Source: Desertivirga arenae (GTDB lineage Bacteria; Bacteroidota; Bacteroidia; Sphingobacteriales; Sphingobacteriaceae). Taken from it: DNA of 64,000 nt. The stretch is from NCBI RefSeq assembly GCF_017355785.1, contig NZ_JAFEWE010000001.1, forward strand, positions 124,001-188,000, given 5' to 3'. This document shows positions 1 to 64,000 of this stretch, piece after piece. Under the pieces are notes generated by a model. The model had not been told where the DNA came from, ran no database searches, and saw only the letters and a program-made list of their open reading frames with translations. The number at the start of each line of letters is the position of its first letter. Position 1 is the stretch's first letter. Position numbers and translations under genes: made by a program.

Positions 1-2
1 AA

Positions 3-113
3 ACAACTGAGAAAAAAGCAAAAAACTGCTATCAAGCTATAAATCAAAACCTTAGACAGCTAAGTTTCTCAGCTGAGGTGAAAAATCTCCGAATTGGTAT
101 GGATTATGAATAA
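3..113 (+). CDS. Possible C-terminal end of a gene cut by the window edge
   Basis: A frame open from the left edge for 36 codons ends in TAA at 111-113; its last residues read RIGMDYE. It is on the same strand as the next small gene and ends 23 bases before it. The first frame also ends early (TAA at 40-42), so the choice of frame is uncertain. No family can be recognised from so little sequence. Confidence 0.3.
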   Translation, partial: TTEKKAKNCYQAINQNLRQLSFSAEVKNLRIGMDYE

Positions 114-136
114 TATTTGACACAAGCGATAAACAA

Positions 137-334
137 ATGGTCGTCGTCAATAAAATAAAATTACCAAAGGAGCTAAAGGATAATGACCAGCCCGAAGTTG
201 ACTGGGAAAACCCTAAAGATCCGGAGCAGTCACATGATCCAAGGGACATGGAACAGCTGATCCGTCAGAAGAATGAAGCTGAGAGAAGGAAGAACAATCT
301 CAGTGAAGACGAAGAGAATACAAAAGAAGATTAA
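137..334 (+). CDS. Small highly charged hypothetical protein
   Basis: A 65-residue protein rich in Asp, Glu, Lys, Arg and Asn with no hydrophobic segment, so probably a soluble, largely disordered cytoplasmic protein. The central part carries the repeated DP motifs NPKDPEQ and SHDPRD, followed by a likely helical stretch (MEQLIRQKNEAERRKN). Small acidic proteins of this kind are common and mostly unannotated in Sphingobacteriaceae. The ATG at 137 is the only sensible start; an A-rich leader precedes it, typical of Bacteroidota genes without a Shine-Dalgarno sequence. I do not recognise a function. Confidence 0.5.
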   Translation: MVVVNKIKLPKELKDNDQPEVDWENPKDPEQSHDPRDMEQLIRQKNEAERRKNNLSEDEENTKED

Positions 335-374
335 TCACCCAAAAAAATACTCGATCAACCTAATTTTAACTGTT

Positions 375-536
375 ATGAAAAAATTCACCGAAACTAAAAT
401 TGTTAAGTTAACAGAAAAGTTCGACAGACAACTGCTTAAAATCCTTAATAACGAGCTAAAAGCCGTAAAAGAAGCTAAAGAGCAGATAATTAAAACGTTA
501 AAACCTGGTTCAGACGACGGCCTTTTGGTAGCATAA
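375..536 (+). CDS. Small hypothetical protein, Lys-rich helix
   Basis: A 53-residue basic protein starting MKKFTETKIVKL and ending DDGLLVA. The frame can be extended upstream to 273, but that extension overlaps the preceding gene and has poor composition, so the ATG at 375 is preferred. The centre (KFDRQLLKILNNELKAVKEAKEQIIKTL) looks like an amphipathic helix. A clear rho-independent hairpin lies about 90 bases downstream, which supports transcription on this strand. Function unknown. Confidence 0.5.
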   Translation: MKKFTETKIVKLTEKFDRQLLKILNNELKAVKEAKEQIIKTLKPGSDDGLLVA

Positions 537-621
537 GCATCAATCTCAACCCTACATACATACCTACGAAAACAGAAAAACAATTACACAATCGTTCTTT
601 TTCCCTCAGTTAAACAACAAG

Positions 622-651
622 AAATAAGTCCGGAAAAACGGACTTATTTTG
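622..651. terminator. Bidirectional rho-independent terminator
   Basis: A perfect 10-bp stem (623-632 with 639-648) encloses an A-rich 6-base loop and is followed by T runs on the plus strand and A runs on the other side. It sits between the small plus-strand genes and the convergent acetyltransferase gene and can serve both. Confidence 0.8.
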
Positions 652-661
652 TTTATGATCT

Positions 662-1111
662 TTAGAGTTCGCGTTTCATACACACGCTTTCAGTCATTCC
701 TACATAAGGACCGAAATTGTCTATGATCAGGAAACCATGCTTGGTGTATAGCTTGATGGACTCAGGTTGTCGTTTTCCTGTTTCCAGAAGCGCCTCATTA
801 TAATAAAGCTGTTTCGCCCATACCAGCAACTCATCAATAATAGAAGAAGCCACTCCAAATCCCCTGAAGTAGGGATTTACAAACATCCTTTTTATTTCCA
901 CTGCGCGGTCTGATATTTCCTTGAAACAACCACAGCCTACTGCTATATCCTGAATATATGCGATAACAACTGTATTTAATTTTGAAACATCTGTGTAAGC
1001 ATTAAACTGATACTGGACATCCTGATATCTTCCCTGAAGGTCACTATCCAACTCCATAGTCAGGTTTTTAAAATCTATGTCCCTACTGGACGTTCTTTTT
1101 AGCCGAATCAT
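662..1111 (-). CDS. GNAT family N-acetyltransferase
   Basis: A 149-residue cytoplasmic protein with the GNAT fold. The acetyl-CoA binding motif A is visible as VNPYFRGFGVASSIIDELL around residues 87-105 (R-G-F-G-V-A, the RxxGxG/A signature), preceded by a strand ending in EIKRMFV and followed by the late-fold KLYTKHGF segment typical of motif B. Length matches small GNAT enzymes. These enzymes move an acetyl group from acetyl-CoA to an amine; the substrate cannot be read from the sequence. The gene is monocistronic and converges on the terminator at 622-651. Confidence 0.85.
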   Translation of the reverse strand: MIRLKRTSSRDIDFKNLTMELDSDLQGRYQDVQYQFNAYTDVSKLNTVVIAYIQDIAVGCGCFKEISDRAVEIKRMFVNPYFRGFGVASSIIDELLVWAKQLYYNEALLETGKRQPESIKLYTKHGFLIIDNFGPYVGMTESVCMKREL

Positions 1112-1543
1112 AATTGTCCTCTTATTGTCTGCATCAGCGAAAGCAAGTATACAAATTTTTCAATTCTTCCTGCTATTCTTTAACAATTTCAATATTTTAT
1201 TCTACAATTTTTATATTATTAAAAACGAAACAATCATTTAATTAGATAAACATTTTAAAAACATGAAAAATAAAACTAGCAGGGGCTATTAAATCACCTC
1301 ATTTCGAAGGAGAGATCTTCGTACAAATGTGCACTTGCCTTTCGAACTCTGTTTTATTCGCAGCCTCTCATATGAGACTATACTTTTTTCAACCGCTTAA
1401 GCGTGCTTTTCACATGATCAAAATTCTGACCATTGTGCATAACATAAACCTGTGGATAAGTCCTGCAAGAAAACGTAAACCAAAAGGGGGCTCAACTTGT
1501 ATTTAAGTTTATTTATAATTCGAGTACTTTTTTTTATACAACA
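1112..1543. other. Intergenic region, AT-rich, divergent promoters expected
   Basis: About 430 bases between the divergently read acetyltransferase and response regulator genes. It is AT-rich and contains no credible open frame (the longest ATG frame, at 1263, has only about ten codons). No clear Bacteroidota TAnnTTTG promoter box was found. A stretch near 1350 loosely resembles a tRNA T-loop but has no cloverleaf. Confidence 0.6.
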
Positions 1544-1927
1544 ATGAATCCGGGAATACTAATTATTGAAGATGAAGAGCATGTGAGAGAAACCATAGCC
1601 TTACTTTTACAGAATGCAGATTACCGGGTAAAAGCGCTTTCAGGTGGAGAGGGTCTTTATGAAGCTATAGATACTTTCCAGCCTGACGTAATTCTGCTCG
1701 ACATCATTTTGAAAAATGAAGATGGTCGGACCCTTTGCAAGGAACTTAAGAGTAACCCGGAAACATCAGTAATTCCAATAGTAATACTTTCTGCTGTTCC
1801 TGAAATTTATAATACGATCAGTGAGGTAGGTGCGAACGATGTTATATCCAAGCCATTCGACGAAAGAACGCTATTAAGCCGCATACAAAGGCAGCTTTCA
1901 AATTCGGCCTCGGCCAATCTTTGTTAA
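1544..1927 (+). CDS. Single-domain response regulator (CheY-like receiver)
   Basis: A 127-residue receiver domain with nothing attached. All phosphotransfer residues are present: the acidic pocket E9-D10-E11, the phospho-acceptor D53 in DVILLDI, the switch Ser at S83 (VILSA) and the conserved K103 followed by Pro (SKPF). It would be phosphorylated by a histidine kinase and act by protein contacts because it lacks a DNA-binding output domain. No kinase gene is nearby, so its partner is encoded elsewhere. The leader just before the ATG has a run of nine T residues. Confidence 0.9.
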   Translation: MNPGILIIEDEEHVRETIALLLQNADYRVKALSGGEGLYEAIDTFQPDVILLDIILKNEDGRTLCKELKSNPETSVIPIVILSAVPEIYNTISEVGANDVISKPFDERTLLSRIQRQLSNSASANLC

Positions 1928-1986
1928 AGCAAAACAGAACTTAGTCCCGCTATAATTGTTGGACATTTAATTCAGATATTAAACAA

Positions 1987-2190
1987 ATGGAGAACAATTC
2001 GATCAATCAGGAAAAGCTAAAAAATATGGAGCACGTGGAGCACGACTATGAGCACCACCAACGTAATCCGGGGCCTTCGCATGAAGCTGTACATCAGGAA
2101 AATGATGAAGGAGCAGGGCCTGCATTAAAATGGATCATTCCACCCCTGGTTTTAGTACTAATTATTACCTGGCTACTATTCATGCTTTAG
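1987..2190 (+). CDS. Small His-rich single-pass membrane protein
   Basis: A 67-residue protein. Residues 1-47 are hydrophilic and rich in His and Glu (EHVEHDYEHHQR), and residues 48-67 form one strong transmembrane helix at the extreme C terminus (IIPPLVLVLIITWLLFML), so it is probably tail-anchored with the His-rich part in the cytoplasm. It begins 59 bases after the response regulator and is followed directly by a strong terminator. The His-rich segment could bind metal, but that is speculation. No family recognised. Confidence 0.65.
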   Translation: MENNSINQEKLKNMEHVEHDYEHHQRNPGPSHEAVHQENDEGAGPALKWIIPPLVLVLIITWLLFML

Positions 2191-2193
2191 ATA

Positions 2194-2232
2194 GAAATGG
2201 GGGAAGATTCTTTGAAAAACTTCCCCCATTTC
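2194..2232. terminator. Bidirectional terminator, 13-bp stem
   Basis: A perfect 13-bp inverted repeat (2194-2206 with 2220-2232) with five G-C pairs in its core and A/T-rich flanks lies between convergent genes, 4 bases after the small membrane protein and 17 bases after the end of the minus-strand MTHFR-like gene. Confidence 0.85.
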
Positions 2233-2248
2233 AAAATAAACTCCTTTT

Positions 2249-3202
2249 TTAGGCAAGCAAACCCTTTTCCAATTTAGATCTCACTCCTTTTTCCTCCAAT
2301 ATCTTAGCTACAGACTTAAGGAGTAGGCCAGAAGCTTCAATCTCTTCTTTTCGAATAGAAACACTTTCTATATTTAAGCCAAAGGGTATGTTCTTGTCAA
2401 GGCAGTAATCAATAATCTCCGTGGCAATCTGAATACAAAGATCTACAGATCGTGACAATATATTATTCGAGTAGGTTAACTCATTTACCAGCCATTCGGG
2501 TACATGAATACCTAACCAGTCTAAAAATTTCAATGTTTTAACAGAACCGCAGGGGGTTAGTGTAAAAATAAGTGTAGGAATATCAGTACCTGTCTGCTGA
2601 GACGAGAAGTATAGATCAGAAACAAGATTCTTTACATACTCAACATTATAGACACACTGGGTGATAAAAAAAGAACAGCCGCTCTGCATCTTATTAGCAA
2701 TACGAATATGCTCATTCTTCTTAAGGTTATGCCTTTCTGGTATCGCTACTGCCCCTAACAATGATGAGGGATTATAATCCTTCCAGATCTTATATGCTTT
2801 ATCCAAGGATAACTGCACCTGATGATCTCTGGAAGGAGCGCCCACAAAAACCGTCGCGTTATTCCCCTGTCCTTTCTGAACCTGTCTGGACAACTCATCT
2901 TCAGTTAGCTTACCAACAGAGCAATATACGATCTTTGAAAGATTAAGATCACGGAACCATTCATTAGCATAAGTAAATGCATCAATAGTCTGAAAAAAAG
3001 GAAAAGGCCTCTCCATAGGGTTCCGGGTAGCTTCGTCCTGCAGATCATAGATCACCAGCCCGTCAATATCCAGGTCCTGAACGCGGCCGATAGTCCTCTT
3101 AGTGATCTCCTCTATTTTCTCAGCAGAATTATTTGCTTTTGGAGGCGTAATACCATATAAAAGAATCCCCGACTGCCTCTTCTCAATTTTACTATTAAAC
3201 AT
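2249..3202 (-). CDS. Methylenetetrahydrofolate reductase-like protein
   Basis: A 317-residue protein resembling the FAD-linked methylenetetrahydrofolate reductase (beta/alpha)8 family. The best marker is GCSFFITQCVYN, the counterpart of the family's G-A-x-F-x-x-T-Q segment, together with an early VYDLQDE acidic motif and the C-terminal FGLNIESVS. Such divergent MTHFR-like proteins often occur outside methionine biosynthesis loci, so reduction of methylene-THF is likely but not certain. The open frame reaches a TTG at 3217; the ATG at 3202 is the better start. It is the only folate-related gene here and appears monocistronic. Confidence 0.7.
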   Translation of the reverse strand: MFNSKIEKRQSGILLYGITPPKANNSAEKIEEITKRTIGRVQDLDIDGLVIYDLQDEATRNPMERPFPFFQTIDAFTYANEWFRDLNLSKIVYCSVGKLTEDELSRQVQKGQGNNATVFVGAPSRDHQVQLSLDKAYKIWKDYNPSSLLGAVAIPERHNLKKNEHIRIANKMQSGCSFFITQCVYNVEYVKNLVSDLYFSSQQTGTDIPTLIFTLTPCGSVKTLKFLDWLGIHVPEWLVNELTYSNNILSRSVDLCIQIATEIIDYCLDKNIPFGLNIESVSIRKEEIEASGLLLKSVAKILEEKGVRSKLEKGLLA

Positions 3203-3264
3203 CCCCGCAAGATACAAGGAACCCGTCTATTAGAAAAATCTGAAGATAAATTTCCAGGATTTAC

Positions 3265-3630
3265 CTAATCTTTTGAATTTGGGATGAAATTAAGGTCAGC
3301 CTCATCTTTGATAGAAACATACACACGTTTCCAGGGCTGATCACCCAGCATTTTCCAACGATGAGCAGAGCCAGTTACGTCAAGTGCTATTAATACCTCT
3401 CCAGGTCGCAAAATAAACTTCTCTCCAAGGCGTGTCTCAAATTCGAGAGTACCGGTTAAGGTAAGAACATATTGCTTTGTAGGGGCATTATGCCAGTCGT
3501 ACTCGAAATCGGCAGGCGTTTCCTTAAACCTGATACCCTCTACATGATGGATTAGATTTTCAGCCACCGTACCCTCTTGAAAGTGCGAATGTCCATCTTC
3601 TCCCGTAAATAACTTATACGCTTTGATCAT
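3265..3630 (-). CDS. Cupin-domain protein
   Basis: A 121-residue single-domain cupin. The two half-motifs can be seen: the YDWHNAPTKQYVLTLTGTLEFE segment (WHxxP...L.G.LEF) and the LRPGEVLIALDVTGSAHRWK segment (PGE..., H near residue 91). Small cupins of this sort act as metal-dependent isomerases, dioxygenases or sugar/ligand-binding proteins; none can be chosen here. It precedes the MTHFR-like gene by about 60 bases on the same strand, so they may be cotranscribed. Confidence 0.75.
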   Translation of the reverse strand: MIKAYKLFTGEDGHSHFQEGTVAENLIHHVEGIRFKETPADFEYDWHNAPTKQYVLTLTGTLEFETRLGEKFILRPGEVLIALDVTGSAHRWKMLGDQPWKRVYVSIKDEADLNFIPNSKD

Positions 3631-3791
3631 ACAACAAATTTGTAAAGTATTAGAAATAGTACAAGCGCTTTAATTGTTTAGGGTAAAAGCGAGGTTTATT
3701 TTAAAATTCCTTGTAACTATTCTTGTTTTCAACCACTCTTATTAGCACTTAACCAACCCAAGAATATTGAGTTACCAGATCAGATCATAAG

Positions 3792-6236
3792 ATGAAATTA
3801 TTAACGCTACCAATTATAGTTCTTGCTCTTTTCCTCAACACCATTAATAGTTTTGGTCAGAGCACTTATTCGATTAGCGGAAAAGTTGTGAACGAACAGA
3901 AGGAACCGCTGAATTTTATTTCCATCAGCCTGCTTAATCTGAAAGATTCTACCCTGGTGAAAACCGCGCTGAGCGACAAACAGGGTGAATACCGCTTCAC
4001 TCCTTCAAAACCTGGAACTTATTTAATAATGGCAAACTCTGTAGGGTTTTCCAAAACTTATAGTGGGCCTCTTCAATTAGATTCGGCTCATAATTCTATA
4101 AACCTTCCAGCGCTTGTACTAGTAGGGGAAAGTAAAACCTTGAAAGCAGTTACCATCACTGCTCAGAAACCCTTTATTGAAAGGAAGGCAGACAGACTGG
4201 TCGTAAATGTTGAATCCAGTGCTTCCTCAGCAGGAAATACGGCATTAGAGGTTTTACAAAAATCTCCGGGAGTATCTATAGACAAGGATGATAATATTTC
4301 CATGAATGGCAAGAACAGCGTACTGATCATGATTGATGGTAAGCCAACGTATATGAGCAGTGCAGATGTAGCCAACATGCTCAGAAGCATGCAAAGTAAC
4401 CAGATCGAAACCATCGAACTCATTACTAATCCCTCTGCCAAATACGATGCTGCGGGCAACGCCGGCATTATTAATATCAAAACCAAAAGGAACAAAAACC
4501 TGGGCTTTAACGGAACGATCAATGCAGGCACCGGGTATGGTAAGACTTCTAAATACAATACAGGAACAAATCTGAACTTCCGTAAGGGAAAAATCAATGT
4601 CTTTGGAAATTATAACTACAGTAACAACGGAAATATCAGTCGTTTTAATTTGAACCGCCTGGTGACCGACGATAATGAAATAACATCCTTTACCCAAAAT
4701 AATGGCTGGGATGGCAGAAGGTTTAACAATTCGTACAAAGCAGGGATAGACTTTTTTGCAACTAAGAAGACCACCCTCGGCGTTATGATCAACGGTTATA
4801 ACAACTCTGTTGATGAGGACGCGAGCAGTGGGACGGGGATTAGGTATCTTTCCGCAAATTCCACCTTCAAACCGGAAGAGGCGATCAATGTAGACGGGAG
4901 GAACAATCAGCGCTATGTGAATACTGCTTTTAACTTTAACGCTAAGACCTCACTTGATACCAGCGGGCGCGAGATCACTTTTGATGCAGACTACTCGACC
5001 TATAATGGTAAAATGGACGAGTTCAGGGATAACTTTTATAGCCGGAACAATATTACCAGTCGCCCGGTGAAATCTATTCATAACCTTGCCCCTGCCGATA
5101 TTAATATCGTATCTGCAAAACTGGATTATACTCACCCTTTCTCAAAGACACTGAAAATGGAGGCAGGACTAAAAAGCAGCTTTGTAAGAACTGATAACAA
5201 TTTCAGGTTCGATACCTTAAGGAACGATGCCTGGATCACTGACGGAGGTAGATCTAATCACTTCATTTACGATGAAAATATTAATGCCGCCTACCTTAAC
5301 CTAAATAAGCAATTTAAGAAAACTACTATTCAAATTGGGTTAAGGGCAGAGCAAACCTATTCTAAAGGAAATTCGAAAACTCAGGATAGTGTTATAAAAA
5401 GGGACTATTTAAACTATTTTCCAAGTGCATCGGTAAGTCAGAAGTTAGGTAAAGATCATCAGGTTGGATTAAGCTTTAGCAGAAGAATAGACAGACCTAA
5501 TTATAATAACCTCAATCCATTTATTTATATCCTCGACGATTACACCTACGAGCAAGGCAACCCTTACTTAAGACCTCAGTTCACCAATTCTACAGACTTG
5601 TCTTACACTTTCAAAAGCGTTTATACACTTACCTTCAATTACAGCAAAACAAACAATGTAATTGCCCAAATCACCGAACAGAACGATGAGACAAAGATTA
5701 CCCTAGCACAGGAAAGGAACCTGAGTAGCCAGACTGTTTATTCGGTTAATCTTTATACCCCGATACAGATCGCCAAATGGTGGAAGATCAATAACAATAC
5801 TCAGGTGTTCAACATGGGCTTTAAGTCAGATTTATTAGGTTCGCAGCTGGATGTAAATCAAACTGTTTTTCAAATAAATTCGGATAATCAATTCACTATC
5901 AACAAGAAAACCAGTGCCGAACTTTCTTTCTGGTACATGTCGCCCTTGCGCTACAGTATATTCCAGATCAACAATACTCCCGCTTTCAACCTGGGATTAA
6001 AAAGAAGCTTCTATAAAGATAAAATGAATCTCCGGGCCAACATAAATGACATTTTTAATATGCGTGAAAACCGCGGTAAGACCAGTTACGCAAATATGAA
6101 CCTGAATTTCAATAATAAATGGGAATCAAGGGTCTTCAACTTATCTGTTTCCTATAAGTTCGGCAATAGCAACATAAAACCTGAACGGAACAGGAATACC
6201 GGACTTGATGCCGAAGCAAACAGGATGAAGAACTAA
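3792..6236 (+). CDS. TonB-dependent receptor, outer membrane beta-barrel family (OMP_b-brl-like)
   Basis: An 814-residue outer membrane protein. Residues 1-22 are a signal peptide ending FGQ. A carboxypeptidase-regulatory-like beta domain follows (about 25-110, SISGKVVNEQKEPLNF), then a TonB plug (about 120-235, with the marker VLQKSPGVSIDKDD and IMIDGKPTYM), then a long barrel built of Asn/Tyr-rich strands ending in VSYKFGN. The layout matches outer membrane beta-barrel receptors that differ from SusC: no SusD partner is present and the barrel is shorter. The ligand is unknown. It is a single gene, convergent with the aldo/keto reductase, whose stop lies 2 bases away. Confidence 0.88.
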   Translation: MKLLTLPIIVLALFLNTINSFGQSTYSISGKVVNEQKEPLNFISISLLNLKDSTLVKTALSDKQGEYRFTPSKPGTYLIMANSVGFSKTYSGPLQLDSAHNSINLPALVLVGESKTLKAVTITAQKPFIERKADRLVVNVESSASSAGNTALEVLQKSPGVSIDKDDNISMNGKNSVLIMIDGKPTYMSSADVANMLRSMQSNQIETIELITNPSAKYDAAGNAGIINIKTKRNKNLGFNGTINAGTGYGKTSKYNTGTNLNFRKGKINVFGNYNYSNNGNISRFNLNRLVTDDNEITSFTQNNGWDGRRFNNSYKAGIDFFATKKTTLGVMINGYNNSVDEDASSGTGIRYLSANSTFKPEEAINVDGRNNQRYVNTAFNFNAKTSLDTSGREITFDADYSTYNGKMDEFRDNFYSRNNITSRPVKSIHNLAPADINIVSAKLDYTHPFSKTLKMEAGLKSSFVRTDNNFRFDTLRNDAWITDGGRSNHFIYDENINAAYLNLNKQFKKTTIQIGLRAEQTYSKGNSKTQDSVIKRDYLNYFPSASVSQKLGKDHQVGLSFSRRIDRPNYNNLNPFIYILDDYTYEQGNPYLRPQFTNSTDLSYTFKSVYTLTFNYSKTNNVIAQITEQNDETKITLAQERNLSSQTVYSVNLYTPIQIAKWWKINNNTQVFNMGFKSDLLGSQLDVNQTVFQINSDNQFTINKKTSAELSFWYMSPLRYSIFQINNTPAFNLGLKRSFYKDKMNLRANINDIFNMRENRGKTSYANMNLNFNNKWESRVFNLSVSYKFGNSNIKPERNRNTGLDAEANRMKN

Positions 6237-6238
6237 AA

Positions 6239-7135
6239 TTAACGATGGACTGTGTAAAGGTTAGGCTTTACCTGTTCATCTAAATACTGTACCTCCTCAG
6301 CCTCGAGAGGAGGTACATCAAAAACACCTATAGCTTCTGAGAGATGTTGCAGGGAATGAGTTCCAAATACAGCGCTTGCTACTACTCTTTTAGAAAGTAC
6401 ATATAGTATTGCCGTCTGAGTTAAAGTCCTGCTGGTACCGGAAACTTCTCTGACAGCCCTTGCAGCAGTATCCACCTCAGCTAACGGCCTTTCCAGGTAA
6501 GCTTTTGATTCCTTACCTGCCAGCAATCCCTGGGCAACCACTCCTCTGGCCAACACAGCAATTTTATTATCTTCCAACAGCTGAAATGCCTCTTCCTCAG
6601 GGCGCCTGTCAAGAAGACTAAACTGCATCATCACACTATCTATTCTACTTTTAGTGACATATTCCCTGATCACATTTGGACGGATAGAAGAAATGCCATA
6701 AGAGCGGATCTTCCCTTGCTCTTTTAGTATTTCAAATGCCTCTATAGTTTCATCTATTGAATCCTCAATAGTTCCCCCATGCAGCTGATAGAGATCTATA
6801 TAATCCGTCTGCAATCTCCTAAGACTTTCTTCAATCGCTTTGAGAATGTACTCCTTTCGCGGATTCCAATCCCAGCCCGAGCCGTCTGCCTTCATTTGAT
6901 TTCCAACCTTGGTAGCAAGAATAAGGTCCTTCCTGCGACGTTGTAAAAGCTTACCTAACTTTGCTTCATTGGCACCCCTTTCGTAAAGGTCTGCTGTATC
7001 AAAAAAATTGATACCTGCATCAAGGGCTTTAGAGATCACAGGCTCAATTTCTTCAATACTTCCAGTTAGAGACATGCATCCAAGCCCTATTTTACTGATC
7101 CTTAAATCTGATTTTCCAAGTATTGCAAATTCCAT
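6239..7135 (-). CDS. Aldo/keto reductase
   Basis: A 298-residue NADPH-dependent (beta/alpha)8 oxidoreductase. The family tetrad is visible: D47 in NFFDTADLYERG with Tyr52, Lys in LILATKVG, and His in DLYQLHGG. The IDSVMMQFSLLDR segment and the C-terminal ASAVFGTHSLQHL nucleotide-binding part also fit. These enzymes reduce carbonyls to alcohols; the substrate is unknown. It lies about 90 bases downstream of the cysteine desulfurase on the same strand and may be read through from it, but has no clear sulfur role. Confidence 0.9.
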   Translation of the reverse strand: MEFAILGKSDLRISKIGLGCMSLTGSIEEIEPVISKALDAGINFFDTADLYERGANEAKLGKLLQRRRKDLILATKVGNQMKADGSGWDWNPRKEYILKAIEESLRRLQTDYIDLYQLHGGTIEDSIDETIEAFEILKEQGKIRSYGISSIRPNVIREYVTKSRIDSVMMQFSLLDRRPEEEAFQLLEDNKIAVLARGVVAQGLLAGKESKAYLERPLAEVDTAARAVREVSGTSRTLTQTAILYVLSKRVVASAVFGTHSLQHLSEAIGVFDVPPLEAEEVQYLDEQVKPNLYTVHR

Positions 7136-7224
7136 AGTTTAATGAACAAATAAGCAAATATCAGGTTTGGGTGCAAATATTCTTCCAAATAACCTTATAT
7201 GATCTTGTACCCAAGGAAAACAAG

Positions 7225-8358
7225 TCAAACTTTTACAGTGCCTACGGCTGACATCACGCTGAGCACATAATCTACTTCTGAAGAGGTATTATTTCTGCTA
7301 AAAGAAAAACGAATAGTTTCCTTCCTCTCGCCTGTCCCAAGGGCATTAATAACATGTGATTTTGAGCCTCCTGTACAGGCACTTCCCCCACTCGCATAAA
7401 TTCCTGCGATATTAAGTTTAGCTAAAATTGGCAGTTCATCATCAAGGATATCCATGGAAACACTAAGAACAGAACAAAGACCGGTTTCTTGTCCGGAAGT
7501 TCCATTAAACTGTGCTGAAGGAAAAATTTCAATAATCCCTTTCATTAATCGCTTCTTAAGTTGGAGGATATGCTGTTGATGATTTTTCATATTGGTACAG
7601 GCTATCTCCAGGGCCTTGGCCATACCCACGATTCCGGCTACATTTTCTGTACCGGCACGTAATCCCATTTCCTGTCCCCCTCCGTGTAAAAATCGCGATA
7701 AGGCTATAGTGGGGCGGCGACAAAGGAAGCCGGTTCCCTGAGGGCCATGAAATTTATGAGCAGAGCCTACGATAAAGTCAGGAGATGTTTCATCGAGCAT
7801 ATCCATCTGATAATGACCTACGGTTTGTACCGTGTCTGAATGGAAAAGTGCTCCGTAGCTATGGCAAAGCCTGGCAATTGAGCTTATATCATGCATGGTA
7901 GCTACCTCATTATTGGCATGCATAAGTGTTACCAGGGTTTCTCCTTTGATTAAAAGTAAACTCTCCAGCTGGTCCAGATCTACTCTTCCCTGGCTATCGT
8001 GATCAAGAAATACAATCTCTACAAGTTCCCGGGCAGAAAGATCTTTCAAAACGTTTAATACAGCATGATGCTCAAGATGACTGCTAATAATCCGTTTAAC
8101 TCCATGAGCCCTAACCGCAGAATGGATTGCCATATTGTCGGCTTCCGTACCACCTGAGGTGAAAAAAATGTCTGCAGGGGCTGCATTCAGACATTCAGCT
8201 ATTGTCTTTCTGGCCTTTTCTACTTCAAGTCTTGCTCTTCGCCCTCTGGTATGTGTTGCCGAGGGATTTCCAAATGCTTCCCTGTAAAAAGGAGCCATAA
8301 CATCAAAAACAGCAGCATCCATGCGGGTAGTTGCTGCATTGTCCAGGTATACTTCCAA
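7225..8358 (-). CDS. Cysteine desulfurase (NifS/IscS type)
   Basis: A 377-residue PLP-dependent class V aminotransferase-fold enzyme that converts L-cysteine to alanine and an enzyme-bound persulfide. The start region VYLDNAATT is family-typical. PLP Lys is K202 in GSAHKFHGPQG, the PLP-stacking His is in SSHLEHHAV, and the catalytic Cys is C328 in ASGGSACTGGS. No ATG lies between the upstream in-frame stop and the conserved N terminus, so translation must begin at TTG (8358) or a neighbouring non-ATG codon. It sits 87 bases after the CstB-like gene, consistent with a sulfur/persulfide module. Confidence 0.93.
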   Translation of the reverse strand: MEVYLDNAATTRMDAAVFDVMAPFYREAFGNPSATHTRGRRARLEVEKARKTIAECLNAAPADIFFTSGGTEADNMAIHSAVRAHGVKRIISSHLEHHAVLNVLKDLSARELVEIVFLDHDSQGRVDLDQLESLLLIKGETLVTLMHANNEVATMHDISSIARLCHSYGALFHSDTVQTVGHYQMDMLDETSPDFIVGSAHKFHGPQGTGFLCRRPTIALSRFLHGGGQEMGLRAGTENVAGIVGMAKALEIACTNMKNHQQHILQLKKRLMKGIIEIFPSAQFNGTSGQETGLCSVLSVSMDILDDELPILAKLNIAGIYASGGSACTGGSKSHVINALGTGERKETIRFSFSRNNTSSEVDYVLSVMSAVGTVKV

Positions 8359-8445
8359 AATTTCCAGCTTTAATAAAAAGCTAAGGTCGGCGATGGACCG
8401 GAGAGTATATGGTACTATAAATGAAAACTACAGGACATTGAGGAC

Positions 8446-9840
8446 TTAAAAGGCATCTTCGAGTAAAAACTTCCTGCTATCCTTTATTGCCTTGAAGCCG
8501 CCCTGGATATCCCAAACCCTTTCGAAGCCTCTTGCCTTCAGTAAGGAACAAAAGATCATTGAACGGTAACCTCCGGCACAATGGATAAAATATTCCTTTT
8601 CCCGGTCCAGTTCTTCCACTTCTTCGTGGTAATAATCCAGAGGAATATTAAGAGCGCCTTCAAGATGACCTGACTTATATTCACTCCTCTTTCTAACATC
8701 GAGGACTATTGCCGAATGCTCTTCCATGCTCGCAAATACATCAACACTTATGGAATTTACGGTATCCCAGGGCCTTCCGGTAGCCTTCCATGCATCGAAG
8801 CCTCCTTTAAGATAACCAATGCTATTATCAAATCCTACACGGGCAAGACGCGTTACCACTTCCCCTTCTCTCCCTTCGTCGGCAATGATCAGAATTTTAG
8901 AAGACAGATCAGTTACTATCGCACCAACCCAGGGAGCGAAACTACCATCGATGCCTATATTTAAAGATCCAGGAACAAAGCCTCTGGCAAAATCTTCAGG
9001 ACTACGCGTATCAAGAACAATCAGGCGTCCAGCACTTAAAATAGAGGCGAAGACTTCAATCTCAATAGGCTGAGTACCTTTATTGTATACCATTTCGAAA
9101 GAACCATACCCCCCCTTGTTCAGGGAAACGTTGGCGGGAAAATATTGTGGAGGAGGCGTAAGTCCTTCAGTTACCTCCCTTATAAAATCCTCCTTACTTA
9201 AATCTGCGGCTAAAGCGTAATTCGCTTCTTTCTGATTACCCAAGGTGTCACTGGTTTGTTTACTGATGTTTTTTCCACAAGCAGAACCGGCGCCATGAGC
9301 GGGATAAACAATAATATCATTACTCAGCGGCATAATCTTCTCTCTAAGCGAATCATATAATAAGCCCGCTAAAATGTTTTGACTTATTCCTGCCGTTTCC
9401 TGGGCCAGGTCTGGCCGTCCCACGTCCCCTATAAAAAGAGTGTCACCTGAAAAAAGGGCACAATTCTTACCCTCTTCATCCTTTAGCAAGTAACAGACGG
9501 ATTCCATGGTATGCCCTGGAGTGTGCAAGACAATAATTGTAAGTTTTCCCACCGAGAACTCTTCATTATCCATCGCGATATGAGCACCAAAACCAGGATT
9601 GGCATGGGGACCAAAAACAATCACTGCGCCCGTTTGATTGGCGAGATCAACATGCCCCGATACAAAATCAGCATGAAAATGCGTTTCGAACACATATTTA
9701 ATGCTTGCTTTTGCTGCAGCTGCCTTCTCAATGTATTGATCCACCTCCCGCAGCGGGTCAATTATGGCCACCTCACCATCCGATTCGATAAAGTAAGCTC
9801 CTTGCGCCAGGCAACCTGTATACATCTGTTCGATAATCAT
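8446..9840 (-). CDS. CstB-like persulfide dioxygenase-rhodanese fusion
   Basis: A 464-residue three-domain protein. Residues 1-240 form a metallo-beta-lactamase fold with the metal motif T-H-F-H-A-D (H54, H56, D58) of the ETHE1/glyoxalase II group. Residues about 255-350 form a first rhodanese domain whose active-site loop reads ADEGREGE and lacks Cys, so it is inactive as a sulfurtransferase. Residues about 365-460 form a second rhodanese domain with the catalytic Cys in FIHCAGGYRS. This order and length match Staphylococcus CstB, which oxidises persulfides and makes thiosulfate. Its neighbours, a TauE/SafE exporter and a cysteine desulfurase, fit reactive-sulfur detoxification. Confidence 0.9.
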   Translation of the reverse strand: MIIEQMYTGCLAQGAYFIESDGEVAIIDPLREVDQYIEKAAAAKASIKYVFETHFHADFVSGHVDLANQTGAVIVFGPHANPGFGAHIAMDNEEFSVGKLTIIVLHTPGHTMESVCYLLKDEEGKNCALFSGDTLFIGDVGRPDLAQETAGISQNILAGLLYDSLREKIMPLSNDIIVYPAHGAGSACGKNISKQTSDTLGNQKEANYALAADLSKEDFIREVTEGLTPPPQYFPANVSLNKGGYGSFEMVYNKGTQPIEIEVFASILSAGRLIVLDTRSPEDFARGFVPGSLNIGIDGSFAPWVGAIVTDLSSKILIIADEGREGEVVTRLARVGFDNSIGYLKGGFDAWKATGRPWDTVNSISVDVFASMEEHSAIVLDVRKRSEYKSGHLEGALNIPLDYYHEEVEELDREKEYFIHCAGGYRSMIFCSLLKARGFERVWDIQGGFKAIKDSRKFLLEDAF

Positions 9841-9864
9841 ATCAAAAAAATTTTAAAAAGACAA

Positions 9865-10668
9865 TCAATTATTAACGCTCCGGCTTAACTCGAGGATAAG
9901 GATCAACAGACCGATAACCAGGACAAAAAGCCCGAAACCTTTCTTCAATTTATCAGCGCCGACCTTCCGGTTCAGTGCCCGGCCACTTATTACCCCGCAA
10001 ACTGCTAATCCAGTAATGCTCAACAACAGCTTCCAGTTAACTGTGATATGATCCAGATCGCCAATAAAACCTAAGAGGGAATTAAAGGCGATGATGGACA
10101 AGGAAGTTCCAACCGCTGCTTTCATAGGCAGTTTAAAGAACAACACCAGCGCGGGTAACAGAAGAAAGCCACCACCAGCACCCGTTAGTCCGGTTACCAA
10201 TCCAACCAGCACTCCATAAAAGGGTAATGTAAAAGCATTCATTTCACTTTTAGCAGGGTAATTGGCATTTAGGGTATCATCCTTCAGTATTGCTACTGCT
10301 GCCCAAATCATCAACAGGGCAAAAAAAAGCATTGTTAGAAAAGCCTTGGTTAGATCCAGACCAGCGAGAACAAGGATCTTATCAGGTATTCGCGGCAAAC
10401 ATACCCTTCGTATGAAAAGGATCGTTAAGACAGAAGGAATGCCAAAAAATATGGTGATACGAAGATGTACAAGCCGTTCACGCAGATAAGCAAGAGATCC
10501 GACAGCACTAGTGAACCCAACAACAAACAGTGAATAGGAAGTAGCAAGCACGGGCTGAACTCTAAAAAGGTAGACCATTACCGGGAGAGCAAGGATCGAG
10601 CCTCCACCGCCCAACAGTCCAAGTAACACACCTATCGCAAAAGACGCAAAACAGCCTAATATTTCCAT
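9865..10668 (-). CDS. TauE/SafE family sulfite/organosulfur exporter
   Basis: A 267-residue polytopic membrane protein with about eight hydrophobic helices. The internal duplication typical of the family shows as two similar Gly-rich segments: GVLLGLLGGGGSILALPVMVYLF near the N terminus and VTGLTGAGGGFLLLPALVLFF near residues 155-178. Members export sulfite, thiosulfate or sulfoacetate. It ends 24 bases before the CstB-like gene, so the pair is almost surely cotranscribed and the exporter probably removes the products of persulfide oxidation. Confidence 0.9.
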   Translation of the reverse strand: MEILGCFASFAIGVLLGLLGGGGSILALPVMVYLFRVQPVLATSYSLFVVGFTSAVGSLAYLRERLVHLRITIFFGIPSVLTILFIRRVCLPRIPDKILVLAGLDLTKAFLTMLFFALLMIWAAVAILKDDTLNANYPAKSEMNAFTLPFYGVLVGLVTGLTGAGGGFLLLPALVLFFKLPMKAAVGTSLSIIAFNSLLGFIGDLDHITVNWKLLLSITGLAVCGVISGRALNRKVGADKLKKGFGLFVLVIGLLILILELSRSVNN

Positions 10669-10697
10669 TGCTTATTGCTCTCCCCTTCTGAAGGAAA

Positions 10698-11771
10698 CTA
10701 AACACCCAATTTCTTGGCTATCCCTTTTGGAAGGGCATGTTTATTAACCATTATAGAAGTAGTTTTGTAAGCGAAATAATTTTCAGAAGCATACAGGAAC
10801 CTGCCTGCAGGATAACGGTCTCCCCAGGAGTTCTTTACCTTAAAATACTTAGCACCCTTTCCATCTTCCGCTAGCCCAACCAGCAACATTCCATGATCGT
10901 CCTGCGTATCGAAATTATCAAAGGCCTTTTGTCTCTCTTCCGTGCTTACAGGCCTCCCTTCGTTCGCCCGTGCAATCGCCTTGTCCCTGCTAAATCCGGA
11001 ATCGCTTACATCTGCCGCCCAGGCAACAGGATAACCCTTCTGAAGTGCAACCTCCGCAACTTCTGTAAGCTCAGATACAGGAAGATTGTACACAGTCTCC
11101 CAATTCCAATTGTCCGGAACCTCAAGCACAAACGGCTTGTAATAAGGGTGATGAGTAAAGGATGTGATTAGAATATAATCATCAGCATTCAGTCCAAGTT
11201 CTTTTGCAAAAGATTGAGGCGTATACTTTTTCCCTTTATAGTCGAAACTCTGCGGGATTTTATCAAGATATTGATCAAGGACAGAATTAAGATCTTGTTT
11301 CCAGCCGGTATCGATCGTCGAAGGAGCATTTGCCACTTTGCTCAACATGGGCTCCATCTTTTCAAGTAGTTGCTTATGGTTGTAGGTTCCGTCCTCAGCC
11401 TTTCCGGAATAAGCCGTCTGAGGAACAAGACCAAACCTTCTCAAACAAATAAGGTTATCGCTAAAACCTCCTCCTTCGCCAAAGTTCGCTTTCCCATGCA
11501 TCCTAACGAAGTTCTCAGCTTTTAAGGGATACATATTCCTGACAACAAACATCTCACTCAAATTCAAATCATCTGCTTTACCCATTCGCAACAGTTCAGC
11601 CTGGAAGAAAGACATTCCTGAGAAAGACCAGCAGGTTGAAGATTTCCCCTGATTTTCAAATGCACCTGAATTGATAACCTTAATATCCTTAATCGTTGTC
11701 TCCTGAGCGAAAGCGTTTCCTGCTAACGCAGCAAACAGCGCTATCATGACCTTAGACTTATTTTTCATCAT
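10698..11771 (-). CDS. Secreted papain-like (C1B, bleomycin hydrolase type) peptidase
   Basis: A 357-residue protein with a cleavable signal peptide ending AFAQ at about residue 23. The triad of aminopeptidase C/bleomycin hydrolase is visible: C47 in SSTCWSF, H293 in DDHGMLLVG and N314 in KVKNSWG. Residues around 70-110 (LNLSEMFVVRNMYP, FGEGGGFSDN) match the C1B group. Unlike cytoplasmic PepC it is exported, as is usual in Bacteroidota. It precedes the TauE-like gene by 29 bases on the same strand but has no evident link to sulfur chemistry. It probably trims peptides in the periplasm. Confidence 0.9.
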   Translation of the reverse strand: MMKNKSKVMIALFAALAGNAFAQETTIKDIKVINSGAFENQGKSSTCWSFSGMSFFQAELLRMGKADDLNLSEMFVVRNMYPLKAENFVRMHGKANFGEGGGFSDNLICLRRFGLVPQTAYSGKAEDGTYNHKQLLEKMEPMLSKVANAPSTIDTGWKQDLNSVLDQYLDKIPQSFDYKGKKYTPQSFAKELGLNADDYILITSFTHHPYYKPFVLEVPDNWNWETVYNLPVSELTEVAEVALQKGYPVAWAADVSDSGFSRDKAIARANEGRPVSTEERQKAFDNFDTQDDHGMLLVGLAEDGKGAKYFKVKNSWGDRYPAGRFLYASENYFAYKTTSIMVNKHALPKGIAKKLGV

Positions 11772-12020
11772 ATTTTTTCTGTGTCAACTTCCTGCAAGGC
11801 AAAAGAATTTGAATTAAATTTCCAATCGAAACTTCAGCTTCAGCTCTCAACAAGGATTTATCAAAGATCGGTATCCAAAGAATTGGCTTCTTGTGCTTCT
11901 GATCCATTATATGGTACATTTAGACGAAATTTTCGTAAAAACATTGCAACCTCTACGCATCTTAATACGTATAAGGCTCAACCTTAAGCTAAACTATTAT
12001 AAACCCAATACCAATTAAAA

Positions 12021-12350
12021 ATGGAACATCGTGGACAAATCATCGAAAAGATCATCAGGACCAGGATTAGTATTTCCGAATTTTCAAGGCATCTAAACGT
12101 TAGCAGAAGAACCATTTATAATTGGTTCAAGAAACCCGATCTGAGTTTTGCTATAATCGAAGAGATAGCCCTGGTTCTTGACTATGATTTCTCAGAAGAA
12201 CTTCCTGAGTTGTCGGCCAAAAAGAACACCGATAGCAAATCCAGTCGCGTTAATGCTTTGTTCTGGAAGCAGAAATATACCGATCTTCTTGAGCTTCATC
12301 ACGCCTTCCTGCGAGATCATCCTAACTCTGCACCTCATACCAGGATTTGA
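12021..12350 (+). CDS. Small helix-turn-helix DNA-binding protein
   Basis: A 109-residue protein. Residues 14-42 form a helix-turn-helix (ISISEFSRHLNVSRRTIYNWF, with the recognition helix around RRTIYNWF), followed by a short helix pair (FAIIEEIALVLDYDF) as in Cro/C1-like domains. Residues 65-109 are helical and carry no known domain. It probably regulates transcription, though no operator or target is evident. It is read divergently from the C1B peptidase with a gap of 249 bases. Function otherwise unknown. Confidence 0.75.
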   Translation: MEHRGQIIEKIIRTRISISEFSRHLNVSRRTIYNWFKKPDLSFAIIEEIALVLDYDFSEELPELSAKKNTDSKSSRVNALFWKQKYTDLLELHHAFLRDHPNSAPHTRI

Positions 12351-12373
12351 ATTCCGGCTGATAGTTTACTTGC

Positions 12374-12508
12374 CTAAAGAAATTCCAGCTTAATCAGCAG
12401 AATTGAAATAAACAGAAAGTCTACCAGCAGAGTAAACGTTAAGGTCTGTAAAAAAGAATATAGGTTAACGGGCTCGTGGAAGAACCGCTTAAATAAAAGA
12501 AAAGTCAT
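12374..12508 (-). CDS. Candidate 44-residue membrane peptide
   Basis: A short ATG-started frame reads MTFLLFKRFFHEPVNL followed by about 25 mostly hydrophobic residues (FLFISILLIKLEFL at the end) and a TAG. It fits a single-span small membrane protein. It fills a gap that otherwise holds no gene and does not overlap the HTH gene. The AT-rich local composition could give such a frame by chance. Confidence 0.3.
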   Translation of the reverse strand: MTFLLFKRFFHEPVNLYSFLQTLTFTLLVDFLFISILLIKLEFL

Positions 12509-12597
12509 GTTGTTAGTAGATGTACCACTAAACTACAGATTTTTTTCAGGAATCAAATAATTTATAAAGCAAGTTTATTTTATATCGAACTAAAGCA

Positions 12598-12629
12598 AGG
12601 GACCTAAACGTTTTTTCATTCAGGTCCTT
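12598..12629 (-). terminator. Hairpin after the SMP-30 gene and its relic
   Basis: An 8-bp stem with one G-T wobble (12598-12605 with 12622-12629) around an A/T-rich loop lies about 13 bases after the TAG of the relic frame at 12642. The U tract is weak (read TTGCTTT). Confidence 0.5.
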
Positions 12630-12641
12630 TGTTCCTGCCTG

Positions 12642-12728
12642 CTACTTAAACACCTTGTGCATAAAGTCGGCCATGTAATTTAATGATTCATCTGCGCAGG
12701 GATCAAACAGCCAGAAATCCCTCAACCC
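12642..12728 (-). pseudogene. Relic C-terminal end of an unidentified gene
   Basis: Directly after the SMP-30 stop, another frame is open for 28 codons and ends in TAG. It reads LRDFWLFDPCADES, then LNYMADFMHKVFK. It has no ATG start and is closed upstream by an in-frame TGA inside the SMP-30 gene. The protein-like composition, the amphipathic last helix and a terminator just downstream suggest the preserved tail of a lost gene, possibly an alpha/beta-hydrolase whose catalytic-His region often reads HDFWLF. The family guess is from memory and is weak. Confidence 0.35.
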
Positions 12729-13642
12729 TACTCAACTCCCTTCACTGCCATTTTTCTTATGTAGATCCCCTCTGATGCTGTTATAAATAGCAGATCTTTC
12801 CTCTTCCCTCCAAAACATACGTTGGCTGTCCATTTTTCTGGCACAGAAATGTGAGCAATTTGGTGCCCCGAAGAGTTGAATACAGTTACACCTTTACCGG
12901 TAAGGTAAACATTCCCTTTATCATCTATAGTCATACCATCCGAGGCCATATTAGCAAATACCTGACGGTCGAATAATGAGCCATCAGCAGCTATGGAATA
13001 TTTGAATGTCTTACCCTGTCCAAAGTCGGCTATATAGAGAACTTTACCATCCGGGGTACCTACAATGCCATTTGGTTGCTTAACATCATCTGTTGCAATC
13101 TTCGCTGAATCGGCACCATAACACAGGTAATACACCCTCTGTTTTTCCATATCCGGTTGTTTCCTTACCCAATAGTCCCTCTGATAATAGGGGTCCGTAA
13201 AATAAATCCCCCTGCTTCTGTCTGTCCAGACATCGTTCGGGCCATTGAACTTTATTCCTTTAAAATCCTTCAAAAGGACCTTTACATTTCCATGGCGATC
13301 AATCTGCCACAATTCATTATGCTCATCGGCGCAGGTGATTAACTTGTTCTCCGAATCGAAATACATTCCGTTTGAGCGGCCAGCATCTTCTTTAAAGACC
13401 TCCAGATGCCCGGTATTTGTGTATTTCCAAATCTTGTTATTCGGTTGATCGGTGAAATAGATGTTTCCCTTTTTATCTACCGCCGGTCCTTCGGTGAAAG
13501 AAAATTGTCTGCTTACCAGCTTAAGTGCTGACTTAGGATGAAAAATAACCGTAGAATCGAATGAATTATTTTGAGCTATTGAAAGCACAGAAAATGAAAA
13601 AAGGAACAGGACAGATACTAAAAGGGAACGGATGTGAATCAT
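12728..13642 (-). CDS. SMP-30/gluconolactonase/LRE family protein
   Basis: A 304-residue secreted six-bladed beta-propeller. The frame extends to a TTG at 13663, but the ATG at 13642 begins a clean signal peptide (MIHIRSLLVSVLFLFSF...SIAQ). Metal-site residues of the family are visible: Glu in FTEGPAVDKKGNIYFTD, Asn in the FNGPNDVWTD segment, and Asp in the region NPIGT/YIADFG. It probably hydrolyses a sugar lactone such as an aldonolactone in the periplasm. It lies about 240 bases after the GH127 gene beyond a terminator, so linkage to the arabinofuranoside locus is plausible but not firm. Confidence 0.87.
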   Translation of the reverse strand: MIHIRSLLVSVLFLFSFSVLSIAQNNSFDSTVIFHPKSALKLVSRQFSFTEGPAVDKKGNIYFTDQPNNKIWKYTNTGHLEVFKEDAGRSNGMYFDSENKLITCADEHNELWQIDRHGNVKVLLKDFKGIKFNGPNDVWTDRSRGIYFTDPYYQRDYWVRKQPDMEKQRVYYLCYGADSAKIATDDVKQPNGIVGTPDGKVLYIADFGQGKTFKYSIAADGSLFDRQVFANMASDGMTIDDKGNVYLTGKGVTVFNSSGHQIAHISVPEKWTANVCFGGKRKDLLFITASEGIYIRKMAVKGVE

Positions 13643-13794
13643 ATTTAGAGGAATGGTTAGCAAAATTCAAGAAGCACCGACCCAAATTTAATAGTTTCCA
13701 AATTCTTAACGACACCAATCCCAATTTACTTATCCAAAATTCTACCCAAATTCTGAAATGATAAAGGGTTGAAAAATACTCCTCACAATCGTAT

Positions 13795-13826
13795 CAAAAA
13801 AGCCCTGAACCGTTAAGTTCAAGGCT
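13795..13826 (-). terminator. Rho-independent terminator after GH127
   Basis: A 10-bp stem with one wobble (13801-13810 with 13817-13826) with a 6-base loop is followed on the minus strand by a run of five T. It lies 58 bases after the GH127 stop and separates it from the SMP-30 gene. Confidence 0.85.
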
Positions 13827-13884
13827 ATGGCTTTTCTGTAGCGCAAACACTACTTTTATAACATGACCCAATAATTTGACTACC

Positions 13885-15939
13885 TTATTTACGCACACTT
13901 TTATCACCGACATCGGCAGTTATCACATCGAGGTCCTTTATTTGTTGCGGAAACCAAATGAGCATTTCTCCTTTGCCCCTGTTCGCCCAGGAGTAATAAG
14001 GTATTGCAGTAAGATCCTTTTGCACTGTAGTAACGTTCTGTCCCTTAGCATCAATTTCAATGACCGGCACTTTCGCTTTGATTATGATAACGCCGTTGAG
14101 AAGATCAGGTCGGAATTCAGTTTGAAAAGCAGCTTCAGCTGGCACTAACATATTTGAAGCTTTTCCATTATTGTCTACCCATTCAGCGCAATAAACGAGT
14201 GGACCCCGCTGAAGAGCCACTTTACCCATATCCTCTTTAACTTTTTCATTGGCCACTACTTTCTGTACATCCATCGGTAGATTTACATCAATAACATCTC
14301 CTTTTTTCCAGGTTCTGTTAATGTAAGCGTAACCCTTTTCAATTTTATAATCTTGTGATTTGCCATTTACCCTGATCTCTACTTTTGATGGGACATTATT
14401 CGTGAAGCGGTAAAGATCAGACGGCATCGCTTCGTTCCTTGCCCAGCCAGGGATACGGATCTTCATTCCAAACGATGATGAACTCTTAGGAGAAATGATA
14501 AACCTTAAAGCTCCCTGCCAGGGATAGTTATTTTGTTGCTCTATACTTACTGAATTGCCTTTTACATTTAAAGTTGCATTACTCTTTACAAATAGGTTAA
14601 CATATACATCCTGATCTTTCTGAGCATACACATAACCAGGAATAGAAGGAAGAAGTCTGGTCATATTGGTTGGGCAGCAAGAGCACTCGAACCAGCCTGC
14701 CCTTTCTGGCTCCATTGCACTATGGGAAAAGCTATGTTTAATTTGCATGGCATTACTGTAGAAAAATGATTTGCCATCTAAGGCTACACCTGATATCAAC
14801 CCATTATATAAGCTCTTCTCCAGAATGTCCATATACTTTGAATCACCGTGAAGCAAGAACATACGATGGTTCCAATAAACGTTAGCGATAGCCGCACAAG
14901 TCTCATTATAAGCAGTAGTATTAGGTAGCTCATAATTATCTCCAAATCTTTCTCCGCTTGGTACAGCACCTATACCACCCTGCACATACATCTTCTTACT
15001 AACTGTATTTTCCCAAATACTATCCACTGCTTCTAAATACGCTTTATTTCCGGTAAGTGCAGCAACGTCTGCCACTCCAGAATACAGATAGGCAGCCCTT
15101 ACAGCATGGCCGATAGCTTCCTTCTGCTCTGTAACAGGTTTATTATCCTGCCAGTAAGCTCCGTTCTTCCATGGGTCACTACTACTTTTATCATATTTCG
15201 CATAGCGGCCGCGTTCGTCAATAAAGTCTTTCGCAGTTACCAGATATTCCTTCTTGCCAGTAATACGATATAACTTCACAAGTCCCATTTCTACAATTTC
15301 GTGTCCGGGAGCAACATGTTTTTTGCCTTCACCGAAAACAGAACAAACCAGGTCGGCATTCTTAAGCGCTATATTCAGCAGATTCTTCTTCCCGGTTGCA
15401 TAGTAATGAGCGGCAGCAGCCTCGTATAAATGCCCTGAATTGTATAGCTCGTGACTTAACTCGCGCTCTTTTTCCCAGCGCTGTAATCCAGCCCAGGCAT
15501 GGGGATGTGAAGGATCGATTGTACGAGCCGTATACAGATAACCGTCAGGCTCCTGGGCATTTGCCACTTTTGTAATAAGACCATCTATATAAGACTCCAG
15601 TTTCTTATCCGGAAAAAGGCTTAGTGAAAAAGAAGCACCTTCTATTGTTTTGTAGATGTCAGTATCATCAAATGGGAATGTCGTGCAGAACTTCCCGCTT
15701 CTTGACGCAGCCATCTCGAAATTCTTAACCCGTCCGGTATTTTCACAGCGCTCAAAGGAAGCGGGTATAGTGGCCGTATGGTTTATTCGAAGACGTGGAA
15801 GCCAGAAATTATCAGTAAACTTTACGGAAGTGAAATTTACCGCATGAAAGGGATAATCTTTCTGCTGTGCATATGACGGAACCAATGCTCCTGAAAAGAT
15901 CAGAGCCAGAGTTGCTTTAATCAAAGTACTTTTTTTCAT
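13885..15939 (-). CDS. GH127 beta-L-arabinofuranosidase
   Basis: A 684-residue secreted enzyme; the signal peptide ends SYAQQ near residue 25. The (alpha/alpha)6 catalytic region carries every residue known from Bifidobacterium longum HypBA1: general acid/base candidate E330 (GAVPSGERFG), E346 and C348 (NETCAA), and C419-x-C421-C422 (FECSCCPTNM), where C421 would be the nucleophile and the group binds zinc. The C-terminal part (about 480-684) is beta-rich, as in the family. HypBA1 releases L-arabinose from beta-L-arabinofuranosyl chains on hydroxyproline of extensin. The gene follows susD after an intergenic hairpin, so its expression may be tuned down relative to the transport genes. Confidence 0.92.
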   Translation of the reverse strand: MKKSTLIKATLALIFSGALVPSYAQQKDYPFHAVNFTSVKFTDNFWLPRLRINHTATIPASFERCENTGRVKNFEMAASRSGKFCTTFPFDDTDIYKTIEGASFSLSLFPDKKLESYIDGLITKVANAQEPDGYLYTARTIDPSHPHAWAGLQRWEKERELSHELYNSGHLYEAAAAHYYATGKKNLLNIALKNADLVCSVFGEGKKHVAPGHEIVEMGLVKLYRITGKKEYLVTAKDFIDERGRYAKYDKSSSDPWKNGAYWQDNKPVTEQKEAIGHAVRAAYLYSGVADVAALTGNKAYLEAVDSIWENTVSKKMYVQGGIGAVPSGERFGDNYELPNTTAYNETCAAIANVYWNHRMFLLHGDSKYMDILEKSLYNGLISGVALDGKSFFYSNAMQIKHSFSHSAMEPERAGWFECSCCPTNMTRLLPSIPGYVYAQKDQDVYVNLFVKSNATLNVKGNSVSIEQQNNYPWQGALRFIISPKSSSSFGMKIRIPGWARNEAMPSDLYRFTNNVPSKVEIRVNGKSQDYKIEKGYAYINRTWKKGDVIDVNLPMDVQKVVANEKVKEDMGKVALQRGPLVYCAEWVDNNGKASNMLVPAEAAFQTEFRPDLLNGVIIIKAKVPVIEIDAKGQNVTTVQKDLTAIPYYSWANRGKGEMLIWFPQQIKDLDVITADVGDKSVRK

Positions 15940-15973
15940 TGCTTAATTATTTATCATTCATGTGTGTGCGGCA

Positions 15974-15998
15974 TAAAAAGCCATCGGGCAATGCCCGA
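15974..15998 (-). terminator. Hairpin between susD and GH127 (terminator or attenuator)
   Basis: A perfect 8-bp GC-rich stem (15980-15987 with 15991-15998) with a 3-base loop is followed on the minus strand by GGCTTTTT. It sits 32 bases after the SusD stop and 35 bases before the GH127 start, so it probably ends part of the transcripts or protects the 3' end of susCD mRNA. Confidence 0.75.
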
Positions 15999-16030
15999 TG
16001 ACTACCAATTAAATCAACCCTTGGTACGAG

Positions 16031-17662
16031 TTAATAGCCTTTATTTTGAGTAAGATTTGGATTTTTTGCGATCTCCGGTCTTGGAATTGGAAAGAGGTTC
16101 TTGTCTGGGTTATTATCTGCATTATGAGAGAACCAGGATTTGGTAGTGAATGCCCCAAAGCGGATCATATCCTGCCTTCTTCTGCCTTCCTGATCAAACT
16201 CCCAACCCAATTCATCCAGAAACCTACCATAGGTAATATTTGCTCCACCTTCGTTGGTAGTAACATCTTTATCTCTGCGACCATAATTATATGTGCTTCC
16301 GTTCTGAAGCTGAGCGCCAGTAACAACAGCCTTGTCTGGAGTGCCTGGAAAAGCCCTTCGTCTAATTTCGGTTACAATAAGAGCAGCAGCATCAGCCTGC
16401 CCGGTACGCAACAACGCCTCTGCCTTCATCATTAATACATCAGCATATCGAAATAGCGGAAAATCATTACTTAACTGAACGGTAGCACCCATTTTTATCT
16501 CAAATTTCCCTAAGCGTAATCCATGGACAGATTCTCCAAAATCAATGCTTGGAATTTCATTAAGATAAACAAGCGGCTTATCTTTCGTAGCACCCATAGT
16601 ACCAAGTAATGGAGTTCCGTCAGCGGCATATTGCTGCCCCTTGATCCAGTTTTTCCTGAAACGCTGATCGTCAGGATCGTAAGAGCTGATAAATTGAGGA
16701 ATTGCAGCCATCCCCCCCCATGGAGCAGATAACAAATTATACGTCTTCTGATTTTCGGGAGAAAGAGATTGCATGTGAAGATCAAATGCATTCCAGTTAT
16801 TCGTATATTTTTCATCCAGAGGCAAAGCGAAAATTATTTCCTTTGAATTCTCATTATTGGTGAGAAATACATTCTTCTGGTCGGCTTCCAGTCTGAAGCC
16901 TGCATTAGAATTAATAACAGCATTACAGGCTTCAATACATTTAGCCCATTCAGCTGTGCCTGAATATACCTGGGCATTAAGGTACATTTTAGCGAGCAGG
17001 GTATAAGCAGTCCATTTGTTAAACTTGCCATAAGTGGAAGCATCGTTTTTCTCGTTAAGCAAAGGAATGGCCTCTGTTAATTCCTTGATAATAAAATCAT
17101 AGACCTGTTTACGTGTACTCTGCTGAGGCAGAAAACCTTCAGGCAAGTCGAATTGAGTTACAATTGGGACATTTCCAAAAATGTCACATAAGATATAGTA
17201 ATAGGATGCCCTTAATGCTTTTAACTCTGCTATTGTTGCTTCCTTCGTAGCACCCAGTGGGATTAATCCTGTTTCAATCTGGTAGATCAGCCTGTTGCAG
17301 TTAGTGATTCCGGCATAGGTGCGGCCCCAGGTATTGACAACAATTCCTTCGTCTGCTGTCCATTTATGATCATGGATCCTTTTATAAACGCCTCCATCTA
17401 CCCAACCGTTGGGTCTTCCAGGAATGACTTCCTGATCTGCAGACAGTTCTTGCGCTCTCCATAATCCATCCCAATCCAGTAAAACGAAGCGCCAGTTCGA
17501 ATAGGCTGCCCCTAAAAGAGCTGCACTACTTTGATCATTAACTGTAAGCTGAGAGGAAATTATAGTTGTATATGGCTCATCCTTTAACTTGGTACAGGAG
17601 AAGCTGCCTAGTAAGATAGAGGATAAGAAGATGCCTTTTATGTATTTAAAATTGGTTTTCAT
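16031..17662 (-). CDS. RagB/SusD family nutrient-binding lipoprotein (arabinofuranoside PUL)
   Basis: A 543-residue outer-surface lipoprotein: signal peptide with lipobox ending FSC, Cys at residue 23. The N-terminal SusD half shows the TPR-like helices with the family pattern AELKALRASYYYILCDIFGNVPIVT and the STRKQVYDFIIKELTEAIPLL segment; the C-terminal half ends with the conserved LFPIPRPEIAKNPNLTQNKGY. SusD proteins cap the SusC pore and bind glycan fragments at the cell surface. It follows susC by about 100 bases. Its ligand is inferred from the GH127 enzyme encoded downstream. Confidence 0.95.
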   Translation of the reverse strand: MKTNFKYIKGIFLSSILLGSFSCTKLKDEPYTTIISSQLTVNDQSSAALLGAAYSNWRFVLLDWDGLWRAQELSADQEVIPGRPNGWVDGGVYKRIHDHKWTADEGIVVNTWGRTYAGITNCNRLIYQIETGLIPLGATKEATIAELKALRASYYYILCDIFGNVPIVTQFDLPEGFLPQQSTRKQVYDFIIKELTEAIPLLNEKNDASTYGKFNKWTAYTLLAKMYLNAQVYSGTAEWAKCIEACNAVINSNAGFRLEADQKNVFLTNNENSKEIIFALPLDEKYTNNWNAFDLHMQSLSPENQKTYNLLSAPWGGMAAIPQFISSYDPDDQRFRKNWIKGQQYAADGTPLLGTMGATKDKPLVYLNEIPSIDFGESVHGLRLGKFEIKMGATVQLSNDFPLFRYADVLMMKAEALLRTGQADAAALIVTEIRRRAFPGTPDKAVVTGAQLQNGSTYNYGRRDKDVTTNEGGANITYGRFLDELGWEFDQEGRRRQDMIRFGAFTTKSWFSHNADNNPDKNLFPIPRPEIAKNPNLTQNKGY

Positions 17663-17763
17663 ATTACATTCGGGTTATAAGGGAAATTTGTTATAATTCC
17701 AGCGATAGCAATACCGCTCTGAAAATTAAATCATTGCTTGGATGAAACTCTTTAAAACCAGAA

Positions 17764-20700
17764 TTAGAGGTTCAAATTAAGTCCGACCGTAAAAGTGCGT
17801 GTCGTCGGATACCGGTCACGTACGTCATTACCAGGAGAAAGACCACTTCTGTTAACCTCAGGATCTATCCCGGAATAACCTGTAAACACAAACGTATTTA
17901 AGCAGCTGGCAAAAACCCTTGCACTTTTAAGATACTTTGTTTTCAGCTTATTAAAGCTATATCCAAATGTGATATTATCGATCTTCCAAAAATCACCATC
18001 TTCAATATAATAGCTGTTAAATTCCAGGGGCTCATTTAACAGGCTCTTCCCAAAAACCATTTCCTCCGATGACTTCAAGCGGTTATAATTTTTAATCGTA
18101 GGATTTTCAAGGTACATCCTTTCGAAGTTCAGGATCTGATAATCGAACGCACCACGCATGGTTACTGACAGGTCGAAGTTTTTGTACTGAAAATTATTGT
18201 TCCAACCTGCATAATATTTTGGAAGTCCATTGCCTAGCACCTTTTTGTTTTCGAAAGTTCGAGCGAAGCTAGCGGAAGGCACCCGGTCACCGTTATTGTC
18301 TTCATAGATCCATTTTCCATTCTCGTCAATATCCACCACCTTGAAGCCATAGAAGTCTCCGATACCTTTCCCAATGAAAACAATATTGGTAAACGTTTGA
18401 ATAGGTTCTCCAGTTCCACCTGTGGTAAAATAGTTGTTAGTAGTTTTATACAGGTCGTTAGATAAACTTATTAACTTGTTTGTATTCGTTGAGAAGTTGA
18501 AACTGGTTGTCCAGTTGATCTTTTTGGACCTTACAGGAACCATACTTATGATCGCTTCGAGTCCCTTATTTTCCATAGTGCCCACATTGGCTCTCGTGGA
18601 GGGATATAAGTTAGGGGGACTAGGAACCTGGTAGTCGTAAAGCAAGCCCTTTATCCTTCGTTCGTAGTAGTCGAAATTACCGAAGATTCTTCCTTTGAAC
18701 ATACTAAAGTCAATGCCATAATTGGATTCATGCTTCTCCTCCCATCTGATATAGGGATTCGGATTTGTAGAAGGCTCCAATACCTGGATCCACTTCCCGT
18801 CACTATAGACAAAAGAGCCAAACCCAAGGAGTGCCTGACTAAGAAAACCGCCTGCAGGTGGATTCCCTGTTACTCCGTAACCCGCTCTTAACTTCAGGTC
18901 ATCGAAGATCTTCTGGTTCTTCATAAAGCCTTCGTTAGTAATTCGCCATCCGACGGAAACGGCAGGAAAGGTACCGAAGGGTTTGTTTGCGCCAAAAAGC
19001 TGACTAGCACCTTCATGCCTCACATTAGCCATCAGGAGATATTTATCTTTATAGCTATACGTCATCCGGCCAAAAAAACTTACAAGGTTAGACTCGCCTT
19101 TACCACTTCCTATTGCCCCTTTTCCGTCCTTTATTGCCCGGCCTAACGCAATGTTATTATACCCAAAGTCATCCAGAGTAAAATCCCAGTTTTGTATAAA
19201 ATTGTTGTACGATTCAGACTCTTGGTAACCATAGCCGCCCAATACGGTTAGCTGGTGATCCTTGATCTTCGTTGAATACTCGGCAGTAAGCTCCATTAAG
19301 CGGTCTATAGACAAGGAACTTCCAACTGCTGCATATCCATTCATATTATCACGTATGTTAGAAATATGACCTTTGGTTTCAGAATAACCGGAATTGGAGT
19401 TAAAGCGGTTGTAAGAGAAAAGGGAGGACAACCTCAGTCCTTTAACGGGATTATAGACGAGGGTTCCATTCACCCTTGAATTTATACCCTTCGTTTGTCC
19501 GTCACTTTCGTAGATCCGGGCAAGAGGATTCTCGTAGTTAAAATTCCCGGGCAATTCCAGCCATTTACCGTCTGTTCCGTAAACTGGTTCTGTCGGGTTT
19601 CGGATAAGTGCCTGCCGGTAGGTATAACCATTAAATGAGCCACCATTTTGTGTTTGAGTAAAATTATTGTTCTGGCTTAAAAGCGTAAGATTTACCTTCA
19701 ATTTATCATTAAGCATGAAATGATTCACATCCACCCTTCCGGTAAAAGTTTTGTTATCCGATTTAAGGAAAATACCTTCCAAAGCCCTGTAATTTAAAGA
19801 AGCCAGATAATTCGTTTTATTACTACCTCCTCTGAAAGTTAAATTATGGATCTGTGTTACCGGCGTTTGAGTTATTTCGTCTAGCCAATCAGTTGAAGCA
19901 CCGTACTCCTGGTTGGCATCACGGGTTCCTGCTGCTATCTGTGCCCGATAGTCTTGAGCTGTAAGCATTTCAGGGTGCTTTGCAATGGTCTGAGTACTTG
20001 CAGAACCGCTATACTCAACAGCATTGCTAAAGTTTCCGCTTGCACGCTTTGTTGTAATAAGTATTACTCCATTAGTTCCTCTTACCCCATATATCGCTGC
20101 TGCTGAACCATCTTTTAATACATCTATGGATTCAATATCTTCAGGCGCTACAGTTTTAAGACTGCCGGGTACCCCATCTATAATAACAAGAGGATCTCCA
20201 TTGGCACCAAATAGAGTAGTATTACCTCTCAGGAGAATCTGGGAGCTGCCAGTTGGATCTCCATTAGGATTTGACACTGTTAAACCAGCCACTTTACCCT
20301 GTATCAATTGGCCAACATCCTGCACAGGTCCTTTAACAAAATTCTCAGCTTTTACTGTTGCAACAGAAGCAGTAACATTTGCCCGCTTTTGCGAACCGTA
20401 ACCGATCACTACAACCTCATTAAGATTGTTGGTTGACTCGCGCATAACAACTTCGACATTTGTCCTGCCATTCAGTGGAACTTCCAGTGCCTCATAACCC
20501 AGATAGGTAAACACAAGTACTGTATTCTCTGTAGGTACTGAAAGACTAAAGCCGCCGCGAGTATCAGTAGTAGCTCCTCTTGTGCCCCCCTTAATTTTAA
20601 CAGCAACCCCGATAAGAGTTTCCCCCTTTTCACTTTTCACCACTCCTTTCACCGGAATATCAAGTAACTCCGCTTTTGAAACTTCTTTGTTTTTCTGGGG

Positions 20701-21069
20701 TGCAGACCTTGTAATAATGATTATTTTCTTATTCTGTTCAAGGTAATCCAGTTCGGTATTTTTTAGGACTTCCTTCAAAATATAATCTACCGCCTTATTC
20801 TTTTCAGAAATGCTGATGTTCCGGTAGGTGTCTATCAGCTTATCATTATAAATAAATCTTAAGCCGCTTTTTTTCTGAATAGTATTCAGGATGTTTTTCA
20901 AGCCTTTGTTCTCGGCCTGCAAATCAATTTTCACTTCGGATGCAACCTGTCCCTCGGAGGTACTGGCTAATAAAAGCTGTGTACTTAAAGCCAGCACGAA
21001 GAAAATTTGACAACTAATTCTCATGGTTTGCTTAAGGGCATAGTTCGTCCTTATGGTATAATTTTTCAT
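17764..21069 (-). CDS. SusC/RagA TonB-linked transporter with STN signalling domain
   Basis: A 1101-residue outer membrane protein. After a signal peptide (about 1-41) it has an STN/secretin-TonB domain (about 50-120, KNILNTIQKKSGLRFIYND), a carboxypeptidase-like beta domain (140-215), the SusC motif NEVVVIGYGSQKR, a plug (about 225-345 with VDVLKDGSAAAIYGVRGTNG) and a 22-strand-type barrel ending in TRTFTVGLNLNL. The STN domain is the part that contacts a FecR anti-sigma factor, which matches the FecR and ECF sigma genes immediately upstream. Substrate import thus also reports substrate presence. Confidence 0.95.
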   Translation of the reverse strand: MKNYTIRTNYALKQTMRISCQIFFVLALSTQLLLASTSEGQVASEVKIDLQAENKGLKNILNTIQKKSGLRFIYNDKLIDTYRNISISEKNKAVDYILKEVLKNTELDYLEQNKKIIIITRSAPQKNKEVSKAELLDIPVKGVVKSEKGETLIGVAVKIKGGTRGATTDTRGGFSLSVPTENTVLVFTYLGYEALEVPLNGRTNVEVVMRESTNNLNEVVVIGYGSQKRANVTASVATVKAENFVKGPVQDVGQLIQGKVAGLTVSNPNGDPTGSSQILLRGNTTLFGANGDPLVIIDGVPGSLKTVAPEDIESIDVLKDGSAAAIYGVRGTNGVILITTKRASGNFSNAVEYSGSASTQTIAKHPEMLTAQDYRAQIAAGTRDANQEYGASTDWLDEITQTPVTQIHNLTFRGGSNKTNYLASLNYRALEGIFLKSDNKTFTGRVDVNHFMLNDKLKVNLTLLSQNNNFTQTQNGGSFNGYTYRQALIRNPTEPVYGTDGKWLELPGNFNYENPLARIYESDGQTKGINSRVNGTLVYNPVKGLRLSSLFSYNRFNSNSGYSETKGHISNIRDNMNGYAAVGSSLSIDRLMELTAEYSTKIKDHQLTVLGGYGYQESESYNNFIQNWDFTLDDFGYNNIALGRAIKDGKGAIGSGKGESNLVSFFGRMTYSYKDKYLLMANVRHEGASQLFGANKPFGTFPAVSVGWRITNEGFMKNQKIFDDLKLRAGYGVTGNPPAGGFLSQALLGFGSFVYSDGKWIQVLEPSTNPNPYIRWEEKHESNYGIDFSMFKGRIFGNFDYYERRIKGLLYDYQVPSPPNLYPSTRANVGTMENKGLEAIISMVPVRSKKINWTTSFNFSTNTNKLISLSNDLYKTTNNYFTTGGTGEPIQTFTNIVFIGKGIGDFYGFKVVDIDENGKWIYEDNNGDRVPSASFARTFENKKVLGNGLPKYYAGWNNNFQYKNFDLSVTMRGAFDYQILNFERMYLENPTIKNYNRLKSSEEMVFGKSLLNEPLEFNSYYIEDGDFWKIDNITFGYSFNKLKTKYLKSARVFASCLNTFVFTGYSGIDPEVNRSGLSPGNDVRDRYPTTRTFTVGLNLNL

Positions 21070-21114
21070 ACCTTTGATGATGTTTGGTTAATAAATGCGT
21101 TTATTACTAAAGAG

Positions 21115-21182
21115 CAGACAGCCTATTAATTGGCGTTAGGAAGCTGTCTGAAACCGGTTTGACCAGCTCATGCCGGTTTTTT
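21115..21182. promoter_or_regulatory. Two adjacent inverted repeats in the FecR-SusC gap (susC leader)
   Basis: An 8-bp perfect inverted repeat (21115-21122 with 21143-21150, 20-base loop) is followed at once by a 7-bp one (21151-21157 with 21173-21179). Both lie between FecR and SusC on the upstream side of susC. On the plus strand the second is followed by a T run; on the minus strand it is not, so it is not a normal terminator for FecR. A leader structure or a sigma-specific control element is possible. Confidence 0.45.
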
Positions 21183-21219
21183 TGTGTACATACTCACGTC
21201 ATAGCTTTCTTTTTTAAGT

Positions 21220-22200
21220 TTAATTGATGTTAGTTTTAAATGTGATGGTATTTCCTGTTTGAGTGTATTTCAGGTTATTAGCTTTTGCTATAGAAAAGAG
21301 GATTTCCCTAAAGCTGTCACTGGAGTTAAAAAACCCGCTGAACCGTATCCTTCCAATAGATTCATTTGCAAATTTAAACTGCACTCCGTAAGTATTCTCC
21401 AGTAGTGTGCTTACATCCGTTAAGCGTTCATTATTGAAGATCAGTTTTCCCTGGGTCCATCCGAGAATTTCATTACCATCCGTATAAACCTTCTTCTGAT
21501 CTCCTGTATTTCGGTTGATCTGCAATTGTTCATTTGGTAACAGGAGCTCTGCCCCACTAACCGGCCTCTCATTTTTATCTGTCTTGCAAACCCCTACCTT
21601 TCCGCGGGTAACAGTGATTTTTATATCTGTAAATGAACGGTAAGCCCGGATGTTGAAAGCTGTTCCAAGTACCTGGGTACGGGTTTTATCGCTGATAACG
21701 ATAAAAGGTTTTGTCTCGTCATGAGCAACATCGAAATAAGCCTCCCCTTCCAGGAGCTCCACCTTGCGAATACTATCATTAAACTTCAGAGGATACTTTA
21801 AACGGCTTTCAGCATTCAGAATAATGGTAGTACCATCGCTAAGCTTAAGGCTTACTCTTTTTCCAGATTCTGCAGCCGACACTGCATATTGGGTAGCAGA
21901 TACAGTTTTGAAAGATCCCCTTTTCCAGAACAGAAATGCGATTGCAGATATTAACACTAAGGTTGCTGCAACTTTAAGGAAGCCCCAGCCAGAATTAGTT
22001 TGACGATTATTTACTTCGATTCCTGAATCAATTTTTGACTTAAGCTCAGAACTTATTTTCGTTTTTTCTTCATCCGACCATACCCACTCTCCCCTCTCCG
22101 AAGTCTTTTCAAACCATATATGGAGTTCATGCTCCTCCTCAGGAGTAGATGTTCCTTTTGCGTGCCGGTCTAATAAAGAGATAAGTCTATCCTTGTCCAT
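21220..22200 (-). CDS. FecR family anti-sigma factor
   Basis: A 326-residue inner membrane protein. The N-terminal 65 residues are the cytoplasmic sigma-binding part (LLDRHAKGTSTPEEEHELHIWFE). One transmembrane helix covers about 69-90. The periplasmic FecR domain follows (about 115-215, KRVSLKLSDGTTIILNAESRLKYPLKF and GEAYFDVAHDETKPFIV), then a DUF4974-type C-terminal domain (about 250-323, GKLIFNNERLTDVSTLLENTYGV). It holds the ECF sigma factor until the STN domain of SusC signals ligand. It lies between the sigma gene and susC. Confidence 0.95.
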   Translation of the reverse strand: MDKDRLISLLDRHAKGTSTPEEEHELHIWFEKTSERGEWVWSDEEKTKISSELKSKIDSGIEVNNRQTNSGWGFLKVAATLVLISAIAFLFWKRGSFKTVSATQYAVSAAESGKRVSLKLSDGTTIILNAESRLKYPLKFNDSIRKVELLEGEAYFDVAHDETKPFIVISDKTRTQVLGTAFNIRAYRSFTDIKITVTRGKVGVCKTDKNERPVSGAELLLPNEQLQINRNTGDQKKVYTDGNEILGWTQGKLIFNNERLTDVSTLLENTYGVQFKFANESIGRIRFSGFFNSSDSFREILFSIAKANNLKYTQTGNTITFKTNIN

Positions 22201-22228
22201 AATCGGTTAGTATAAGTAAGTACATTAA

Positions 22229-22264
22229 GGGGGGGCGATGGTAGTAGATTTTTTTTAAAAAAAA
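22229..22264. repeat. Homopolymer cluster G7 and T8A8 after the sigma gene
   Basis: A run of seven G (22229-22235) and a perfect T8A8 palindrome (22249-22264) lie in the 67 bases between the sigma stop and the FecR start. Such tracts are prone to slippage and the T8A8 tract is intrinsically bent. Confidence 0.7.
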
Positions 22265-22267
22265 TTA

Positions 22268-22870
22268 TCAGGACTTGAATAGCAGGTTTATAAGCAGGAA
22301 TATGCTAATTAATTTTTCCCGTTGAAGGCTAAGACGGAATATCTTCAGGGCATTACTGATCTGCTTTTTTACGGTTTTATCAGAAATGCTCAATCGCTCG
22401 GCTATTTCCTTATAGGACAGTTGTTCCTTACGGCTCAGAATAAAAACCTGCTGCATTTTGGAAGGAAGGTTTTCAATAGTGCTATCGAGCAAACTATTGA
22501 TGTCTTTTACAGATTGCAGAGAGTCAAGAGAATTATCCTCCTGTGCTGACTGGATTAACAGCGCGTCTATTATAAAACTCTTTTTACTTTCTCTCTGAAG
22601 GAAGTTGAGCCCTTTAAAACGCACCGATGAAAAAAGGTAGGCATTTATAGATTCGATGTTTTCCAGCTCGAACCTTCTGTTCCATACCGAAATAAATACC
22701 TCCTGAATAATGTCTTTGGTTTCCTCCTCGTCTTTTATAACCCGTACCAGGTACAAGAAGAGCTTTTCCCAATACCGGTTATAAAGCTCATCAAAGGCTT
22801 GTTTGCTATTTAGCTTTAGCAACTCAAAAAGCGAATTGTCTTCCAAATATTTTAAATCCTTTGAAGCCAT
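22268..22870 (-). CDS. ECF-type RNA polymerase sigma-70 factor
   Basis: A 200-residue ECF sigma factor with region 2 (about 20-85; FDELYNRYWEKLFLYLVRVI and the core-binding DEEETKDIIQEVFISVWNRR) and region 4 (about 130-180; LSYKEIAERLSISDKTVKKQI helix-turn-helix). The protein ends in an unusual hydrophobic tail (LISIFLLINLLF), seen in several Bacteroidota members. It heads the FecR-SusC-SusD-GH127 cluster and should direct transcription of it when FecR releases it. No autoregulated promoter could be identified upstream by eye. Confidence 0.95.
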   Translation of the reverse strand: MASKDLKYLEDNSLFELLKLNSKQAFDELYNRYWEKLFLYLVRVIKDEEETKDIIQEVFISVWNRRFELENIESINAYLFSSVRFKGLNFLQRESKKSFIIDALLIQSAQEDNSLDSLQSVKDINSLLDSTIENLPSKMQQVFILSRKEQLSYKEIAERLSISDKTVKKQISNALKIFRLSLQREKLISIFLLINLLFKS

Positions 22871-23033
22871 AAATGTTTTTAAGTAGCACGAACTGCCAGC
22901 TTTAATTGGTTATTAGTTTGAAACCCTAAGGTAACATTCTTCTTGCAATTGTCTAAATTACATTTATTTTTCCGGAAAAGGAATTTTCTGAATATCCCTG
23001 AAATTCAATATAGTTCACTTACATCTCGCTATA

Positions 23034-24632
23034 TTAAGAGATGAATGGCCCGCCTTTTACAAAATGAGAACAAACAGAAGCATCAAATTTTTTAAAGTTA
23101 TTCATAAACTTATCAGCTAATACCCTCGCTTTTTCCTCATATTCAGCTCTGTCTTTCCAGGTAGATCCGGGATCAAGAATAGAGGATGGCACACCAGGAC
23201 AACTTGTGGGAATAGCAACTCCAAAAACGGAGTGCTCACTATACTCAATAACATCCAATTTATCGTGCAGAACCGCCCTTATAATTGCCCTGGTATATTT
23301 CAAGCCAATCCTCTCCCCAATGCCGTATGGTCCTCGCGTCCAACCAGTATTAATCAACCATACATTAACATTATTCTCTTTTATTTTAGTTTCTAATAAC
23401 TTAGCATATTCAATAGGATCGAGTGGAAGAAAGGGTGCTCCAAAACACGTGCTGAATGTAGGGACAGGCTCAGTAATACCTAGCTCGGTTCCTGCAATTT
23501 TCGAAGTATAACCACTAAGAAAATGATAGATCGCCTGTTCGGTGTTTAACTTTGATACCGGAGGTAAAATCCCATAAGCATCACAGGTTAAGAAGAAGAT
23601 GTTCTGAGGTACCTTTCCTACGGAGGGAGAAACAGCGTTTTCAATAAAATGTATAGGATAGCTTACACGGGTATTTTCTGTAATTGTAGTATCATTAAAA
23701 TCGATCTCGTTGGAGCCTTCAACAAAAACTACATTTTCAAGTAAGGCCCCGGGTCGGATAGCATTAAATATCTGTGGCTCCTTTTCCTTGTGTAATCCCT
23801 GACATTTAGCATAACAGCCACCTTCGAAATTAAAAATCCCATTATCTGACCAGCCATGCTCATCATCTCCAATTAAGTAACGATCCACATCTGCACTTAA
23901 AGTAGTTTTGCCCGTTCCGCTAAGTCCGAAGAAGAGAGCAGTATCTCCCTTTATACCTATATTAGCACTGCAGTGCATGCTCAATACCTTCTTCTCCAGA
24001 GGTAGGATCATATTCAAAACACTAAACATTCCCTTTTTGATTTCTCCGGTATAGCCAGTACCACCAATTAAGATGATTTTTTTTGAAAAATTGATGATCG
24101 AAAAGTTTTCTGACCGTACTCCATCCTGTCCAGGAATAGCCCTAAACGATTCTATATGATAAATAAGCCAATCAGGTCCAAAAGCTTGCAGCTCGTCTAA
24201 GGAGAGTCTCAAGAACATATTATAGGCAAAGAGATTTGCCCAGGGTGTATCCGTAATCACCCTCAATTTCAAACGATATAGACTTTCGGCACAAACGCTT
24301 GCATCTCTAACCCATGTATCCTTACCTTCTATGTGCTGAAGCACACGCTCATATAGGTTATTGAAAGTACTCTCGCTTACCGGATTGTTGAAGTCGTTCC
24401 AGGAAACAGTTTCTTTAGTATAGTGGTCACTCACTATATACTTGTCTTTAGGAGAACGACCGGTGAACTTACCGGTTTTAACAATTAAAGCGCCCGCATC
24501 ATTTAATACTCCAAGTCCTCTACCAAGTGTTTCTTTAACTAGTGCCTCGGGGCTTAACTGATAAAAAACATTAGATGAAATAATCCGCCCGGCTGACCTG
24601 AAGTCAGCTTTGTTAAATGTATAGTTAATCAT
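23034..24632 (-). CDS. pckA: Phosphoenolpyruvate carboxykinase (ATP)
   Basis: A 532-residue cytoplasmic enzyme that converts oxaloacetate and ATP to PEP, CO2 and ADP, the entry step of gluconeogenesis. The ATP-specific family motifs are clear: substrate loop TGRSPKDKYIV (57-67), kinase-1a P-loop GLSGTGKTT (236-244), kinase-2 LIGDDEHGW (253-261) and the adenine region TGWTRGPYGIG near residue 430. Length is usual (about 530). It is monocistronic. In this window it would carry carbon from peptide and hydroxyproline breakdown (2-oxoglutarate to oxaloacetate) into sugars. Confidence 0.97.
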   Translation of the reverse strand: MINYTFNKADFRSAGRIISSNVFYQLSPEALVKETLGRGLGVLNDAGALIVKTGKFTGRSPKDKYIVSDHYTKETVSWNDFNNPVSESTFNNLYERVLQHIEGKDTWVRDASVCAESLYRLKLRVITDTPWANLFAYNMFLRLSLDELQAFGPDWLIYHIESFRAIPGQDGVRSENFSIINFSKKIILIGGTGYTGEIKKGMFSVLNMILPLEKKVLSMHCSANIGIKGDTALFFGLSGTGKTTLSADVDRYLIGDDEHGWSDNGIFNFEGGCYAKCQGLHKEKEPQIFNAIRPGALLENVVFVEGSNEIDFNDTTITENTRVSYPIHFIENAVSPSVGKVPQNIFFLTCDAYGILPPVSKLNTEQAIYHFLSGYTSKIAGTELGITEPVPTFSTCFGAPFLPLDPIEYAKLLETKIKENNVNVWLINTGWTRGPYGIGERIGLKYTRAIIRAVLHDKLDVIEYSEHSVFGVAIPTSCPGVPSSILDPGSTWKDRAEYEEKARVLADKFMNNFKKFDASVCSHFVKGGPFIS

Positions 24633-24973
24633 TTTTCCTATGTTTTTGGATTTGAGAACCTCGTTTTACGGGTTCAAAACTAGGGGCTTGAATTCGCTTA
24701 TCATTTCCGCTTATTATCCATTTCTTAACAGATATTAATCAGTGAAATGGGAACAATGGATATTGAAGGGCAGCTAACAAAAGAAGGATGGAAGATTTTT
24801 TGAAGAGGTCTAATTCCTGTTAAAATCAAGCAATTATTAGCTAAAATTAACATAGATCACTACAAGGAATGTCTTTAGTTTTACAATGCTGCATGAGTTA
24901 GCATATAACCTCCTTAATAGTTAAGCTCTCTTAGATAATAATAAAAATATCAATAATTTAAGCGAAGGCTTTA
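24633..24973. other. Divergent intergenic region pckA / LamG-GH127
   Basis: About 340 AT-rich bases between divergent genes with no credible open frame. It holds one candidate promoter box for pckA (24675-24682) and one copy of the 9-mer CAGATATTA (24729-24737). Nothing else was recognised. Confidence 0.5.
24675..24682 (-). promoter_or_regulatory. Candidate Bacteroidota -7 box upstream of pckA
   Basis: Read on the minus strand this is TAGTTTTG, a full match to the TAnnTTTG -7 element, about 43 bases before the pckA ATG. No convincing TTG element lies at the -33 distance, so the call is tentative. Confidence 0.4.
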
Positions 24974-27900
24974 ATGAACACACATATGAGAAAATATAGT
25001 ATGCTTTTCCGCGGCATGCTAACAGCAGGTATTTTTGCCTGTGTTTGCAAAAGCGCTTTAGCACAAAATGGAGATCAGATATTAGATGGGATTGGTGAAA
25101 CCGAAATGATAGCCCGGTATGTTTTTAACGGAGATACCAAAGACTGGTCCCGCAATACACTCCATGCTAAAACTCTGGGTCCCAGCGTAAGGTTTGTAAC
25201 GGATGACCGCTTTGGAAAGGTTCTGTCCCTATCCGGAGAAAGCACCTCCCATGTTAAAATACCTGGAGAAGCTTTAACAGATCTGGAATCACTTAGTATT
25301 TCTGGATGGATATTCCTGCGCTCGAAAGAACCTGGTCAGCGCTTTTTTGATTTCGGCAGGGATGCCAACAGGCACTTTTTTACTGCGCCTGTAGGGACAA
25401 AGAAGCAACAAGGCCTTCTGGCACTAATTACAACTGAAAAAGACAGTAAAAACGGAGCAGTATCTCCTGCTATAGAATTGAATAAGTGGGTCCACCTGGC
25501 CATAGTCGTAGATATTCCTTCAAAATCGATAACGACCTATGTAGACGGAAAGCCAGCCGGAATGTCAAAGGACACTCCTCGGGAGCTAACCGATGTTTTC
25601 GGAGCGAAAACAGGAGAAAAACTGCTTTATATAGGAAAATCACTGCAAGCAGAGGACCCTTATCTAAATGCTATGATCCATGATTTCCGTCTCTACCGGG
25701 TAGCTCTAGACAGCAGGCAGATTGCAGGGATCTACAACAATGCTCAAAAAGGCATTAATCAGAGTTCTGTAAACACAAAGCCTGAGCAGGTGGATGATCT
25801 TCAACGTTTTTCAACCAACACTCCTCAGCTTTATACGGCTTATTTAGCTGGTGTTTCAGACGTACAAGTTGAAACTGAGGCGGGCAATTTACCACGACTT
25901 CCAGCTGTTGTAGAGGGAACTTATAAGAATGGATTGAAGGGCCCTAAAATTCGGGTGATATGGCCTGCGCCTGTCGATAACACATCTGTGATCAAGTCTG
26001 GCCAATATACTATTACAGGCCGGGTTCCCGGAACTGCTTTTGAGCCTAAGGCACTTGTTACGGTTAAGAACACGGACAAAGTTATTAAACCTAAGCTCAG
26101 ATTGGAGGCATTTAATCTTGATCAGGTTTCCCTCAAATCAAACATTAACGGACATCAAACGAAGTTCATAGAGAACCGCGATAAGTTTATAAAAACATTA
26201 GCTCAAACCGATCCCAATTCTTTCTTATATATGTTCCGCCATGCCTTCGGTCAGAAACAACCTGAAGGAGCAAAACCTCTCGGAGTTTGGGACAGTGAGG
26301 ACACGAAATTAAGGGGACACGCTACCGGCCATTATCTGACGGCCATTGCCCAAGCTTATGCCGGTACGGGATACGATAAAGCGCTGCAAGCCAATTTCGC
26401 AAAGAAGATGGAGTACATGGTAAATTCCCTTTACGAGCTATCCCAGCTATCAGGAAAAGCAAAAGAAGCAGGAGGATCAGAAGTTTCGGATCCAAGAGCA
26501 GTTCCTTATGGTCCAGGAAAAACAACTTATGATTCCGATCTCAGCGATGAAGGGATCCGGAGAGATTATTGGAACTGGGGTGCCGGTTTTATTAGCGCCT
26601 ACCCTCCCGACCAATTTATCATGCTCGAGAAAGGAGCAAAATATGGGGGGCAAAAGAACCAGATTTGGGCACCTTATTACACTTTGCATAAGATACTCGC
26701 CGGCCTGATCGATGTTTATGAAGTCAGTGGGAATAAAAAGGCCCTGGCAATAGCGAACGGTATGGGTAATTGGGTGAATGCCCGACTTAGCAATGTTCCT
26801 ACAGATACATTGATAAAAATGTGGAACACTTACATAGCCGGAGAGTTTGGAGGAATGAACGAATCGATGGCACATTTATACAGGATCACCGGCGAGCAGA
26901 AATACTTGAAAACAGCTCAGCTGTTTGATAATATAAAGGTGTTCTTTGGCGATACTGCTCATTCTCACGGGCTGGCCAAAAATGTCGATATTTTCCGGGG
27001 CTTACACGCTAATCAACATATCCCTCAAATAGTTGGAAGTATCGAGACTTACCAGGCGTCAAAAAATCCAGAGTATTACAAGATCGCCGAAAATTTCTGG
27101 TATAAGGCGGTAAACGAATATATGTACAGTATAGGAGGAGTTGCAGGTGCACGTAATCCTGCAAATGCAGAGTGTTTTATCAGTCAGCCCTCAACGCTGT
27201 ACCAAAACGGTTTTTCTGCCGGTGGGCAGAACGAAACCTGTGCTACTTACAACATGCTGAAACTGACCAGTCAATTATTTTTCTTTGATCAACGGGCCGA
27301 GTATATGGATTACTACGAACGCGGTCTGTATAACCATATTCTGGCTTCCGTTGCAGAAGATAGTCCTGCAAATACTTATCACGTACCCTTGAGACCTGGA
27401 TCAGTAAAGCAGTTTGGTAACGATGATATGAGCGGTTTTACTTGCTGTAACGGTACAGCAATAGAAAGCAGCACGAAGCTTCAAAATTCTATCTACTTTA
27501 AAGATAAAGATAATAAGTCCCTTTACGTGAATCTGTACGTCCCATCAGTATTAAACTGGACAGAACGTAAGGTAAGCGTGGAGCAAGCCACTAACTTTCC
27601 AAATGAGGATCATACCAGTCTGACTGTCAGAGGTAGTGGAAAGTTTGATATTAATGTGCGTGTCCCTTCCTGGGCTACAAAAGGATTCTTTGTGAAGATC
27701 AACGGGAAAGAAGAGAAGATCAGTTCAACTCCGGGAACTTACTTAAAGATCAAACGTCAGTGGAAAGATGGGGATAAAATAGAGTTGAAGATGCCTTTCC
27801 AATTTCATCTGGATCCCGTTATGGATCAGCAGAACATAGCAAGTTTATTCTATGGCCCGGTACTGCTTGCCGCACAGGAACCCGAAGCCAGAAAAGAATG

Positions 27901-28051
27901 GCGCAAAGTAACTTTGGATGCCGAAGACATTGGAAGATCAATTAAGGGTGACCCTAAAAAATTAGAATTCACTCTTGATGGTGTAGTGTTCAAACCCTTT
28001 TATAATACCTACGGTCGTCATTCAGTTTATCTGGACGTTACGTTGAAGTAG
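24974..28051 (+). CDS. Large LamG plus GH127/GH146-type glycoside hydrolase
   Basis: A 1025-residue secreted protein. Signal peptide to about residue 31 (ALAQ); LamG/concanavalin-like domain about 45-255 (ARYVFNGDTKDWSRN, HDFRLYRVALDSRQIAGIY); an Ig-like linker about 295-370; a DUF1680-type (alpha/alpha)6 catalytic domain about 380-860 (LRGHATGHYLTAIAQAYA, NETCATYNMLKLT) and a beta-rich C terminus. Active-site counterparts are E733, E754, C756 and C824-C825 (FTCCNGTA). The first Cys of the C-x-C-C of HypBA1 is Phe822 here, so it belongs to a different subgroup from the GH127 at 13.9 kb, closer to the large GH146-like enzymes. Beta-L-arabinofuranosidase activity is likely but unproven. Confidence 0.85.
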   Translation: MNTHMRKYSMLFRGMLTAGIFACVCKSALAQNGDQILDGIGETEMIARYVFNGDTKDWSRNTLHAKTLGPSVRFVTDDRFGKVLSLSGESTSHVKIPGEALTDLESLSISGWIFLRSKEPGQRFFDFGRDANRHFFTAPVGTKKQQGLLALITTEKDSKNGAVSPAIELNKWVHLAIVVDIPSKSITTYVDGKPAGMSKDTPRELTDVFGAKTGEKLLYIGKSLQAEDPYLNAMIHDFRLYRVALDSRQIAGIYNNAQKGINQSSVNTKPEQVDDLQRFSTNTPQLYTAYLAGVSDVQVETEAGNLPRLPAVVEGTYKNGLKGPKIRVIWPAPVDNTSVIKSGQYTITGRVPGTAFEPKALVTVKNTDKVIKPKLRLEAFNLDQVSLKSNINGHQTKFIENRDKFIKTLAQTDPNSFLYMFRHAFGQKQPEGAKPLGVWDSEDTKLRGHATGHYLTAIAQAYAGTGYDKALQANFAKKMEYMVNSLYELSQLSGKAKEAGGSEVSDPRAVPYGPGKTTYDSDLSDEGIRRDYWNWGAGFISAYPPDQFIMLEKGAKYGGQKNQIWAPYYTLHKILAGLIDVYEVSGNKKALAIANGMGNWVNARLSNVPTDTLIKMWNTYIAGEFGGMNESMAHLYRITGEQKYLKTAQLFDNIKVFFGDTAHSHGLAKNVDIFRGLHANQHIPQIVGSIETYQASKNPEYYKIAENFWYKAVNEYMYSIGGVAGARNPANAECFISQPSTLYQNGFSAGGQNETCATYNMLKLTSQLFFFDQRAEYMDYYERGLYNHILASVAEDSPANTYHVPLRPGSVKQFGNDDMSGFTCCNGTAIESSTKLQNSIYFKDKDNKSLYVNLYVPSVLNWTERKVSVEQATNFPNEDHTSLTVRGSGKFDINVRVPSWATKGFFVKINGKEEKISSTPGTYLKIKRQWKDGDKIELKMPFQFHLDPVMDQQNIASLFYGPVLLAAQEPEARKEWRKVTLDAEDIGRSIKGDPKKLEFTLDGVVFKPFYNTYGRHSVYLDVTLK

Positions 28052-28065
28052 AAGTTTAAAGAATT

Positions 28066-28106
28066 GAAATCATCTGTTCTCTTATGTTTAGTAGACAGAT
28101 GATTTC
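28066..28106. terminator. Terminator between convergent genes
   Basis: A perfect 12-bp stem (28066-28077 with 28095-28106) follows the stop of the LamG-GH127 gene by about 15 bases. The T tract is poor, but the location between two convergent genes supports the call. Confidence 0.65.
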
Positions 28107-28127
28107 TAAAAGCCAGGAGAGAACAGC

Positions 28128-28550
28128 CTATTCCTGTTTATAAAACCCATTAAACTTAAGGTTCCTTATAATAGAATCAGCTTGTTCATCTACTGATCCT
28201 TCTTCTATCTCACATCTGGCAAAATCTTTAACCGGCCCATTGGCTATAAAATCAAAAGTTTTATTACAAATCTGAACATACAGGTTCCCGAAGTCAAGTT
28301 TATCCTTATTCTCATCTTCTAAAAAGAAGTTCACTTCCTCACGCGCTTCGTACTTAAACAGCAATTCTTTCGTCTGCTCATCCCTATACTGTACTCCTAA
28401 CATAATAATTAGCTTTCCCGAATTATAGCTTACTTTTTCACTGTCTATTACTGAAGTTAACGAATGAGACCCAATGCTGTGCTTTTTAGCTAAAAAAGAG
28501 GGATAGACCTCATAAGATATAATTTGGCTGTGATGGTCTTTAACGATCAT
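28128..28550 (-). CDS. Hypothetical cytoplasmic protein, 140 residues
   Basis: The frame extends to a TTG at 28580, but the ATG at 28550 gives the more natural start (MIVKDHHSQIISYEV). The protein has no signal peptide or transmembrane helix, alternates strands and acidic loops (KLIIMLGVQYRDE, EEVNFFLEDENKD) and ends with two probable helices. The overall pattern recalls SecB-fold proteins, but no defining motif is present and I do not assign it. It stands alone between two terminators and is not part of the peptidase/glycosidase run upstream. Confidence 0.6.
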   Translation of the reverse strand: MIVKDHHSQIISYEVYPSFLAKKHSIGSHSLTSVIDSEKVSYNSGKLIIMLGVQYRDEQTKELLFKYEAREEVNFFLEDENKDKLDFGNLYVQICNKTFDFIANGPVKDFARCEIEEGSVDEQADSIIRNLKFNGFYKQE

Positions 28551-28591
28551 AAGGACAAGTTCCAGTAATAATTTCAACAACCTCTATTAAT

Positions 28592-28620
28592 AAAAAACAG
28601 CTACCCTGTGAAGAGTAGCT
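28592..28620 (-). terminator. Rho-independent terminator after the HExxH protein gene
   Basis: A 6-bp stem (28599-28604 with 28615-28620), extended by A/T pairs, is followed on the minus strand by G and six T. It lies about 40 bases after the stop at 28663 and ends the long minus-strand run that starts at 39.8 kb or at an internal promoter. Confidence 0.7.
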
Positions 28621-28662
28621 ATTAAACAAAACAAACCTGAGGCAATAAAAATTATTGCAATC

Positions 28663-29580
28663 TCAGAAGTTCTTCTTTATATTTTTCCCGTAATAGATAT
28701 CTGCTGGAATATGATGACCAATATAAACTTCACTCAAGATCTCATATAAAACCGGGTCATACGCTTTTAAATCATCCGGTCCCTGAAGTCGTGTTTTTCC
28801 ATCATTGAATTCGAAGTTAGACCAGAACCACCATTGCGTCCCCTCAGCCCAATATTCGTCAATGGTGTTAATGGCATACTGGTTCTTATACATATCCTTT
28901 TTCTTTGCATTCTCATAGGCCTTTTCCACCCTTGATATAAGCTCAGGATCACAGGTCCTCAAAGCTTCCATAATATTATGGCTCCATTCATGTATCATGA
29001 TGTTCTCTCCGAAATACTTGGTACCAGGAAATCCCAATAAGTTTTCTTCGGCGCAGGAAGTCTGAATCCCTCCCATTCCCCGAGCTCTTTTGTTCCAGTA
29101 CTCCTTATCTGTCATACTCGCAATCCCACCTGGTTTATCATAGTTTTCGCGCTCTGATGGGATCAGACGGATATCATCCTTCGCCGGCTTTTTCCAATCT
29201 CTGTATTCCGGCAGGTCAGTTTGCATTTCCGTATATGCCATTATCGAAAGCATCGCCTTATCTTTCATCATCTGAGTTCTAACATCAGGGCGCTTCGCCA
29301 GCATATAATTGATGATGTCTCTTGCCATTAGTAAAGCGGCATCAGAAACTTTTTCAGAGGATACAACCGGAATCCCACAAGCATCGATATACTTTTTATA
29401 AAATGCATCGAAATTTAAAGAAGCCGGAGGCCTGCTTATTACAACATTTTCATACTTATTAACCAAGGGAGTACCTTTCATTGGGTAGTACTGCGGTTGG
29501 GCTGAAGCATTCTCTGATGCGAACAGAGCAGCCGCTATAGAGCAACAACAAGCAAATTTTAAAGCGCCTTTTATAATCAT
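28663..29580 (-). CDS. Secreted putative zinc metallopeptidase-like protein (HEWSH)
   Basis: A 305-residue exported protein with signal peptide ending ASAQ near residue 28. The motif MIHEWSHNIME near residue 200 fits the zinc-binding HExxH helix, and the segment TIDEYWAEGTQWWFW about 45 residues later offers Glu residues that could be the third ligand, as in gluzincins. The RARGMGGIQTSCAEEN segment just before HExxH has two Cys-adjacent acidic residues. I do not recognise a named family. It follows the GH97 gene by 22 bases and is probably cotranscribed with it, suggesting action on a glycoprotein or glycopeptide. Confidence 0.65.
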   Translation of the reverse strand: MIIKGALKFACCCSIAAALFASENASAQPQYYPMKGTPLVNKYENVVISRPPASLNFDAFYKKYIDACGIPVVSSEKVSDAALLMARDIINYMLAKRPDVRTQMMKDKAMLSIMAYTEMQTDLPEYRDWKKPAKDDIRLIPSERENYDKPGGIASMTDKEYWNKRARGMGGIQTSCAEENLLGFPGTKYFGENIMIHEWSHNIMEALRTCDPELISRVEKAYENAKKKDMYKNQYAINTIDEYWAEGTQWWFWSNFEFNDGKTRLQGPDDLKAYDPVLYEILSEVYIGHHIPADIYYGKNIKKNF

Positions 29581-29602
29581 TGAAAATAGATTAATGTATG
29601 TA

Positions 29603-31576
29603 TTATTTTTCAGGTGTGATCACAGCTACCCATCCTCCCCCTGAAGCCAATTTTGCTGTAATTGACTTTGAAGTAAGATCTTGATCCTTCAAAATTTTAT
29701 AGTCGGCGGCATGCTTATCTGCATTTACACCGTCCTGAAGGATTTGCATTTTATATTTACCAGGTTCCAGAAATGACAGGTCAACCTTTATTTCCCTTTC
29801 ATCCCAGTTAGTCATTGCCCCGATATACCATTTCGATCCGTTCTTTCTTGCAGTAACTACATATTTACCAGCCTCGCCTGCAAGCCCTATGGTTTTATCC
29901 CAGGTGGTAGGCATTTGAGCAATGAAACGGGTGAAATCCGGCTCCTTCCTGTAGTTGGAAGGGTTATCAGCCAACATCTGCAATGGACTATCATAGATTA
30001 CGTACATGGCAGCCTGATGGGCTCTGGTACCCATACTCATCGGTTCGGTAAATGTGATATGAAAATTCTTTTTAGTGGCGTTAATCATTGCTCCGGGCGT
30101 GTAGTCCATCGGCCCTGCAACCATTCGGGTAAAAGGAAGCGTAACGTTATGTTCGGGTGTGATCGTTTCCTCCCACTTGTTGTTTTCAAGTCCGCGAACA
30201 CCTTCATAATTCACCACGTTAGGATATTTCCGGTTCAATCCCACGGGCTTATAAGCGCCGTGCAGATCAACCAATAATTTTCTCTTAGCAGCAGCTGCGG
30301 CAACGCGTTCATAATAATTCACCATGTACTGGTCTGCACGTGCCATAAAGTCAACCTTTATGCCTGCTGCGCCCCACTTTACAAATCGATCCAGGATCCG
30401 GTCCATATCCTTGTCCAGGGGTTGCCATAAGGCCCAAAGAATCACTCCTACATTTTTGCTCTTGCCGTATCTTATCAGTTCTTCAATGTTAAGGTCAGGA
30501 GTAGTAGCCAACAGATTAGTTGTTGTCAAAGACCAGCCCTCATCCAGAATGATATACTCTAATCCATATTCCGAGGCAAAATCAATATAGTACTTGTAGG
30601 TATCTGTATTAATTCCCGATTTGAAGTCAACGCCATAAATATTATTAGCATTCCACCAGTCCCAGGCTACTTTTCCAGGCTTAATCCAACTGGGATCGGC
30701 TATTACATTAGGACTGGACAACTTGTAAACCAGCTCGTTCTCCAGCAGCTGCCGATCGTCAGGGCTGATTATAATTGTTCTCCAGGGGAAAGTTCTGGCA
30801 CCCTTTGTTTCTGCGATATAATCTGCTTTTCTTACAATAATCTCAGACCTGTCGGATTTCGGCTTCAGTTTATTTTCCAGAATTACTTTAGGAAAGTTCG
30901 CTTTAAGTGAGTTGCCTCCACTTCCAAACAAGAACATGTTAGGGTAGTCATAAAGATCAGACTCTGTTACCACCATTTTAGTTCCTTTTCCCGTAGAAAT
31001 ATGGAGCGGGAGAAAGCCGTATTGCCCATCGCTTATCTCGTTAAATTTCTGTCTTTTGAAGTTCCCTTCATAGTGCGATTGCATTTCCGGATCCTTCTCC
31101 TGTGGAAGGTAAACCTCACAGTTTTCGTTGAAGTTGAAGTCAGCAATCTCTTTTACAACCTGCACTTTCGCATCTGACAAAGCTGACTCGAAGCGGTAAG
31201 CTACGCCATCATTATAAGCCCGGAAAACTACGGCAAAGCCGCCTTTTAAAACCAGCTTCAGTTCGTTATAATGCTCTGGAATTTGTTTACTCCTAATGGG
31301 AACAATGGATGTAATTGTAGAGCTAACCGTTGTCCTCTCGACTTTATCAATCGCCGGTGAAGTGCCAGCCGACCTGCCATTACTAAAATATAACGCGATC
31401 GTACCAGGATCAAGTAAAATTTCTTGCTGCCGGCTTACTGACCATTTAAGATCTTTATCTGCAAGTACCTGTATTTTAATCTTTTTGTCTGGCGACAAAA
31501 GATCGTAGGTTTTAGAGTAGCCTAGGGAGACACAAAGGAGAGAAGCGAGTAGAAATATAAAAATTCTAAATTTCAT
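29603..31576 (-). CDS. GH97 family glycoside hydrolase, retaining-type active site
   Basis: A 657-residue secreted enzyme with signal peptide to about residue 21. Residues 25-280 are the N-terminal beta-sandwich of GH97 (LLSPDKKIKIQVLADKDLKW); 300-560 the (beta/alpha)8 barrel (AWDWWN, YIILDEGW, VILWALWQPLDKDMDRILD); the rest the C-terminal sandwich. Asp409 in GIKVDFM sits where retaining GH97 members (BtGH97b alpha-galactosidase, nucleophile D415) have their nucleophile, and E458 in NYEGVRGLE matches the acid/base region. Inverting SusB-type alpha-glucosidases lack this Asp. Alpha-galactosidase is therefore more likely than alpha-glucosidase. It lies next to peptidase genes. Confidence 0.88.
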   Translation of the reverse strand: MKFRIFIFLLASLLCVSLGYSKTYDLLSPDKKIKIQVLADKDLKWSVSRQQEILLDPGTIALYFSNGRSAGTSPAIDKVERTTVSSTITSIVPIRSKQIPEHYNELKLVLKGGFAVVFRAYNDGVAYRFESALSDAKVQVVKEIADFNFNENCEVYLPQEKDPEMQSHYEGNFKRQKFNEISDGQYGFLPLHISTGKGTKMVVTESDLYDYPNMFLFGSGGNSLKANFPKVILENKLKPKSDRSEIIVRKADYIAETKGARTFPWRTIIISPDDRQLLENELVYKLSSPNVIADPSWIKPGKVAWDWWNANNIYGVDFKSGINTDTYKYYIDFASEYGLEYIILDEGWSLTTTNLLATTPDLNIEELIRYGKSKNVGVILWALWQPLDKDMDRILDRFVKWGAAGIKVDFMARADQYMVNYYERVAAAAAKRKLLVDLHGAYKPVGLNRKYPNVVNYEGVRGLENNKWEETITPEHNVTLPFTRMVAGPMDYTPGAMINATKKNFHITFTEPMSMGTRAHQAAMYVIYDSPLQMLADNPSNYRKEPDFTRFIAQMPTTWDKTIGLAGEAGKYVVTARKNGSKWYIGAMTNWDEREIKVDLSFLEPGKYKMQILQDGVNADKHAADYKILKDQDLTSKSITAKLASGGGWVAVITPEK

Positions 31577-31722
31577 TGAATCAATATTGAAGTTTTAAAA
31601 GAGGCCCATTTAAACCTGCGTAGACAAAACCTAAATTACCAAACCATCCCCGATATGGAGGTTAAGATATTAGCAGGCTGTTACCCAATCTTAACTTTAT
31701 ATCAGCCATTCTACTCGTTCTA

Positions 31723-34452
31723 TCAGTTTTCTTTCCTCAGGCTTACTGAAGTTTTTCCTTCACCTAAGGGTACTACGATCCGCCCTCTTTCAGTCGGATA
31801 GTTTCCAGCAATGCTATACTTATAAGCCTTATTCATTTGTTCCATCTGAAGGTATGCTGAGGGAGTCGACCCATCATCTTCTGCTAAGCTTAAAAGAACT
31901 TCTCCTGAATTAATATTGTAACTTATCTGTTCAACTTTGCCTGCATCCAATGTAAGCCATAAGCCCGCAGGAGCAATAAACACTTTCGACTTTGCTGCAG
32001 TGGTAATCTTTGTATTGATCCATTTGCCAGATTTCTCTAGCAATCCACCGAATGCCAGCCAGCCCAATTGTTTGTCATTTAGGATATAAGAGGAGGTATT
32101 CACAGCATAACCGTAAAAATTTGAACCGTAGTCTCCTGAAAGGGCATCGATCTTTAGCGTTGATGGAAATGAATGAAAAGCAGCGGAGCCAAACCCGTCT
32201 TCGGTGATGTTTGATACTGCACCCATCAAGCCGCCATATCCCACACGCAATAAATAAAGGTCCTCCGGATTCTTTCTGTATTCCTGCAGTACCGGAATAG
32301 CGTTTAATCCGGATCCGTAATGGTGCAACTGTCGCTCTACTCTCGACAACTTCCCTCCGTAAAGGAAATCCCAATATCTTCTGGCACTGCCATTGTATCC
32401 CCAATGAGGTACGGTAGGCATATAAGCAAGTATCGCATCCAGCGTTACTTTCGACTTATCATTATAGCCAAAATAATCTGACCACATATATACCTCCTCC
32501 TGTCCTGTTGAGTCCCATGGCATTTCACTGCCAAATGGATAACTTAAAGATTTCCAGAGATCAGCCCTTTTCTTCATTTCGGTTTCGAGCTTCTCTGCGA
32601 GATCATTGTATCCTTCTGCCTTCAGATCCTTCAAGATGTATAAGAAAACGCTCCCTTCCATCTGCCCGAACTGAGCATAATGCGGTGCTAATTCAACCAT
32701 TGCAATTGATGTGTGAAAGGCATTTTTTAAATGCAGGTCCCAGGAATGCTCGGTTACAAGAGCTTTATGAAAACGGGCAAGTCTGTAAAAAACCCAATGA
32801 GCGGCAGCAACATGAGGATAATTATAGGAACGCCCTAAATTGAAAGCCTCTTTTTGCGGCCAGGCCGACCAAACTTTATAGTTAATATCCTTGCTATAAG
32901 TACCGGCAGGCATTTTATCAGGCTCGTAATAGAACAAGCTTTTTTTCACCCCATATTTTTGATCTCCATCTGCGACCTGCAAATTACCCCAAAGTGTATG
33001 ATTAACAAAGCGTTGCAGCTTTTCAACCTCAGCCTTCTCCGGCTGGACCAATTGTTTCATAATAGCAGCCAACCATCCGCCAGCTCCACCTTCATCACTC
33101 AGTCCTGCAATCCAAACACGGTTATCCTCCGTTACCTGCTTTTTAGTTTCGTAATCATAGCTTATCACTGATTCGCTTCGTTTGAACGGATCTGAATCTT
33201 TTTTATACCACTGCTCGCTTGTAAGAAACTTCCCGAAGTTTGAAAGAACTTTCTCTTCCGGCTGAATAACCTTGTAATGAACCGTTTGAGTAAGTCCGTT
33301 CGCGTAGGTTACAGAAAGCCTTGATCGTCCCCAAACCTTACCAGTTACCTGGTAAGATCTCCAGCCATTCCTTCCTTTGGATACTGGTGCAACTGCCAAT
33401 GATCCTTCAGGGAACACTTCTGTTTTAAGCACTTTAGAGCTATAGTTAAGGAATAACTTAGCGGGAATATTCTGTGATATAACATAACCTGGGATACCCA
33501 CAGCTACCGGACGCTTTTCTTCCAGTAACTTTGCTTCTATCTTTTTTACAGATTCCGCTATGGTAAATTTAAGTGCATAATTCTTACTTTCTCCGGCAGC
33601 CAGGGTCGTTGATGTTGGCTGATTCCAGGGTTGGGCATTTTTCCATTCGTTCTCCGCATAAGCTTTGCTATGTATCATCCATTCATGAAATCCCTCAAAC
33701 GTAATTCCACGGGGCGTAGGATCATCCAGAAGAGGGTTGTATGCTTCAAACGACGCATTTTTAGCGGGTAGAACAAGCAACACCGGCCCATTCCCCTTTA
33801 GCCGGCAAACCTGAAGGTAACCCGCGTCCCTTCCGATATAAGGATCGTAAAAAACGTTGCTTGCATGGGTTTGTTCCAATGTCTTTTCATGTAAAATATT
33901 GTTAAATATCATCGGAATACCAAGAGCACCTATCTCGACAGGAGAGTTTGAAGTGTTCTTTATTTCAAACCGGAGCACCAGATCTTTACCATCTTTTTCC
34001 CAATAGCGAATCACCCGCAAAGGGATATCTGCAGGAAGCGTTGCAGCAAGATTTGCAGCAGCTAATACCTTTCCCCCTACAGTCAAACTCGCTACATCCA
34101 TTCGTTTAGCTGCTGTAGAATACAGTTTCCATACAGCATCAGCACCTGCTCTTAATCTTAGGTTCAGATCTCCCAAATGGTATAGGCCATCTTTGCTTCT
34201 CAGATTTAACCGCTCGCCTGGTGTGAAATCAAAGCCAGGCTCTAATTTTGAACTTAAAGCCGACAAGGTCTGCGACGAACGCAGAAGCTTAAGCGTAAAA
34301 TCTTCAGTAGCCACGTCTATAGTACCATTTTCTACATGGAGATTAGAGGGGCGCTTGCCTAAAGCTTCCCATGGCGATTGGGCCTCAGCCTGCTTCGCCG
34401 GCAGAAGAATTGCCAGTATAAAAAGGAGTTTTTGAAAATATCCTCTATTCAT
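31723..34452 (-). CDS. Large secreted protein, DUF5695-like
   Basis: A 909-residue exported protein with a signal peptide ending AEAQ near residue 25. The N-terminal third is a beta-sandwich-like region (VENGTIDVATEDFTLKLLRS); the central part about 400-700 is helical with aromatic residues (FNLGRSYNYPHVAAAHWVFYRLARFHKALV, SYPFGSEMPWDSTGQEEVYMWSDYFG) like an (alpha/alpha) toroid of a carbohydrate-active enzyme; the last 200 residues are beta-rich. I believe this is the DUF5695 family, from memory. Catalytic residues cannot be assigned. It begins 16 bases after the M1 peptidase gene and precedes GH97, so it probably acts with them on a glycoprotein or glycan. Confidence 0.6.
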   Translation of the reverse strand: MNRGYFQKLLFILAILLPAKQAEAQSPWEALGKRPSNLHVENGTIDVATEDFTLKLLRSSQTLSALSSKLEPGFDFTPGERLNLRSKDGLYHLGDLNLRLRAGADAVWKLYSTAAKRMDVASLTVGGKVLAAANLAATLPADIPLRVIRYWEKDGKDLVLRFEIKNTSNSPVEIGALGIPMIFNNILHEKTLEQTHASNVFYDPYIGRDAGYLQVCRLKGNGPVLLVLPAKNASFEAYNPLLDDPTPRGITFEGFHEWMIHSKAYAENEWKNAQPWNQPTSTTLAAGESKNYALKFTIAESVKKIEAKLLEEKRPVAVGIPGYVISQNIPAKLFLNYSSKVLKTEVFPEGSLAVAPVSKGRNGWRSYQVTGKVWGRSRLSVTYANGLTQTVHYKVIQPEEKVLSNFGKFLTSEQWYKKDSDPFKRSESVISYDYETKKQVTEDNRVWIAGLSDEGGAGGWLAAIMKQLVQPEKAEVEKLQRFVNHTLWGNLQVADGDQKYGVKKSLFYYEPDKMPAGTYSKDINYKVWSAWPQKEAFNLGRSYNYPHVAAAHWVFYRLARFHKALVTEHSWDLHLKNAFHTSIAMVELAPHYAQFGQMEGSVFLYILKDLKAEGYNDLAEKLETEMKKRADLWKSLSYPFGSEMPWDSTGQEEVYMWSDYFGYNDKSKVTLDAILAYMPTVPHWGYNGSARRYWDFLYGGKLSRVERQLHHYGSGLNAIPVLQEYRKNPEDLYLLRVGYGGLMGAVSNITEDGFGSAAFHSFPSTLKIDALSGDYGSNFYGYAVNTSSYILNDKQLGWLAFGGLLEKSGKWINTKITTAAKSKVFIAPAGLWLTLDAGKVEQISYNINSGEVLLSLAEDDGSTPSAYLQMEQMNKAYKYSIAGNYPTERGRIVVPLGEGKTSVSLRKEN

Positions 34453-34468
34453 ATTGATCTAAGTGTTG

Positions 34469-36139
34469 TTAAACTTTAAGCAAGCCGATGTAAAAGTTAA
34501 AGGTGTCTGCTTCTATATTTTCAGCTGTTGCCCCAGGTAGTTTAATTTCAGAAAAATGATCCGAAGTAAGTTCGACAATAGAATATTCAGAACCTTTAAC
34601 TCTTAGTCTCACTGGCATATCAAATCCCGGGGTGTTAGCGATCCAACGGCCCATTAATTTGCCTTCTTTCCGGCGGATCTCCAATACAGGAATGCTGGTG
34701 TAATTTAAATATTGATCAAATATCCTGCTGAAATCCCTTTTAGCCTCTTTATTGATATACCCGATAACATCAGCGGAAGTAACCGTTTGATGAAAAAACT
34801 GCTCATTCAGGCCCCTTAGAATTCTTCGCCATTTTTCATCATCGTTCAATATGGTCCTGATCATGTTGAGAAGATTACCTCCCTTATAATACATATCTCC
34901 CGACCCGGTTGCATTAACATGGTAAGCCGGGATGATGGGGACATCGTTTAAGATCTTATTTCTTGTACCATTAACGTACTCCGTTCCGGCTTTTTTACCA
35001 TAATGAAAGTCCAGGAACAGCGATTCTGAATAGTTGGTAAAGCTTTCATGGATCCACATGTCCGCCTGATCTTTGGCTGTAATATTATTCCCGAACCACT
35101 CGTGCCCGCTTTCGTGAACAATGATGAAATCCCATTTCATGCCCCAACCGGTTCCACTTAAATCTGTATTCTTGTACCCGTTCTGAAATTTATTTCCATA
35201 AGCTACAGCGCTCTGGTGCTCCATCCCGAGATGCGGGGCTTCAATAAGTTTATAACCGTCTTTGTAAAAGGGATAAGGACCAAACCAATGTTCAAAGGCT
35301 TTCAGCATCTTTTTCACATTAGCGCCAAAGTGAACTTTTGCTTTATTCAGGTTCTCCGGAAGAACCCAATAGTCTAGTCGTAATTTTCCAGCTTCCCCAA
35401 CAAAGCTATCAGAGAAATGAACGAAATCACCAATATTAAGGACCACACTATAATTATTAATCGGGTTAGCGATAAACCAATCAAACTGGGTATAACCATC
35501 TTTACGTTTTGTAACTTTTCTCAGCGTCCCGTTGGAAATATCCTTTAATCCGGCAGGAACACTTACACTGAGCAGCATACTGTCAACCTCGTCAGACTGG
35601 TGATCTTTATTTGGAAACCATACGCTTGCTCCAATTCCCTGGCAAGCCGTTGCTATCCATGGCTTTCCCTTTGCATCTTTGGAAAACACAAAGCCGCCGT
35701 CCCAGGGAGCCCTTATAGCCACTGTTGGAAAGCCGGAGTAATAAACAATAAAGCTTTGATTACTTCCCTCTCTAATTAAATAAGGGAAGTTGATAAACAC
35801 AGCATTATGTTCCCGCGAAAAAGGAACAGCTTTACCGTTAAAGACTATGCTATCCACTTTAAGATTGGCGAAGAGATCGAACTGTAACTTATCAAGATCA
35901 CCTGTCGCTTTGAATTTAAAGAGATTGGATCCCTGAATGAACTTCTTTTCAGGATCTACCTTAACGTTAAGATGGTAATAGGTGATGTCGTAAACTGATC
36001 GCAGTGAAGTTAAAGAACCTCTTAAAGAATCCGCCCTGCTAAAAACTTTCTCCTTTTTATAAAACTGAGCATGCGCTGAGAGGGAGAAGCATAAGCAAAA
36101 GAAGCACAGAAGAGAAAACTGAAGGCGATTTATTCTCAT
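34469..36139 (-). CDS. Secreted M1 family metallopeptidase
   Basis: A 556-residue exported zinc aminopeptidase with signal peptide to about residue 25. The exopeptidase-type motif G305-M-E-H (GAMEN-like) and the zinc site HESGH (H342, E343, H346) with E365 eighteen residues on (HExxH-x18-E) are intact. It stops after the catalytic domain and lacks the C-terminal helical domain of PepN, as do many Bacteroidota M1 proteins. It removes N-terminal residues from peptides in the periplasm or outside. It starts 11 bases after the S9 peptidase stop in the transporter-peptidase run. Confidence 0.93.
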   Translation of the reverse strand: MRINRLQFSLLCFFCLCFSLSAHAQFYKKEKVFSRADSLRGSLTSLRSVYDITYYHLNVKVDPEKKFIQGSNLFKFKATGDLDKLQFDLFANLKVDSIVFNGKAVPFSREHNAVFINFPYLIREGSNQSFIVYYSGFPTVAIRAPWDGGFVFSKDAKGKPWIATACQGIGASVWFPNKDHQSDEVDSMLLSVSVPAGLKDISNGTLRKVTKRKDGYTQFDWFIANPINNYSVVLNIGDFVHFSDSFVGEAGKLRLDYWVLPENLNKAKVHFGANVKKMLKAFEHWFGPYPFYKDGYKLIEAPHLGMEHQSAVAYGNKFQNGYKNTDLSGTGWGMKWDFIIVHESGHEWFGNNITAKDQADMWIHESFTNYSESLFLDFHYGKKAGTEYVNGTRNKILNDVPIIPAYHVNATGSGDMYYKGGNLLNMIRTILNDDEKWRRILRGLNEQFFHQTVTSADVIGYINKEAKRDFSRIFDQYLNYTSIPVLEIRRKEGKLMGRWIANTPGFDMPVRLRVKGSEYSIVELTSDHFSEIKLPGATAENIEADTFNFYIGLLKV

Positions 36140-36150
36140 ACCCCTATAGA

Positions 36151-38322
36151 CTACCTGCCCCCAGGAGGGCAGTGCTTTTTCAAAAACTCGGTGAATAACG
36201 TTGCTAAATGTTCTGTTGTCCCTGCCCCTTCAGATATGGAATGGGTTCGGTTTGGGTAAGCCATCATTTCAAACTGCTTATTGTACTTTACTAATTCGTT
36301 GATCAACAGCTCGGCATTTTGATAATGCACATTGTCATCCCCGGTACCATGAATGTAAAGAAGATTTCCTTTGAGATTTCTAGCATAAGTAAGTGGCGAA
36401 CCTTTAAGGTAAGGCGTGCTATCTTGTTTAGGATTACCCATATAGCGCTCCTGGTAAATATTATCGTAGGTAAACTGACTTGCAACAGCTGCTATAGCAA
36501 TCCCGGTTTTGTAGATCTCGGGATATTGGAACATTAAATTCAGGGTAGATGAACCGCCACCGCTCCAGCCCCAAACCGCCACGCGCGAAGAATCTATAAA
36601 AGACCATTTAAGAATTTCTTTAGCAGCCATTGCCTGGTCCCTTATATTTACAGTACCAATGCTTTTATAAATTGATTTTCGCCAGGTTCTACCTTTTGGA
36701 GCTGGAGCGCCCCGGTTTTCCAGAGATATATAGATGTAGCCATCGTTTGCCATGCTCCCCTTATAAAGTCGGTTGCGTCCAGCGCCGTACCTGTTTGTCA
36801 CGGTTTGACTGGCCGGCTCTCCATATACATAAAATAATACAGGGTACTTTTTCTTAGGGTTGAAGTCGGTCGGTTTCAACATCCACCCATCCATTTCAAC
36901 ACCCTCCGCTGTTTTAATTTTAAAAAACTCGGGGCTGGCAGCACTTGCTTCAGCAGCATTTAATTTACCAGACATGTTCTTATGATCAGCTAAGCTTACA
37001 ATTTCCTGCCCCGGTAGCGTTGATGCGTTTGAAAAACGATGTATAGCAAACTTCCCCTTGTCTGAAATCTGATAAGAATGACTACCCTTCAGTGATTGGG
37101 GAGTTACTTTTTCAGCATTACCATTGCCATCCAGCCTTGTTCTATACAAATAGCTTTCTGTAGCATTATCAGGCGAAGCCATATAGTAGATATAGCCATT
37201 AGGTTCGTCGACAAGGCTAAGTGAAATCATATCATAATCGCCCCGGGTGATCAGCTTTTCTTTCCCCTCGCGATCTACCCTATAAATATGCCTCCAACCA
37301 TCCTTCTCAGAGACCCATAAAAACTCTTTGCCTTTATTGATCCAATCCCAACCTGTAGGGTCCTCGCTCCACCTGGCTTTTACGTCAATCCACGCAGGAT
37401 CGGTTTCTGTGTATATTACTTTTGAGTTGCCCCCATTTACATCGCAAATGATAATATTACTGAGGTTTTGCTCCCGGTTTAGTTGCTGCAGGATAATCTG
37501 ATCAGAGCTGGCTGCCCATTCCATCCTCGGAATGTAGTTTTGCACAGGGTCTCCGGGTATATCCATCAGCGTTGTCTCTCCGGTGGCTATATTTACCACA
37601 GCAATTGAACATTTACTTGGATCCTCCCCGGCTTTAGGATATTCTACAGGTATGGTACGTGAATAAATGGAATCTGTAGTATTCAACATCAGGTAATTCC
37701 TGGTCTTCCCGGCATCCAGCTTCCAGAAAGCGATACTTTTACTATTATCAGACCAGCGGAAGCCATCCCTGCAGTCGAATTCCTCTTCATATACCCAGTC
37801 AAACGTTCCGTTGATGATCTTGCTACTCCCATCTTTTGTTAGAGCCGTGATTTTTCCGTTTGAAAGCTCTTCGCAATACAAATTATGGCCGGAGACGTAG
37901 GCTACTTTGGAGGCATCCGGCGAAAACTTCGCAAACATCAAAGAAGCTTCCGGCAGTGCCTTTCCGATTTGAAAAAGACGCTTCGTTTTAAGGTCCATCA
38001 CCCAATAATCTCCACGGGTCTCGTACCTCCAAACCTTGCGGGTATTGGTACTTATGAGGATCAGGGATCGATTAGCTGAGAAGGCAAAATTCTTGATTTC
38101 GAGAGGACGGCTGGTTCCAGCTGGTATCAGATCCGACTTCTTGACGATTACATTACTCACTGCACCTGAAATGTCTCTTACAATAATATTATTATCAGAA
38201 ACCTCGTAGATTCCTTTATTGTCTAGAGTCCACCGTACTGCCTGAGCAAGTAATAGATTGCTTGAAAAGAGTTGAAAAAGGAAGGCAAAGCCAATTGCCC
38301 TGTAAACTGTTAACTTCTGCAT
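36151..38322 (-). CDS. S9 family dipeptidyl peptidase IV-type peptidase
   Basis: A 723-residue exported serine peptidase. Signal peptide to about residue 26; eight-bladed propeller about 40-460 (DPPIV_N, with the DWVYEEEF double-Glu motif that anchors the free N terminus of the substrate); alpha/beta-hydrolase domain with S587 in GWSGGGS, Asp at 662/663 in GTGDDNVH and H694. The double Glu shows true dipeptidyl peptidase character, cutting after X-Pro (or X-Ala). It begins 4 bases after the POT transporter stop, so the pair is translationally close: X-Pro dipeptides released by the peptidase are natural cargo for the transporter. Confidence 0.95.
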   Translation of the reverse strand: MQKLTVYRAIGFAFLFQLFSSNLLLAQAVRWTLDNKGIYEVSDNNIIVRDISGAVSNVIVKKSDLIPAGTSRPLEIKNFAFSANRSLILISTNTRKVWRYETRGDYWVMDLKTKRLFQIGKALPEASLMFAKFSPDASKVAYVSGHNLYCEELSNGKITALTKDGSSKIINGTFDWVYEEEFDCRDGFRWSDNSKSIAFWKLDAGKTRNYLMLNTTDSIYSRTIPVEYPKAGEDPSKCSIAVVNIATGETTLMDIPGDPVQNYIPRMEWAASSDQIILQQLNREQNLSNIIICDVNGGNSKVIYTETDPAWIDVKARWSEDPTGWDWINKGKEFLWVSEKDGWRHIYRVDREGKEKLITRGDYDMISLSLVDEPNGYIYYMASPDNATESYLYRTRLDGNGNAEKVTPQSLKGSHSYQISDKGKFAIHRFSNASTLPGQEIVSLADHKNMSGKLNAAEASAASPEFFKIKTAEGVEMDGWMLKPTDFNPKKKYPVLFYVYGEPASQTVTNRYGAGRNRLYKGSMANDGYIYISLENRGAPAPKGRTWRKSIYKSIGTVNIRDQAMAAKEILKWSFIDSSRVAVWGWSGGGSSTLNLMFQYPEIYKTGIAIAAVASQFTYDNIYQERYMGNPKQDSTPYLKGSPLTYARNLKGNLLYIHGTGDDNVHYQNAELLINELVKYNKQFEMMAYPNRTHSISEGAGTTEHLATLFTEFLKKHCPPGGR

Positions 38323-38326
38323 AATT

Positions 38327-39787
38327 TTAATTCGCTACCGATAAAACTTTCTGATCATCAAGATCGGGTTCAACCTCCTGGTACGCATCCTCAGTCCGTT
38401 CTTTCAAAAATGGAGTAATGATCATAAATAACACTATAAAAACACATAGTAGCGTTATAAAAAACCAATAGTACCTTGCTCCGCTTAAATCGCCAAAAAA
38501 AGTAGTATTGGATGAAATACTACGATTCACAAGCGCGGTAAATAAATTTCCCAGGGCTGTAGTAAGTAACCAGAGGGCAATCATTGTACTTTTCATTGAT
38601 TTGGAAGCCTGGGTGTAAGCGTACTCTAAACCAGTTACAGAAACAAGCACTTCTGCTGCTGCTAATATTGCATAGGCTAATATTTGCCACCAAACGGAAG
38701 GAGCAGCTCCCTGATCGATTTTCTCCTGTAAGAAAGCTATCACCACAAATGAAAGAGCTGTCAAAACTAATCCTGCACCTATTTTTCGTAAAGGGGTGAT
38801 TCGAATACCCATATTTCGTAAAAAAGGAAACAAGGCATAATTAAATAATGGAATACAGATCAAAAGAAAAGCAGGATTGAAGGTTTGAACCTGTTCGGGT
38901 AGCAGCTCGACGCCTAGAATATGGCGGTCTAACTTAGTGGCCTGCAACACCCATTCTGATAAATTCTGATCCCATAATGCCCAAAACACAGGAATAAAAG
39001 AGAACACGATCAGCACATTGTAAACAGTCTTCACGTCTTCAACTTTCTCCGGATTAAAATTATCCTTGGCTACATCCAGCCAGTGCTGTCCCTTCCTTTT
39101 CTTTCCGAAATTAAACAGGGCATAAAAAGATATGAATACGAAATTGTTCTTATTTACACCTGATGGCGGAACTTTAACATAGTTCTTCCGGCCGAGGAAA
39201 AATACAATGGTGGCCAGCGCCATTAATATTCCCGGTACCCCAAAAGCCCAGGCTGCCCCAGCTTTAGCATATAGCATGGGAATAAATATTGTAGACAGGA
39301 CTGATCCTACATTGATGCTAAAGTAAAACCAGCCATAACTTTTAGATAGCAAGTGCCGGTTGCTCCTGTCAAATTGGTCACCTAAATTAGCGGAAACGCA
39401 TGATTTGATCCCTCCAGCTCCAATCGCGATAAGCAGAAGACCATACTGAAATTTGGTTAGATCTGTTTCAAACGAAGCCAGCATTAAATGTCCAAGACAG
39501 TATACTACCGATATATAAAGAATAACTTTATACTTTCCAAAAAACCAATCGGCCATTAGGCCTCCAATAAATGGTAAGGCATAAGCTAAGGACACAAAGA
39601 AATGAGTAGCTTCATTGGCTTTTGCTTCAGCTACAGTTTGAAGGGCAGGATTCAATGTTGGATTAAAAAACTGGGCAACCAGAAAAGTCGCCAGTATTGA
39701 TCTCATCCCATAAAAGCTAAATCTTTCGGCCCCTTCATTTGCAATAATATAAGGCACACTGGCAGGATACTTATTACTTCTTATCAT
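38327..39787 (-). CDS. POT/PTR2 family proton-dependent oligopeptide transporter
   Basis: A 486-residue inner membrane transporter of the MFS fold with about 14 hydrophobic segments. The signature NEGAERFSFYGMRSIL (the ExxER-F/Y-YG motif of proton coupling in helix 1) lies near residues 17-32, and the second PTR2 signature appears as FYFSINVGSVLSTIFIP near residues 150-170. It imports di- and tripeptides with protons. It heads the minus-strand run POT-S9-M1-DUF5695, whose gaps are only 4-16 bases, a clear operon. Confidence 0.95.
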   Translation of the reverse strand: MIRSNKYPASVPYIIANEGAERFSFYGMRSILATFLVAQFFNPTLNPALQTVAEAKANEATHFFVSLAYALPFIGGLMADWFFGKYKVILYISVVYCLGHLMLASFETDLTKFQYGLLLIAIGAGGIKSCVSANLGDQFDRSNRHLLSKSYGWFYFSINVGSVLSTIFIPMLYAKAGAAWAFGVPGILMALATIVFFLGRKNYVKVPPSGVNKNNFVFISFYALFNFGKKRKGQHWLDVAKDNFNPEKVEDVKTVYNVLIVFSFIPVFWALWDQNLSEWVLQATKLDRHILGVELLPEQVQTFNPAFLLICIPLFNYALFPFLRNMGIRITPLRKIGAGLVLTALSFVVIAFLQEKIDQGAAPSVWWQILAYAILAAAEVLVSVTGLEYAYTQASKSMKSTMIALWLLTTALGNLFTALVNRSISSNTTFFGDLSGARYYWFFITLLCVFIVLFMIITPFLKERTEDAYQEVEPDLDDQKVLSVAN

Positions 39788-39812
39788 ATTTCAACAGGTG
39801 TAAAAATCGAGT

Positions 39813-39829
39813 AAAAACGAGTCGTTTTT
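39813..39829. promoter_or_regulatory. 17-base palindrome upstream of the POT gene
   Basis: A perfect inverted repeat of 8 bases around a single G (AAAAACGA / TCGTTTTT), 26 bases upstream of the POT start codon. It could be an operator or a leader hairpin. Confidence 0.35.
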
Positions 39830-39832
39830 TAG

Positions 39833-39862
39833 CCAGATATTTACTTTTTCAAACCAGATATT
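39833..39862. promoter_or_regulatory. Tandem CCAGATATT elements upstream of the POT operon
   Basis: Two copies of CCAGATATT begin at 39833 and 39854, exactly 21 bases (two helical turns) apart, 46-75 bases upstream of the POT start. A third copy is at 40211 before the divergent aminopeptidase gene. The spacing suggests a dimeric activator site; the factor is unknown. Confidence 0.4.
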
Positions 39863-40155
39863 AACATCACAGAAACTTAGGGCAATAATTTAGAACAAAA
39901 ACGAATGATTCATCCAAAAAACGAACACTAAACCTCGCAAAATATTAAAATAATAAAAAAACTGCGTAAAATCATTCAGCAGTAGGCTACATTCCTTCAA
40001 TCCGATTAAAAATACTTTAACAAATCGCAAAAAAGAAAAAAGAAACACAAGAACGACACCCTTCATTCTCGAATCACTTGTTGCCTAATAAATTAAAATC
40101 AGATGCTGCTTAGAGGAAAATGGTTAGTTATCCTTAGTTTACAATCAATTAATAA

Positions 40156-40202
40156 AGCGAATATCTTATTAAAAAGACTGAGATGATTAGCAAATATTCG
40201 CT
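40156..40202. promoter_or_regulatory. 9-bp inverted repeat upstream of aminopeptidase P
   Basis: AGCGAATAT (40156-40164) is the reverse complement of ATATTCGCT (40194-40202), separated by 29 bases and centred about 117 bases before the gene start. Confidence 0.3.
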
Positions 40203-40210
40203 CTATTATA

Positions 40211-40219
40211 CCAGATATT
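40211..40219. promoter_or_regulatory. Third CCAGATATT element, before aminopeptidase P
   Basis: A single copy of the same 9-mer seen twice before the POT gene, about 78 bases upstream of the ATG at 40297. Its presence on both sides of the divergent region suggests shared control of transporter and peptidase genes. Confidence 0.35.
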
Positions 40220-40296
40220 AGCCTCTTTAATCTAATACTTCTACCAATTCTGCTTTTTAATTACTTTCAATCTTTCAATTCTAATTGAGCCATCAA

Positions 40297-41694
40297 ATGT
40301 TTGAAACTGAAGTTTATTTATCAAGGAGAGGAAAATTAAAGCAAAGAGTACAAAAGGGACTATTACTATTTCTTGGTAACGAGGAAAGTCCTATGAATTA
40401 TGAGGCTAACACCTATCATTTTCGCCAGGATAGCAGCTTTTTATACTATTTTGGAATTAGTGCGCCAGGCCTTGCAGCAATTATAGATCTGGATCAGAAT
40501 ACGGAGATGATGTTTGGAAACGAAATGAACATTGACGACCTGGTATGGACAGGACAGTTGGAGACCTTGGAAGAGAAGTGTCTGAAGGCGGGAGTAAAAG
40601 GAGCTTACCCGGCTTATAAGCTCGCTGAAGTTATCAAACATGCGAAGGACCAAGACAGACCGGTTCACTTCCTACCACCCTATAGGGCAGAAAATAAGAT
40701 AAAGCTGCAGCAGCTTCTGGCGCTGGATTTAAATAAGATTAAAGAGTCGGCTTCTGTCGAGTTCATAAAAGCCGTAGTAGAACAAAGGTCAGTCAAAGGT
40801 GCCGAAGAAGTAGAGGAAATTGAAAAAGCAGTAAATACATCAGTCAAGATGCATAAGCTGGCCATGTTAAATACCAAACCAGGTTCCACTGAATCTGAAG
40901 TTGCTGCCATGATCCATGAGGCTGCGCTGAAGGACGGCGGGAATCTGGCTTATCCTATTATCCTTACCAAGAACGGGCATATCCTCCATAATTACAATAG
41001 GATCCACACTCTTACTGACGGAGACCTTGTACTTAACGATTCCGGAGCTGAAACCGCAATGGGATATTGTGGAGATCTTACCCGAACTTTTCCGGCTGGG
41101 AAAAAGTTCAGCGAGCGGCAAAAAGAGATCTATAAAATTGTACTTGATTCACTGAGATCAGCATCAGAGGCACTTAAGCCAAACACAAGATATTTGGATG
41201 TTCATTTTACTGCCTGCAAAAAACTCACAGAGGGACTAAAAGATCTGGGCTTAATGAAAGGAGATCCGGATGAGGCAGTAGCTGCAGGAGCTCACGCTAT
41301 GTTTTTCCAATGTGGAACGGGGCACATGATGGGCATGGACGTTCACGATATGGAAGACCTGGGAGAAGAGTATGTAGGCTACAACGATTCCGTAAAAAAA
41401 GAAACTGAACTATTTGGTCTTAAATCACTGCGATTAGGTAAAGAACTACAACCTGGATTTGTGTTAACCGTGGAACCAGGTATTTACTTCAATCCTTATC
41501 TTATTGATCTTTGGAAGGCAGAGAAGAAACACAGGGAATATATCAACTATGAGCTTCTGGAAGAATATCGTCACTTCGGTGGAATTCGCATCGAAGACAA
41601 TTTTTTAATTACCAATGATGGTGCAAAAGTATTGGGACAACCCTTGCAGAAAACTATATCCGAAATTGAAGCAATGAGGGCAATTGCCTTTTAA
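40297..41694 (+). CDS. Aminopeptidase P-type M24 peptidase (short form)
   Basis: A 465-residue cytoplasmic metallopeptidase. The frame can start at TTG 40285, but the ATG at 40297 is preferred. Residues 1-165 are the creatinase/aminopeptidase P N-terminal domain; the rest is the pita-bread catalytic domain with metal ligands visible as two Asp (LNDSGAETAMGYCGDLTRT), His in GTGHMMGMDVHD, and Glu in VEPGIYF and GIRIEDN. Members cleave the N-terminal residue before Pro. Together with the DPP-IV and POT genes read divergently next door, it would break X-Pro peptides after import. Confidence 0.93.
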   Translation: MFETEVYLSRRGKLKQRVQKGLLLFLGNEESPMNYEANTYHFRQDSSFLYYFGISAPGLAAIIDLDQNTEMMFGNEMNIDDLVWTGQLETLEEKCLKAGVKGAYPAYKLAEVIKHAKDQDRPVHFLPPYRAENKIKLQQLLALDLNKIKESASVEFIKAVVEQRSVKGAEEVEEIEKAVNTSVKMHKLAMLNTKPGSTESEVAAMIHEAALKDGGNLAYPIILTKNGHILHNYNRIHTLTDGDLVLNDSGAETAMGYCGDLTRTFPAGKKFSERQKEIYKIVLDSLRSASEALKPNTRYLDVHFTACKKLTEGLKDLGLMKGDPDEAVAAGAHAMFFQCGTGHMMGMDVHDMEDLGEEYVGYNDSVKKETELFGLKSLRLGKELQPGFVLTVEPGIYFNPYLIDLWKAEKKHREYINYELLEEYRHFGGIRIEDNFLITNDGAKVLGQPLQKTISEIEAMRAIAF

Positions 41695-41716
41695 ATAATC
41701 TTTAAACTATCTAGCT

Positions 41717-41893
41717 ATGTCTGTATTCCAATTAATCTCCGTCATCCCTGTCCTGTTCTTTTTAATAATTGCAGTACTAATTATTGTGATATTCAAATTT
41801 ATAAAACATACTACCCAGCGAAATCTGGATATAAAACAACAGCAGAATGAACTGTTAAAGGACTTGATTCATTATTTAAAACAGTCAAAATAA
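41717..41893 (+). CDS. Small single-pass membrane protein, 58 residues
   Basis: An ATG-started frame 22 bases after the aminopeptidase P stop encodes one strong N-terminal transmembrane helix (about residues 5-28, VIPVLFFLIIAVLIIVIF) followed by a basic and amphipathic cytoplasmic helix (QQQNELLKDLIHYLK). A perfect terminator lies 10 bases after its stop, which supports it being the last gene of the transcript. Function unknown. Confidence 0.65.
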   Translation: MSVFQLISVIPVLFFLIIAVLIIVIFKFIKHTTQRNLDIKQQQNELLKDLIHYLKQSK

Positions 41894-41902
41894 AGAGCAA
41901 CA

Positions 41903-41926
41903 AAGGGGCTTTTCGCCCCTTCTCGA
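41903..41926 (+). terminator. Rho-independent terminator
   Basis: A perfect 7-bp GC-rich stem (41903-41909 with 41915-41921) with a T-rich 5-base loop follows the small membrane protein gene. The minus-strand S9 gene ends 15 bases further on, so it may serve both. Confidence 0.8.
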
Positions 41927-41940
41927 TCATCATTTAAAAT

Positions 41941-44241
41941 CTATCTTCCTGAGACAGATAGTTCTTTACTTTCATCCCTGTTTGGTATATCTACATGATG
42001 CAGGTGCTTAAGAAAGAAGTCCCTTTTTCTTCTTCTACCATAAGTGCCACCATCGCTGTGCCCCATCCCGGGGATCATCAGAAAGTCGAAATCTTTATTC
42101 GCTTTAATCAGCGCGTCGGCAAACCGGTAAGTAGACTCGGGAGGAACGTTCTCGTCGACCTCACCAACAATCAGCATTAGATCTCCCCGTAACTTTTGAG
42201 CGTTGCTTATATTCGACTGCTGATCATAATGAGGCCCAACCGGATACCCCATCCATTGTTCATTCCACCATTGCTTATCAATGCGATTATCGTGACAACC
42301 GCAGGAAGCTACAGCGGCTTTATAAAAATCAGATTGGAACAATAATGCACCAGCTGCATTTTGACCGCCAGCGGAGGTGCCATAGGCCCCTACCCTGCTA
42401 ATATCAGCCTGAGGATATTTGGCCGCCAATGCTTTCATCCATAAAATGCGATCAGGAAAACCAGCATCAGCTAAATTCTTCCAGCAAACATCATGAAATG
42501 CCTTCGACCGGTTCGCCGTACCCATGCCATCTATTTGAACAACGATGAAGCCTGCATCCGCCAGGCTCTGCATCTCGCTATAGGCAGAATAATCTTTTCG
42601 TACGTAAGAATCCTGGGGACCGGCATATATATTTTCAATAACAGGATATGTTTTATCAGGATCAAAGCTAGTTGGGAAACAAGCGATACCATAAATTTCT
42701 GTCTTACTATCCCTTCCTTTTGCGGAGAAAGGAACCGGAGCTTTTACACCAAGTTTTTCCAGATCTCTAAGATCAGCAGTTTCAAGCCGCATAATTACCC
42801 TGCCGTCAGATGTCCTCTTTAATTCTGTAACAGGGGCAACGTTTATTAGCGAATAGGTATCAATAAAGTATTTTCTATCAGGAGAATATCTAACCAAATG
42901 CGTCCCCTTTTCCGGTGTAAGATTTATCAGATTCTTCCCATCAAAGCCGATCCTGTAGTAATGAATAAGGTAAGGATCCTCATCAGGGTTCATTCCACTT
43001 GCCCTGAACCAAATTTCCCGCTTTTTAGCATCAACGCTGTCTATACCACGTACAACCCAGTTCCCTCGGGTTATCTGCTGCTTTTGTTTACCTGTGCGCT
43101 CATCGATCAGGTAAATATGACGCCAGCCATCTTTCTCGCTTATCCAAACAATTTCCGCGGTCTTAGGTAGATAATGTGTGTAAATCCGCTGCTCATAAAT
43201 AAACGTAGGAGTTTGTTCATCAATAATATTCCTGCTTTTCCCGGTAAGAGCATCCACTTCTATCACTCGGAAGCGCTGATGTCCGCGGTCAACTTTCTCA
43301 TAAGTAAAATAACGGCTACTCGCATTGCGCCAATGTAATTCTGGTGCACCGAAAAAATCTATCTTCTCAACCGAAGGCTTAATATGCGACCTGGTTTCCG
43401 GACTGAATAAATTCATTTCATAGCTGGTAAACTCGTCGCCAGGCTGCGCATAAGGCCTGGATTTTAATTGCGCACGTGTGGTACCCGATACTGAGCTTAG
43501 AAGTAAGTGCACCTCCTTCTCCTTCCGTTCATCTACCTTCCATGCTACGATAGTTTTTCCATCAGGAGCCCAACTTAAGGCATCATAAGGGATTGCGGCA
43601 GTTCCATCGGTACTTAACTGCTTTACCTCTGTTCCATTTTTTTCCTTCAAAAATACATTTCCGTCCTTTACAAGAGCAACCCATTTCTGATCGGCAGAGA
43701 CAGAATCCCTTTTAGGGTCTTCCCATCTTGGCCGGGAATACTGCAAGGGCCTGCTGTCTTTATAGCGCTCCCCGCCGGGTAGCTTTGCTTCCACGAACGA
43801 GTAATCAGTAAGATCTATCAGATACCACTTTCCCTTATTTTTTAATTGAAGATTGCTCCCACCTTCCAGAAAATACATCTCATCAATATTCAGCCGATCC
43901 TGCAACACTCTCTTACCTTCAAGCTCGGAAAGTACTTTTGCAATTTTACCTGCATCAAATGCTTCACGTTTAATACCTCTGCCCGGATCTACATAAATAT
44001 ATTCTTGTTTATCACCTGCCAGCCTGTTAACATACCAGAAAGAGTATCCATCAGGATTCCAGTTTGCACTAACTGTTGTTTTGTATACTGATTTTCTTGC
44101 CGTAGAATCAAGCATCTCAGCCCGGCGAAAAGCAATTTTTAAATACTCCCGGGAAGGAACGAACGGAGCAGGTTTTGTTTGAGCCACAGCCTGATTAACC
44201 AAAAAGGCCAATAAAAATGCATTTCGTTTTGTAAGAAACAT
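41941..44241 (-). CDS. S9 family peptidase, second DPP-IV-like protein
   Basis: A 766-residue exported serine peptidase with signal peptide ending VAQ near residue 21. The N-terminal propeller carries DPPIV_N features (WVSEKDGWRHIYLID is shared with the other S9 protein), and the catalytic triad is S623 in YGTSAGGQ, D696 in GEVDENVPP and H728 in GMGHSDGG. The double-Glu loop of true DPP-IV is not evident, so its cleavage preference may differ. The final 25 residues are charged and low in complexity. It is divergent from the aminopeptidase P gene at 44.5 kb. Confidence 0.92.
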   Translation of the reverse strand: MFLTKRNAFLLAFLVNQAVAQTKPAPFVPSREYLKIAFRRAEMLDSTARKSVYKTTVSANWNPDGYSFWYVNRLAGDKQEYIYVDPGRGIKREAFDAGKIAKVLSELEGKRVLQDRLNIDEMYFLEGGSNLQLKNKGKWYLIDLTDYSFVEAKLPGGERYKDSRPLQYSRPRWEDPKRDSVSADQKWVALVKDGNVFLKEKNGTEVKQLSTDGTAAIPYDALSWAPDGKTIVAWKVDERKEKEVHLLLSSVSGTTRAQLKSRPYAQPGDEFTSYEMNLFSPETRSHIKPSVEKIDFFGAPELHWRNASSRYFTYEKVDRGHQRFRVIEVDALTGKSRNIIDEQTPTFIYEQRIYTHYLPKTAEIVWISEKDGWRHIYLIDERTGKQKQQITRGNWVVRGIDSVDAKKREIWFRASGMNPDEDPYLIHYYRIGFDGKNLINLTPEKGTHLVRYSPDRKYFIDTYSLINVAPVTELKRTSDGRVIMRLETADLRDLEKLGVKAPVPFSAKGRDSKTEIYGIACFPTSFDPDKTYPVIENIYAGPQDSYVRKDYSAYSEMQSLADAGFIVVQIDGMGTANRSKAFHDVCWKNLADAGFPDRILWMKALAAKYPQADISRVGAYGTSAGGQNAAGALLFQSDFYKAAVASCGCHDNRIDKQWWNEQWMGYPVGPHYDQQSNISNAQKLRGDLMLIVGEVDENVPPESTYRFADALIKANKDFDFLMIPGMGHSDGGTYGRRRKRDFFLKHLHHVDIPNRDESKELSVSGR

Positions 44242-44257
44242 AAGGAAAATCTATTTG

Positions 44258-44271
44258 CTAAATATATTTAG
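44258..44271. promoter_or_regulatory. 14-bp perfect palindrome near the S9 start
   Basis: CTAAATATATTTAG lies 17 bases upstream of the S9 ATG in the divergent S9/aminopeptidase P gap, a reasonable place for an operator. AT-rich palindromes can arise by chance. Confidence 0.3.
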
Positions 44272-44517
44272 TAATCGCATCTCAGCTTTTTCGTATTTTA
44301 TCAAAAACCTACCAGGAATTAACTTGAATCAGGAATTTTCCGACATTCGCCCAGGGGATTAGCATTGACAGAGTCAGGAGAATCTTTTGGATTGATGCCG
44401 GGGCGCAATGTTTTTACACGATACGGGGATTACAAAATCAAACTACTACAAGTTAAAATCCGGTTAGATTGGAGAAGATGGGAAGTTATTTTAGTGCTTG
44501 TATAAACTTAGTCATTC

Positions 44518-46299
44518 ATGAACTTTAAAGAAAAGTTAGCCGCTATCCGGTCTTTAATGTCAGAACAGGATATAAATGCTTATATCATTCCTTCTTCCGA
44601 CTCACATATTAGCGAGTACGTACCTGAATATTATAAGATACTAGCTTTCGCATCGGGCTTTACCGGCTCTGCCGGTACCCTGGTTATTACCCGGGAATTC
44701 GCCGGTCTATGGGCAGATTTCCGCTACTTCGTCCAGGCGGAAGAACAATTAAAAGACAGCGGTTACGAGTTGGTAAAGTTAAAAGTTCAGCACACTCCAG
44801 AATATATTCAATGGCTATATCAGGAACTCCCTGAAAATGCAAAGGTGGGATTCGACTTCAGCCTCCTTTCGATGCAGATAGCTTATCAACTGAGAACAGA
44901 ATTGTCTTATAAGAACATTTCCATAAACGATTGTGATTTCATCTCTCCTATATGGGTTGACCGCCCCGCCTTACCAGCTCAGAAGGCTACTCTGCTTGAG
45001 GAAATCGCGTGCGGACTATCAGTTGCTGAAAAACTAAAACATGTAAGGTCTGCAATGAAAGCATCTAAGTGCAATCTCCATTTTATTTCTTCCCTGGATG
45101 ACATTGCCTGGCTCTTCAATATTAGAGGTAATGACGTAAACTTCAATCCTGTGGTTCTAAGTTATGCTATGATAGGTACCGAAAGCTGTGCTCTTTTTAT
45201 AGATAAAGAAAAACTTAGCGAAAACTCAATCAGCAGCCTCCACATTCAGGGGGTACAGGTAGAGCCTTACGAAGAAGTTTATGGCCAGATCAACCAGCTA
45301 ACGTCGGATTCTACAGTCTTAATAGATGATAAAAGAAATGCGTATAAGATCCTGACTTCAATTTCCACTTCTGCCAGGATAATTAAGGAAACCAATCCCA
45401 GCACCTTGCTCAAGGCGATTAAGAATCGTACCGAGATTGAAAACATGCAGCAGGCGATGATAAAGGATGGTGTTGCACTAACCCGCTTCTTCAAATGGTT
45501 ATATGAAACCTTGGGTAAAGAGGAAATTACTGAAATCACGGCATCAGAAAAAGTAAAATACTTCCGGGAACAAAATGAAGGATTTGCGGGTGTGAGCTTC
45601 GCTTCAATCGCTGGTTACCAAGCTCATGCAGCCTTACCCCACTATTGCCCTACACCACAGACTGACCTTGCACTTGAACAGAGAGGTCTGTTTTTGTTAG
45701 ACTCGGGGGGACAGTATTATTACGGCACCACAGACATTACCCGTACCGTTTCTTTGGGAGAAAACACCCTGGAAGAAAAACGTGATTATACACTCGTACT
45801 TGCTGCGCTTATTTCTGGCTCAGATGCAAGCTTTCCGAAGGGAACCCGAGGTTACCAGATAGACGCAATTTGCAGAAAGCCATTATGGGAAAATAAGATA
45901 AATTATGGCCACGGTACCGGGCACGGCGTAGGGTACTTTTTGAACGTCCACGAAGGGCCACAAAATATAGGCCCCGCTAATGCCCCCTTTGCTGTAGAGG
46001 AAGGTATGATCACCTCTATAGAACCCGGAATTTACCGGCCAGGAAAACACGGGGTGAGGATTGAAAACCTGGTATTAACAGTTGCTGACGGTAGCAGTGA
46101 ATTCGGAGAGTTTTTAAAATTTGAAACTATTACTCTTTGCTATATCGATACATCTTTAATCCTTACAGACTTGCTTGATGAACAACAGATAAAATGGTTG
46201 AATGACTATAATGAGTTCGTCTATTTAAAATTACAACCCTATTTGGAGCCTGAGGAAGCAGAGTGGCTTAAAGAAAAATGCGAAAAGTTGGAAGCTTAA
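44518..46299 (+). CDS. Aminopeptidase P, long eukaryotic-like M24B form
   Basis: A 593-residue cytoplasmic metallopeptidase with the three-domain plan of XPNPEP1: two creatinase-like N-terminal domains (about 1-310), a catalytic M24 domain (about 315-535) and a short C-terminal domain with the typical tail WLKEKCEKL. Metal ligands are visible in LLDSGGQYYYGTTDITRTV (two Asp), GTGHGVGYFLNVHEGP (His) and IEPGIY / GVRIENL (two Glu). It removes the residue before a penultimate Pro. This is the second, distinct aminopeptidase P in 5 kb. Confidence 0.95.
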   Translation: MNFKEKLAAIRSLMSEQDINAYIIPSSDSHISEYVPEYYKILAFASGFTGSAGTLVITREFAGLWADFRYFVQAEEQLKDSGYELVKLKVQHTPEYIQWLYQELPENAKVGFDFSLLSMQIAYQLRTELSYKNISINDCDFISPIWVDRPALPAQKATLLEEIACGLSVAEKLKHVRSAMKASKCNLHFISSLDDIAWLFNIRGNDVNFNPVVLSYAMIGTESCALFIDKEKLSENSISSLHIQGVQVEPYEEVYGQINQLTSDSTVLIDDKRNAYKILTSISTSARIIKETNPSTLLKAIKNRTEIENMQQAMIKDGVALTRFFKWLYETLGKEEITEITASEKVKYFREQNEGFAGVSFASIAGYQAHAALPHYCPTPQTDLALEQRGLFLLDSGGQYYYGTTDITRTVSLGENTLEEKRDYTLVLAALISGSDASFPKGTRGYQIDAICRKPLWENKINYGHGTGHGVGYFLNVHEGPQNIGPANAPFAVEEGMITSIEPGIYRPGKHGVRIENLVLTVADGSSEFGEFLKFETITLCYIDTSLILTDLLDEQQIKWLNDYNEFVYLKLQPYLEPEEAEWLKEKCEKLEA

Positions 46300-46402
46300 T
46301 TAAGGCGTGTCTCTTGCAAATTCGTTAAAAAAATCAATAAAACGACAGCATAAATTAAGAAATCAGCAATACGATTGAGTAGATAGAAGGCAATACTCCT
46401 TA

Positions 46403-46430
46403 GGAAAATATGATTTCTGTCATATTTTCC
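46403..46430 (+). terminator. Hairpin after aminopeptidase P
   Basis: A perfect 11-bp, AT-rich stem (46403-46413 with 46420-46430) with a 6-base loop, about 100 bases after the stop. The T tract is short, so it may instead be a control element upstream of the AraC gene. Confidence 0.45.
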
Positions 46431-46575
46431 TTCAAACTTACCATATATTAACCAACCTTAATCACATTTTCACCACTTCGAGATACTATCTTGCATATCA
46501 CCACAAATTATCTTAGATTTAACAGTAGGTTAACCATCCGGGTTAATTTATGTATAACCATCAATTCTTGTGAGC

Positions 46576-47445
46576 ATGAAAGTACTACCGTTTACCATCC
46601 CTGTTCCCTTTGACCGGACAGTCATTATTCAGGACGAAAAGCTTCCCTATTTCTACAGTCATCTTCACCGCCACGAGGAAATTCAGGTTACCTGGGTTCA
46701 GGAAGGCGAAGGGACACTAATTGCAGGAAATAACATGCACATGTTTAATTCGGGGGAAATTTTCCTGTTGGGGGCAAACCTGCCGCATCTCTTTAAAAGC
46801 GATCCTTCATACTTTGAACTTAACAGTCAAAAAAATATTCATGCAACAACGATATTCTTCAATCCCCGTGGTAAACTCAATTCTTTATTTGATCTTCCAG
46901 AGATGAAGAACATCACCTCATTTCTGGGGAAATTTCAAAACGGGTTTAAAGTACCAGCGCAAACTGTATCGCGAGTGTCAACCAGTATTAGTTCCATGCT
47001 TAAAACTGATGGAATAGAACAATTCATGATCTTTTTAAATCTTTTAAAAGAAATGAGTGGAACCCAGGATCTGGAGCCTTTAGCAGTTAACTCTTACCCC
47101 AAATCCATAAACGACAGTGAGGGTATGAGAATAGCCAACATCTATAATTATATAATGCAGAATTATAACAAGCCTTTAACCCTGGAGGATGTAGCTGACC
47201 AAGCGTTTATGACCCCTCATGCTTTCTGCAGGTATTTCAAAAAACACACCAGGCATACACTTGTCACGTTCTTAAATAAGGTAAGGGTGAATGAAGCATG
47301 TAAAATGCTAACGAGTGGTAACTTCTCAGGCATTTCAGAAGTAGCTTACACCTGTGGTTTTAACAGCATTACAAATTTCAACAGGGTATTTAAATCTACA
47401 ACAGGATTATCGCCACGATCTTATACTGATCAGTACGTTAATTAA
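46576..47445 (+). CDS. AraC family transcriptional regulator
   Basis: A 289-residue regulator. The frame opens at GTG 46570, but the ATG at 46576 is the likelier start. The N-terminal half is a cupin ligand domain (HLHRHEEIQVTWVQEGEGTLIAG), and the C-terminal 100 residues hold two helix-turn-helix motifs (PLTLEDVADQAFMTPHAFCRYFKKHT and the family signature VAYTCGFNSITNFNRVFKSTTGLSPRSY). It converges on the hydroxyproline gene cluster, whose last gene ends 151 bases away, and is the obvious candidate regulator; regulated promoters would lie at 59-64 kb or further in. Confidence 0.93.
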   Translation: MKVLPFTIPVPFDRTVIIQDEKLPYFYSHLHRHEEIQVTWVQEGEGTLIAGNNMHMFNSGEIFLLGANLPHLFKSDPSYFELNSQKNIHATTIFFNPRGKLNSLFDLPEMKNITSFLGKFQNGFKVPAQTVSRVSTSISSMLKTDGIEQFMIFLNLLKEMSGTQDLEPLAVNSYPKSINDSEGMRIANIYNYIMQNYNKPLTLEDVADQAFMTPHAFCRYFKKHTRHTLVTFLNKVRVNEACKMLTSGNFSGISEVAYTCGFNSITNFNRVFKSTTGLSPRSYTDQYVN

Positions 47446-47542
47446 TAATAACAAAACCCGCAGGAACCGAATTCCCAAACAGGGGAGCAATTGAAGGCGG
47501 GTTCTTTAGGACAAAAAAAAAAACAAATTAGAATTCAAGTAT

Positions 47543-47578
47543 AAAGGCCGGGTGAATCCAATCACCATGGCCTTTCTT
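47543..47578. terminator. Bidirectional terminator between AraC gene and hydroxyproline cluster
   Basis: A two-part hairpin: outer 7-bp stem (47543-47549 with 47569-47575) and inner 5-bp stem (47551-47555 with 47562-47566). It lies 21 bases after the end of the minus-strand dehydrogenase gene and about 100 bases after the AraC gene. Confidence 0.75.
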
Positions 47579-47596
47579 ATAAACACTATTAATTTA

Positions 47597-48838
47597 CTAA
47601 AACCTATTGGGAGAGTAAACGGAAACATCGAGAGATGTTTTCTCCTCCTTTATCAACTCAGATACAAGTTTACCTGTGGCCGGACCAAGACTTAGCCCCA
47701 TCATGCCGTGTCCTGTTGCTACAATCAAATTGTTCAACTTTTGCGAACGGCCGATGTAAGGCAATCCGTCGGGAGAGCAGGGACGGAAGCCATACCAGAC
47801 ATTTGAAATCTCAGGAAGTTCTGGTTTTAAACCCGGAAAATAATTCCTCGTAGATTCTACAATACCCTTTACACGGTTCATGTTAACCCTGCTATTTATC
47901 TTATCAATCTCCATCGTGCCTCCTAAACGGATACTTCCGTTCATTGGAGTAACGGCAACTTTAGCCTCGCAAAGTAGCGCGGGGATATGCATACGCTTCT
48001 GAGGTTCCGGCAACATAAAAGAATATCCTTTCCCCGGCATCATCGGGATCTTCAGTCCTGCCAGAGCGGCAACTTCAGGCGACCAGGATCCCGAGGCTAA
48101 TACATAGTAGTCGGCCGTAAAATGTTCATCTCCGGAATAGATACCCAGAATTTTCCCCTCTCCGGTTTTAATTCGTGTAATTGCCTTATTCCTTGCGAAC
48201 TTCACTCCTGAAGCTTCCAGCCGCGAGATAAGCATCGACATTAGTACATAAGGATACAAGTGCGCGTCACACTTGTAATGAACCGCTCCTTTTATATCCA
48301 CTTCTAAACCAGGCTGCAGATCTTTGCATTCCTTAGCTGAAAGCTGCTGGACATCCAGTCCTAACGAACGCGCCTTTTCTGCCAAATGCAGCTCCTCCTC
48401 CTCCGTCTTTGCCGTTTTATACATCATTAGGATACCATTCTCCTGCAAGCCAAAATCACCTAAATCCCGCTCAATATCCTCAAACAAGGCTTTACTTAAT
48501 AAGGATATGTCACGTAGAGGAATCGCAGCTCTTTCAGCTTTTTCAGAGGTAGCGTTCTGCATAAACTTCAAGCCCCAGGAAAATAAGCCGGCATTTAAAG
48601 AAGGTCGCACATAAAAAGGACTCTTACTGTTGAACATCCATCGTATACCCTTCTCTATCATTCCTGGGGCCGCAAGTGGGACAAAATGACTGGGTACAAT
48701 CATTCCTGCATTTCCGTAAGAACAATTGTCCGAGAGGTCGGATTTATCAATTATGGTTACTTCGTAACCCGACTTTTGCAAATACCAGGCAGATGTTAGA
48801 CCTATTATCCCGCCGCCTATTATAATTACTCTGGACAT
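47597..48838 (-). CDS. FAD-dependent D-amino acid (cis-4-hydroxy-D-proline) dehydrogenase
   Basis: A 413-residue DAO-family flavoprotein. The ADP-binding motif IIGGGIIGLTSAWYL lies at residues 5-19, followed by the Asp/Lys of strand 2 (VTIIDKS), and the C-terminal FAD segment reads NLIVATGHGMMGLSLGPATG. Members of this group oxidise D-amino acids such as D-alanine or D-hydroxyproline and pass electrons to the respiratory chain. Its position 30 bases after the hydroxyproline epimerase makes cis-4-hydroxy-D-proline the likely substrate, giving 1-pyrroline-4-hydroxy-2-carboxylate. It is the last gene of the cluster. Confidence 0.88.
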   Translation of the reverse strand: MSRVIIIGGGIIGLTSAWYLQKSGYEVTIIDKSDLSDNCSYGNAGMIVPSHFVPLAAPGMIEKGIRWMFNSKSPFYVRPSLNAGLFSWGLKFMQNATSEKAERAAIPLRDISLLSKALFEDIERDLGDFGLQENGILMMYKTAKTEEEELHLAEKARSLGLDVQQLSAKECKDLQPGLEVDIKGAVHYKCDAHLYPYVLMSMLISRLEASGVKFARNKAITRIKTGEGKILGIYSGDEHFTADYYVLASGSWSPEVAALAGLKIPMMPGKGYSFMLPEPQKRMHIPALLCEAKVAVTPMNGSIRLGGTMEIDKINSRVNMNRVKGIVESTRNYFPGLKPELPEISNVWYGFRPCSPDGLPYIGRSQKLNNLIVATGHGMMGLSLGPATGKLVSELIKEEKTSLDVSVYSPNRF

Positions 48839-48868
48839 ACTAATCCTTAAAAAACATTAATGATATAC

Positions 48869-49870
48869 TTAAATTACCTGAAAGCCTTCTGCATAAGGAT
48901 CCTCTTCATCAATCTTAATCGTATTATAGCCATAAACCCTTGCCCAGCCTTCAATGCTCGGAATTATCGCTTTCTTTCCGTTGAGCTCAACCACATCTTC
49001 AACCTTGCCGATAAACTGGCTTCCAATAATACTTTCGTGAATGAACATGTCACCTTTTTTCAACTTCCCTTTTGCAAACCATTGCGCCATCCGTGCAGAT
49101 GTACCCGTTCCACAGGGCGACCTGTCTATAGCCTTATCTCCATAAAAGACTGCATTTCTTGCGGTGGCCTCTTCTGAAATAGTTTTTCCAGCCCATAGGA
49201 TATGCGAACAACCGTTAATAGTGGGATTTTGAGGATGAACGAAAGTATACTTCTCATTAATTCGCTTACGGAGTGTTCTACTCCAGGATATCAATTGATC
49301 CGCCGAATGATTCTCGATCCCTTTGAAATTTTCCTGGGGGTCAACAATGGCATAAAAATTCCCTCCGTAAGATACATCAACACGAAGCAAACCAAGATCA
49401 GGGCATTCCACTTCGAGATTTTCAGCAGCAAGAAACGAAGCTACATTTGTCAGTTTAACTGATTTAACCTTTCGTCCTTCCTGCCTGTACTCAATCAGAA
49501 CAAGACCCGCCGGAGCTTCCATGCGGATTATTCCGGGTACTTTCGGTGTGATAAGTCCTTCCTCTACTGCTATGGTAATTGTTCCAATAGTACCATGTCC
49601 GCACATCGGCAAACAACCACTCGTTTCGATAAACAAAACAGCAACATCATTTTCAGGATCATGGGGCGGATAAAGTATACTACCCGACATCATATCGTGC
49701 CCCCGGGGCTCATACATCAGGCCTTTCCTTATCCAATCGTATTCTTTCAAAAAATGCTGCCTTTTCTCGCTCATATTCTCCCCTGACAGATTCGGCCCAC
49801 CCCCTGCCACCAGGCGTACAGGATTGCCACAGGTATGAGCATCAATACAAAAAAAAGTTTTATTCCGCAT
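48869..49870 (-). CDS. 4-hydroxyproline 2-epimerase (proline racemase family)
   Basis: A 333-residue cofactor-independent epimerase. Both catalytic Cys are present: C90 in LPMCGHGTIG and C253 in RSPCGTGTSARMA; enzymes with Thr in place of the first Cys are dehydratases, so this one is an epimerase/racemase. In the genomic setting of a DHDPS-like deaminase, semialdehyde dehydrogenase and D-amino-acid dehydrogenase it converts trans-4-hydroxy-L-proline to cis-4-hydroxy-D-proline, the first step of the oxidative route. It starts 1 base after the dehydrogenase stop. Proline racemase is the less likely alternative. Confidence 0.93.
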   Translation of the reverse strand: MRNKTFFCIDAHTCGNPVRLVAGGGPNLSGENMSEKRQHFLKEYDWIRKGLMYEPRGHDMMSGSILYPPHDPENDVAVLFIETSGCLPMCGHGTIGTITIAVEEGLITPKVPGIIRMEAPAGLVLIEYRQEGRKVKSVKLTNVASFLAAENLEVECPDLGLLRVDVSYGGNFYAIVDPQENFKGIENHSADQLISWSRTLRKRINEKYTFVHPQNPTINGCSHILWAGKTISEEATARNAVFYGDKAIDRSPCGTGTSARMAQWFAKGKLKKGDMFIHESIIGSQFIGKVEDVVELNGKKAIIPSIEGWARVYGYNTIKIDEEDPYAEGFQVI

Positions 49871-49871
49871 A

Positions 49872-51452
49872 TTAGTCTTTAGTCCAAAGCTTATTTTTCA
49901 ATCGCCAAATATTCAAGGGATTGCCATCTTGCAACTCTTCCGGCAGGAGATCATGTTCCCAGCTCTGCCAACAGACCGGACGAACAAAGCGCCTAATAGC
50001 AGTTGCTCCAACCGAAGTGAATCTGCTGTCTGTAGTGGATGGAAAAGGTCCGCCATGCTGCATTGCGTGGCATACCTCTACCCCTGTCGGAACTCCGTTC
50101 ATCAGCACCCTGCCGGCAATTTCACTTGCTTTGTCTAAGATAGAACTATAATTGTGAGTTCCGCCGGAACCTGTCATTATGGAAACCGTAAGCTGCCCGC
50201 CAACAGAATCTAACACTGTCTCTATTTCTGACGTTTCCTTTACCGTAACCAGTAAAGACCAGGGACCAAACACTTCTTCCCTAAGTTCCCTGTTTTGTAA
50301 AAACTCGCCCGAGGATATCTCAGCTACAGTTGCTAAAGCCTGGTTCCTGGCACTCTGATTTAATTTATCAGATTTGCTCAGTAATTTAACTCCTTCCTGC
50401 TCCAGCATCTTGCCTAAAAGCGAGTGATAATTTCTACAGATACCCTCCGTGAGCATAGTGGAGGATTCAGAATCAGTTACTGCCTTTTGCAATGCAGCTT
50501 TAAAACGTTCTAATGCAGGAGATTCAATTCCAATAAGCAATCCTGGATTAGTGCAGAATTGCCCGACACCAAGTGTTATGGATGCAGCATATTCTTCAGC
50601 AATTTGTTCAGCTCTTTCCTCTAAAGCTTCAGGTAACAGAATTACCGGATTAATGCTACTCATTTCCGCGAAAACCGGAATGGGTTGTGTGCGTTGTGCA
50701 GCTAATTTACTTAAAGCGATACCGCCGTTAAACGAACCGGTAAAAGCGACAGCTTTAGCTACCGGGTGCTTAACAAGCATCCCACCAATTTCATGTCCCC
50801 CTCCGTAAACAAGGGAAAAGATACCTGCAGGCATTTCAGTCTTTTCCGCTGCCTTTACTATCGCAGCACCTACAAGGGCACTTGTACCCGGATGAGCAGG
50901 ATGAGCTTTAACAATTACAGGACATCCGGCTGCAAAGGCGGAAGCAGTATCCCCGCCCGCAACAGAAAAAGCCAGAGGAAAATTACTGGACCCGAAAACC
51001 ACCACCGGCCCGATCGGCACTAACATCCGCCGTAGATCCACACGGGCAACAGGCTGACGATCAGGCAAAGCAGAATCAATAATTGCTTCAACCCAGGAAC
51101 CTTCCTCTACCTGATCGGCAAACATATTCAATTGGGCGATAGTTCGGCCTCTTTCCCCTTGCAGCCTTGCAACCGGAAGTCCGCTCTCTTCACCAGCCCT
51201 TTTAATCAGATCATCACCAAGAGCTAAAATCTCTTCACCTACTGCACGGAGGAATGCAGCTTTTTTAGATTTGCCGATACTTCTAAAAACAGAAAAAGCC
51301 GCATTTGCTGAATCAAAAGCGGCGTTAATCTGATTGGAGTCGGCCTGGTAAAATTCTCCATCAAGCTCCAGGCCTGTAAAAGGATTAACAGCCCTGAAGG
51401 GACTATCAACAGACTCAACATATCTGAGTGCAATAATATTTTTAGTGTTCAT
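49872..51452 (-). CDS. 2-oxoglutarate semialdehyde dehydrogenase (NADP+-type ALDH)
   Basis: A 526-residue aldehyde dehydrogenase. The open frame extends to 51503, but the ATG at 51452 gives the natural N terminus (MNTKNIIALRY). The ALDH catalytic Cys lies in GVGQFCTNPG, the Glu in PVFAEMSSINP, and the Rossmann loop in AFTGSFNGG; GSSNFPLAFSVAGGDTASAFAAGCPV is typical of the ketoglutarate semialdehyde group. It performs the last step of hydroxyproline degradation, making 2-oxoglutarate. It abuts the epimerase gene. Confidence 0.92.
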   Translation of the reverse strand: MNTKNIIALRYVESVDSPFRAVNPFTGLELDGEFYQADSNQINAAFDSANAAFSVFRSIGKSKKAAFLRAVGEEILALGDDLIKRAGEESGLPVARLQGERGRTIAQLNMFADQVEEGSWVEAIIDSALPDRQPVARVDLRRMLVPIGPVVVFGSSNFPLAFSVAGGDTASAFAAGCPVIVKAHPAHPGTSALVGAAIVKAAEKTEMPAGIFSLVYGGGHEIGGMLVKHPVAKAVAFTGSFNGGIALSKLAAQRTQPIPVFAEMSSINPVILLPEALEERAEQIAEEYAASITLGVGQFCTNPGLLIGIESPALERFKAALQKAVTDSESSTMLTEGICRNYHSLLGKMLEQEGVKLLSKSDKLNQSARNQALATVAEISSGEFLQNRELREEVFGPWSLLVTVKETSEIETVLDSVGGQLTVSIMTGSGGTHNYSSILDKASEIAGRVLMNGVPTGVEVCHAMQHGGPFPSTTDSRFTSVGATAIRRFVRPVCWQSWEHDLLPEELQDGNPLNIWRLKNKLWTKD

Positions 51453-51525
51453 GTGTGTTTTTAAGGTTGTTGAAATGTCTGGCATCTTTACTACGCCAGA
51501 CACTTCCTTTTGTTGAGGCGATCAA

Positions 51526-52461
51526 TTATGCCAAAACTGTTTCTCTTCGTCCCCAGCTTCCTTCAGGTAATTCTGGTCTTGTAGCTAAAGAATCCTCAAT
51601 CACTTTAATCACACGTTCACGGTTCTTACCGCTAAGTGGAAGGCGGGGCGCTCGCACATTTTCTGTTCCTAATTCTGTGTAAACCTCCGCTAACTTGATG
51701 TTCTGAACAAGTTTTGGATCAATATCAAGCTCAAGCAAAGGAAGGAACCAGCGATAAATGCTCAAGGCCTCTTCATAGCGACCTGCTTTGGCAAGGCGAT
51801 AAATAGCAACCGTTTCCTTAGGGAAAGCATCAACCAAACCTGCAACCCAACCATCAGCTCCCATAAACAAACTCTCCAGGGCTAAGGGATCAACCCCGCA
51901 AAGAATTTTAAAACGATCCCCAAAGCGGTTAATCATTCTGGTTACATTGCTGATATCCCGGGTAGATTCTTTTACTGCCTGAATGTTATCGAACTTAGAC
52001 AATTCGGCAAACATGTCTAAAGTAACTGTAGTCTTATAATCAACAGGGTTATTATATATAATAATAGGTAAGGGAGTACGTTCGGCTATAGTTGCAAAAT
52101 ATTGAATGGTTTCCTCCACACTTGAAGAATAGCGTAGTGGGGGTAAGATCATGAGGCCACTTGCTCCCTTTTCAAGAGCCTTTTCAGCCAGATATACTGC
52201 AACCTTGGTAGATTGCTCTGCAATGCTGAATATTACCGGAACTTTACCATTTACATATTTTACTGTGTGCTCTGTTAAATCAAGTTTCTCCTGATCAGAA
52301 AGCGTGCTTGCTTCACCCAAAGAACCACTTACAATTATTCCATCAACACCAGCATCCAACTGACCTTGTAATCCCTTTTCGTAAGCTTCGTAATCTATTT
52401 CATCGTTCTCATTAAACTTTGTTGTAATTGCCGGGTAAACCCCTTTCCAGGTAACATTCAT
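51526..52461 (-). CDS. DHDPS-family 1-pyrroline-4-hydroxy-2-carboxylate deaminase
   Basis: A 311-residue (beta/alpha)8 aldolase-fold enzyme of the dihydrodipicolinate synthase family. The open frame runs to 52533, but the conserved start MNVTWKGVYPAI lies at 52461. The Schiff-base Lys is in IQAVKESTRDIS and the catalytic Tyr in IIYNNPVDYKT; the GSLGEASTLS segment is the carboxylate loop. In this gene company it is the deaminase that turns the pyrroline into 2-oxoglutarate semialdehyde with release of ammonia. DapA or N-acetylneuraminate lyase are less likely given the neighbours. Confidence 0.9.
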   Translation of the reverse strand: MNVTWKGVYPAITTKFNENDEIDYEAYEKGLQGQLDAGVDGIIVSGSLGEASTLSDQEKLDLTEHTVKYVNGKVPVIFSIAEQSTKVAVYLAEKALEKGASGLMILPPLRYSSSVEETIQYFATIAERTPLPIIIYNNPVDYKTTVTLDMFAELSKFDNIQAVKESTRDISNVTRMINRFGDRFKILCGVDPLALESLFMGADGWVAGLVDAFPKETVAIYRLAKAGRYEEALSIYRWFLPLLELDIDPKLVQNIKLAEVYTELGTENVRAPRLPLSGKNRERVIKVIEDSLATRPELPEGSWGRRETVLA

Positions 52462-52564
52462 AATCTCAACTTTAATTTTATTTAATTCAAAAATACAGAC
52501 TGTGCAAACCGTGCATTTATTAGAAATTAGCACATAGTGGCTTGATTTTAACTAAATCGCAAGG

Positions 52565-53506
52565 CTAAGGTTTTCTACCTACAAAGGGCAGATTAACAGT
52601 TAAAACATAGGTTCCGGGACCATTGATATAAAACTCGAAAGCAACATTTGCATTCCTGTTAATATCCACAAAACGCCCTGGCACTCTATAGTAGGATAAA
52701 AATCCATTTGTAGAGGTTAAGAAGGGGAACGGGAACTTTTTAGGAAATTTGTAGACTAAAGCTGTATCTGTTCTTTCTTCCGGATAGTAGGGGTTCATCT
52801 TAGCCAGATTTCCTCTATCGCCCCGGTGAACTACTTCTCCATTTTTAGGATTGAACACATTTCCGTTGCGATCAACAAATTTCAGTATTATTTTATCTTC
52901 TCCACTAGGCACCCGGCGCACGTTCACGCTTGTTTCTGCATTAATAAAACCGTCTTCGCTGCCCAAATTAGAATGGCTCGCAAAAGGAGCCCCCTGAAAC
53001 CGGTAGCTCTCCATCGGGACCAGATGAATGTCTATAGCATTCCGGAGTATCCGTGTCCCCTTAAGGTTTGAAACCTGCACATCCAATGTATACATTCCAG
53101 TATCTACGTTAGCTGTGGCTGGAGACAAGCCGATTCGTCCGCCAACTTCATTGACACTTAAAGCAGGAGTGGGTTTAAGCGCAATTTTTTTAAACAAGAG
53201 CTCGAGGGTAGAATCAGCATGGGTAACTTCAGACAAGTACTGGGGGACCTCATATTCCTGCGTAAATTCGGGAGCAGGTTTCCCTGTCCTTTTATTTCTC
53301 ACTTCTAAAAGTTTAACACTTGCAGGCCCGGTTCCGCCATCTAGTTCAATGGATGTTGAGGCTGTTGTTACCCCTTGCAATGCTACAAGTACTTTCGGAC
53401 GATAGTACATATAGTCACTGATATAGCCTTCTTCTGGCTTGCAAGAATATATGAACATGCTTGTGAACGAAGCAATGAACAACATTTTTTTTATCTTCCT
53501 TTGCAT
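52565..53506 (-). CDS. Outer-surface lipoprotein, DUF5007-like
   Basis: A 313-residue lipoprotein: signal peptide with lipobox ending YSC, Cys at residue 22. The mature protein is beta-rich, with two apparent Ig-like halves (about 35-150 and 155-313) and a Phe-rich C terminus. Such lipoproteins sit next to SusD genes in Bacteroidota and probably help present substrate at the surface. I believe it is the DUF5007 family, from memory. It follows the FAS1 lipoprotein by 21 bases and precedes the deaminase by about 100. Confidence 0.65.
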   Translation of the reverse strand: MQRKIKKMLFIASFTSMFIYSCKPEEGYISDYMYYRPKVLVALQGVTTASTSIELDGGTGPASVKLLEVRNKRTGKPAPEFTQEYEVPQYLSEVTHADSTLELLFKKIALKPTPALSVNEVGGRIGLSPATANVDTGMYTLDVQVSNLKGTRILRNAIDIHLVPMESYRFQGAPFASHSNLGSEDGFINAETSVNVRRVPSGEDKIILKFVDRNGNVFNPKNGEVVHRGDRGNLAKMNPYYPEERTDTALVYKFPKKFPFPFLTSTNGFLSYYRVPGRFVDINRNANVAFEFYINGPGTYVLTVNLPFVGRKP

Positions 53507-53527
53507 AAAAATATCGATGAGGGTAAA

Positions 53528-54178
53528 CTAGAATCTTATAAAAAAGTGATTGTTGCTTAAGACGTTGATAGTGGTGCCAGAGGATGTCACAATCCCTGTA
53601 GTTTGGCACTGTACTGCAATATCGGTTTGATTTGGAGGAGGAGGTACCCCCACAACATCCCGGCTTCCTTTAATTTTAGTAAGATATAGATAATATACCT
53701 CTGCGCCAGACCACGACTCTCCCGCCCGCGGTTGAAGAACTTTTCGATAATCGAATACTTCATTAGTGACACTTGTTATTGGGGTAGAAGTTGTTGGTGC
53801 GGTACCAAGCGAAACGTTTTCCTTAAATAAGTACTGCGCAAGGGAATCACGGGAGATCTCCTTAACAAGAGTATCCAGGGTGTAAGGGATATTTTCGTCA
53901 CGTCGCAGCTTCTTGGTGTCGATAAATCGTTTAATTGCATAGTCCGTAGGAACGAAAAATGTACCTGCAGTATTCACTTCATTCTTCATGTCTAATTTAT
54001 CGATGATCACGCAAAGGGTATCAAACAGTTTACCGGGATGTTGATTTAAATAATCAAAGGCGCTAAGAGGAGTATTTGGGGTATGAACTCCCCCATCTTG
54101 AAGATAGTCGCTCTTTTTACAACAAGTAAAAACGACCGCCGCCAGTAATATTAAAATTATATTATATAATGATTTCAT
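53528..54178 (-). CDS. FAS1 (fasciclin)-like lipoprotein
   Basis: A 216-residue lipoprotein. The frame runs to 54238 and overlaps the SusD gene; the ATG at 54178 yields a proper lipoprotein signal (MKSLYNIILILLAAVVFTCC, Cys 19-20). A FAS1-like domain spans about 35-150, with the hallmark FFVPTDYAIKRFI preceded by FDTLCVIIDKLDM and later LVKEISRDSLAQYLF. FAS1 domains mediate adhesion or ligand binding; in PULs they occur as accessory surface lipoproteins. It starts 10 bases after the SusD stop and belongs to the SusC-SusD operon. Confidence 0.75.
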   Translation of the reverse strand: MKSLYNIILILLAAVVFTCCKKSDYLQDGGVHTPNTPLSAFDYLNQHPGKLFDTLCVIIDKLDMKNEVNTAGTFFVPTDYAIKRFIDTKKLRRDENIPYTLDTLVKEISRDSLAQYLFKENVSLGTAPTTSTPITSVTNEVFDYRKVLQPRAGESWSGAEVYYLYLTKIKGSRDVVGVPPPPNQTDIAVQCQTTGIVTSSGTTINVLSNNHFFIRF

Positions 54179-54188
54179 ATACAAATGA

Positions 54189-55682
54189 TTAAATCTTCGA
54201 ATTCCAAAATGGCGTCTGGGTAAGAAGTTTGTTTTCATTAAGAAGAGATGGGTCTAAAGGCCAGTAATACTTTCCCTGAAGAAAATCAGTAGTAGTCATT
54301 TTAGGACCAATAGCGGTAGTTCCAAAAAAGCTAACCTTTGAAACATCCTTGCGCGTTAACCTTATTACATCGTAGAAGCGATGTCCCTCCAGGAACAATT
54401 CCCTTCCTCTTTCTTCTATTATTTCCTCGAACAGCAGATGATCTGGGATATTAACTGCCGTAGCATCTGCAAGAGACCTAATTTTGTTGAGCATTGTTCT
54501 GGCGGCGGAATATTGACCAGTAGCTGCCAGAGCTTCAGCTCGCAAAAGATAAATATCCGAGTATCTGAAAACCACAATATTATTTCTGAAAAGAGGTGTC
54601 GCTGCCGATGATTGTCCTCCTCCAACATAGCTGATATTAGCATACTTGGTACACATTGGCGCAGCAGTATTAGAAAGGTTAAAACAAGATCTGAAACGTT
54701 TATCGGTTGTTCCTTTAGGAAACATTCTATAAACAGTATTTGAATCAATAACAATTTCAACACCTGTTTTACCTGTAATATAGGGGGCAGCTAAAGTGAA
54801 TCTGCCAATACCTAATATGGTTCCTTCATTTTCACCTGACTGAGCAATTTCAAAGACACCTTCGTTTGATCCCCCTTTATAAATACCCCTATAGCTCAAA
54901 CTATCCCGGGAAACGAAGCCGTATAGCGTTTCCTGTTTGACGACTTCGTCAGCAGCGAGCGCACATTTTTCATACTCACCCATCCATGCATAAAGATGAG
55001 CTAATAAGGCATAAGCAGAACCTTTGTTCGCTCTTACTGCCTTATCGGAAGCGCTTGCATATTGCCATGGTAATAAGGAAATAGCTGTCTCAATATCCTT
55101 TATGCAAGAACTTAATACTTCAGCCTGCGGAGTTCTTGGCAAGTTCACAGCAGAACTCACATTAACAGCACCTGAGACTAAAGGTACATCTCCCCATATC
55201 CTGGTCATATAGAAATAGTTGAAAGCTCTGAGAAAATAGGCCTCACCGATTAATCTGTTCCTTTCTTCCTCTGAGCTGAACTCTGATGCAGGGATATTCG
55301 GAATAAATGCAATACACCTGCTTGCCTGGTCAATAGCACGGTAAAACAGGTCAAACCGTCTTAACCTTCTAAGGTTGCGCCAAGGCTCACCAGAAGGAAC
55401 ATAACCGGTTGGATTTAACTGTACAACTGGTCCTAAATCTGAAAGATTTGAACTCAAGATCTCGTCGCTCACTAAATCTCCATACGCGAAAAAACTAACG
55501 CCTTCCACTAAATTAAATGCCTGTCTAACTAAGGCATAACTACCAGCAATAGCTGATTCTGCTTCTGCCTCATCCTTCCAAAAGGAATCATCGGTTGATG
55601 TGCTAAGAGGCTCCTGGTCTAAGAACTTGCTACAAGAACTAAAACCAGCAATAATTAAAATACATAGAAATATTTTTTTCAT
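54189..55682 (-). CDS. RagB/SusD family lipoprotein (hydroxyproline cluster)
   Basis: A 497-residue lipoprotein. The frame extends to 55766 into susC, but the ATG at 55682 gives a proper signal peptide and lipobox (FSSC, Cys 17). SusD features: the QEPLSTSTDDSFWKDEAEAESAIAG opening, RLIGEAYFLRAFNYFYMTRIWGDVPLV, and a C terminus reading YYWPLDPSLLNENKLLTQTP. It starts 10 bases after the SusC stop. Its ligand is unknown; the neighbouring catabolic genes suggest hydroxyproline-containing peptides or glycopeptides rather than simple sugars. Confidence 0.95.
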   Translation of the reverse strand: MKKIFLCILIIAGFSSCSKFLDQEPLSTSTDDSFWKDEAEAESAIAGSYALVRQAFNLVEGVSFFAYGDLVSDEILSSNLSDLGPVVQLNPTGYVPSGEPWRNLRRLRRFDLFYRAIDQASRCIAFIPNIPASEFSSEEERNRLIGEAYFLRAFNYFYMTRIWGDVPLVSGAVNVSSAVNLPRTPQAEVLSSCIKDIETAISLLPWQYASASDKAVRANKGSAYALLAHLYAWMGEYEKCALAADEVVKQETLYGFVSRDSLSYRGIYKGGSNEGVFEIAQSGENEGTILGIGRFTLAAPYITGKTGVEIVIDSNTVYRMFPKGTTDKRFRSCFNLSNTAAPMCTKYANISYVGGGQSSAATPLFRNNIVVFRYSDIYLLRAEALAATGQYSAARTMLNKIRSLADATAVNIPDHLLFEEIIEERGRELFLEGHRFYDVIRLTRKDVSKVSFFGTTAIGPKMTTTDFLQGKYYWPLDPSLLNENKLLTQTPFWNSKI

Positions 55683-55692
55683 CTTGATTTTT

Positions 55693-58600
55693 TTAAAGGG
55701 TAATGTCCAGACCGAAGGTGTACTTCTTTGGAATTGGGTAGTCATTTCCGCTCGAATACCCATCAACTCCTACGGCCTCGGGGTCAGGTACCGTTGCATT
55801 TGACCAAACGCGAACGTTATCCAGAATACCATAAATGTTCATTGATTTTACTCCAAACCGTTTGGTTAATTTGGATGGTATTGCATAGCCCATACGAATG
55901 TTTTTAAGTCGAATGAAGCTGGCATCCTCCACATAGAAAGATTGAGCGATATGCCATTTATCAACGGTATTAGTAATTAGACCTGGGTAACGGGCAACAT
56001 CACCAGGTTTCTGCCAAAAATCAGACATGTTAAAATCAGAGGAAGGCCCCGACCGCGGTCCCCATAATGCATAAGGATCAGAAGTTCCCGCATCCTGCAT
56101 CTTGTCGGATAAATATCCATTCCATAAGCTTCTTCCCGAAATAAATGTTACGAGGAAGTTCAAGCTAAAACCTTTATAAGTTAAGGTATTATTTAACCCA
56201 CCTGTAAGATCAGGATTTGGATTTCCGTATGGAACTTTATCTAAGTGATCTATTGTATAGTCGCCATTAACGTCTCTCCTGGCAGGATCACCTGCAGAAA
56301 ACTGCGTTGAAGAACCTAGCCATGTTATTCTTCGTCCGGTCAATGGATCTATAGGTACATCCGAATTAGTTGAATAGATTCCTCCGACCTCCCAGACTGA
56401 GAATGGATATAAAGGCTGACCAATGGTTAACGTACGCTCCATCCAGCTGGGTCCAAATCTAAACTCTCGCCCGCCACTTGGAAGCTTGGTAACGTAGTTC
56501 TTATTATAGGCAATATTAAAGTTAGTAGTCCACTGAAGCTTAGAATTCTGCGATAAATTTCTAGTATTGATTGCAACTTCAAAACCTGTATTACGAACAC
56601 TTACAAAGTTATTTCTAACGCTTGTGTAACCCGTTGTAACAGGAACCGGCACGTCAAATATCTTTTCCTTGGAGTCCCTGACATACCAGTCGCCAGTTAA
56701 AGAAATTCTGTTATTAAATAGACCGATATCTGTTCCAATATTTAACTGGGGACTTCTTTCCCAACCTAAATTAGAATCGGCTGCAGGCTGTTCATAGTCT
56801 GGATACATCACTGTGGTCCCATTATAGGTCCCTGCATCGCCGCCATTTCCATTTCCTAACACAGATCCTGTGTAAGCGGCATTCGATATCAAATTATTGT
56901 AATAAGCATAGTAACTTCCGGGATCTAGTCCCGTTATACCGTAACTCGCTCTAAACTTTAAGTAAGGAACAACGTTCTTAATATTCTCAAAAAATGCTTC
57001 CTCACTTGGTACCCACGCTGCGGATGCCGCCGGGAATGCCCCCCATCGATTAGTCTTGCTATACCTTGATGAACCATCAACACGGTAACTCAACTGAGCC
57101 AAGTATTTTGATTTGTAATCATAACCTACCCGGCCAAAATAAGAGAGGCGTGTCCGGATAGATTCAGCACCGCGGGCGAAAAGGTCTGCACCGGAAGGTA
57201 CTCCTGCTGGTGTTTTAATTGCATTTTTATTACCAACGCTGTAGGTGTAATTATCATATTGATTATTCTGCTCCATTCCCTGCCCCAGTAATGCTGTAAC
57301 AGAATGATCTTTGATTGTCTTTGAATAGTTAAAGTAGTTTTCCAACTCATATCTTCTGTTTTGATAGATCCAGCTATAAGCCTCATTTCTACCAGAACCA
57401 CTTAAAATACTCGGCTTAAAATAGTTACGAGTATTGTTATACATATTATAAGACAGTTGGCTTTTTAAACTCAACTCAGGCAGGATAGTTAATTGAACTG
57501 ATGTATTGCCATTAATACTACTTGTCCGGTCGTCGTCTCTCAAATCTTCATAACGCCCTGTATATAATTCTTTCTCAACCTCCGTAATTTGCCAGAATGA
57601 AGATGGGAAGCCCCAGGTATCGAAAGGATATTTACTCTCATCTCCCTGACCATGTTTCGATTTGGTAAATCCTAGAAATAGGTTTGACTCAAAGCGCAAG
57701 TTTTTAAATGGGGTGGCATTAATATTCAGACGGGGAGAAATGCGGCGGGTATCGTAACCGATCATTACGCCTTCTTCGTAATAATGTCCGAAGGAGACAC
57801 GGTAGCCGAATTTTTCGGTAGATGATGCAATACTTGCGTCAATGTTATTAATAGGCGCAGCCTGAAGGAACAACCCTTGCCAGTCTGTATTATTGTTAAA
57901 TGCCGGATTTAAGCTGTCTGTAAGCATCATGCTCAAATTCTCCATTCTTGCATACTGTCCAGAAGCATAAAGCAATCCCATTTTCTGTCTCCGCTCTGCT
58001 GTACCTACCAACATGGGCTTCATGGCTGGTTTATCCGATATACCACCATAAGCCGATACCCGCACTTGCGGCACCCCGGGCTTTGCCTGTTTCGTGCGGA
58101 TAATGATAACTCCATTTGCAGCTCTTGCTCCATAGATTGCAGAGGCCGAAGCATCTTTTAGCACGTCAACCGATTCTACATCATTCGGATTGATCGCTTG
58201 AAGTGGACTACTGTTTCCATAAGCAGACTGGATGTCATTTACGTCATATATAACACCATCAATTACATAAAGAGGAGTACTTCTGCCCCCAACATCCACA
58301 CTACTGTTTCCCCGGATACTTACTATGTTATTAGATCCCGGTTCACCGGAAGTACTTAAAACGGTTAAACCAGGAACCCTTCCCTGAAGCATACCGTCTA
58401 TGGTAGCATAGGGAGTATTTTCAAAGTCCTTCCCCTTTACTGATGCAATGGCACCGGTATTTTTCCTTCTTTCGATATTCTGATAGCCGATTACCACAAC
58501 ATCTTTTAACTGTGAACTTTCTTCTTCCAATTTGACGGTTACCGAGCTCTTGTCGCCGACCGCCAGTTCTTTCGTTTTAAAGCCAACGAACGTAAACACT

Positions 58601-58833
58601 AATACCGGGTTCGAGCTGCTTGCTGAAATCGAGAATTTGCCTTGAACATCAGTGCTTACTCCGACCTTTAAGCCCTTTTCCTTAACAGAAACTCCAGGCA
58701 AGGGGAGATTCTTTTCATCAACCACGATTCCTGAAATTCTTTTCTGAGCGAATGCAAGCCAGGGAATACCGATACAAAAAAGTAACATCAGAAACCGTAA
58801 GCTTCGATTGTAAGTAATGTTAATACTCATCAT
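55693..58833 (-). CDS. SusC/RagA TonB-linked transporter (hydroxyproline cluster)
   Basis: A 1046-residue outer membrane transporter. After a signal peptide ending FAQ (about residue 30) it has a carboxypeptidase-like beta domain (about 32-110), the SusC motif KDVVVIGYQNIERRKN, a plug with VDVLKDASASAIYGARAANG and a long barrel ending KYTFGLDITL. It lacks an STN domain, so unlike the other SusC it does not signal to a FecR/ECF pair; the AraC gene at 46.6 kb is the more likely control. It starts 10 bases before susD. Confidence 0.96.
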   Translation of the reverse strand: MMSINITYNRSLRFLMLLFCIGIPWLAFAQKRISGIVVDEKNLPLPGVSVKEKGLKVGVSTDVQGKFSISASSSNPVLVFTFVGFKTKELAVGDKSSVTVKLEEESSQLKDVVVIGYQNIERRKNTGAIASVKGKDFENTPYATIDGMLQGRVPGLTVLSTSGEPGSNNIVSIRGNSSVDVGGRSTPLYVIDGVIYDVNDIQSAYGNSSPLQAINPNDVESVDVLKDASASAIYGARAANGVIIIRTKQAKPGVPQVRVSAYGGISDKPAMKPMLVGTAERRQKMGLLYASGQYARMENLSMMLTDSLNPAFNNNTDWQGLFLQAAPINNIDASIASSTEKFGYRVSFGHYYEEGVMIGYDTRRISPRLNINATPFKNLRFESNLFLGFTKSKHGQGDESKYPFDTWGFPSSFWQITEVEKELYTGRYEDLRDDDRTSSINGNTSVQLTILPELSLKSQLSYNMYNNTRNYFKPSILSGSGRNEAYSWIYQNRRYELENYFNYSKTIKDHSVTALLGQGMEQNNQYDNYTYSVGNKNAIKTPAGVPSGADLFARGAESIRTRLSYFGRVGYDYKSKYLAQLSYRVDGSSRYSKTNRWGAFPAASAAWVPSEEAFFENIKNVVPYLKFRASYGITGLDPGSYYAYYNNLISNAAYTGSVLGNGNGGDAGTYNGTTVMYPDYEQPAADSNLGWERSPQLNIGTDIGLFNNRISLTGDWYVRDSKEKIFDVPVPVTTGYTSVRNNFVSVRNTGFEVAINTRNLSQNSKLQWTTNFNIAYNKNYVTKLPSGGREFRFGPSWMERTLTIGQPLYPFSVWEVGGIYSTNSDVPIDPLTGRRITWLGSSTQFSAGDPARRDVNGDYTIDHLDKVPYGNPNPDLTGGLNNTLTYKGFSLNFLVTFISGRSLWNGYLSDKMQDAGTSDPYALWGPRSGPSSDFNMSDFWQKPGDVARYPGLITNTVDKWHIAQSFYVEDASFIRLKNIRMGYAIPSKLTKRFGVKSMNIYGILDNVRVWSNATVPDPEAVGVDGYSSGNDYPIPKKYTFGLDITL

Positions 58834-58881
58834 ATTGAGGTTATTATTAAGAATGAGATTGAGTTGTTTTAAATTTTGACA

Positions 58882-59781
58882 TTAGAAAAGGCTCTTCTCA
58901 CCTTTACCAAATCTATAGCTCAGGAGAAATTCCTGGGTATTATTGTTTATCTGACCGAGGCCATATTTAGAACTGTTGAACTGATAGCTGTAACCTAACC
59001 TGAAACTCTTAAGGTCCAGTTGAGCAATACCTGCCAGACCACCGTATGATCTTACATTTAGGCCTAATCCCATTAAGTCTTTTATAAAAGCCATACCTGA
59101 TGCTTCAGCCTGAACTTCCGAATCCTGACTTAGAGCAATAAGCCCCGATGGCCTTAATTTGAAATCATCAGCAATCTTTAAAATTAGTCCGCCGTTCACC
59201 AGGAACTGATTCCGCAAACTATAGGAATAGCTGTTTTGATCCTGGTTACTCAAAACATATTTGGGCATGGAAACACCTACATAAAATTTTGAAGGGTTGT
59301 ACAAGAGAATGCCAGCTCCAACTATTCCTTTTGATACCTTGTTGCCGTTTGCAAAAACCGGATCTCCGGGTTCCAAATTGGAGTAATTACTACTAAAGGA
59401 ATTCAGACCAGCATTAACAGACAAAGCGAAATAGCTATTTTCTGATAGCTGAACGGATTTTGCTACAAAAACTGAAACATCAGTATTCTGCTCCTCTCCA
59501 ACTTTATCATATCGAAAATTTACACCAAGGGTAGCCTTCAAGGATCTGTAAGGTAAATAGGCGTTTCCCCAGAACGAAACCGGTGCTCCCTCTATTCCCG
59601 ACCATTGTTGCCTGGAAACTAAACTGACCTGACCATCAGGATTAATTAAACTGGCAGCACTGTTCAATGGTGATAGATTGCTGCTATACTGGTTGTATGT
59701 AGTTAGTTGCTGAGCCAATGATGATTGGAAGGCCAAAAAGCATAATGCTGACGCAAGCAATGAGACAAGTGTGTTTTTCAT
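58882..59781 (-). CDS. PorP/SprF family type IX secretion-associated outer membrane protein
   Basis: A 299-residue outer membrane protein. The ATG at 59781 gives a signal peptide (MKNTLVSLLASALCFLAFQSSLAQQ), whereas the longer frame to 59871 has no signal. Features of PorP/SprF: YNQYSSNLSPLNSAASL, the strand SRQQWSGIEGAPVSFWGNAY and a beta-barrel ending FLLSYRFGKG. PorP/SprF proteins are needed for export or anchoring of type B sorting-domain proteins, and the gene encoded immediately upstream on the same strand is such a protein. The pair lies just upstream of the SusCD genes. Confidence 0.92.
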   Translation of the reverse strand: MKNTLVSLLASALCFLAFQSSLAQQLTTYNQYSSNLSPLNSAASLINPDGQVSLVSRQQWSGIEGAPVSFWGNAYLPYRSLKATLGVNFRYDKVGEEQNTDVSVFVAKSVQLSENSYFALSVNAGLNSFSSNYSNLEPGDPVFANGNKVSKGIVGAGILLYNPSKFYVGVSMPKYVLSNQDQNSYSYSLRNQFLVNGGLILKIADDFKLRPSGLIALSQDSEVQAEASGMAFIKDLMGLGLNVRSYGGLAGIAQLDLKSFRLGYSYQFNSSKYGLGQINNNTQEFLLSYRFGKGEKSLF

Positions 59782-59900
59782 TGGAATAATTTTTTTTTTA
59801 ATGGAAATGAAGCTATCATTTGGGCAATTTTTATTGATTCCAGTGTGTGAGTAATGCTCATGATGATTCATCTGCTCCTATTAAAGATTTTTGAATTCGA

Positions 59901-62900
59901 TTAATTATACCCCAGAGCGAAGTATCCCTTCATCACTTTCCAGGCCTGGTCCTTGTCCCTGATCTTTATTACATAGAAGTAAGTACCGGCAGGAAGCCTG
60001 GCCCCCTCATTTGTTCTGCCATCGAATAAAACGCGGGCATTGTCATAGCCTTTGGCCTTGTAGACTTCAACTCCATTGGAACTTAAAATTGATACAGCGT
60101 TGTCTCCATACAATTCAATGCCCCGGATATTGAAATAATCGTTAATACCATCATTATTTGGAGAGATGGCTTTATTAACCAGAACCGGTCCGTTGGCATC
60201 GTCTTCAATTGTGACCGTTAATTTCACGGGAGGAGCTGCATCATAAAGGTTATTTCCTGCCTGACGAATGATTATATCAGTTGTTCCAGGCTGTTTAAAC
60301 TTTAAGTTCGAACCGTCCAACCAGCCTATCCACCCATTTGTAATTTCGAACGACAGGGGCAAGCCAACCGTGCTGGATGCTGTGAGTATTGCTGAACCAT
60401 TCTGGAGCTTTAATACACCAGGATCGACAGCGCTAATGGATTGAACTCCTTTATTTATGGTTAGGATCCGTTCAGCTAATGCCCGGTTGCGGTAATTAGA
60501 ATTGATCGGCGTTACGGCAGTGATCTTTACAGTCCCAACTCCTTTAATAGTCACCGTGCCGTTTGGATCAACTTCGGCAACACTCGTGTTTGAGCTGGTA
60601 TAAGTGATGCTTTCATTTGAACTTGATGTAACTCCCAAGCTGAAAGCAGCCTCGCCATATCTTTTTGTTGCAAGCTCCGGAAAGCTAAGAGTTCTTTCAG
60701 GAAGATTTCCAGCCTCTGCACCGCACATTAAAAATTTAGAGAAATTCATTTCTGCTGCAGTGTAAAGAGTTACAGGTTTATTAATATCATTATTCAGTTC
60801 ATGATTTACCAGGCCGTCGCAGGCACTCCTGGGTGTAGATGTAGGGCTAAACATAATCCCGGGGCTTTGCAAATATTTACCAGCACTACAAGTTCCTCCA
60901 ATCTCAGCATCCCCACCAATTTCAATTGTACCTCCAAGGTTTTGAGAGTTCGGCGAGAAAGCATTTCCATAAATCTTCGCACTGCCTGTTATATTATTCC
61001 AGAACAAGGCGGCATTCTGGCTGATACTTGCGTTTTCCTTTACTGTGGTATTATGTACATAGGCGTAATTGGAAAGCTGGGCATTCCCCGAAATATTGGA
61101 GTTACCGGATACTACCGCAAAGTCTTTTATAACTGCATTACCTGAAATACTGGCATCATCTCTAACCAAAGCCTTTCCTTCAATCCTTACATTTCCTGAG
61201 AGTTGTGCCCTCCCCAGAACAGTGGCATTTGGGCCGACATATACCGAAGAGGCAACGCTGGCAGTTGAGGCTACAAAGCCTCCTCCATTGCGGTGTCTGG
61301 AACCTGCCGGTAATCCTGTTTGACGAAACCCTGCCTGATATCCTTCAGGCACTGCACCTTGAAGAGAAATTTCGTAAGGAAAGCGGTATAGTCTTGGGAA
61401 ACCAGCTTCGAAGAGATCGGTATGTTTTTGATAGCTTGAAGGAGCTCCCAGAACCACCAGGTATAATTCAGTTGAACCTGCAGGAACCTTATAAGATATT
61501 TCTGCATCTCCGGCCTGAGCATTACTATAAATGGCAGTTCCAGCATTATCAACACTTACAAATCCATATCTCCAGCCTGCGAAAGCATTCACATCCGCAT
61601 GACCTTTAAATTTAAGGTTCACATAATTATCGGTACAGTTAGAGTATCCCTGCTGCACGTGCAATCGAACAATATTGAAGCCGTACTGCTGTGGTGCGAG
61701 GTTATTCGGAATGGCGTAATGATCCTTACCTATGGAATCAAGAATCACGGTTTTTCTGAAATCCCAGAAAGGATCAATCGTTGTTTCCAGTTTCTGAATA
61801 TCAGCCTTATTACTAAAATCTCCTTTCACCCTTCTCATAGCATACTCCAGCATCATATCGTTCATTTTGCTTTGATCCAGGCCGAGCAAGCGACTGATGG
61901 TTTCAGTAGGATGCTCTTTTGCCGCAGGGTTTGCTTCTCTCCAGATCCTATTTATGAATTCTATCCCATGCTTGTCTTTCAGGTATTGCAGCAGATAGAA
62001 GTCGGAGTAATGTTTTCTGGCTGAACCGAAATGGTAATTAGTAAAATTCCAGGCCCTGGGATAATCTGTATTGCCGAGCAGATTTGGATAGCGCTGAATT
62101 GCCATAAAATTAGCATGCGTTTCCCAAAAAAATCCTGAGTGTGCGACACCAGTAAAGCCCGCACCAGGATAAAGGAGAGGAATCATGTATTGAAAGGCAT
62201 GGGTGATCTCATGAGCCAGCACCCAGGCATTCTCTCTTACCGTTCTAGGGTCGATATACATAGCATTGATCACGTTGTCAAAGCCTCCCCCAAATGCCCA
62301 GCCTGTATAACGATCCTGGTTCCAGGTGTTATTCATTACTACAATGGTTTTATACTTCTTTAGATTTCCGGTTTCCTCAACGTATTTCTGATCGTCGATC
62401 ATAAAATCATAAAGGGCTTCCATGGAGTCAAGAACTGCCTGCGGCTTAAATACAAGGTCGGGATTGCTGGCCTTTGTTGGATCATTACCAGCCAATGGCC
62501 CCCAAACTACTATAAAGTTCTCAGAAGCCAGAGAGCGATTAGTAAGATCGATCTGTTCTTTTAATGGGGATGATTTCCATTCATTTGGGATATAAACTGT
62601 CTTGGTCCCAATTGAACTTATCCTACCAAACACTTTCCACTCAATAATTCCGGTAGATTGAACGTTGTTCTTCATACTCACCCGTAATTTGGTAGTAGAA
62701 ATAGAGCCTAGGTCCAATGCATTGTACTTATCCCGGTCTGTACCTATATTACCTATACGCACCCAGGAATCTGTTAGTACATCATAATACTCTACATAAG
62801 CCTCCGTCGGTATCATGATACCTCCGTCATCTGTAAACCAGTAGATTTCGGTACTGCTTAGTTTGGCCGGACTGCCCCACTCATACTGCACCCAACGGAA

Positions 62901-63662
62901 TGTGTTTGGCGAATCCCAGTTCCCATATACCGTTTTGCTTCTGTCTGTGGAACTTGCGGGCTCAAATCCGTCGTTAACAGCCTCAAGCTTTTCCCAGCCC
63001 GAAACAAAGCTGGTACTTGCCGAAGCCCGCGGAGCTATATTTACAGGACTGGCATAAACCTTCCATTCAATAATACCGGTGGATTGGGTAGTATTCTTCA
63101 TGCTTACCCTGAGTTTGGTCGTTGTAATCCCACCCAGATCCAGATAGTTATACTTATTTCCATCCCTCCCAATATCACCGACCTTAACCCAGGCATTGGT
63201 AGCAGCGTTAAAATATTCAATGTAGGCTTCAGTAGGCAGAAGAATTCCACCATTATCGCTGAACCAATAAATGTCTGTTCCGGCCAGTACGATTGGAACA
63301 ACCCATTCATACTCCACCCAACGAAAAGTGTTTGGCGAGTCCCAGTTTCCATAAACGCCGTTGGTTCTGTCTTCAGAGTTTGCCGGATCAAAACCGTCAT
63401 TTACTGCTGCCAGCTTCTCCCAACTAGAAACCTTATCGGTAGTAGCGGTACCCTCAGGAGCCACATTTTCTAAACTTGGCAAAGCAGCTGCAACCGGAAC
63501 GGGCAAGGATTTAGTTATAACGGGGGAAAAATCTTTCCCTGCTTTTATTACAGCTTCGCTACCCGGCCTTTTTTCTGTTTTATCTCTCCTGAAACTCATC
63601 GTTTGGGAGATGATAGTTCCGCTCACCATGGCGGCAAAGAAAAATAGTAGAACTTTTCTCAT
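59901..63662 (-). CDS. Giant type IX secreted protein with HExxH domain and beta-helix
   Basis: A 1253-residue exported protein with a multi-domain plan: signal peptide (1-20); two tandem discoidin/F5-8-type-like modules (66-203 and 208-345); a DUF6055-like region with zinc-peptidase motif HEITH (484-488) and E514 as possible third ligand (FFWETHANFM); a beta-sandwich (about 660-775); a left-handed beta-helix-like array of hexapeptide-type repeats (about 800-925); Ig-like/MBG-like domains (about 990-1160); and a gliding-motility type B C-terminal domain (about 1165-1253, AISPNNDGINDYFNI and AGTYFYVIKI). It is secreted and fixed at the surface by type IX secretion. Proteolysis of a matrix glycoprotein is plausible but not shown. 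Confidence 0.85.
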   Translation of the reverse strand: MRKVLLFFFAAMVSGTIISQTMSFRRDKTEKRPGSEAVIKAGKDFSPVITKSLPVPVAAALPSLENVAPEGTATTDKVSSWEKLAAVNDGFDPANSEDRTNGVYGNWDSPNTFRWVEYEWVVPIVLAGTDIYWFSDNGGILLPTEAYIEYFNAATNAWVKVGDIGRDGNKYNYLDLGGITTTKLRVSMKNTTQSTGIIEWKVYASPVNIAPRASASTSFVSGWEKLEAVNDGFEPASSTDRSKTVYGNWDSPNTFRWVQYEWGSPAKLSSTEIYWFTDDGGIMIPTEAYVEYYDVLTDSWVRIGNIGTDRDKYNALDLGSISTTKLRVSMKNNVQSTGIIEWKVFGRISSIGTKTVYIPNEWKSSPLKEQIDLTNRSLASENFIVVWGPLAGNDPTKASNPDLVFKPQAVLDSMEALYDFMIDDQKYVEETGNLKKYKTIVVMNNTWNQDRYTGWAFGGGFDNVINAMYIDPRTVRENAWVLAHEITHAFQYMIPLLYPGAGFTGVAHSGFFWETHANFMAIQRYPNLLGNTDYPRAWNFTNYHFGSARKHYSDFYLLQYLKDKHGIEFINRIWREANPAAKEHPTETISRLLGLDQSKMNDMMLEYAMRRVKGDFSNKADIQKLETTIDPFWDFRKTVILDSIGKDHYAIPNNLAPQQYGFNIVRLHVQQGYSNCTDNYVNLKFKGHADVNAFAGWRYGFVSVDNAGTAIYSNAQAGDAEISYKVPAGSTELYLVVLGAPSSYQKHTDLFEAGFPRLYRFPYEISLQGAVPEGYQAGFRQTGLPAGSRHRNGGGFVASTASVASSVYVGPNATVLGRAQLSGNVRIEGKALVRDDASISGNAVIKDFAVVSGNSNISGNAQLSNYAYVHNTTVKENASISQNAALFWNNITGSAKIYGNAFSPNSQNLGGTIEIGGDAEIGGTCSAGKYLQSPGIMFSPTSTPRSACDGLVNHELNNDINKPVTLYTAAEMNFSKFLMCGAEAGNLPERTLSFPELATKRYGEAAFSLGVTSSSNESITYTSSNTSVAEVDPNGTVTIKGVGTVKITAVTPINSNYRNRALAERILTINKGVQSISAVDPGVLKLQNGSAILTASSTVGLPLSFEITNGWIGWLDGSNLKFKQPGTTDIIIRQAGNNLYDAAPPVKLTVTIEDDANGPVLVNKAISPNNDGINDYFNIRGIELYGDNAVSILSSNGVEVYKAKGYDNARVLFDGRTNEGARLPAGTYFYVIKIRDKDQAWKVMKGYFALGYN
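62628..63467 (-). repeat. Tandem duplication of a 142-residue module
   Basis: Residues 66-203 and 208-345 of the giant secreted protein are clear copies in tandem: both contain the marker GNWDSPNTFRWV, a KYN.LDLG segment, TTKLRVSMKN and QSTGIIEWKV. At DNA level the copies are 62628-63041 and 63054-63467. The modules have diverged but remain highly alike, pointing to an internal duplication under selection. Confidence 0.9.
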
Positions 63663-63970
63663 AGTAAAAAATTTATAAAATATCCTTTTGCTTATTAGTC
63701 ACTCAGCCAGAGTTACGATGTCCGTTACTCTTGGCCTGCCTGTATCGAATCACCCGGCAGCCCTGCGGCAAATCTGTTTTTTTGCCCTTATTGTTATCAT
63801 AAAGTTAAATTTTCGGCATATCGAATTCCCTTTGGAAATTAACCACTTCTTGCATTTTATTAACCGAATAAAGGATTGCGGCAGATCAATAAGATTAATG
63901 GTAATAAGGTTAACCAAAGGTGTATAAATAAAAAAGCCGCAAACTCGTTGCGGCTTTCATCATCCCGGTA
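63663..63970. other. Upstream region of the giant secreted protein
   Basis: About 300 AT-rich bases with no open reading frame I would accept. It should hold the promoter of the minus-strand cluster below, but no complete TAnnTTTG element was recognised, and it contains the terminator of the gene that lies beyond the right edge. Confidence 0.5.
63926..63957 (-). terminator. Strong rho-independent terminator
   Basis: A perfect 10-bp stem (63933-63942 with 63948-63957) with a 5-base loop is followed on the minus strand by a run of T. It ends the minus-strand gene whose last codons reach the right edge. Confidence 0.88.
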
Positions 63971-64000
63971 TTATTTCTTTCTCTGCAGTATCCTGAAATC
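63971..64000 (-). CDS. C-terminal end of a gene continuing beyond the window
   Basis: On the minus strand the last nine codons read DFRILQRKK followed by TAA at 63971-63973. A strong terminator 14 bases downstream supports this being the true end of a gene. Too short to identify. Confidence 0.45.
   Translation of the reverse strand, partial: DFRILQRKK

Follow-up and report, generated by a model that had tools for sequence, protein, structure and literature searches.

The locus lies in a 64,000-nucleotide stretch of the Desertivirga arenae genome (hereafter the window, with positions counted from its first base), in which a single strand (-) carries genes for SusC, SusD, two lipoproteins and a four-gene trans-4-hydroxyproline (Hyp) pathway at 47597-58833. 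The features discussed below, each with the basis of its assignment, are:

24974..28051 (+), GH127 family, with a laminin-G-like domain (Pfam)
28663..29580 (-), secreted-looking protein with an HEWSH motif (motif)
29603..31576 (-), GH97, nearest to the retaining alpha-galactosidase 3a24 (Pfam and PDB sequence match)
31723..34452 (-), DUF5695, whose model resembles the PL27 lyase BACCELL_00875 (Pfam, structure model)
34469..36139 (-), M1 peptidase family (Pfam)
36151..38322 (-), second DPP-IV family peptidase (Pfam)
38327..39787 (-), POT/PTR2 oligopeptide transporter family (Pfam)
40285..41694 (+), M24 prolidase/aminopeptidase P-like, AMP_N (Pfam)
41941..44241 (-), DPP-IV family S9 peptidase (Pfam)
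44518..46299 (+), M24 X-Pro aminopeptidase-like (Pfam)
46570..47445 (+), AraC-family regulator (Pfam), with a 21-bp operator-like pair at its own promoter (46440, 46461)
47597..48838 (-), DAO family, probable D-hydroxyproline dehydrogenase (Pfam)
48869..49870 (-), 4-hydroxyproline 2-epimerase (NF010578)
49872..51503 (-), aldehyde dehydrogenase (Aldedh), probable alpha-ketoglutarate semialdehyde dehydrogenase (Pfam)
51526..52461 (-), DHDPS family, probable pyrroline-4-hydroxy-2-carboxylate deaminase (Pfam)
52462..52564 (-), 103-base gap with a -7-like box TATTTTTG (52495-52488) and an operator-like half-site GTTAAAAT (52540-52553)
52565..53506 (-), lipoprotein of the SusC module, weakly DUF5007-like
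53528..54178 (-), FAS1-like lipoprotein of the SusC module
54189..55682 (-), SusD lipoprotein (PF07980/PF14322), start reset to the ATG at 55682
55693..58833 (-), SusC TonB-dependent transporter (TIGR04056)
58882..59871 (-), PorP/SprF-family outer-membrane protein (profile matches)
59901..63662 (-), DUF6055 metallopeptidase-like secreted protein with Big_2 and a CHU_C type IX secretion domain (Pfam)
63831..63865 (-), pair of GGTTAAT half-sites at a 21-bp spacing, ahead of the DUF6055-SusC run

The ORF translations bear out the gene order, strand and coordinates that an earlier note had given for the run from SusC to the Hyp pathway. They also move the starts of SusD and the FAS1-like gene to 55682 and 54178, respectively, and with these starts the ORF overlaps vanish. 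The true start of the run is further upstream, at the DUF6055 gene, which is followed by PorP/SprF. Gaps are 29 and 48 bases in the DUF6055/PorP/SusC stretch and, from SusC downstream, 10 (SusC-SusD), 10, 21, 103, 22, 1 and 30 bases, the 103-base gap being that before the deaminase ATG at 52461. Of the 17 terminator-like sites between 46000 and 64000, the hairpin ahead of the DUF6055 start (63958-63932) has the longest stem, although such sites in general mean little, as the shuffle mean (16.1) is close to the number observed.

Both transporter calls of the earlier note hold: SusC scores 765 bits against the TIGR04056 cut-off of 368, and SusD matches PF07980 and PF14322. The two lipoproteins are likewise present, each in 32 of 72 regions (many of them picked for SusC relatives), but the names FAS1 and DUF5007-like are weak. 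Neither protein of the window yields such a Pfam call even at E 5, and with the window included in each set, Fasciclin matches 6 of 23 FAS1-like sequences and DUF5007 matches 1 of 23 sequences of the other lipoprotein. The FAS1-like lipoprotein was rejected as a phylum-wide marker because it was found in only 5 of 395 genomes at 1e-8 (its own included), all from the window's family.

Within the catabolic genes, the epimerase is the most firmly assigned, at 605.9 bits against a cut-off of 376 for the 4-hydroxyproline epimerase model NF010578. The solved structure that it matches best (264 bits) belongs to a proline racemase and not to a 4HypE, and Cys90 and Cys253 align with both Cys motifs of a proline racemase. 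The deaminase, semialdehyde dehydrogenase and D-amino-acid dehydrogenase named earlier are contiguous with the epimerase and fall in the right superfamilies (DHDPS, Aldedh and DAO), but none reaches a Hyp-specific NCBIfam cut-off.

The DUF6055 protein at the head of the run combines HExxH with a later Glu (H140, E141, H144 and E170, invariant in 53 sequences), the signature of a putative gluzincin. The top matches of its structure model are also gluzincins (Foldseek E 9e-5 to M1, at a TM of only 0.35), with remote similarity to M1 ERAP1 (Z 11.3), the Grimontia M9 collagenase (Z 9.9) and M60 ZmpC. No M60 domain was found by Pfam, which reports only DUF6055, CHU_C, Big_2 and a weak F5/8-type match (E 0.01), and for neither DUF6055 nor DUF5695 did a PDB sequence search turn up a convincing relative. 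One paper, in the portion of its text available, places a DUF6055 protein in the poorly described peptidase family M106. The PorP/SprF protein is perhaps the partner of a T9SS-exported DUF6055 protein.

In addition to adjacent SusC and SusD genes, the locus has the clustered carbohydrate-active enzymes by which a PUL is recognized, with GH127 and GH97 in the window and, just upstream, a gene with PDB GH43 matches whose cluster relative is a Pfam GH43. GH97 aligns with the alpha-galactosidase 3a24 at 548 bits and keeps the Asp that is mutated to Gly in 5e1q, which we take to be the nucleophile. The DUF5695 model superposes on the gum-arabic lyase BACCELL_00875 with Z 21.1 over 606 residues, at 14-16% identity in the structural alignments, and single-sequence phmmer finds no PL27 chain at E 1. 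The HEWSH protein, for which no Pfam family match was found, is possibly a further metallopeptidase. The earlier view that this SusCD had been joined to amino-acid breakdown instead of glycan use is thus not upheld, since the presence of GH127, GH97 and GH43 indicates that the locus joins both.

A joint transcription unit had also been proposed. The shared strand and short gaps stand, but a single operon from SusC to the D-Hyp dehydrogenase is doubtful, as the 103-base gap contains the box TATTTTTG and the half-site GTTAAAAT and is probably a second promoter. The -7 box is perfect and the -33 box is poor; of 50 regions (window included), 37 have such a -7 box in the 150 bp ahead of the deaminase. 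The half-site is of a kind common before the deaminase in relatives and is itself one of the 49 sequences to which our motif was fitted. A promoter between 52461 and 52565, which the earlier note had named as the feature that would separate the two halves, is therefore probably partly present, as the second promoter of one regulon. Reading the promoters as TTGACA/TATAAT was abandoned, with 41 matches against a shuffle mean of 39.2.

The operator-like motif, 14 bases wide, was fitted to deaminase upstreams only, with the pass level set at the 95% level of unrelated upstreams (7/128 pass) and a single-site threshold of about 9.96. With the window and regions overlapping deaminase upstreams removed, it passes in 33/51 SusC, 30/39 AraC and 13/23 GH127 upstreams, as well as in 5/13 for DUF5695, 4/11 for GH43 and 2/4 for POT. 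SusC-SusD-FAS1 modules carry it in 20 of 31 regions (this set and the 50 deaminase regions include the window and retain overlapping regions), and it precedes SusC modules in 14 of 20 fetched regions lacking the epimerase. The width of 14 transferred best, with widths of 18 and 22 recovering 11/31 and 13/31 SusC modules. In the window locus, leaving out the training site, 7 of 9 sites of at least 13 bits are intergenic, compared with 7.1% intergenic sequence, as are 8 of all 17 sites above threshold; one operator-like site lies at 24818, upstream of the GH127 gene. Hyp-related SusC genes are not sharply set apart by the motif: 7 of 11 "other" SusC genes in the same regions pass as well, and so does the SusC belonging to a distinct GH127 PUL within the window (site at 21086, 10.4 bits). 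Where the partner of SusC is SusD-like_2, 2 of 7 pass.

The AraC gene itself has the top-scoring 21-bp operator pair (46440/46461) among five promoter regions tested, although 21 bp is the leading spacing among the controls as well (2 of their 7 sequences above threshold). The site upstream of DUF6055 (63831-63865) scores 8.0, under the single-site threshold, and is conspicuous solely when taken as a 21-bp pair, at a score reached by 3 of 128 controls (in a region of 308 bases, compared with 220 for controls). A dimer pattern, written after both window sites had been seen and thus not blind, matches seven places of the 6.19-Mb genome with no more than one mismatch, this site being one; of the others, one (C1:186275) sits within a 1123-aa ORF and four more lie outside the locus. 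At up to three mismatches, the pattern is noisy genome-wide (664 places vs 436 for the reversed control).

Among 399 genomes of the family, 72 have a DUF6055 match above the cut-off, and every one of these also has the epimerase family (217 of 399 overall); 53 of 125 DUF6055 genomes fell below the curated cut-off and were dropped, and the Fisher values ignore relatedness. In the genus to which the window belongs, two listed genomes are without the epimerase family. Among the matches listed (149 epimerase and 148 SusC places, the latter without our genome), 7 of 23 genomes with an epimerase place have a SusC relative (identity 46% or higher) no more than 25 kb away from it. Likewise among the matches listed, 29 of 36 places have such a relative no more than 10 kb from DUF6055, a count that excludes our genome and three SusC genomes without a listed DUF6055 (G121, G143 and G212). 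Of 50 epimerase regions from 49 genomes (G052 contributes two), the window alone shows the exact order SusC-SusD-FAS1-DUF5007-deaminase. These regions are non-random: 40 (L031-L070) were taken by epimerase score or genus, and the rest for SusC relatives. Of the 40 regions selected on grounds other than SusC, 6 have a SusCD pair preceding the deaminase in the same orientation, and regions L204 and L178 contain other runs of SusCD and Hyp genes. In a phylum-wide sample of 79 DUF6055 loci with fetched flanks of up to 10 kb, GH127, GH43 and DUF5695 are found beside DUF6055 in 20, 19 and 15 loci, where 14 unrelated proteins together gave 5 matches. The epimerase occurs in 3 and the deaminase in 4 of the 79, so DUF6055 is often without adjacent Hyp catabolism.

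Extensins and arabinogalactan proteins (AGPs) are the glycan-armoured proteins of the plant wall. We interpret the locus, with a probability of about 0.68, as a utilization regulon for such hydroxyproline-rich glycoproteins, both sugars and protein. The earlier proposal of a SusCD tied to Hyp catabolism is supported at the level of sequence by the shared operator-like motif, the co-occurrence and the recurrent neighbourhood, and a glycopeptide is its best-fitting substrate. We infer the substrate, the cellular locations, glycopeptide import, and binding and sensing by the AraC protein. In the proposed scheme, the type-IX-secreted DUF6055 metallopeptidase would act at the cell surface and cleave a glycoprotein of the extensin or AGP type, and SusC/SusD with the two lipoproteins would import the resulting Hyp-glycopeptides. 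Arabinose, galactose and caps would then be removed by GH127, GH97, the nearby GH43 and perhaps DUF5695, X-Pro/X-Hyp peptides would be cleaved by the DPP-IV, M1 and M24 enzymes, and short peptides would cross the inner membrane via the POT permease. The freed trans-4-hydroxyproline would be converted to alpha-ketoglutarate by the epimerase, D-Hyp dehydrogenase, deaminase and semialdehyde dehydrogenase, and the AraC regulator would sense Hyp or an intermediate and switch the units through the 21-bp direct-repeat operator. A more specific version is tentative and has, in our estimate, somewhat less than an even chance: that DUF6055 is a plant counterpart of the M60-like mucinases, needing or tolerating Hyp-O-glycans, that SusCD imports Hyp-glycopeptides and not glycans, that DUF5695 represents a novel lyase-like family for the ends of AGP side chains, and that one AraC protein sensing Hyp or an intermediate controls both sugar release and amino-acid catabolism.

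Plain glycans and collagen peptides fit less well as substrates. The locus could be an ordinary arabinogalactan or arabinan PUL whose SusCD carries only glycans, as characterized SusCD systems mostly do, with the Hyp genes a neighbouring unit for free Hyp after outside proteolysis, co-regulated through the shared plant-wall niche. The likely separate promoter before the deaminase and the many DUF6055/GH127 loci without a nearby epimerase agree with this, but we consider it unlikely, as DUF6055 keeps close company with SusC relatives and shares its locus with DPP-IV, M1, M24 and POT genes, and a peptidase-like surface protein together with a peptide permease argues for peptide-bearing cargo. 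Quite unlikely, in our view, is the import of Hyp-rich peptides from animal collagen or gelatin, with the adjoining glycosidases serving other substrates. Gly-Pro-Hyp peptides would suit DPP-IV and X-Pro aminopeptidases, and M9 collagenases are among the remote matches of the DUF6055 model, but the operator-like motif is common to GH127 upstreams, GH127, GH43 and DUF5695 recur beside DUF6055, and GH97 looks like an alpha-galactosidase, which collagen glycans (beta-Gal and alpha-Glc) would not need. A collagenase as the surface enzyme was set aside on locus context; Peptidase_M9 has no match in our genome, but none in the control genomes either, so this absence says little.

That read-through or a rearrangement placed an unrelated SusCD before the Hyp genes in this strain is very improbable, even with the exact gene order confined to the window. 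SusC-epimerase proximity and DUF6055-epimerase co-occurrence are repeated, SusCD pairs precede the deaminase elsewhere, and the motif marks SusC modules in regions without the epimerase. A regulon for plant glycoproteins would give roles to two little-known families, DUF6055 and DUF5695, and its likely inducer would be an amino acid rather than a sugar.

RagAB of Porphyromonas gingivalis is a SusCD-type importer implicated in peptide uptake. It serves oligopeptide uptake in a proteolytic pathogen, and no glycosidases or Hyp genes are known beside it. A parallel, in the available text of PMC11992087, is the Bacteroides thetaiotaomicron BT4240-50 mucin O-glycoprotein PUL, in which a surface metallopeptidase cuts heavily O-glycosylated protein, SusC/D is the proposed glycopeptide importer and PUL glycosidases trim. 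There, the peptidase is M60-like and the sugar is mucin GalNAc/Gal, whereas our locus has DUF6055, glycosidases pointing to plant Hyp-rich glycoproteins (HRGPs), and catabolism of the glycosylated amino acid itself. The HypBA1/HypBA2/HypAA cluster of Bifidobacterium longum, in which HypBA2 is a GH121 beta-L-arabinobiosidase, and its Xanthomonas euvesicatoria homologues likewise have GH127 and GH43 enzymes, there for extensin Hyp-linked arabinofuranosides, and a (broken) putative prolyl oligopeptidase gene adjoins the Xanthomonas cluster; Bifidobacterium differs in taking up beta-arabinobiose via an ABC transporter (PMC7263609 and PMC6085000, in part). The available portions of these two papers do not mention Hyp catabolism or SusCD with the clusters, and "TonB" is absent from PMC6085000. 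The 4HypE pathway gene clusters described in eLife in 2014 (PMC4113996, in part) pair the epimerase with DAAO, a DHDPS-type deaminase and an aldehyde dehydrogenase, whereas the Hyp genes of the window sit in a PUL-like locus with peptidases; TonB, SusD, Bacteroidetes, Pedobacter and Chitinophaga do not occur in the main text of that paper. BACCELL_00875, an L-rhamnose-alpha-1,4-glucuronate lyase whose substrate, gum arabic, is of AGP type (PMC8377490, in part), shares its fold with the DUF5695 model at the distance described above.

More broadly, the papers cited here, in the portions available, describe for extensins and AGPs bacterial enzymes for the sugars and not a full route for importing and burning the protein part. 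Within the open-licence literature, none of the matches listed linking hydroxyproline with SusD was on point, and no paper was found on 4-hydroxyproline 2-epimerase and Bacteroidetes. If our reading is true, the SusCD/PUL concept would reach beyond glycans to the complete use of a glycoprotein, and a testable genetic system for this would be at hand in Sphingobacterium, Pedobacter and relatives, the two genera named in our scan of relatives (best 80 of 120).

The epimerase of the minus-strand gene run is the sole pathway gene past a hydroxyproline (Hyp)-specific curated cut-off (605.9 bits versus 376). Its deaminase, aldehyde dehydrogenase and DAO-family dehydrogenase partners were assigned from superfamily and neighbouring genes; their company is the set known from 4-hydroxyproline epimerase (4HypE) gene clusters, in which the epimerase occurs with DAO-, DHDPS- and aldehyde-dehydrogenase-type partners (PMC4113996). 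The locus is most economically read as a regulon devoted to hydroxyproline-rich plant glycoproteins (HRGPs), with the following features:

47597-58833, minus strand, first half in transcription order: SusC, SusD, FAS1-like lipoprotein, weakly DUF5007-like lipoprotein
47597-58833, minus strand, second half: assigned DHDPS-family deaminase and aldehyde dehydrogenase, 4-hydroxyproline epimerase, assigned DAO-family dehydrogenase
5' of SusC, separated by 29 and 48 bases: DUF6055 protein bearing a type IX secretion domain, PorP/SprF protein
63958-63932: terminator-like hairpin of 11 pairs, downstream of the GH43-type gene that precedes the run
Within 24974-47445, in order: GH127, secreted-looking HEWSH protein of no family, GH97, DUF5695, M1 peptidase, DPP-IV
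Then, up to 47445: POT peptide permease, AMP_N/M24 peptidase, second DPP-IV, M24 X-Pro aminopeptidase, AraC regulator
Same contig, directly past the window end: GH43- and GH127-type genes
Same contig, past the window: SusD-like_2/SusC pair, by resemblance
Same contig, past the window: second DUF6055 gene, more glycosidase-type genes

The GH97 protein scores 548 bits to the retaining α-galactosidase 3a24 versus at most 226 to α-glucosidases, and retains the aspartate that is altered in 5e1q. Extensin bears Ser-O-α-galactose. Since it also carries Hyp-O-arabinosides (PMC7263609), the glycosidase activities of the locus fit extensin. The earlier note had coupled this SusCD to Hyp use and raised glycopeptides as a possible cargo, both of which we judge sound; the contrast it drew between this SusCD and glycan use is dropped. 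The HEWSH protein (28663-29580, 305 aa), which has a later EYWAEGTQ stretch, had no match in a Pfam search even at E 5; a stretch of it is 66% identical in Pedobacter rhizosphaerae (L194), and it possibly represents a new metallopeptidase family.

TAnnTTTG is the Bacteroidota promoter consensus, and the 103-base gap 5' of the deaminase holds a perfect box (TATTTTTG) starting 34 bases ahead of the ATG, with a poor -33 box. Within the 150 bp ahead of the deaminase, such a box occurs in 37/50 regions (shuffles: mean 4.7, maximum 10); over 220 bp, it occurs in 37/49 deaminase upstreams versus 25/113 unrelated upstreams. Because it recurs ahead of the deaminase, the catabolic half, from that gene onward, probably has its own promoter, and the earlier claim of a single operon is best set aside as doubtful.

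A 14-base AraC-type operator-like motif was trained on 49 deaminase upstreams (ACtnnATTTTAACC = GGTTAAAATnnaGT; widths 14, 18 and 22 tried, 14 adopted) and tested on sequences outside the training set, the threshold being the 95% level among 128 unrelated upstreams. With regions that overlap deaminase upstreams taken out, the motif passes upstream of 33/51 SusC, 30/39 AraC, 13/23 GH127, 5/13 DUF5695, 4/11 GH43, 3/10 PEPQ, 2/4 POT and 2/6 DPP-IV genes, but of only 0/6 DAO and 1/7 ALDH genes. SusC-SusD-FAS1 modules pass in 20/31 cases, with 14/20 among fetched regions without an epimerase and 15/25 once similar upstreams are removed; wider motifs transfer less (11/31 SusC modules at width 18, 13/31 at width 22). 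SusC genes paired with SusD-like_2 pass in 2/7 cases and other SusC genes in 7/11; therefore, either the motif is no clean marker of Hyp-related SusC genes, or those SusC genes are also regulon members.

The commonest distance to a second site in the deaminase, SusC-module, AraC and GH127 sets is 21 bp, a spacing typical of many AraC-family operators. It is also the commonest in the few controls over threshold (2/7), and thus the regulon may include some of the controls, or the repeat may have a wider distribution. Across 24600-75722, we observe 17 sites over threshold (training site excluded), 8 of them intergenic; of the sites of at least 13 bits, 7/9 are intergenic versus 7.1% intergenic sequence. 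Two of these seven, 21 bp apart, lie upstream of AraC and two upstream of POT/PEPQ; DPP-IV/X-Pro aminopeptidase, GH127 and the second SusC are each preceded by one. The DUF6055-SusC run is preceded by two weaker sites with the 21-bp spacing (63831-63865; at 8.0, the single-site score is under threshold), whose pair score is equalled by 3/128 controls. Genome-wide, seven places match the dimer with at most one mismatch, this pair and the AraC promoter among them; the dimer pattern was chosen once the window sites had been seen and is hence not blind.

The window's family was covered by 399 genomes, of which 217 carry the epimerase family, including all 72 in which DUF6055 exceeds its cut-off (Fisher 1.3e-22, relatedness ignored). 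The nearest SusC modules among named loci are those of Pedobacter, Sphingobacterium and Parapedobacter. SusC at 46% identity or more occurs in 40 genomes (own included), 39 of them with the epimerase family; among the matches listed, it shares a contig with the epimerase in 15/23 cases and lies within 25 kb in 7/23, against roughly 1% expected by chance over 5 Mb. At 40-45% identity the count is 3/12 and at 36-39% it is 10/53 among the matches listed. The order SusC-SusD-FAS1 is found in 31/72 regions (window included; SusC was the reason for picking many of them), and DUF5007-like and DUF6055 genes often come next; DUF6055 is within 10 kb of this SusC in 29/36 places among the matches listed. 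In 6/40 regions not picked for SusC (L038, L042, L053, L058, L059 and L065), a SusCD pair of another type precedes the deaminase on its strand, with no more than two genes intervening, and the window's exact gene order has no second case among 50 epimerase regions. In region L108 (G238:C35:3959-7099), the module's SusC copy has one in-frame stop and appeared as two ORFs.

Modelled from 53 sequences (mean pLDDT 87.7), DUF6055 best matches gluzincins, with M1 aminopeptidases leading, followed by M60 ZmpC/ZmpB and collagenases, all of them remote (TM about 0.35 to M1); HExxH and a later Glu are invariant in 53/53 sequences. One DUF6055 protein has been assigned to M106, a peptidase family with little description so far (PMC11241649). 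Modelled from 15 sequences (mean pLDDT 72.9), DUF5695 matches the lyase BACCELL_00875, which takes rhamnose off gum arabic (PMC8377490), at Foldseek E 3e-24 and Z 21.1 across 606 residues, whereas the best-scoring other protein reaches Z 16. These are resemblances of fold; any gluzincin-like or lyase-like activity is putative. Between its DUF6055 and Big_2 domains, the protein at 59901-63662 contains a segment resembling hexapeptide repeats (SGNVRIEGKALVRDDASISGNA...), which may form a stalk of left-handed beta-helix.

Scanning genome contigs with DUF6055 yielded 79 loci, retained as the best among 120 relatives. In Sphingobacteriales bacterium 44-61, one strand carries SusC, SusD, DUF6055, deaminase, aldehyde dehydrogenase, epimerase, M61 peptidase and dehydrogenase. 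Galbibacter sp. EGI 63066 has a rhamnosidase-family gene, SusC, SusD and DUF6055, then a divergent AraC gene, then the Hyp genes, followed by DPP-IV and GH127. At E 1e-20, these 79 loci (best of 120) yield 20 matches for each of two GH127 queries, 19 for GH43, 15 for DUF5695, 17 each for SusD, FAS1 and DUF5007, and 10 for DPP-IV; 14 unrelated proteins from the same genome gave 5 in total. Counting against the Hyp reading, the epimerase occurs within fetched flanks in only 3/79 of these best-of-120 loci and the deaminase in 4/79. DUF6055 adjoins GH127, GH43, DUF5695 or DPP-IV relatives in L135, L152, L156, L161, L164, L166, L167, L173, L192, L195, L200 and L210, and the SusC module in L196; these 13 loci are from Bacteroidales-type genomes of several sources, including rumen MAGs, and Hyp genes are absent from their fetched flanks. 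DUF6055-glycosidase/peptidase loci lacking adjacent Hyp genes may be common beyond the window's family.

The proposed HRGP regulon would work in like manner to the B. theta mucin glycopeptide PUL (PMC11992087) but, unlike it, would target the plant wall and continue use to the amino acid. GH127-type HRGP enzymes, 4HypE clusters and SusCD import of peptides or glycopeptides are already known; HRGP enzymes, a 4HypE cluster and SusCD under one operator were not found among the matches listed from open-licence literature, and the earlier in-silico proposal of HRGP degradation in Latescibacteria comes without such a locus in the text examined (PMC4454575).

Past the window, an ornithine-cyclodeaminase-family gene (L126:6615-7616; 70114-71115 in continued window numbering) lies between the GH127-type gene and the SusD-like_2/SusC pair. 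As this family reduces pyrroline-2-carboxylate in 3-hydroxyproline routes (PMC4113996), there may be a second proline-type route among the glycan genes. The second DUF6055 gene (L126:12224-13645; neighbourhood L126 and L127, 75723-96344 in the same numbering) is followed by GH43-family and DUF2264 proteins and, judged by eye from sequence, another SusCD pair, beta-galactosidase-like genes and a hybrid two-component-like gene, which together look like an arabinogalactan-type PUL. Within the window, a separate PUL at 13885-22870, adjoined by an SMP-30-family gene, comprises a sigma factor-like gene (by sequence), FecR, STN-domain SusC, SusD and GH127. A site at 21086 upstream of its SusC is slightly over the motif threshold, and this PUL may thus have a regulator in common with the Hyp locus.
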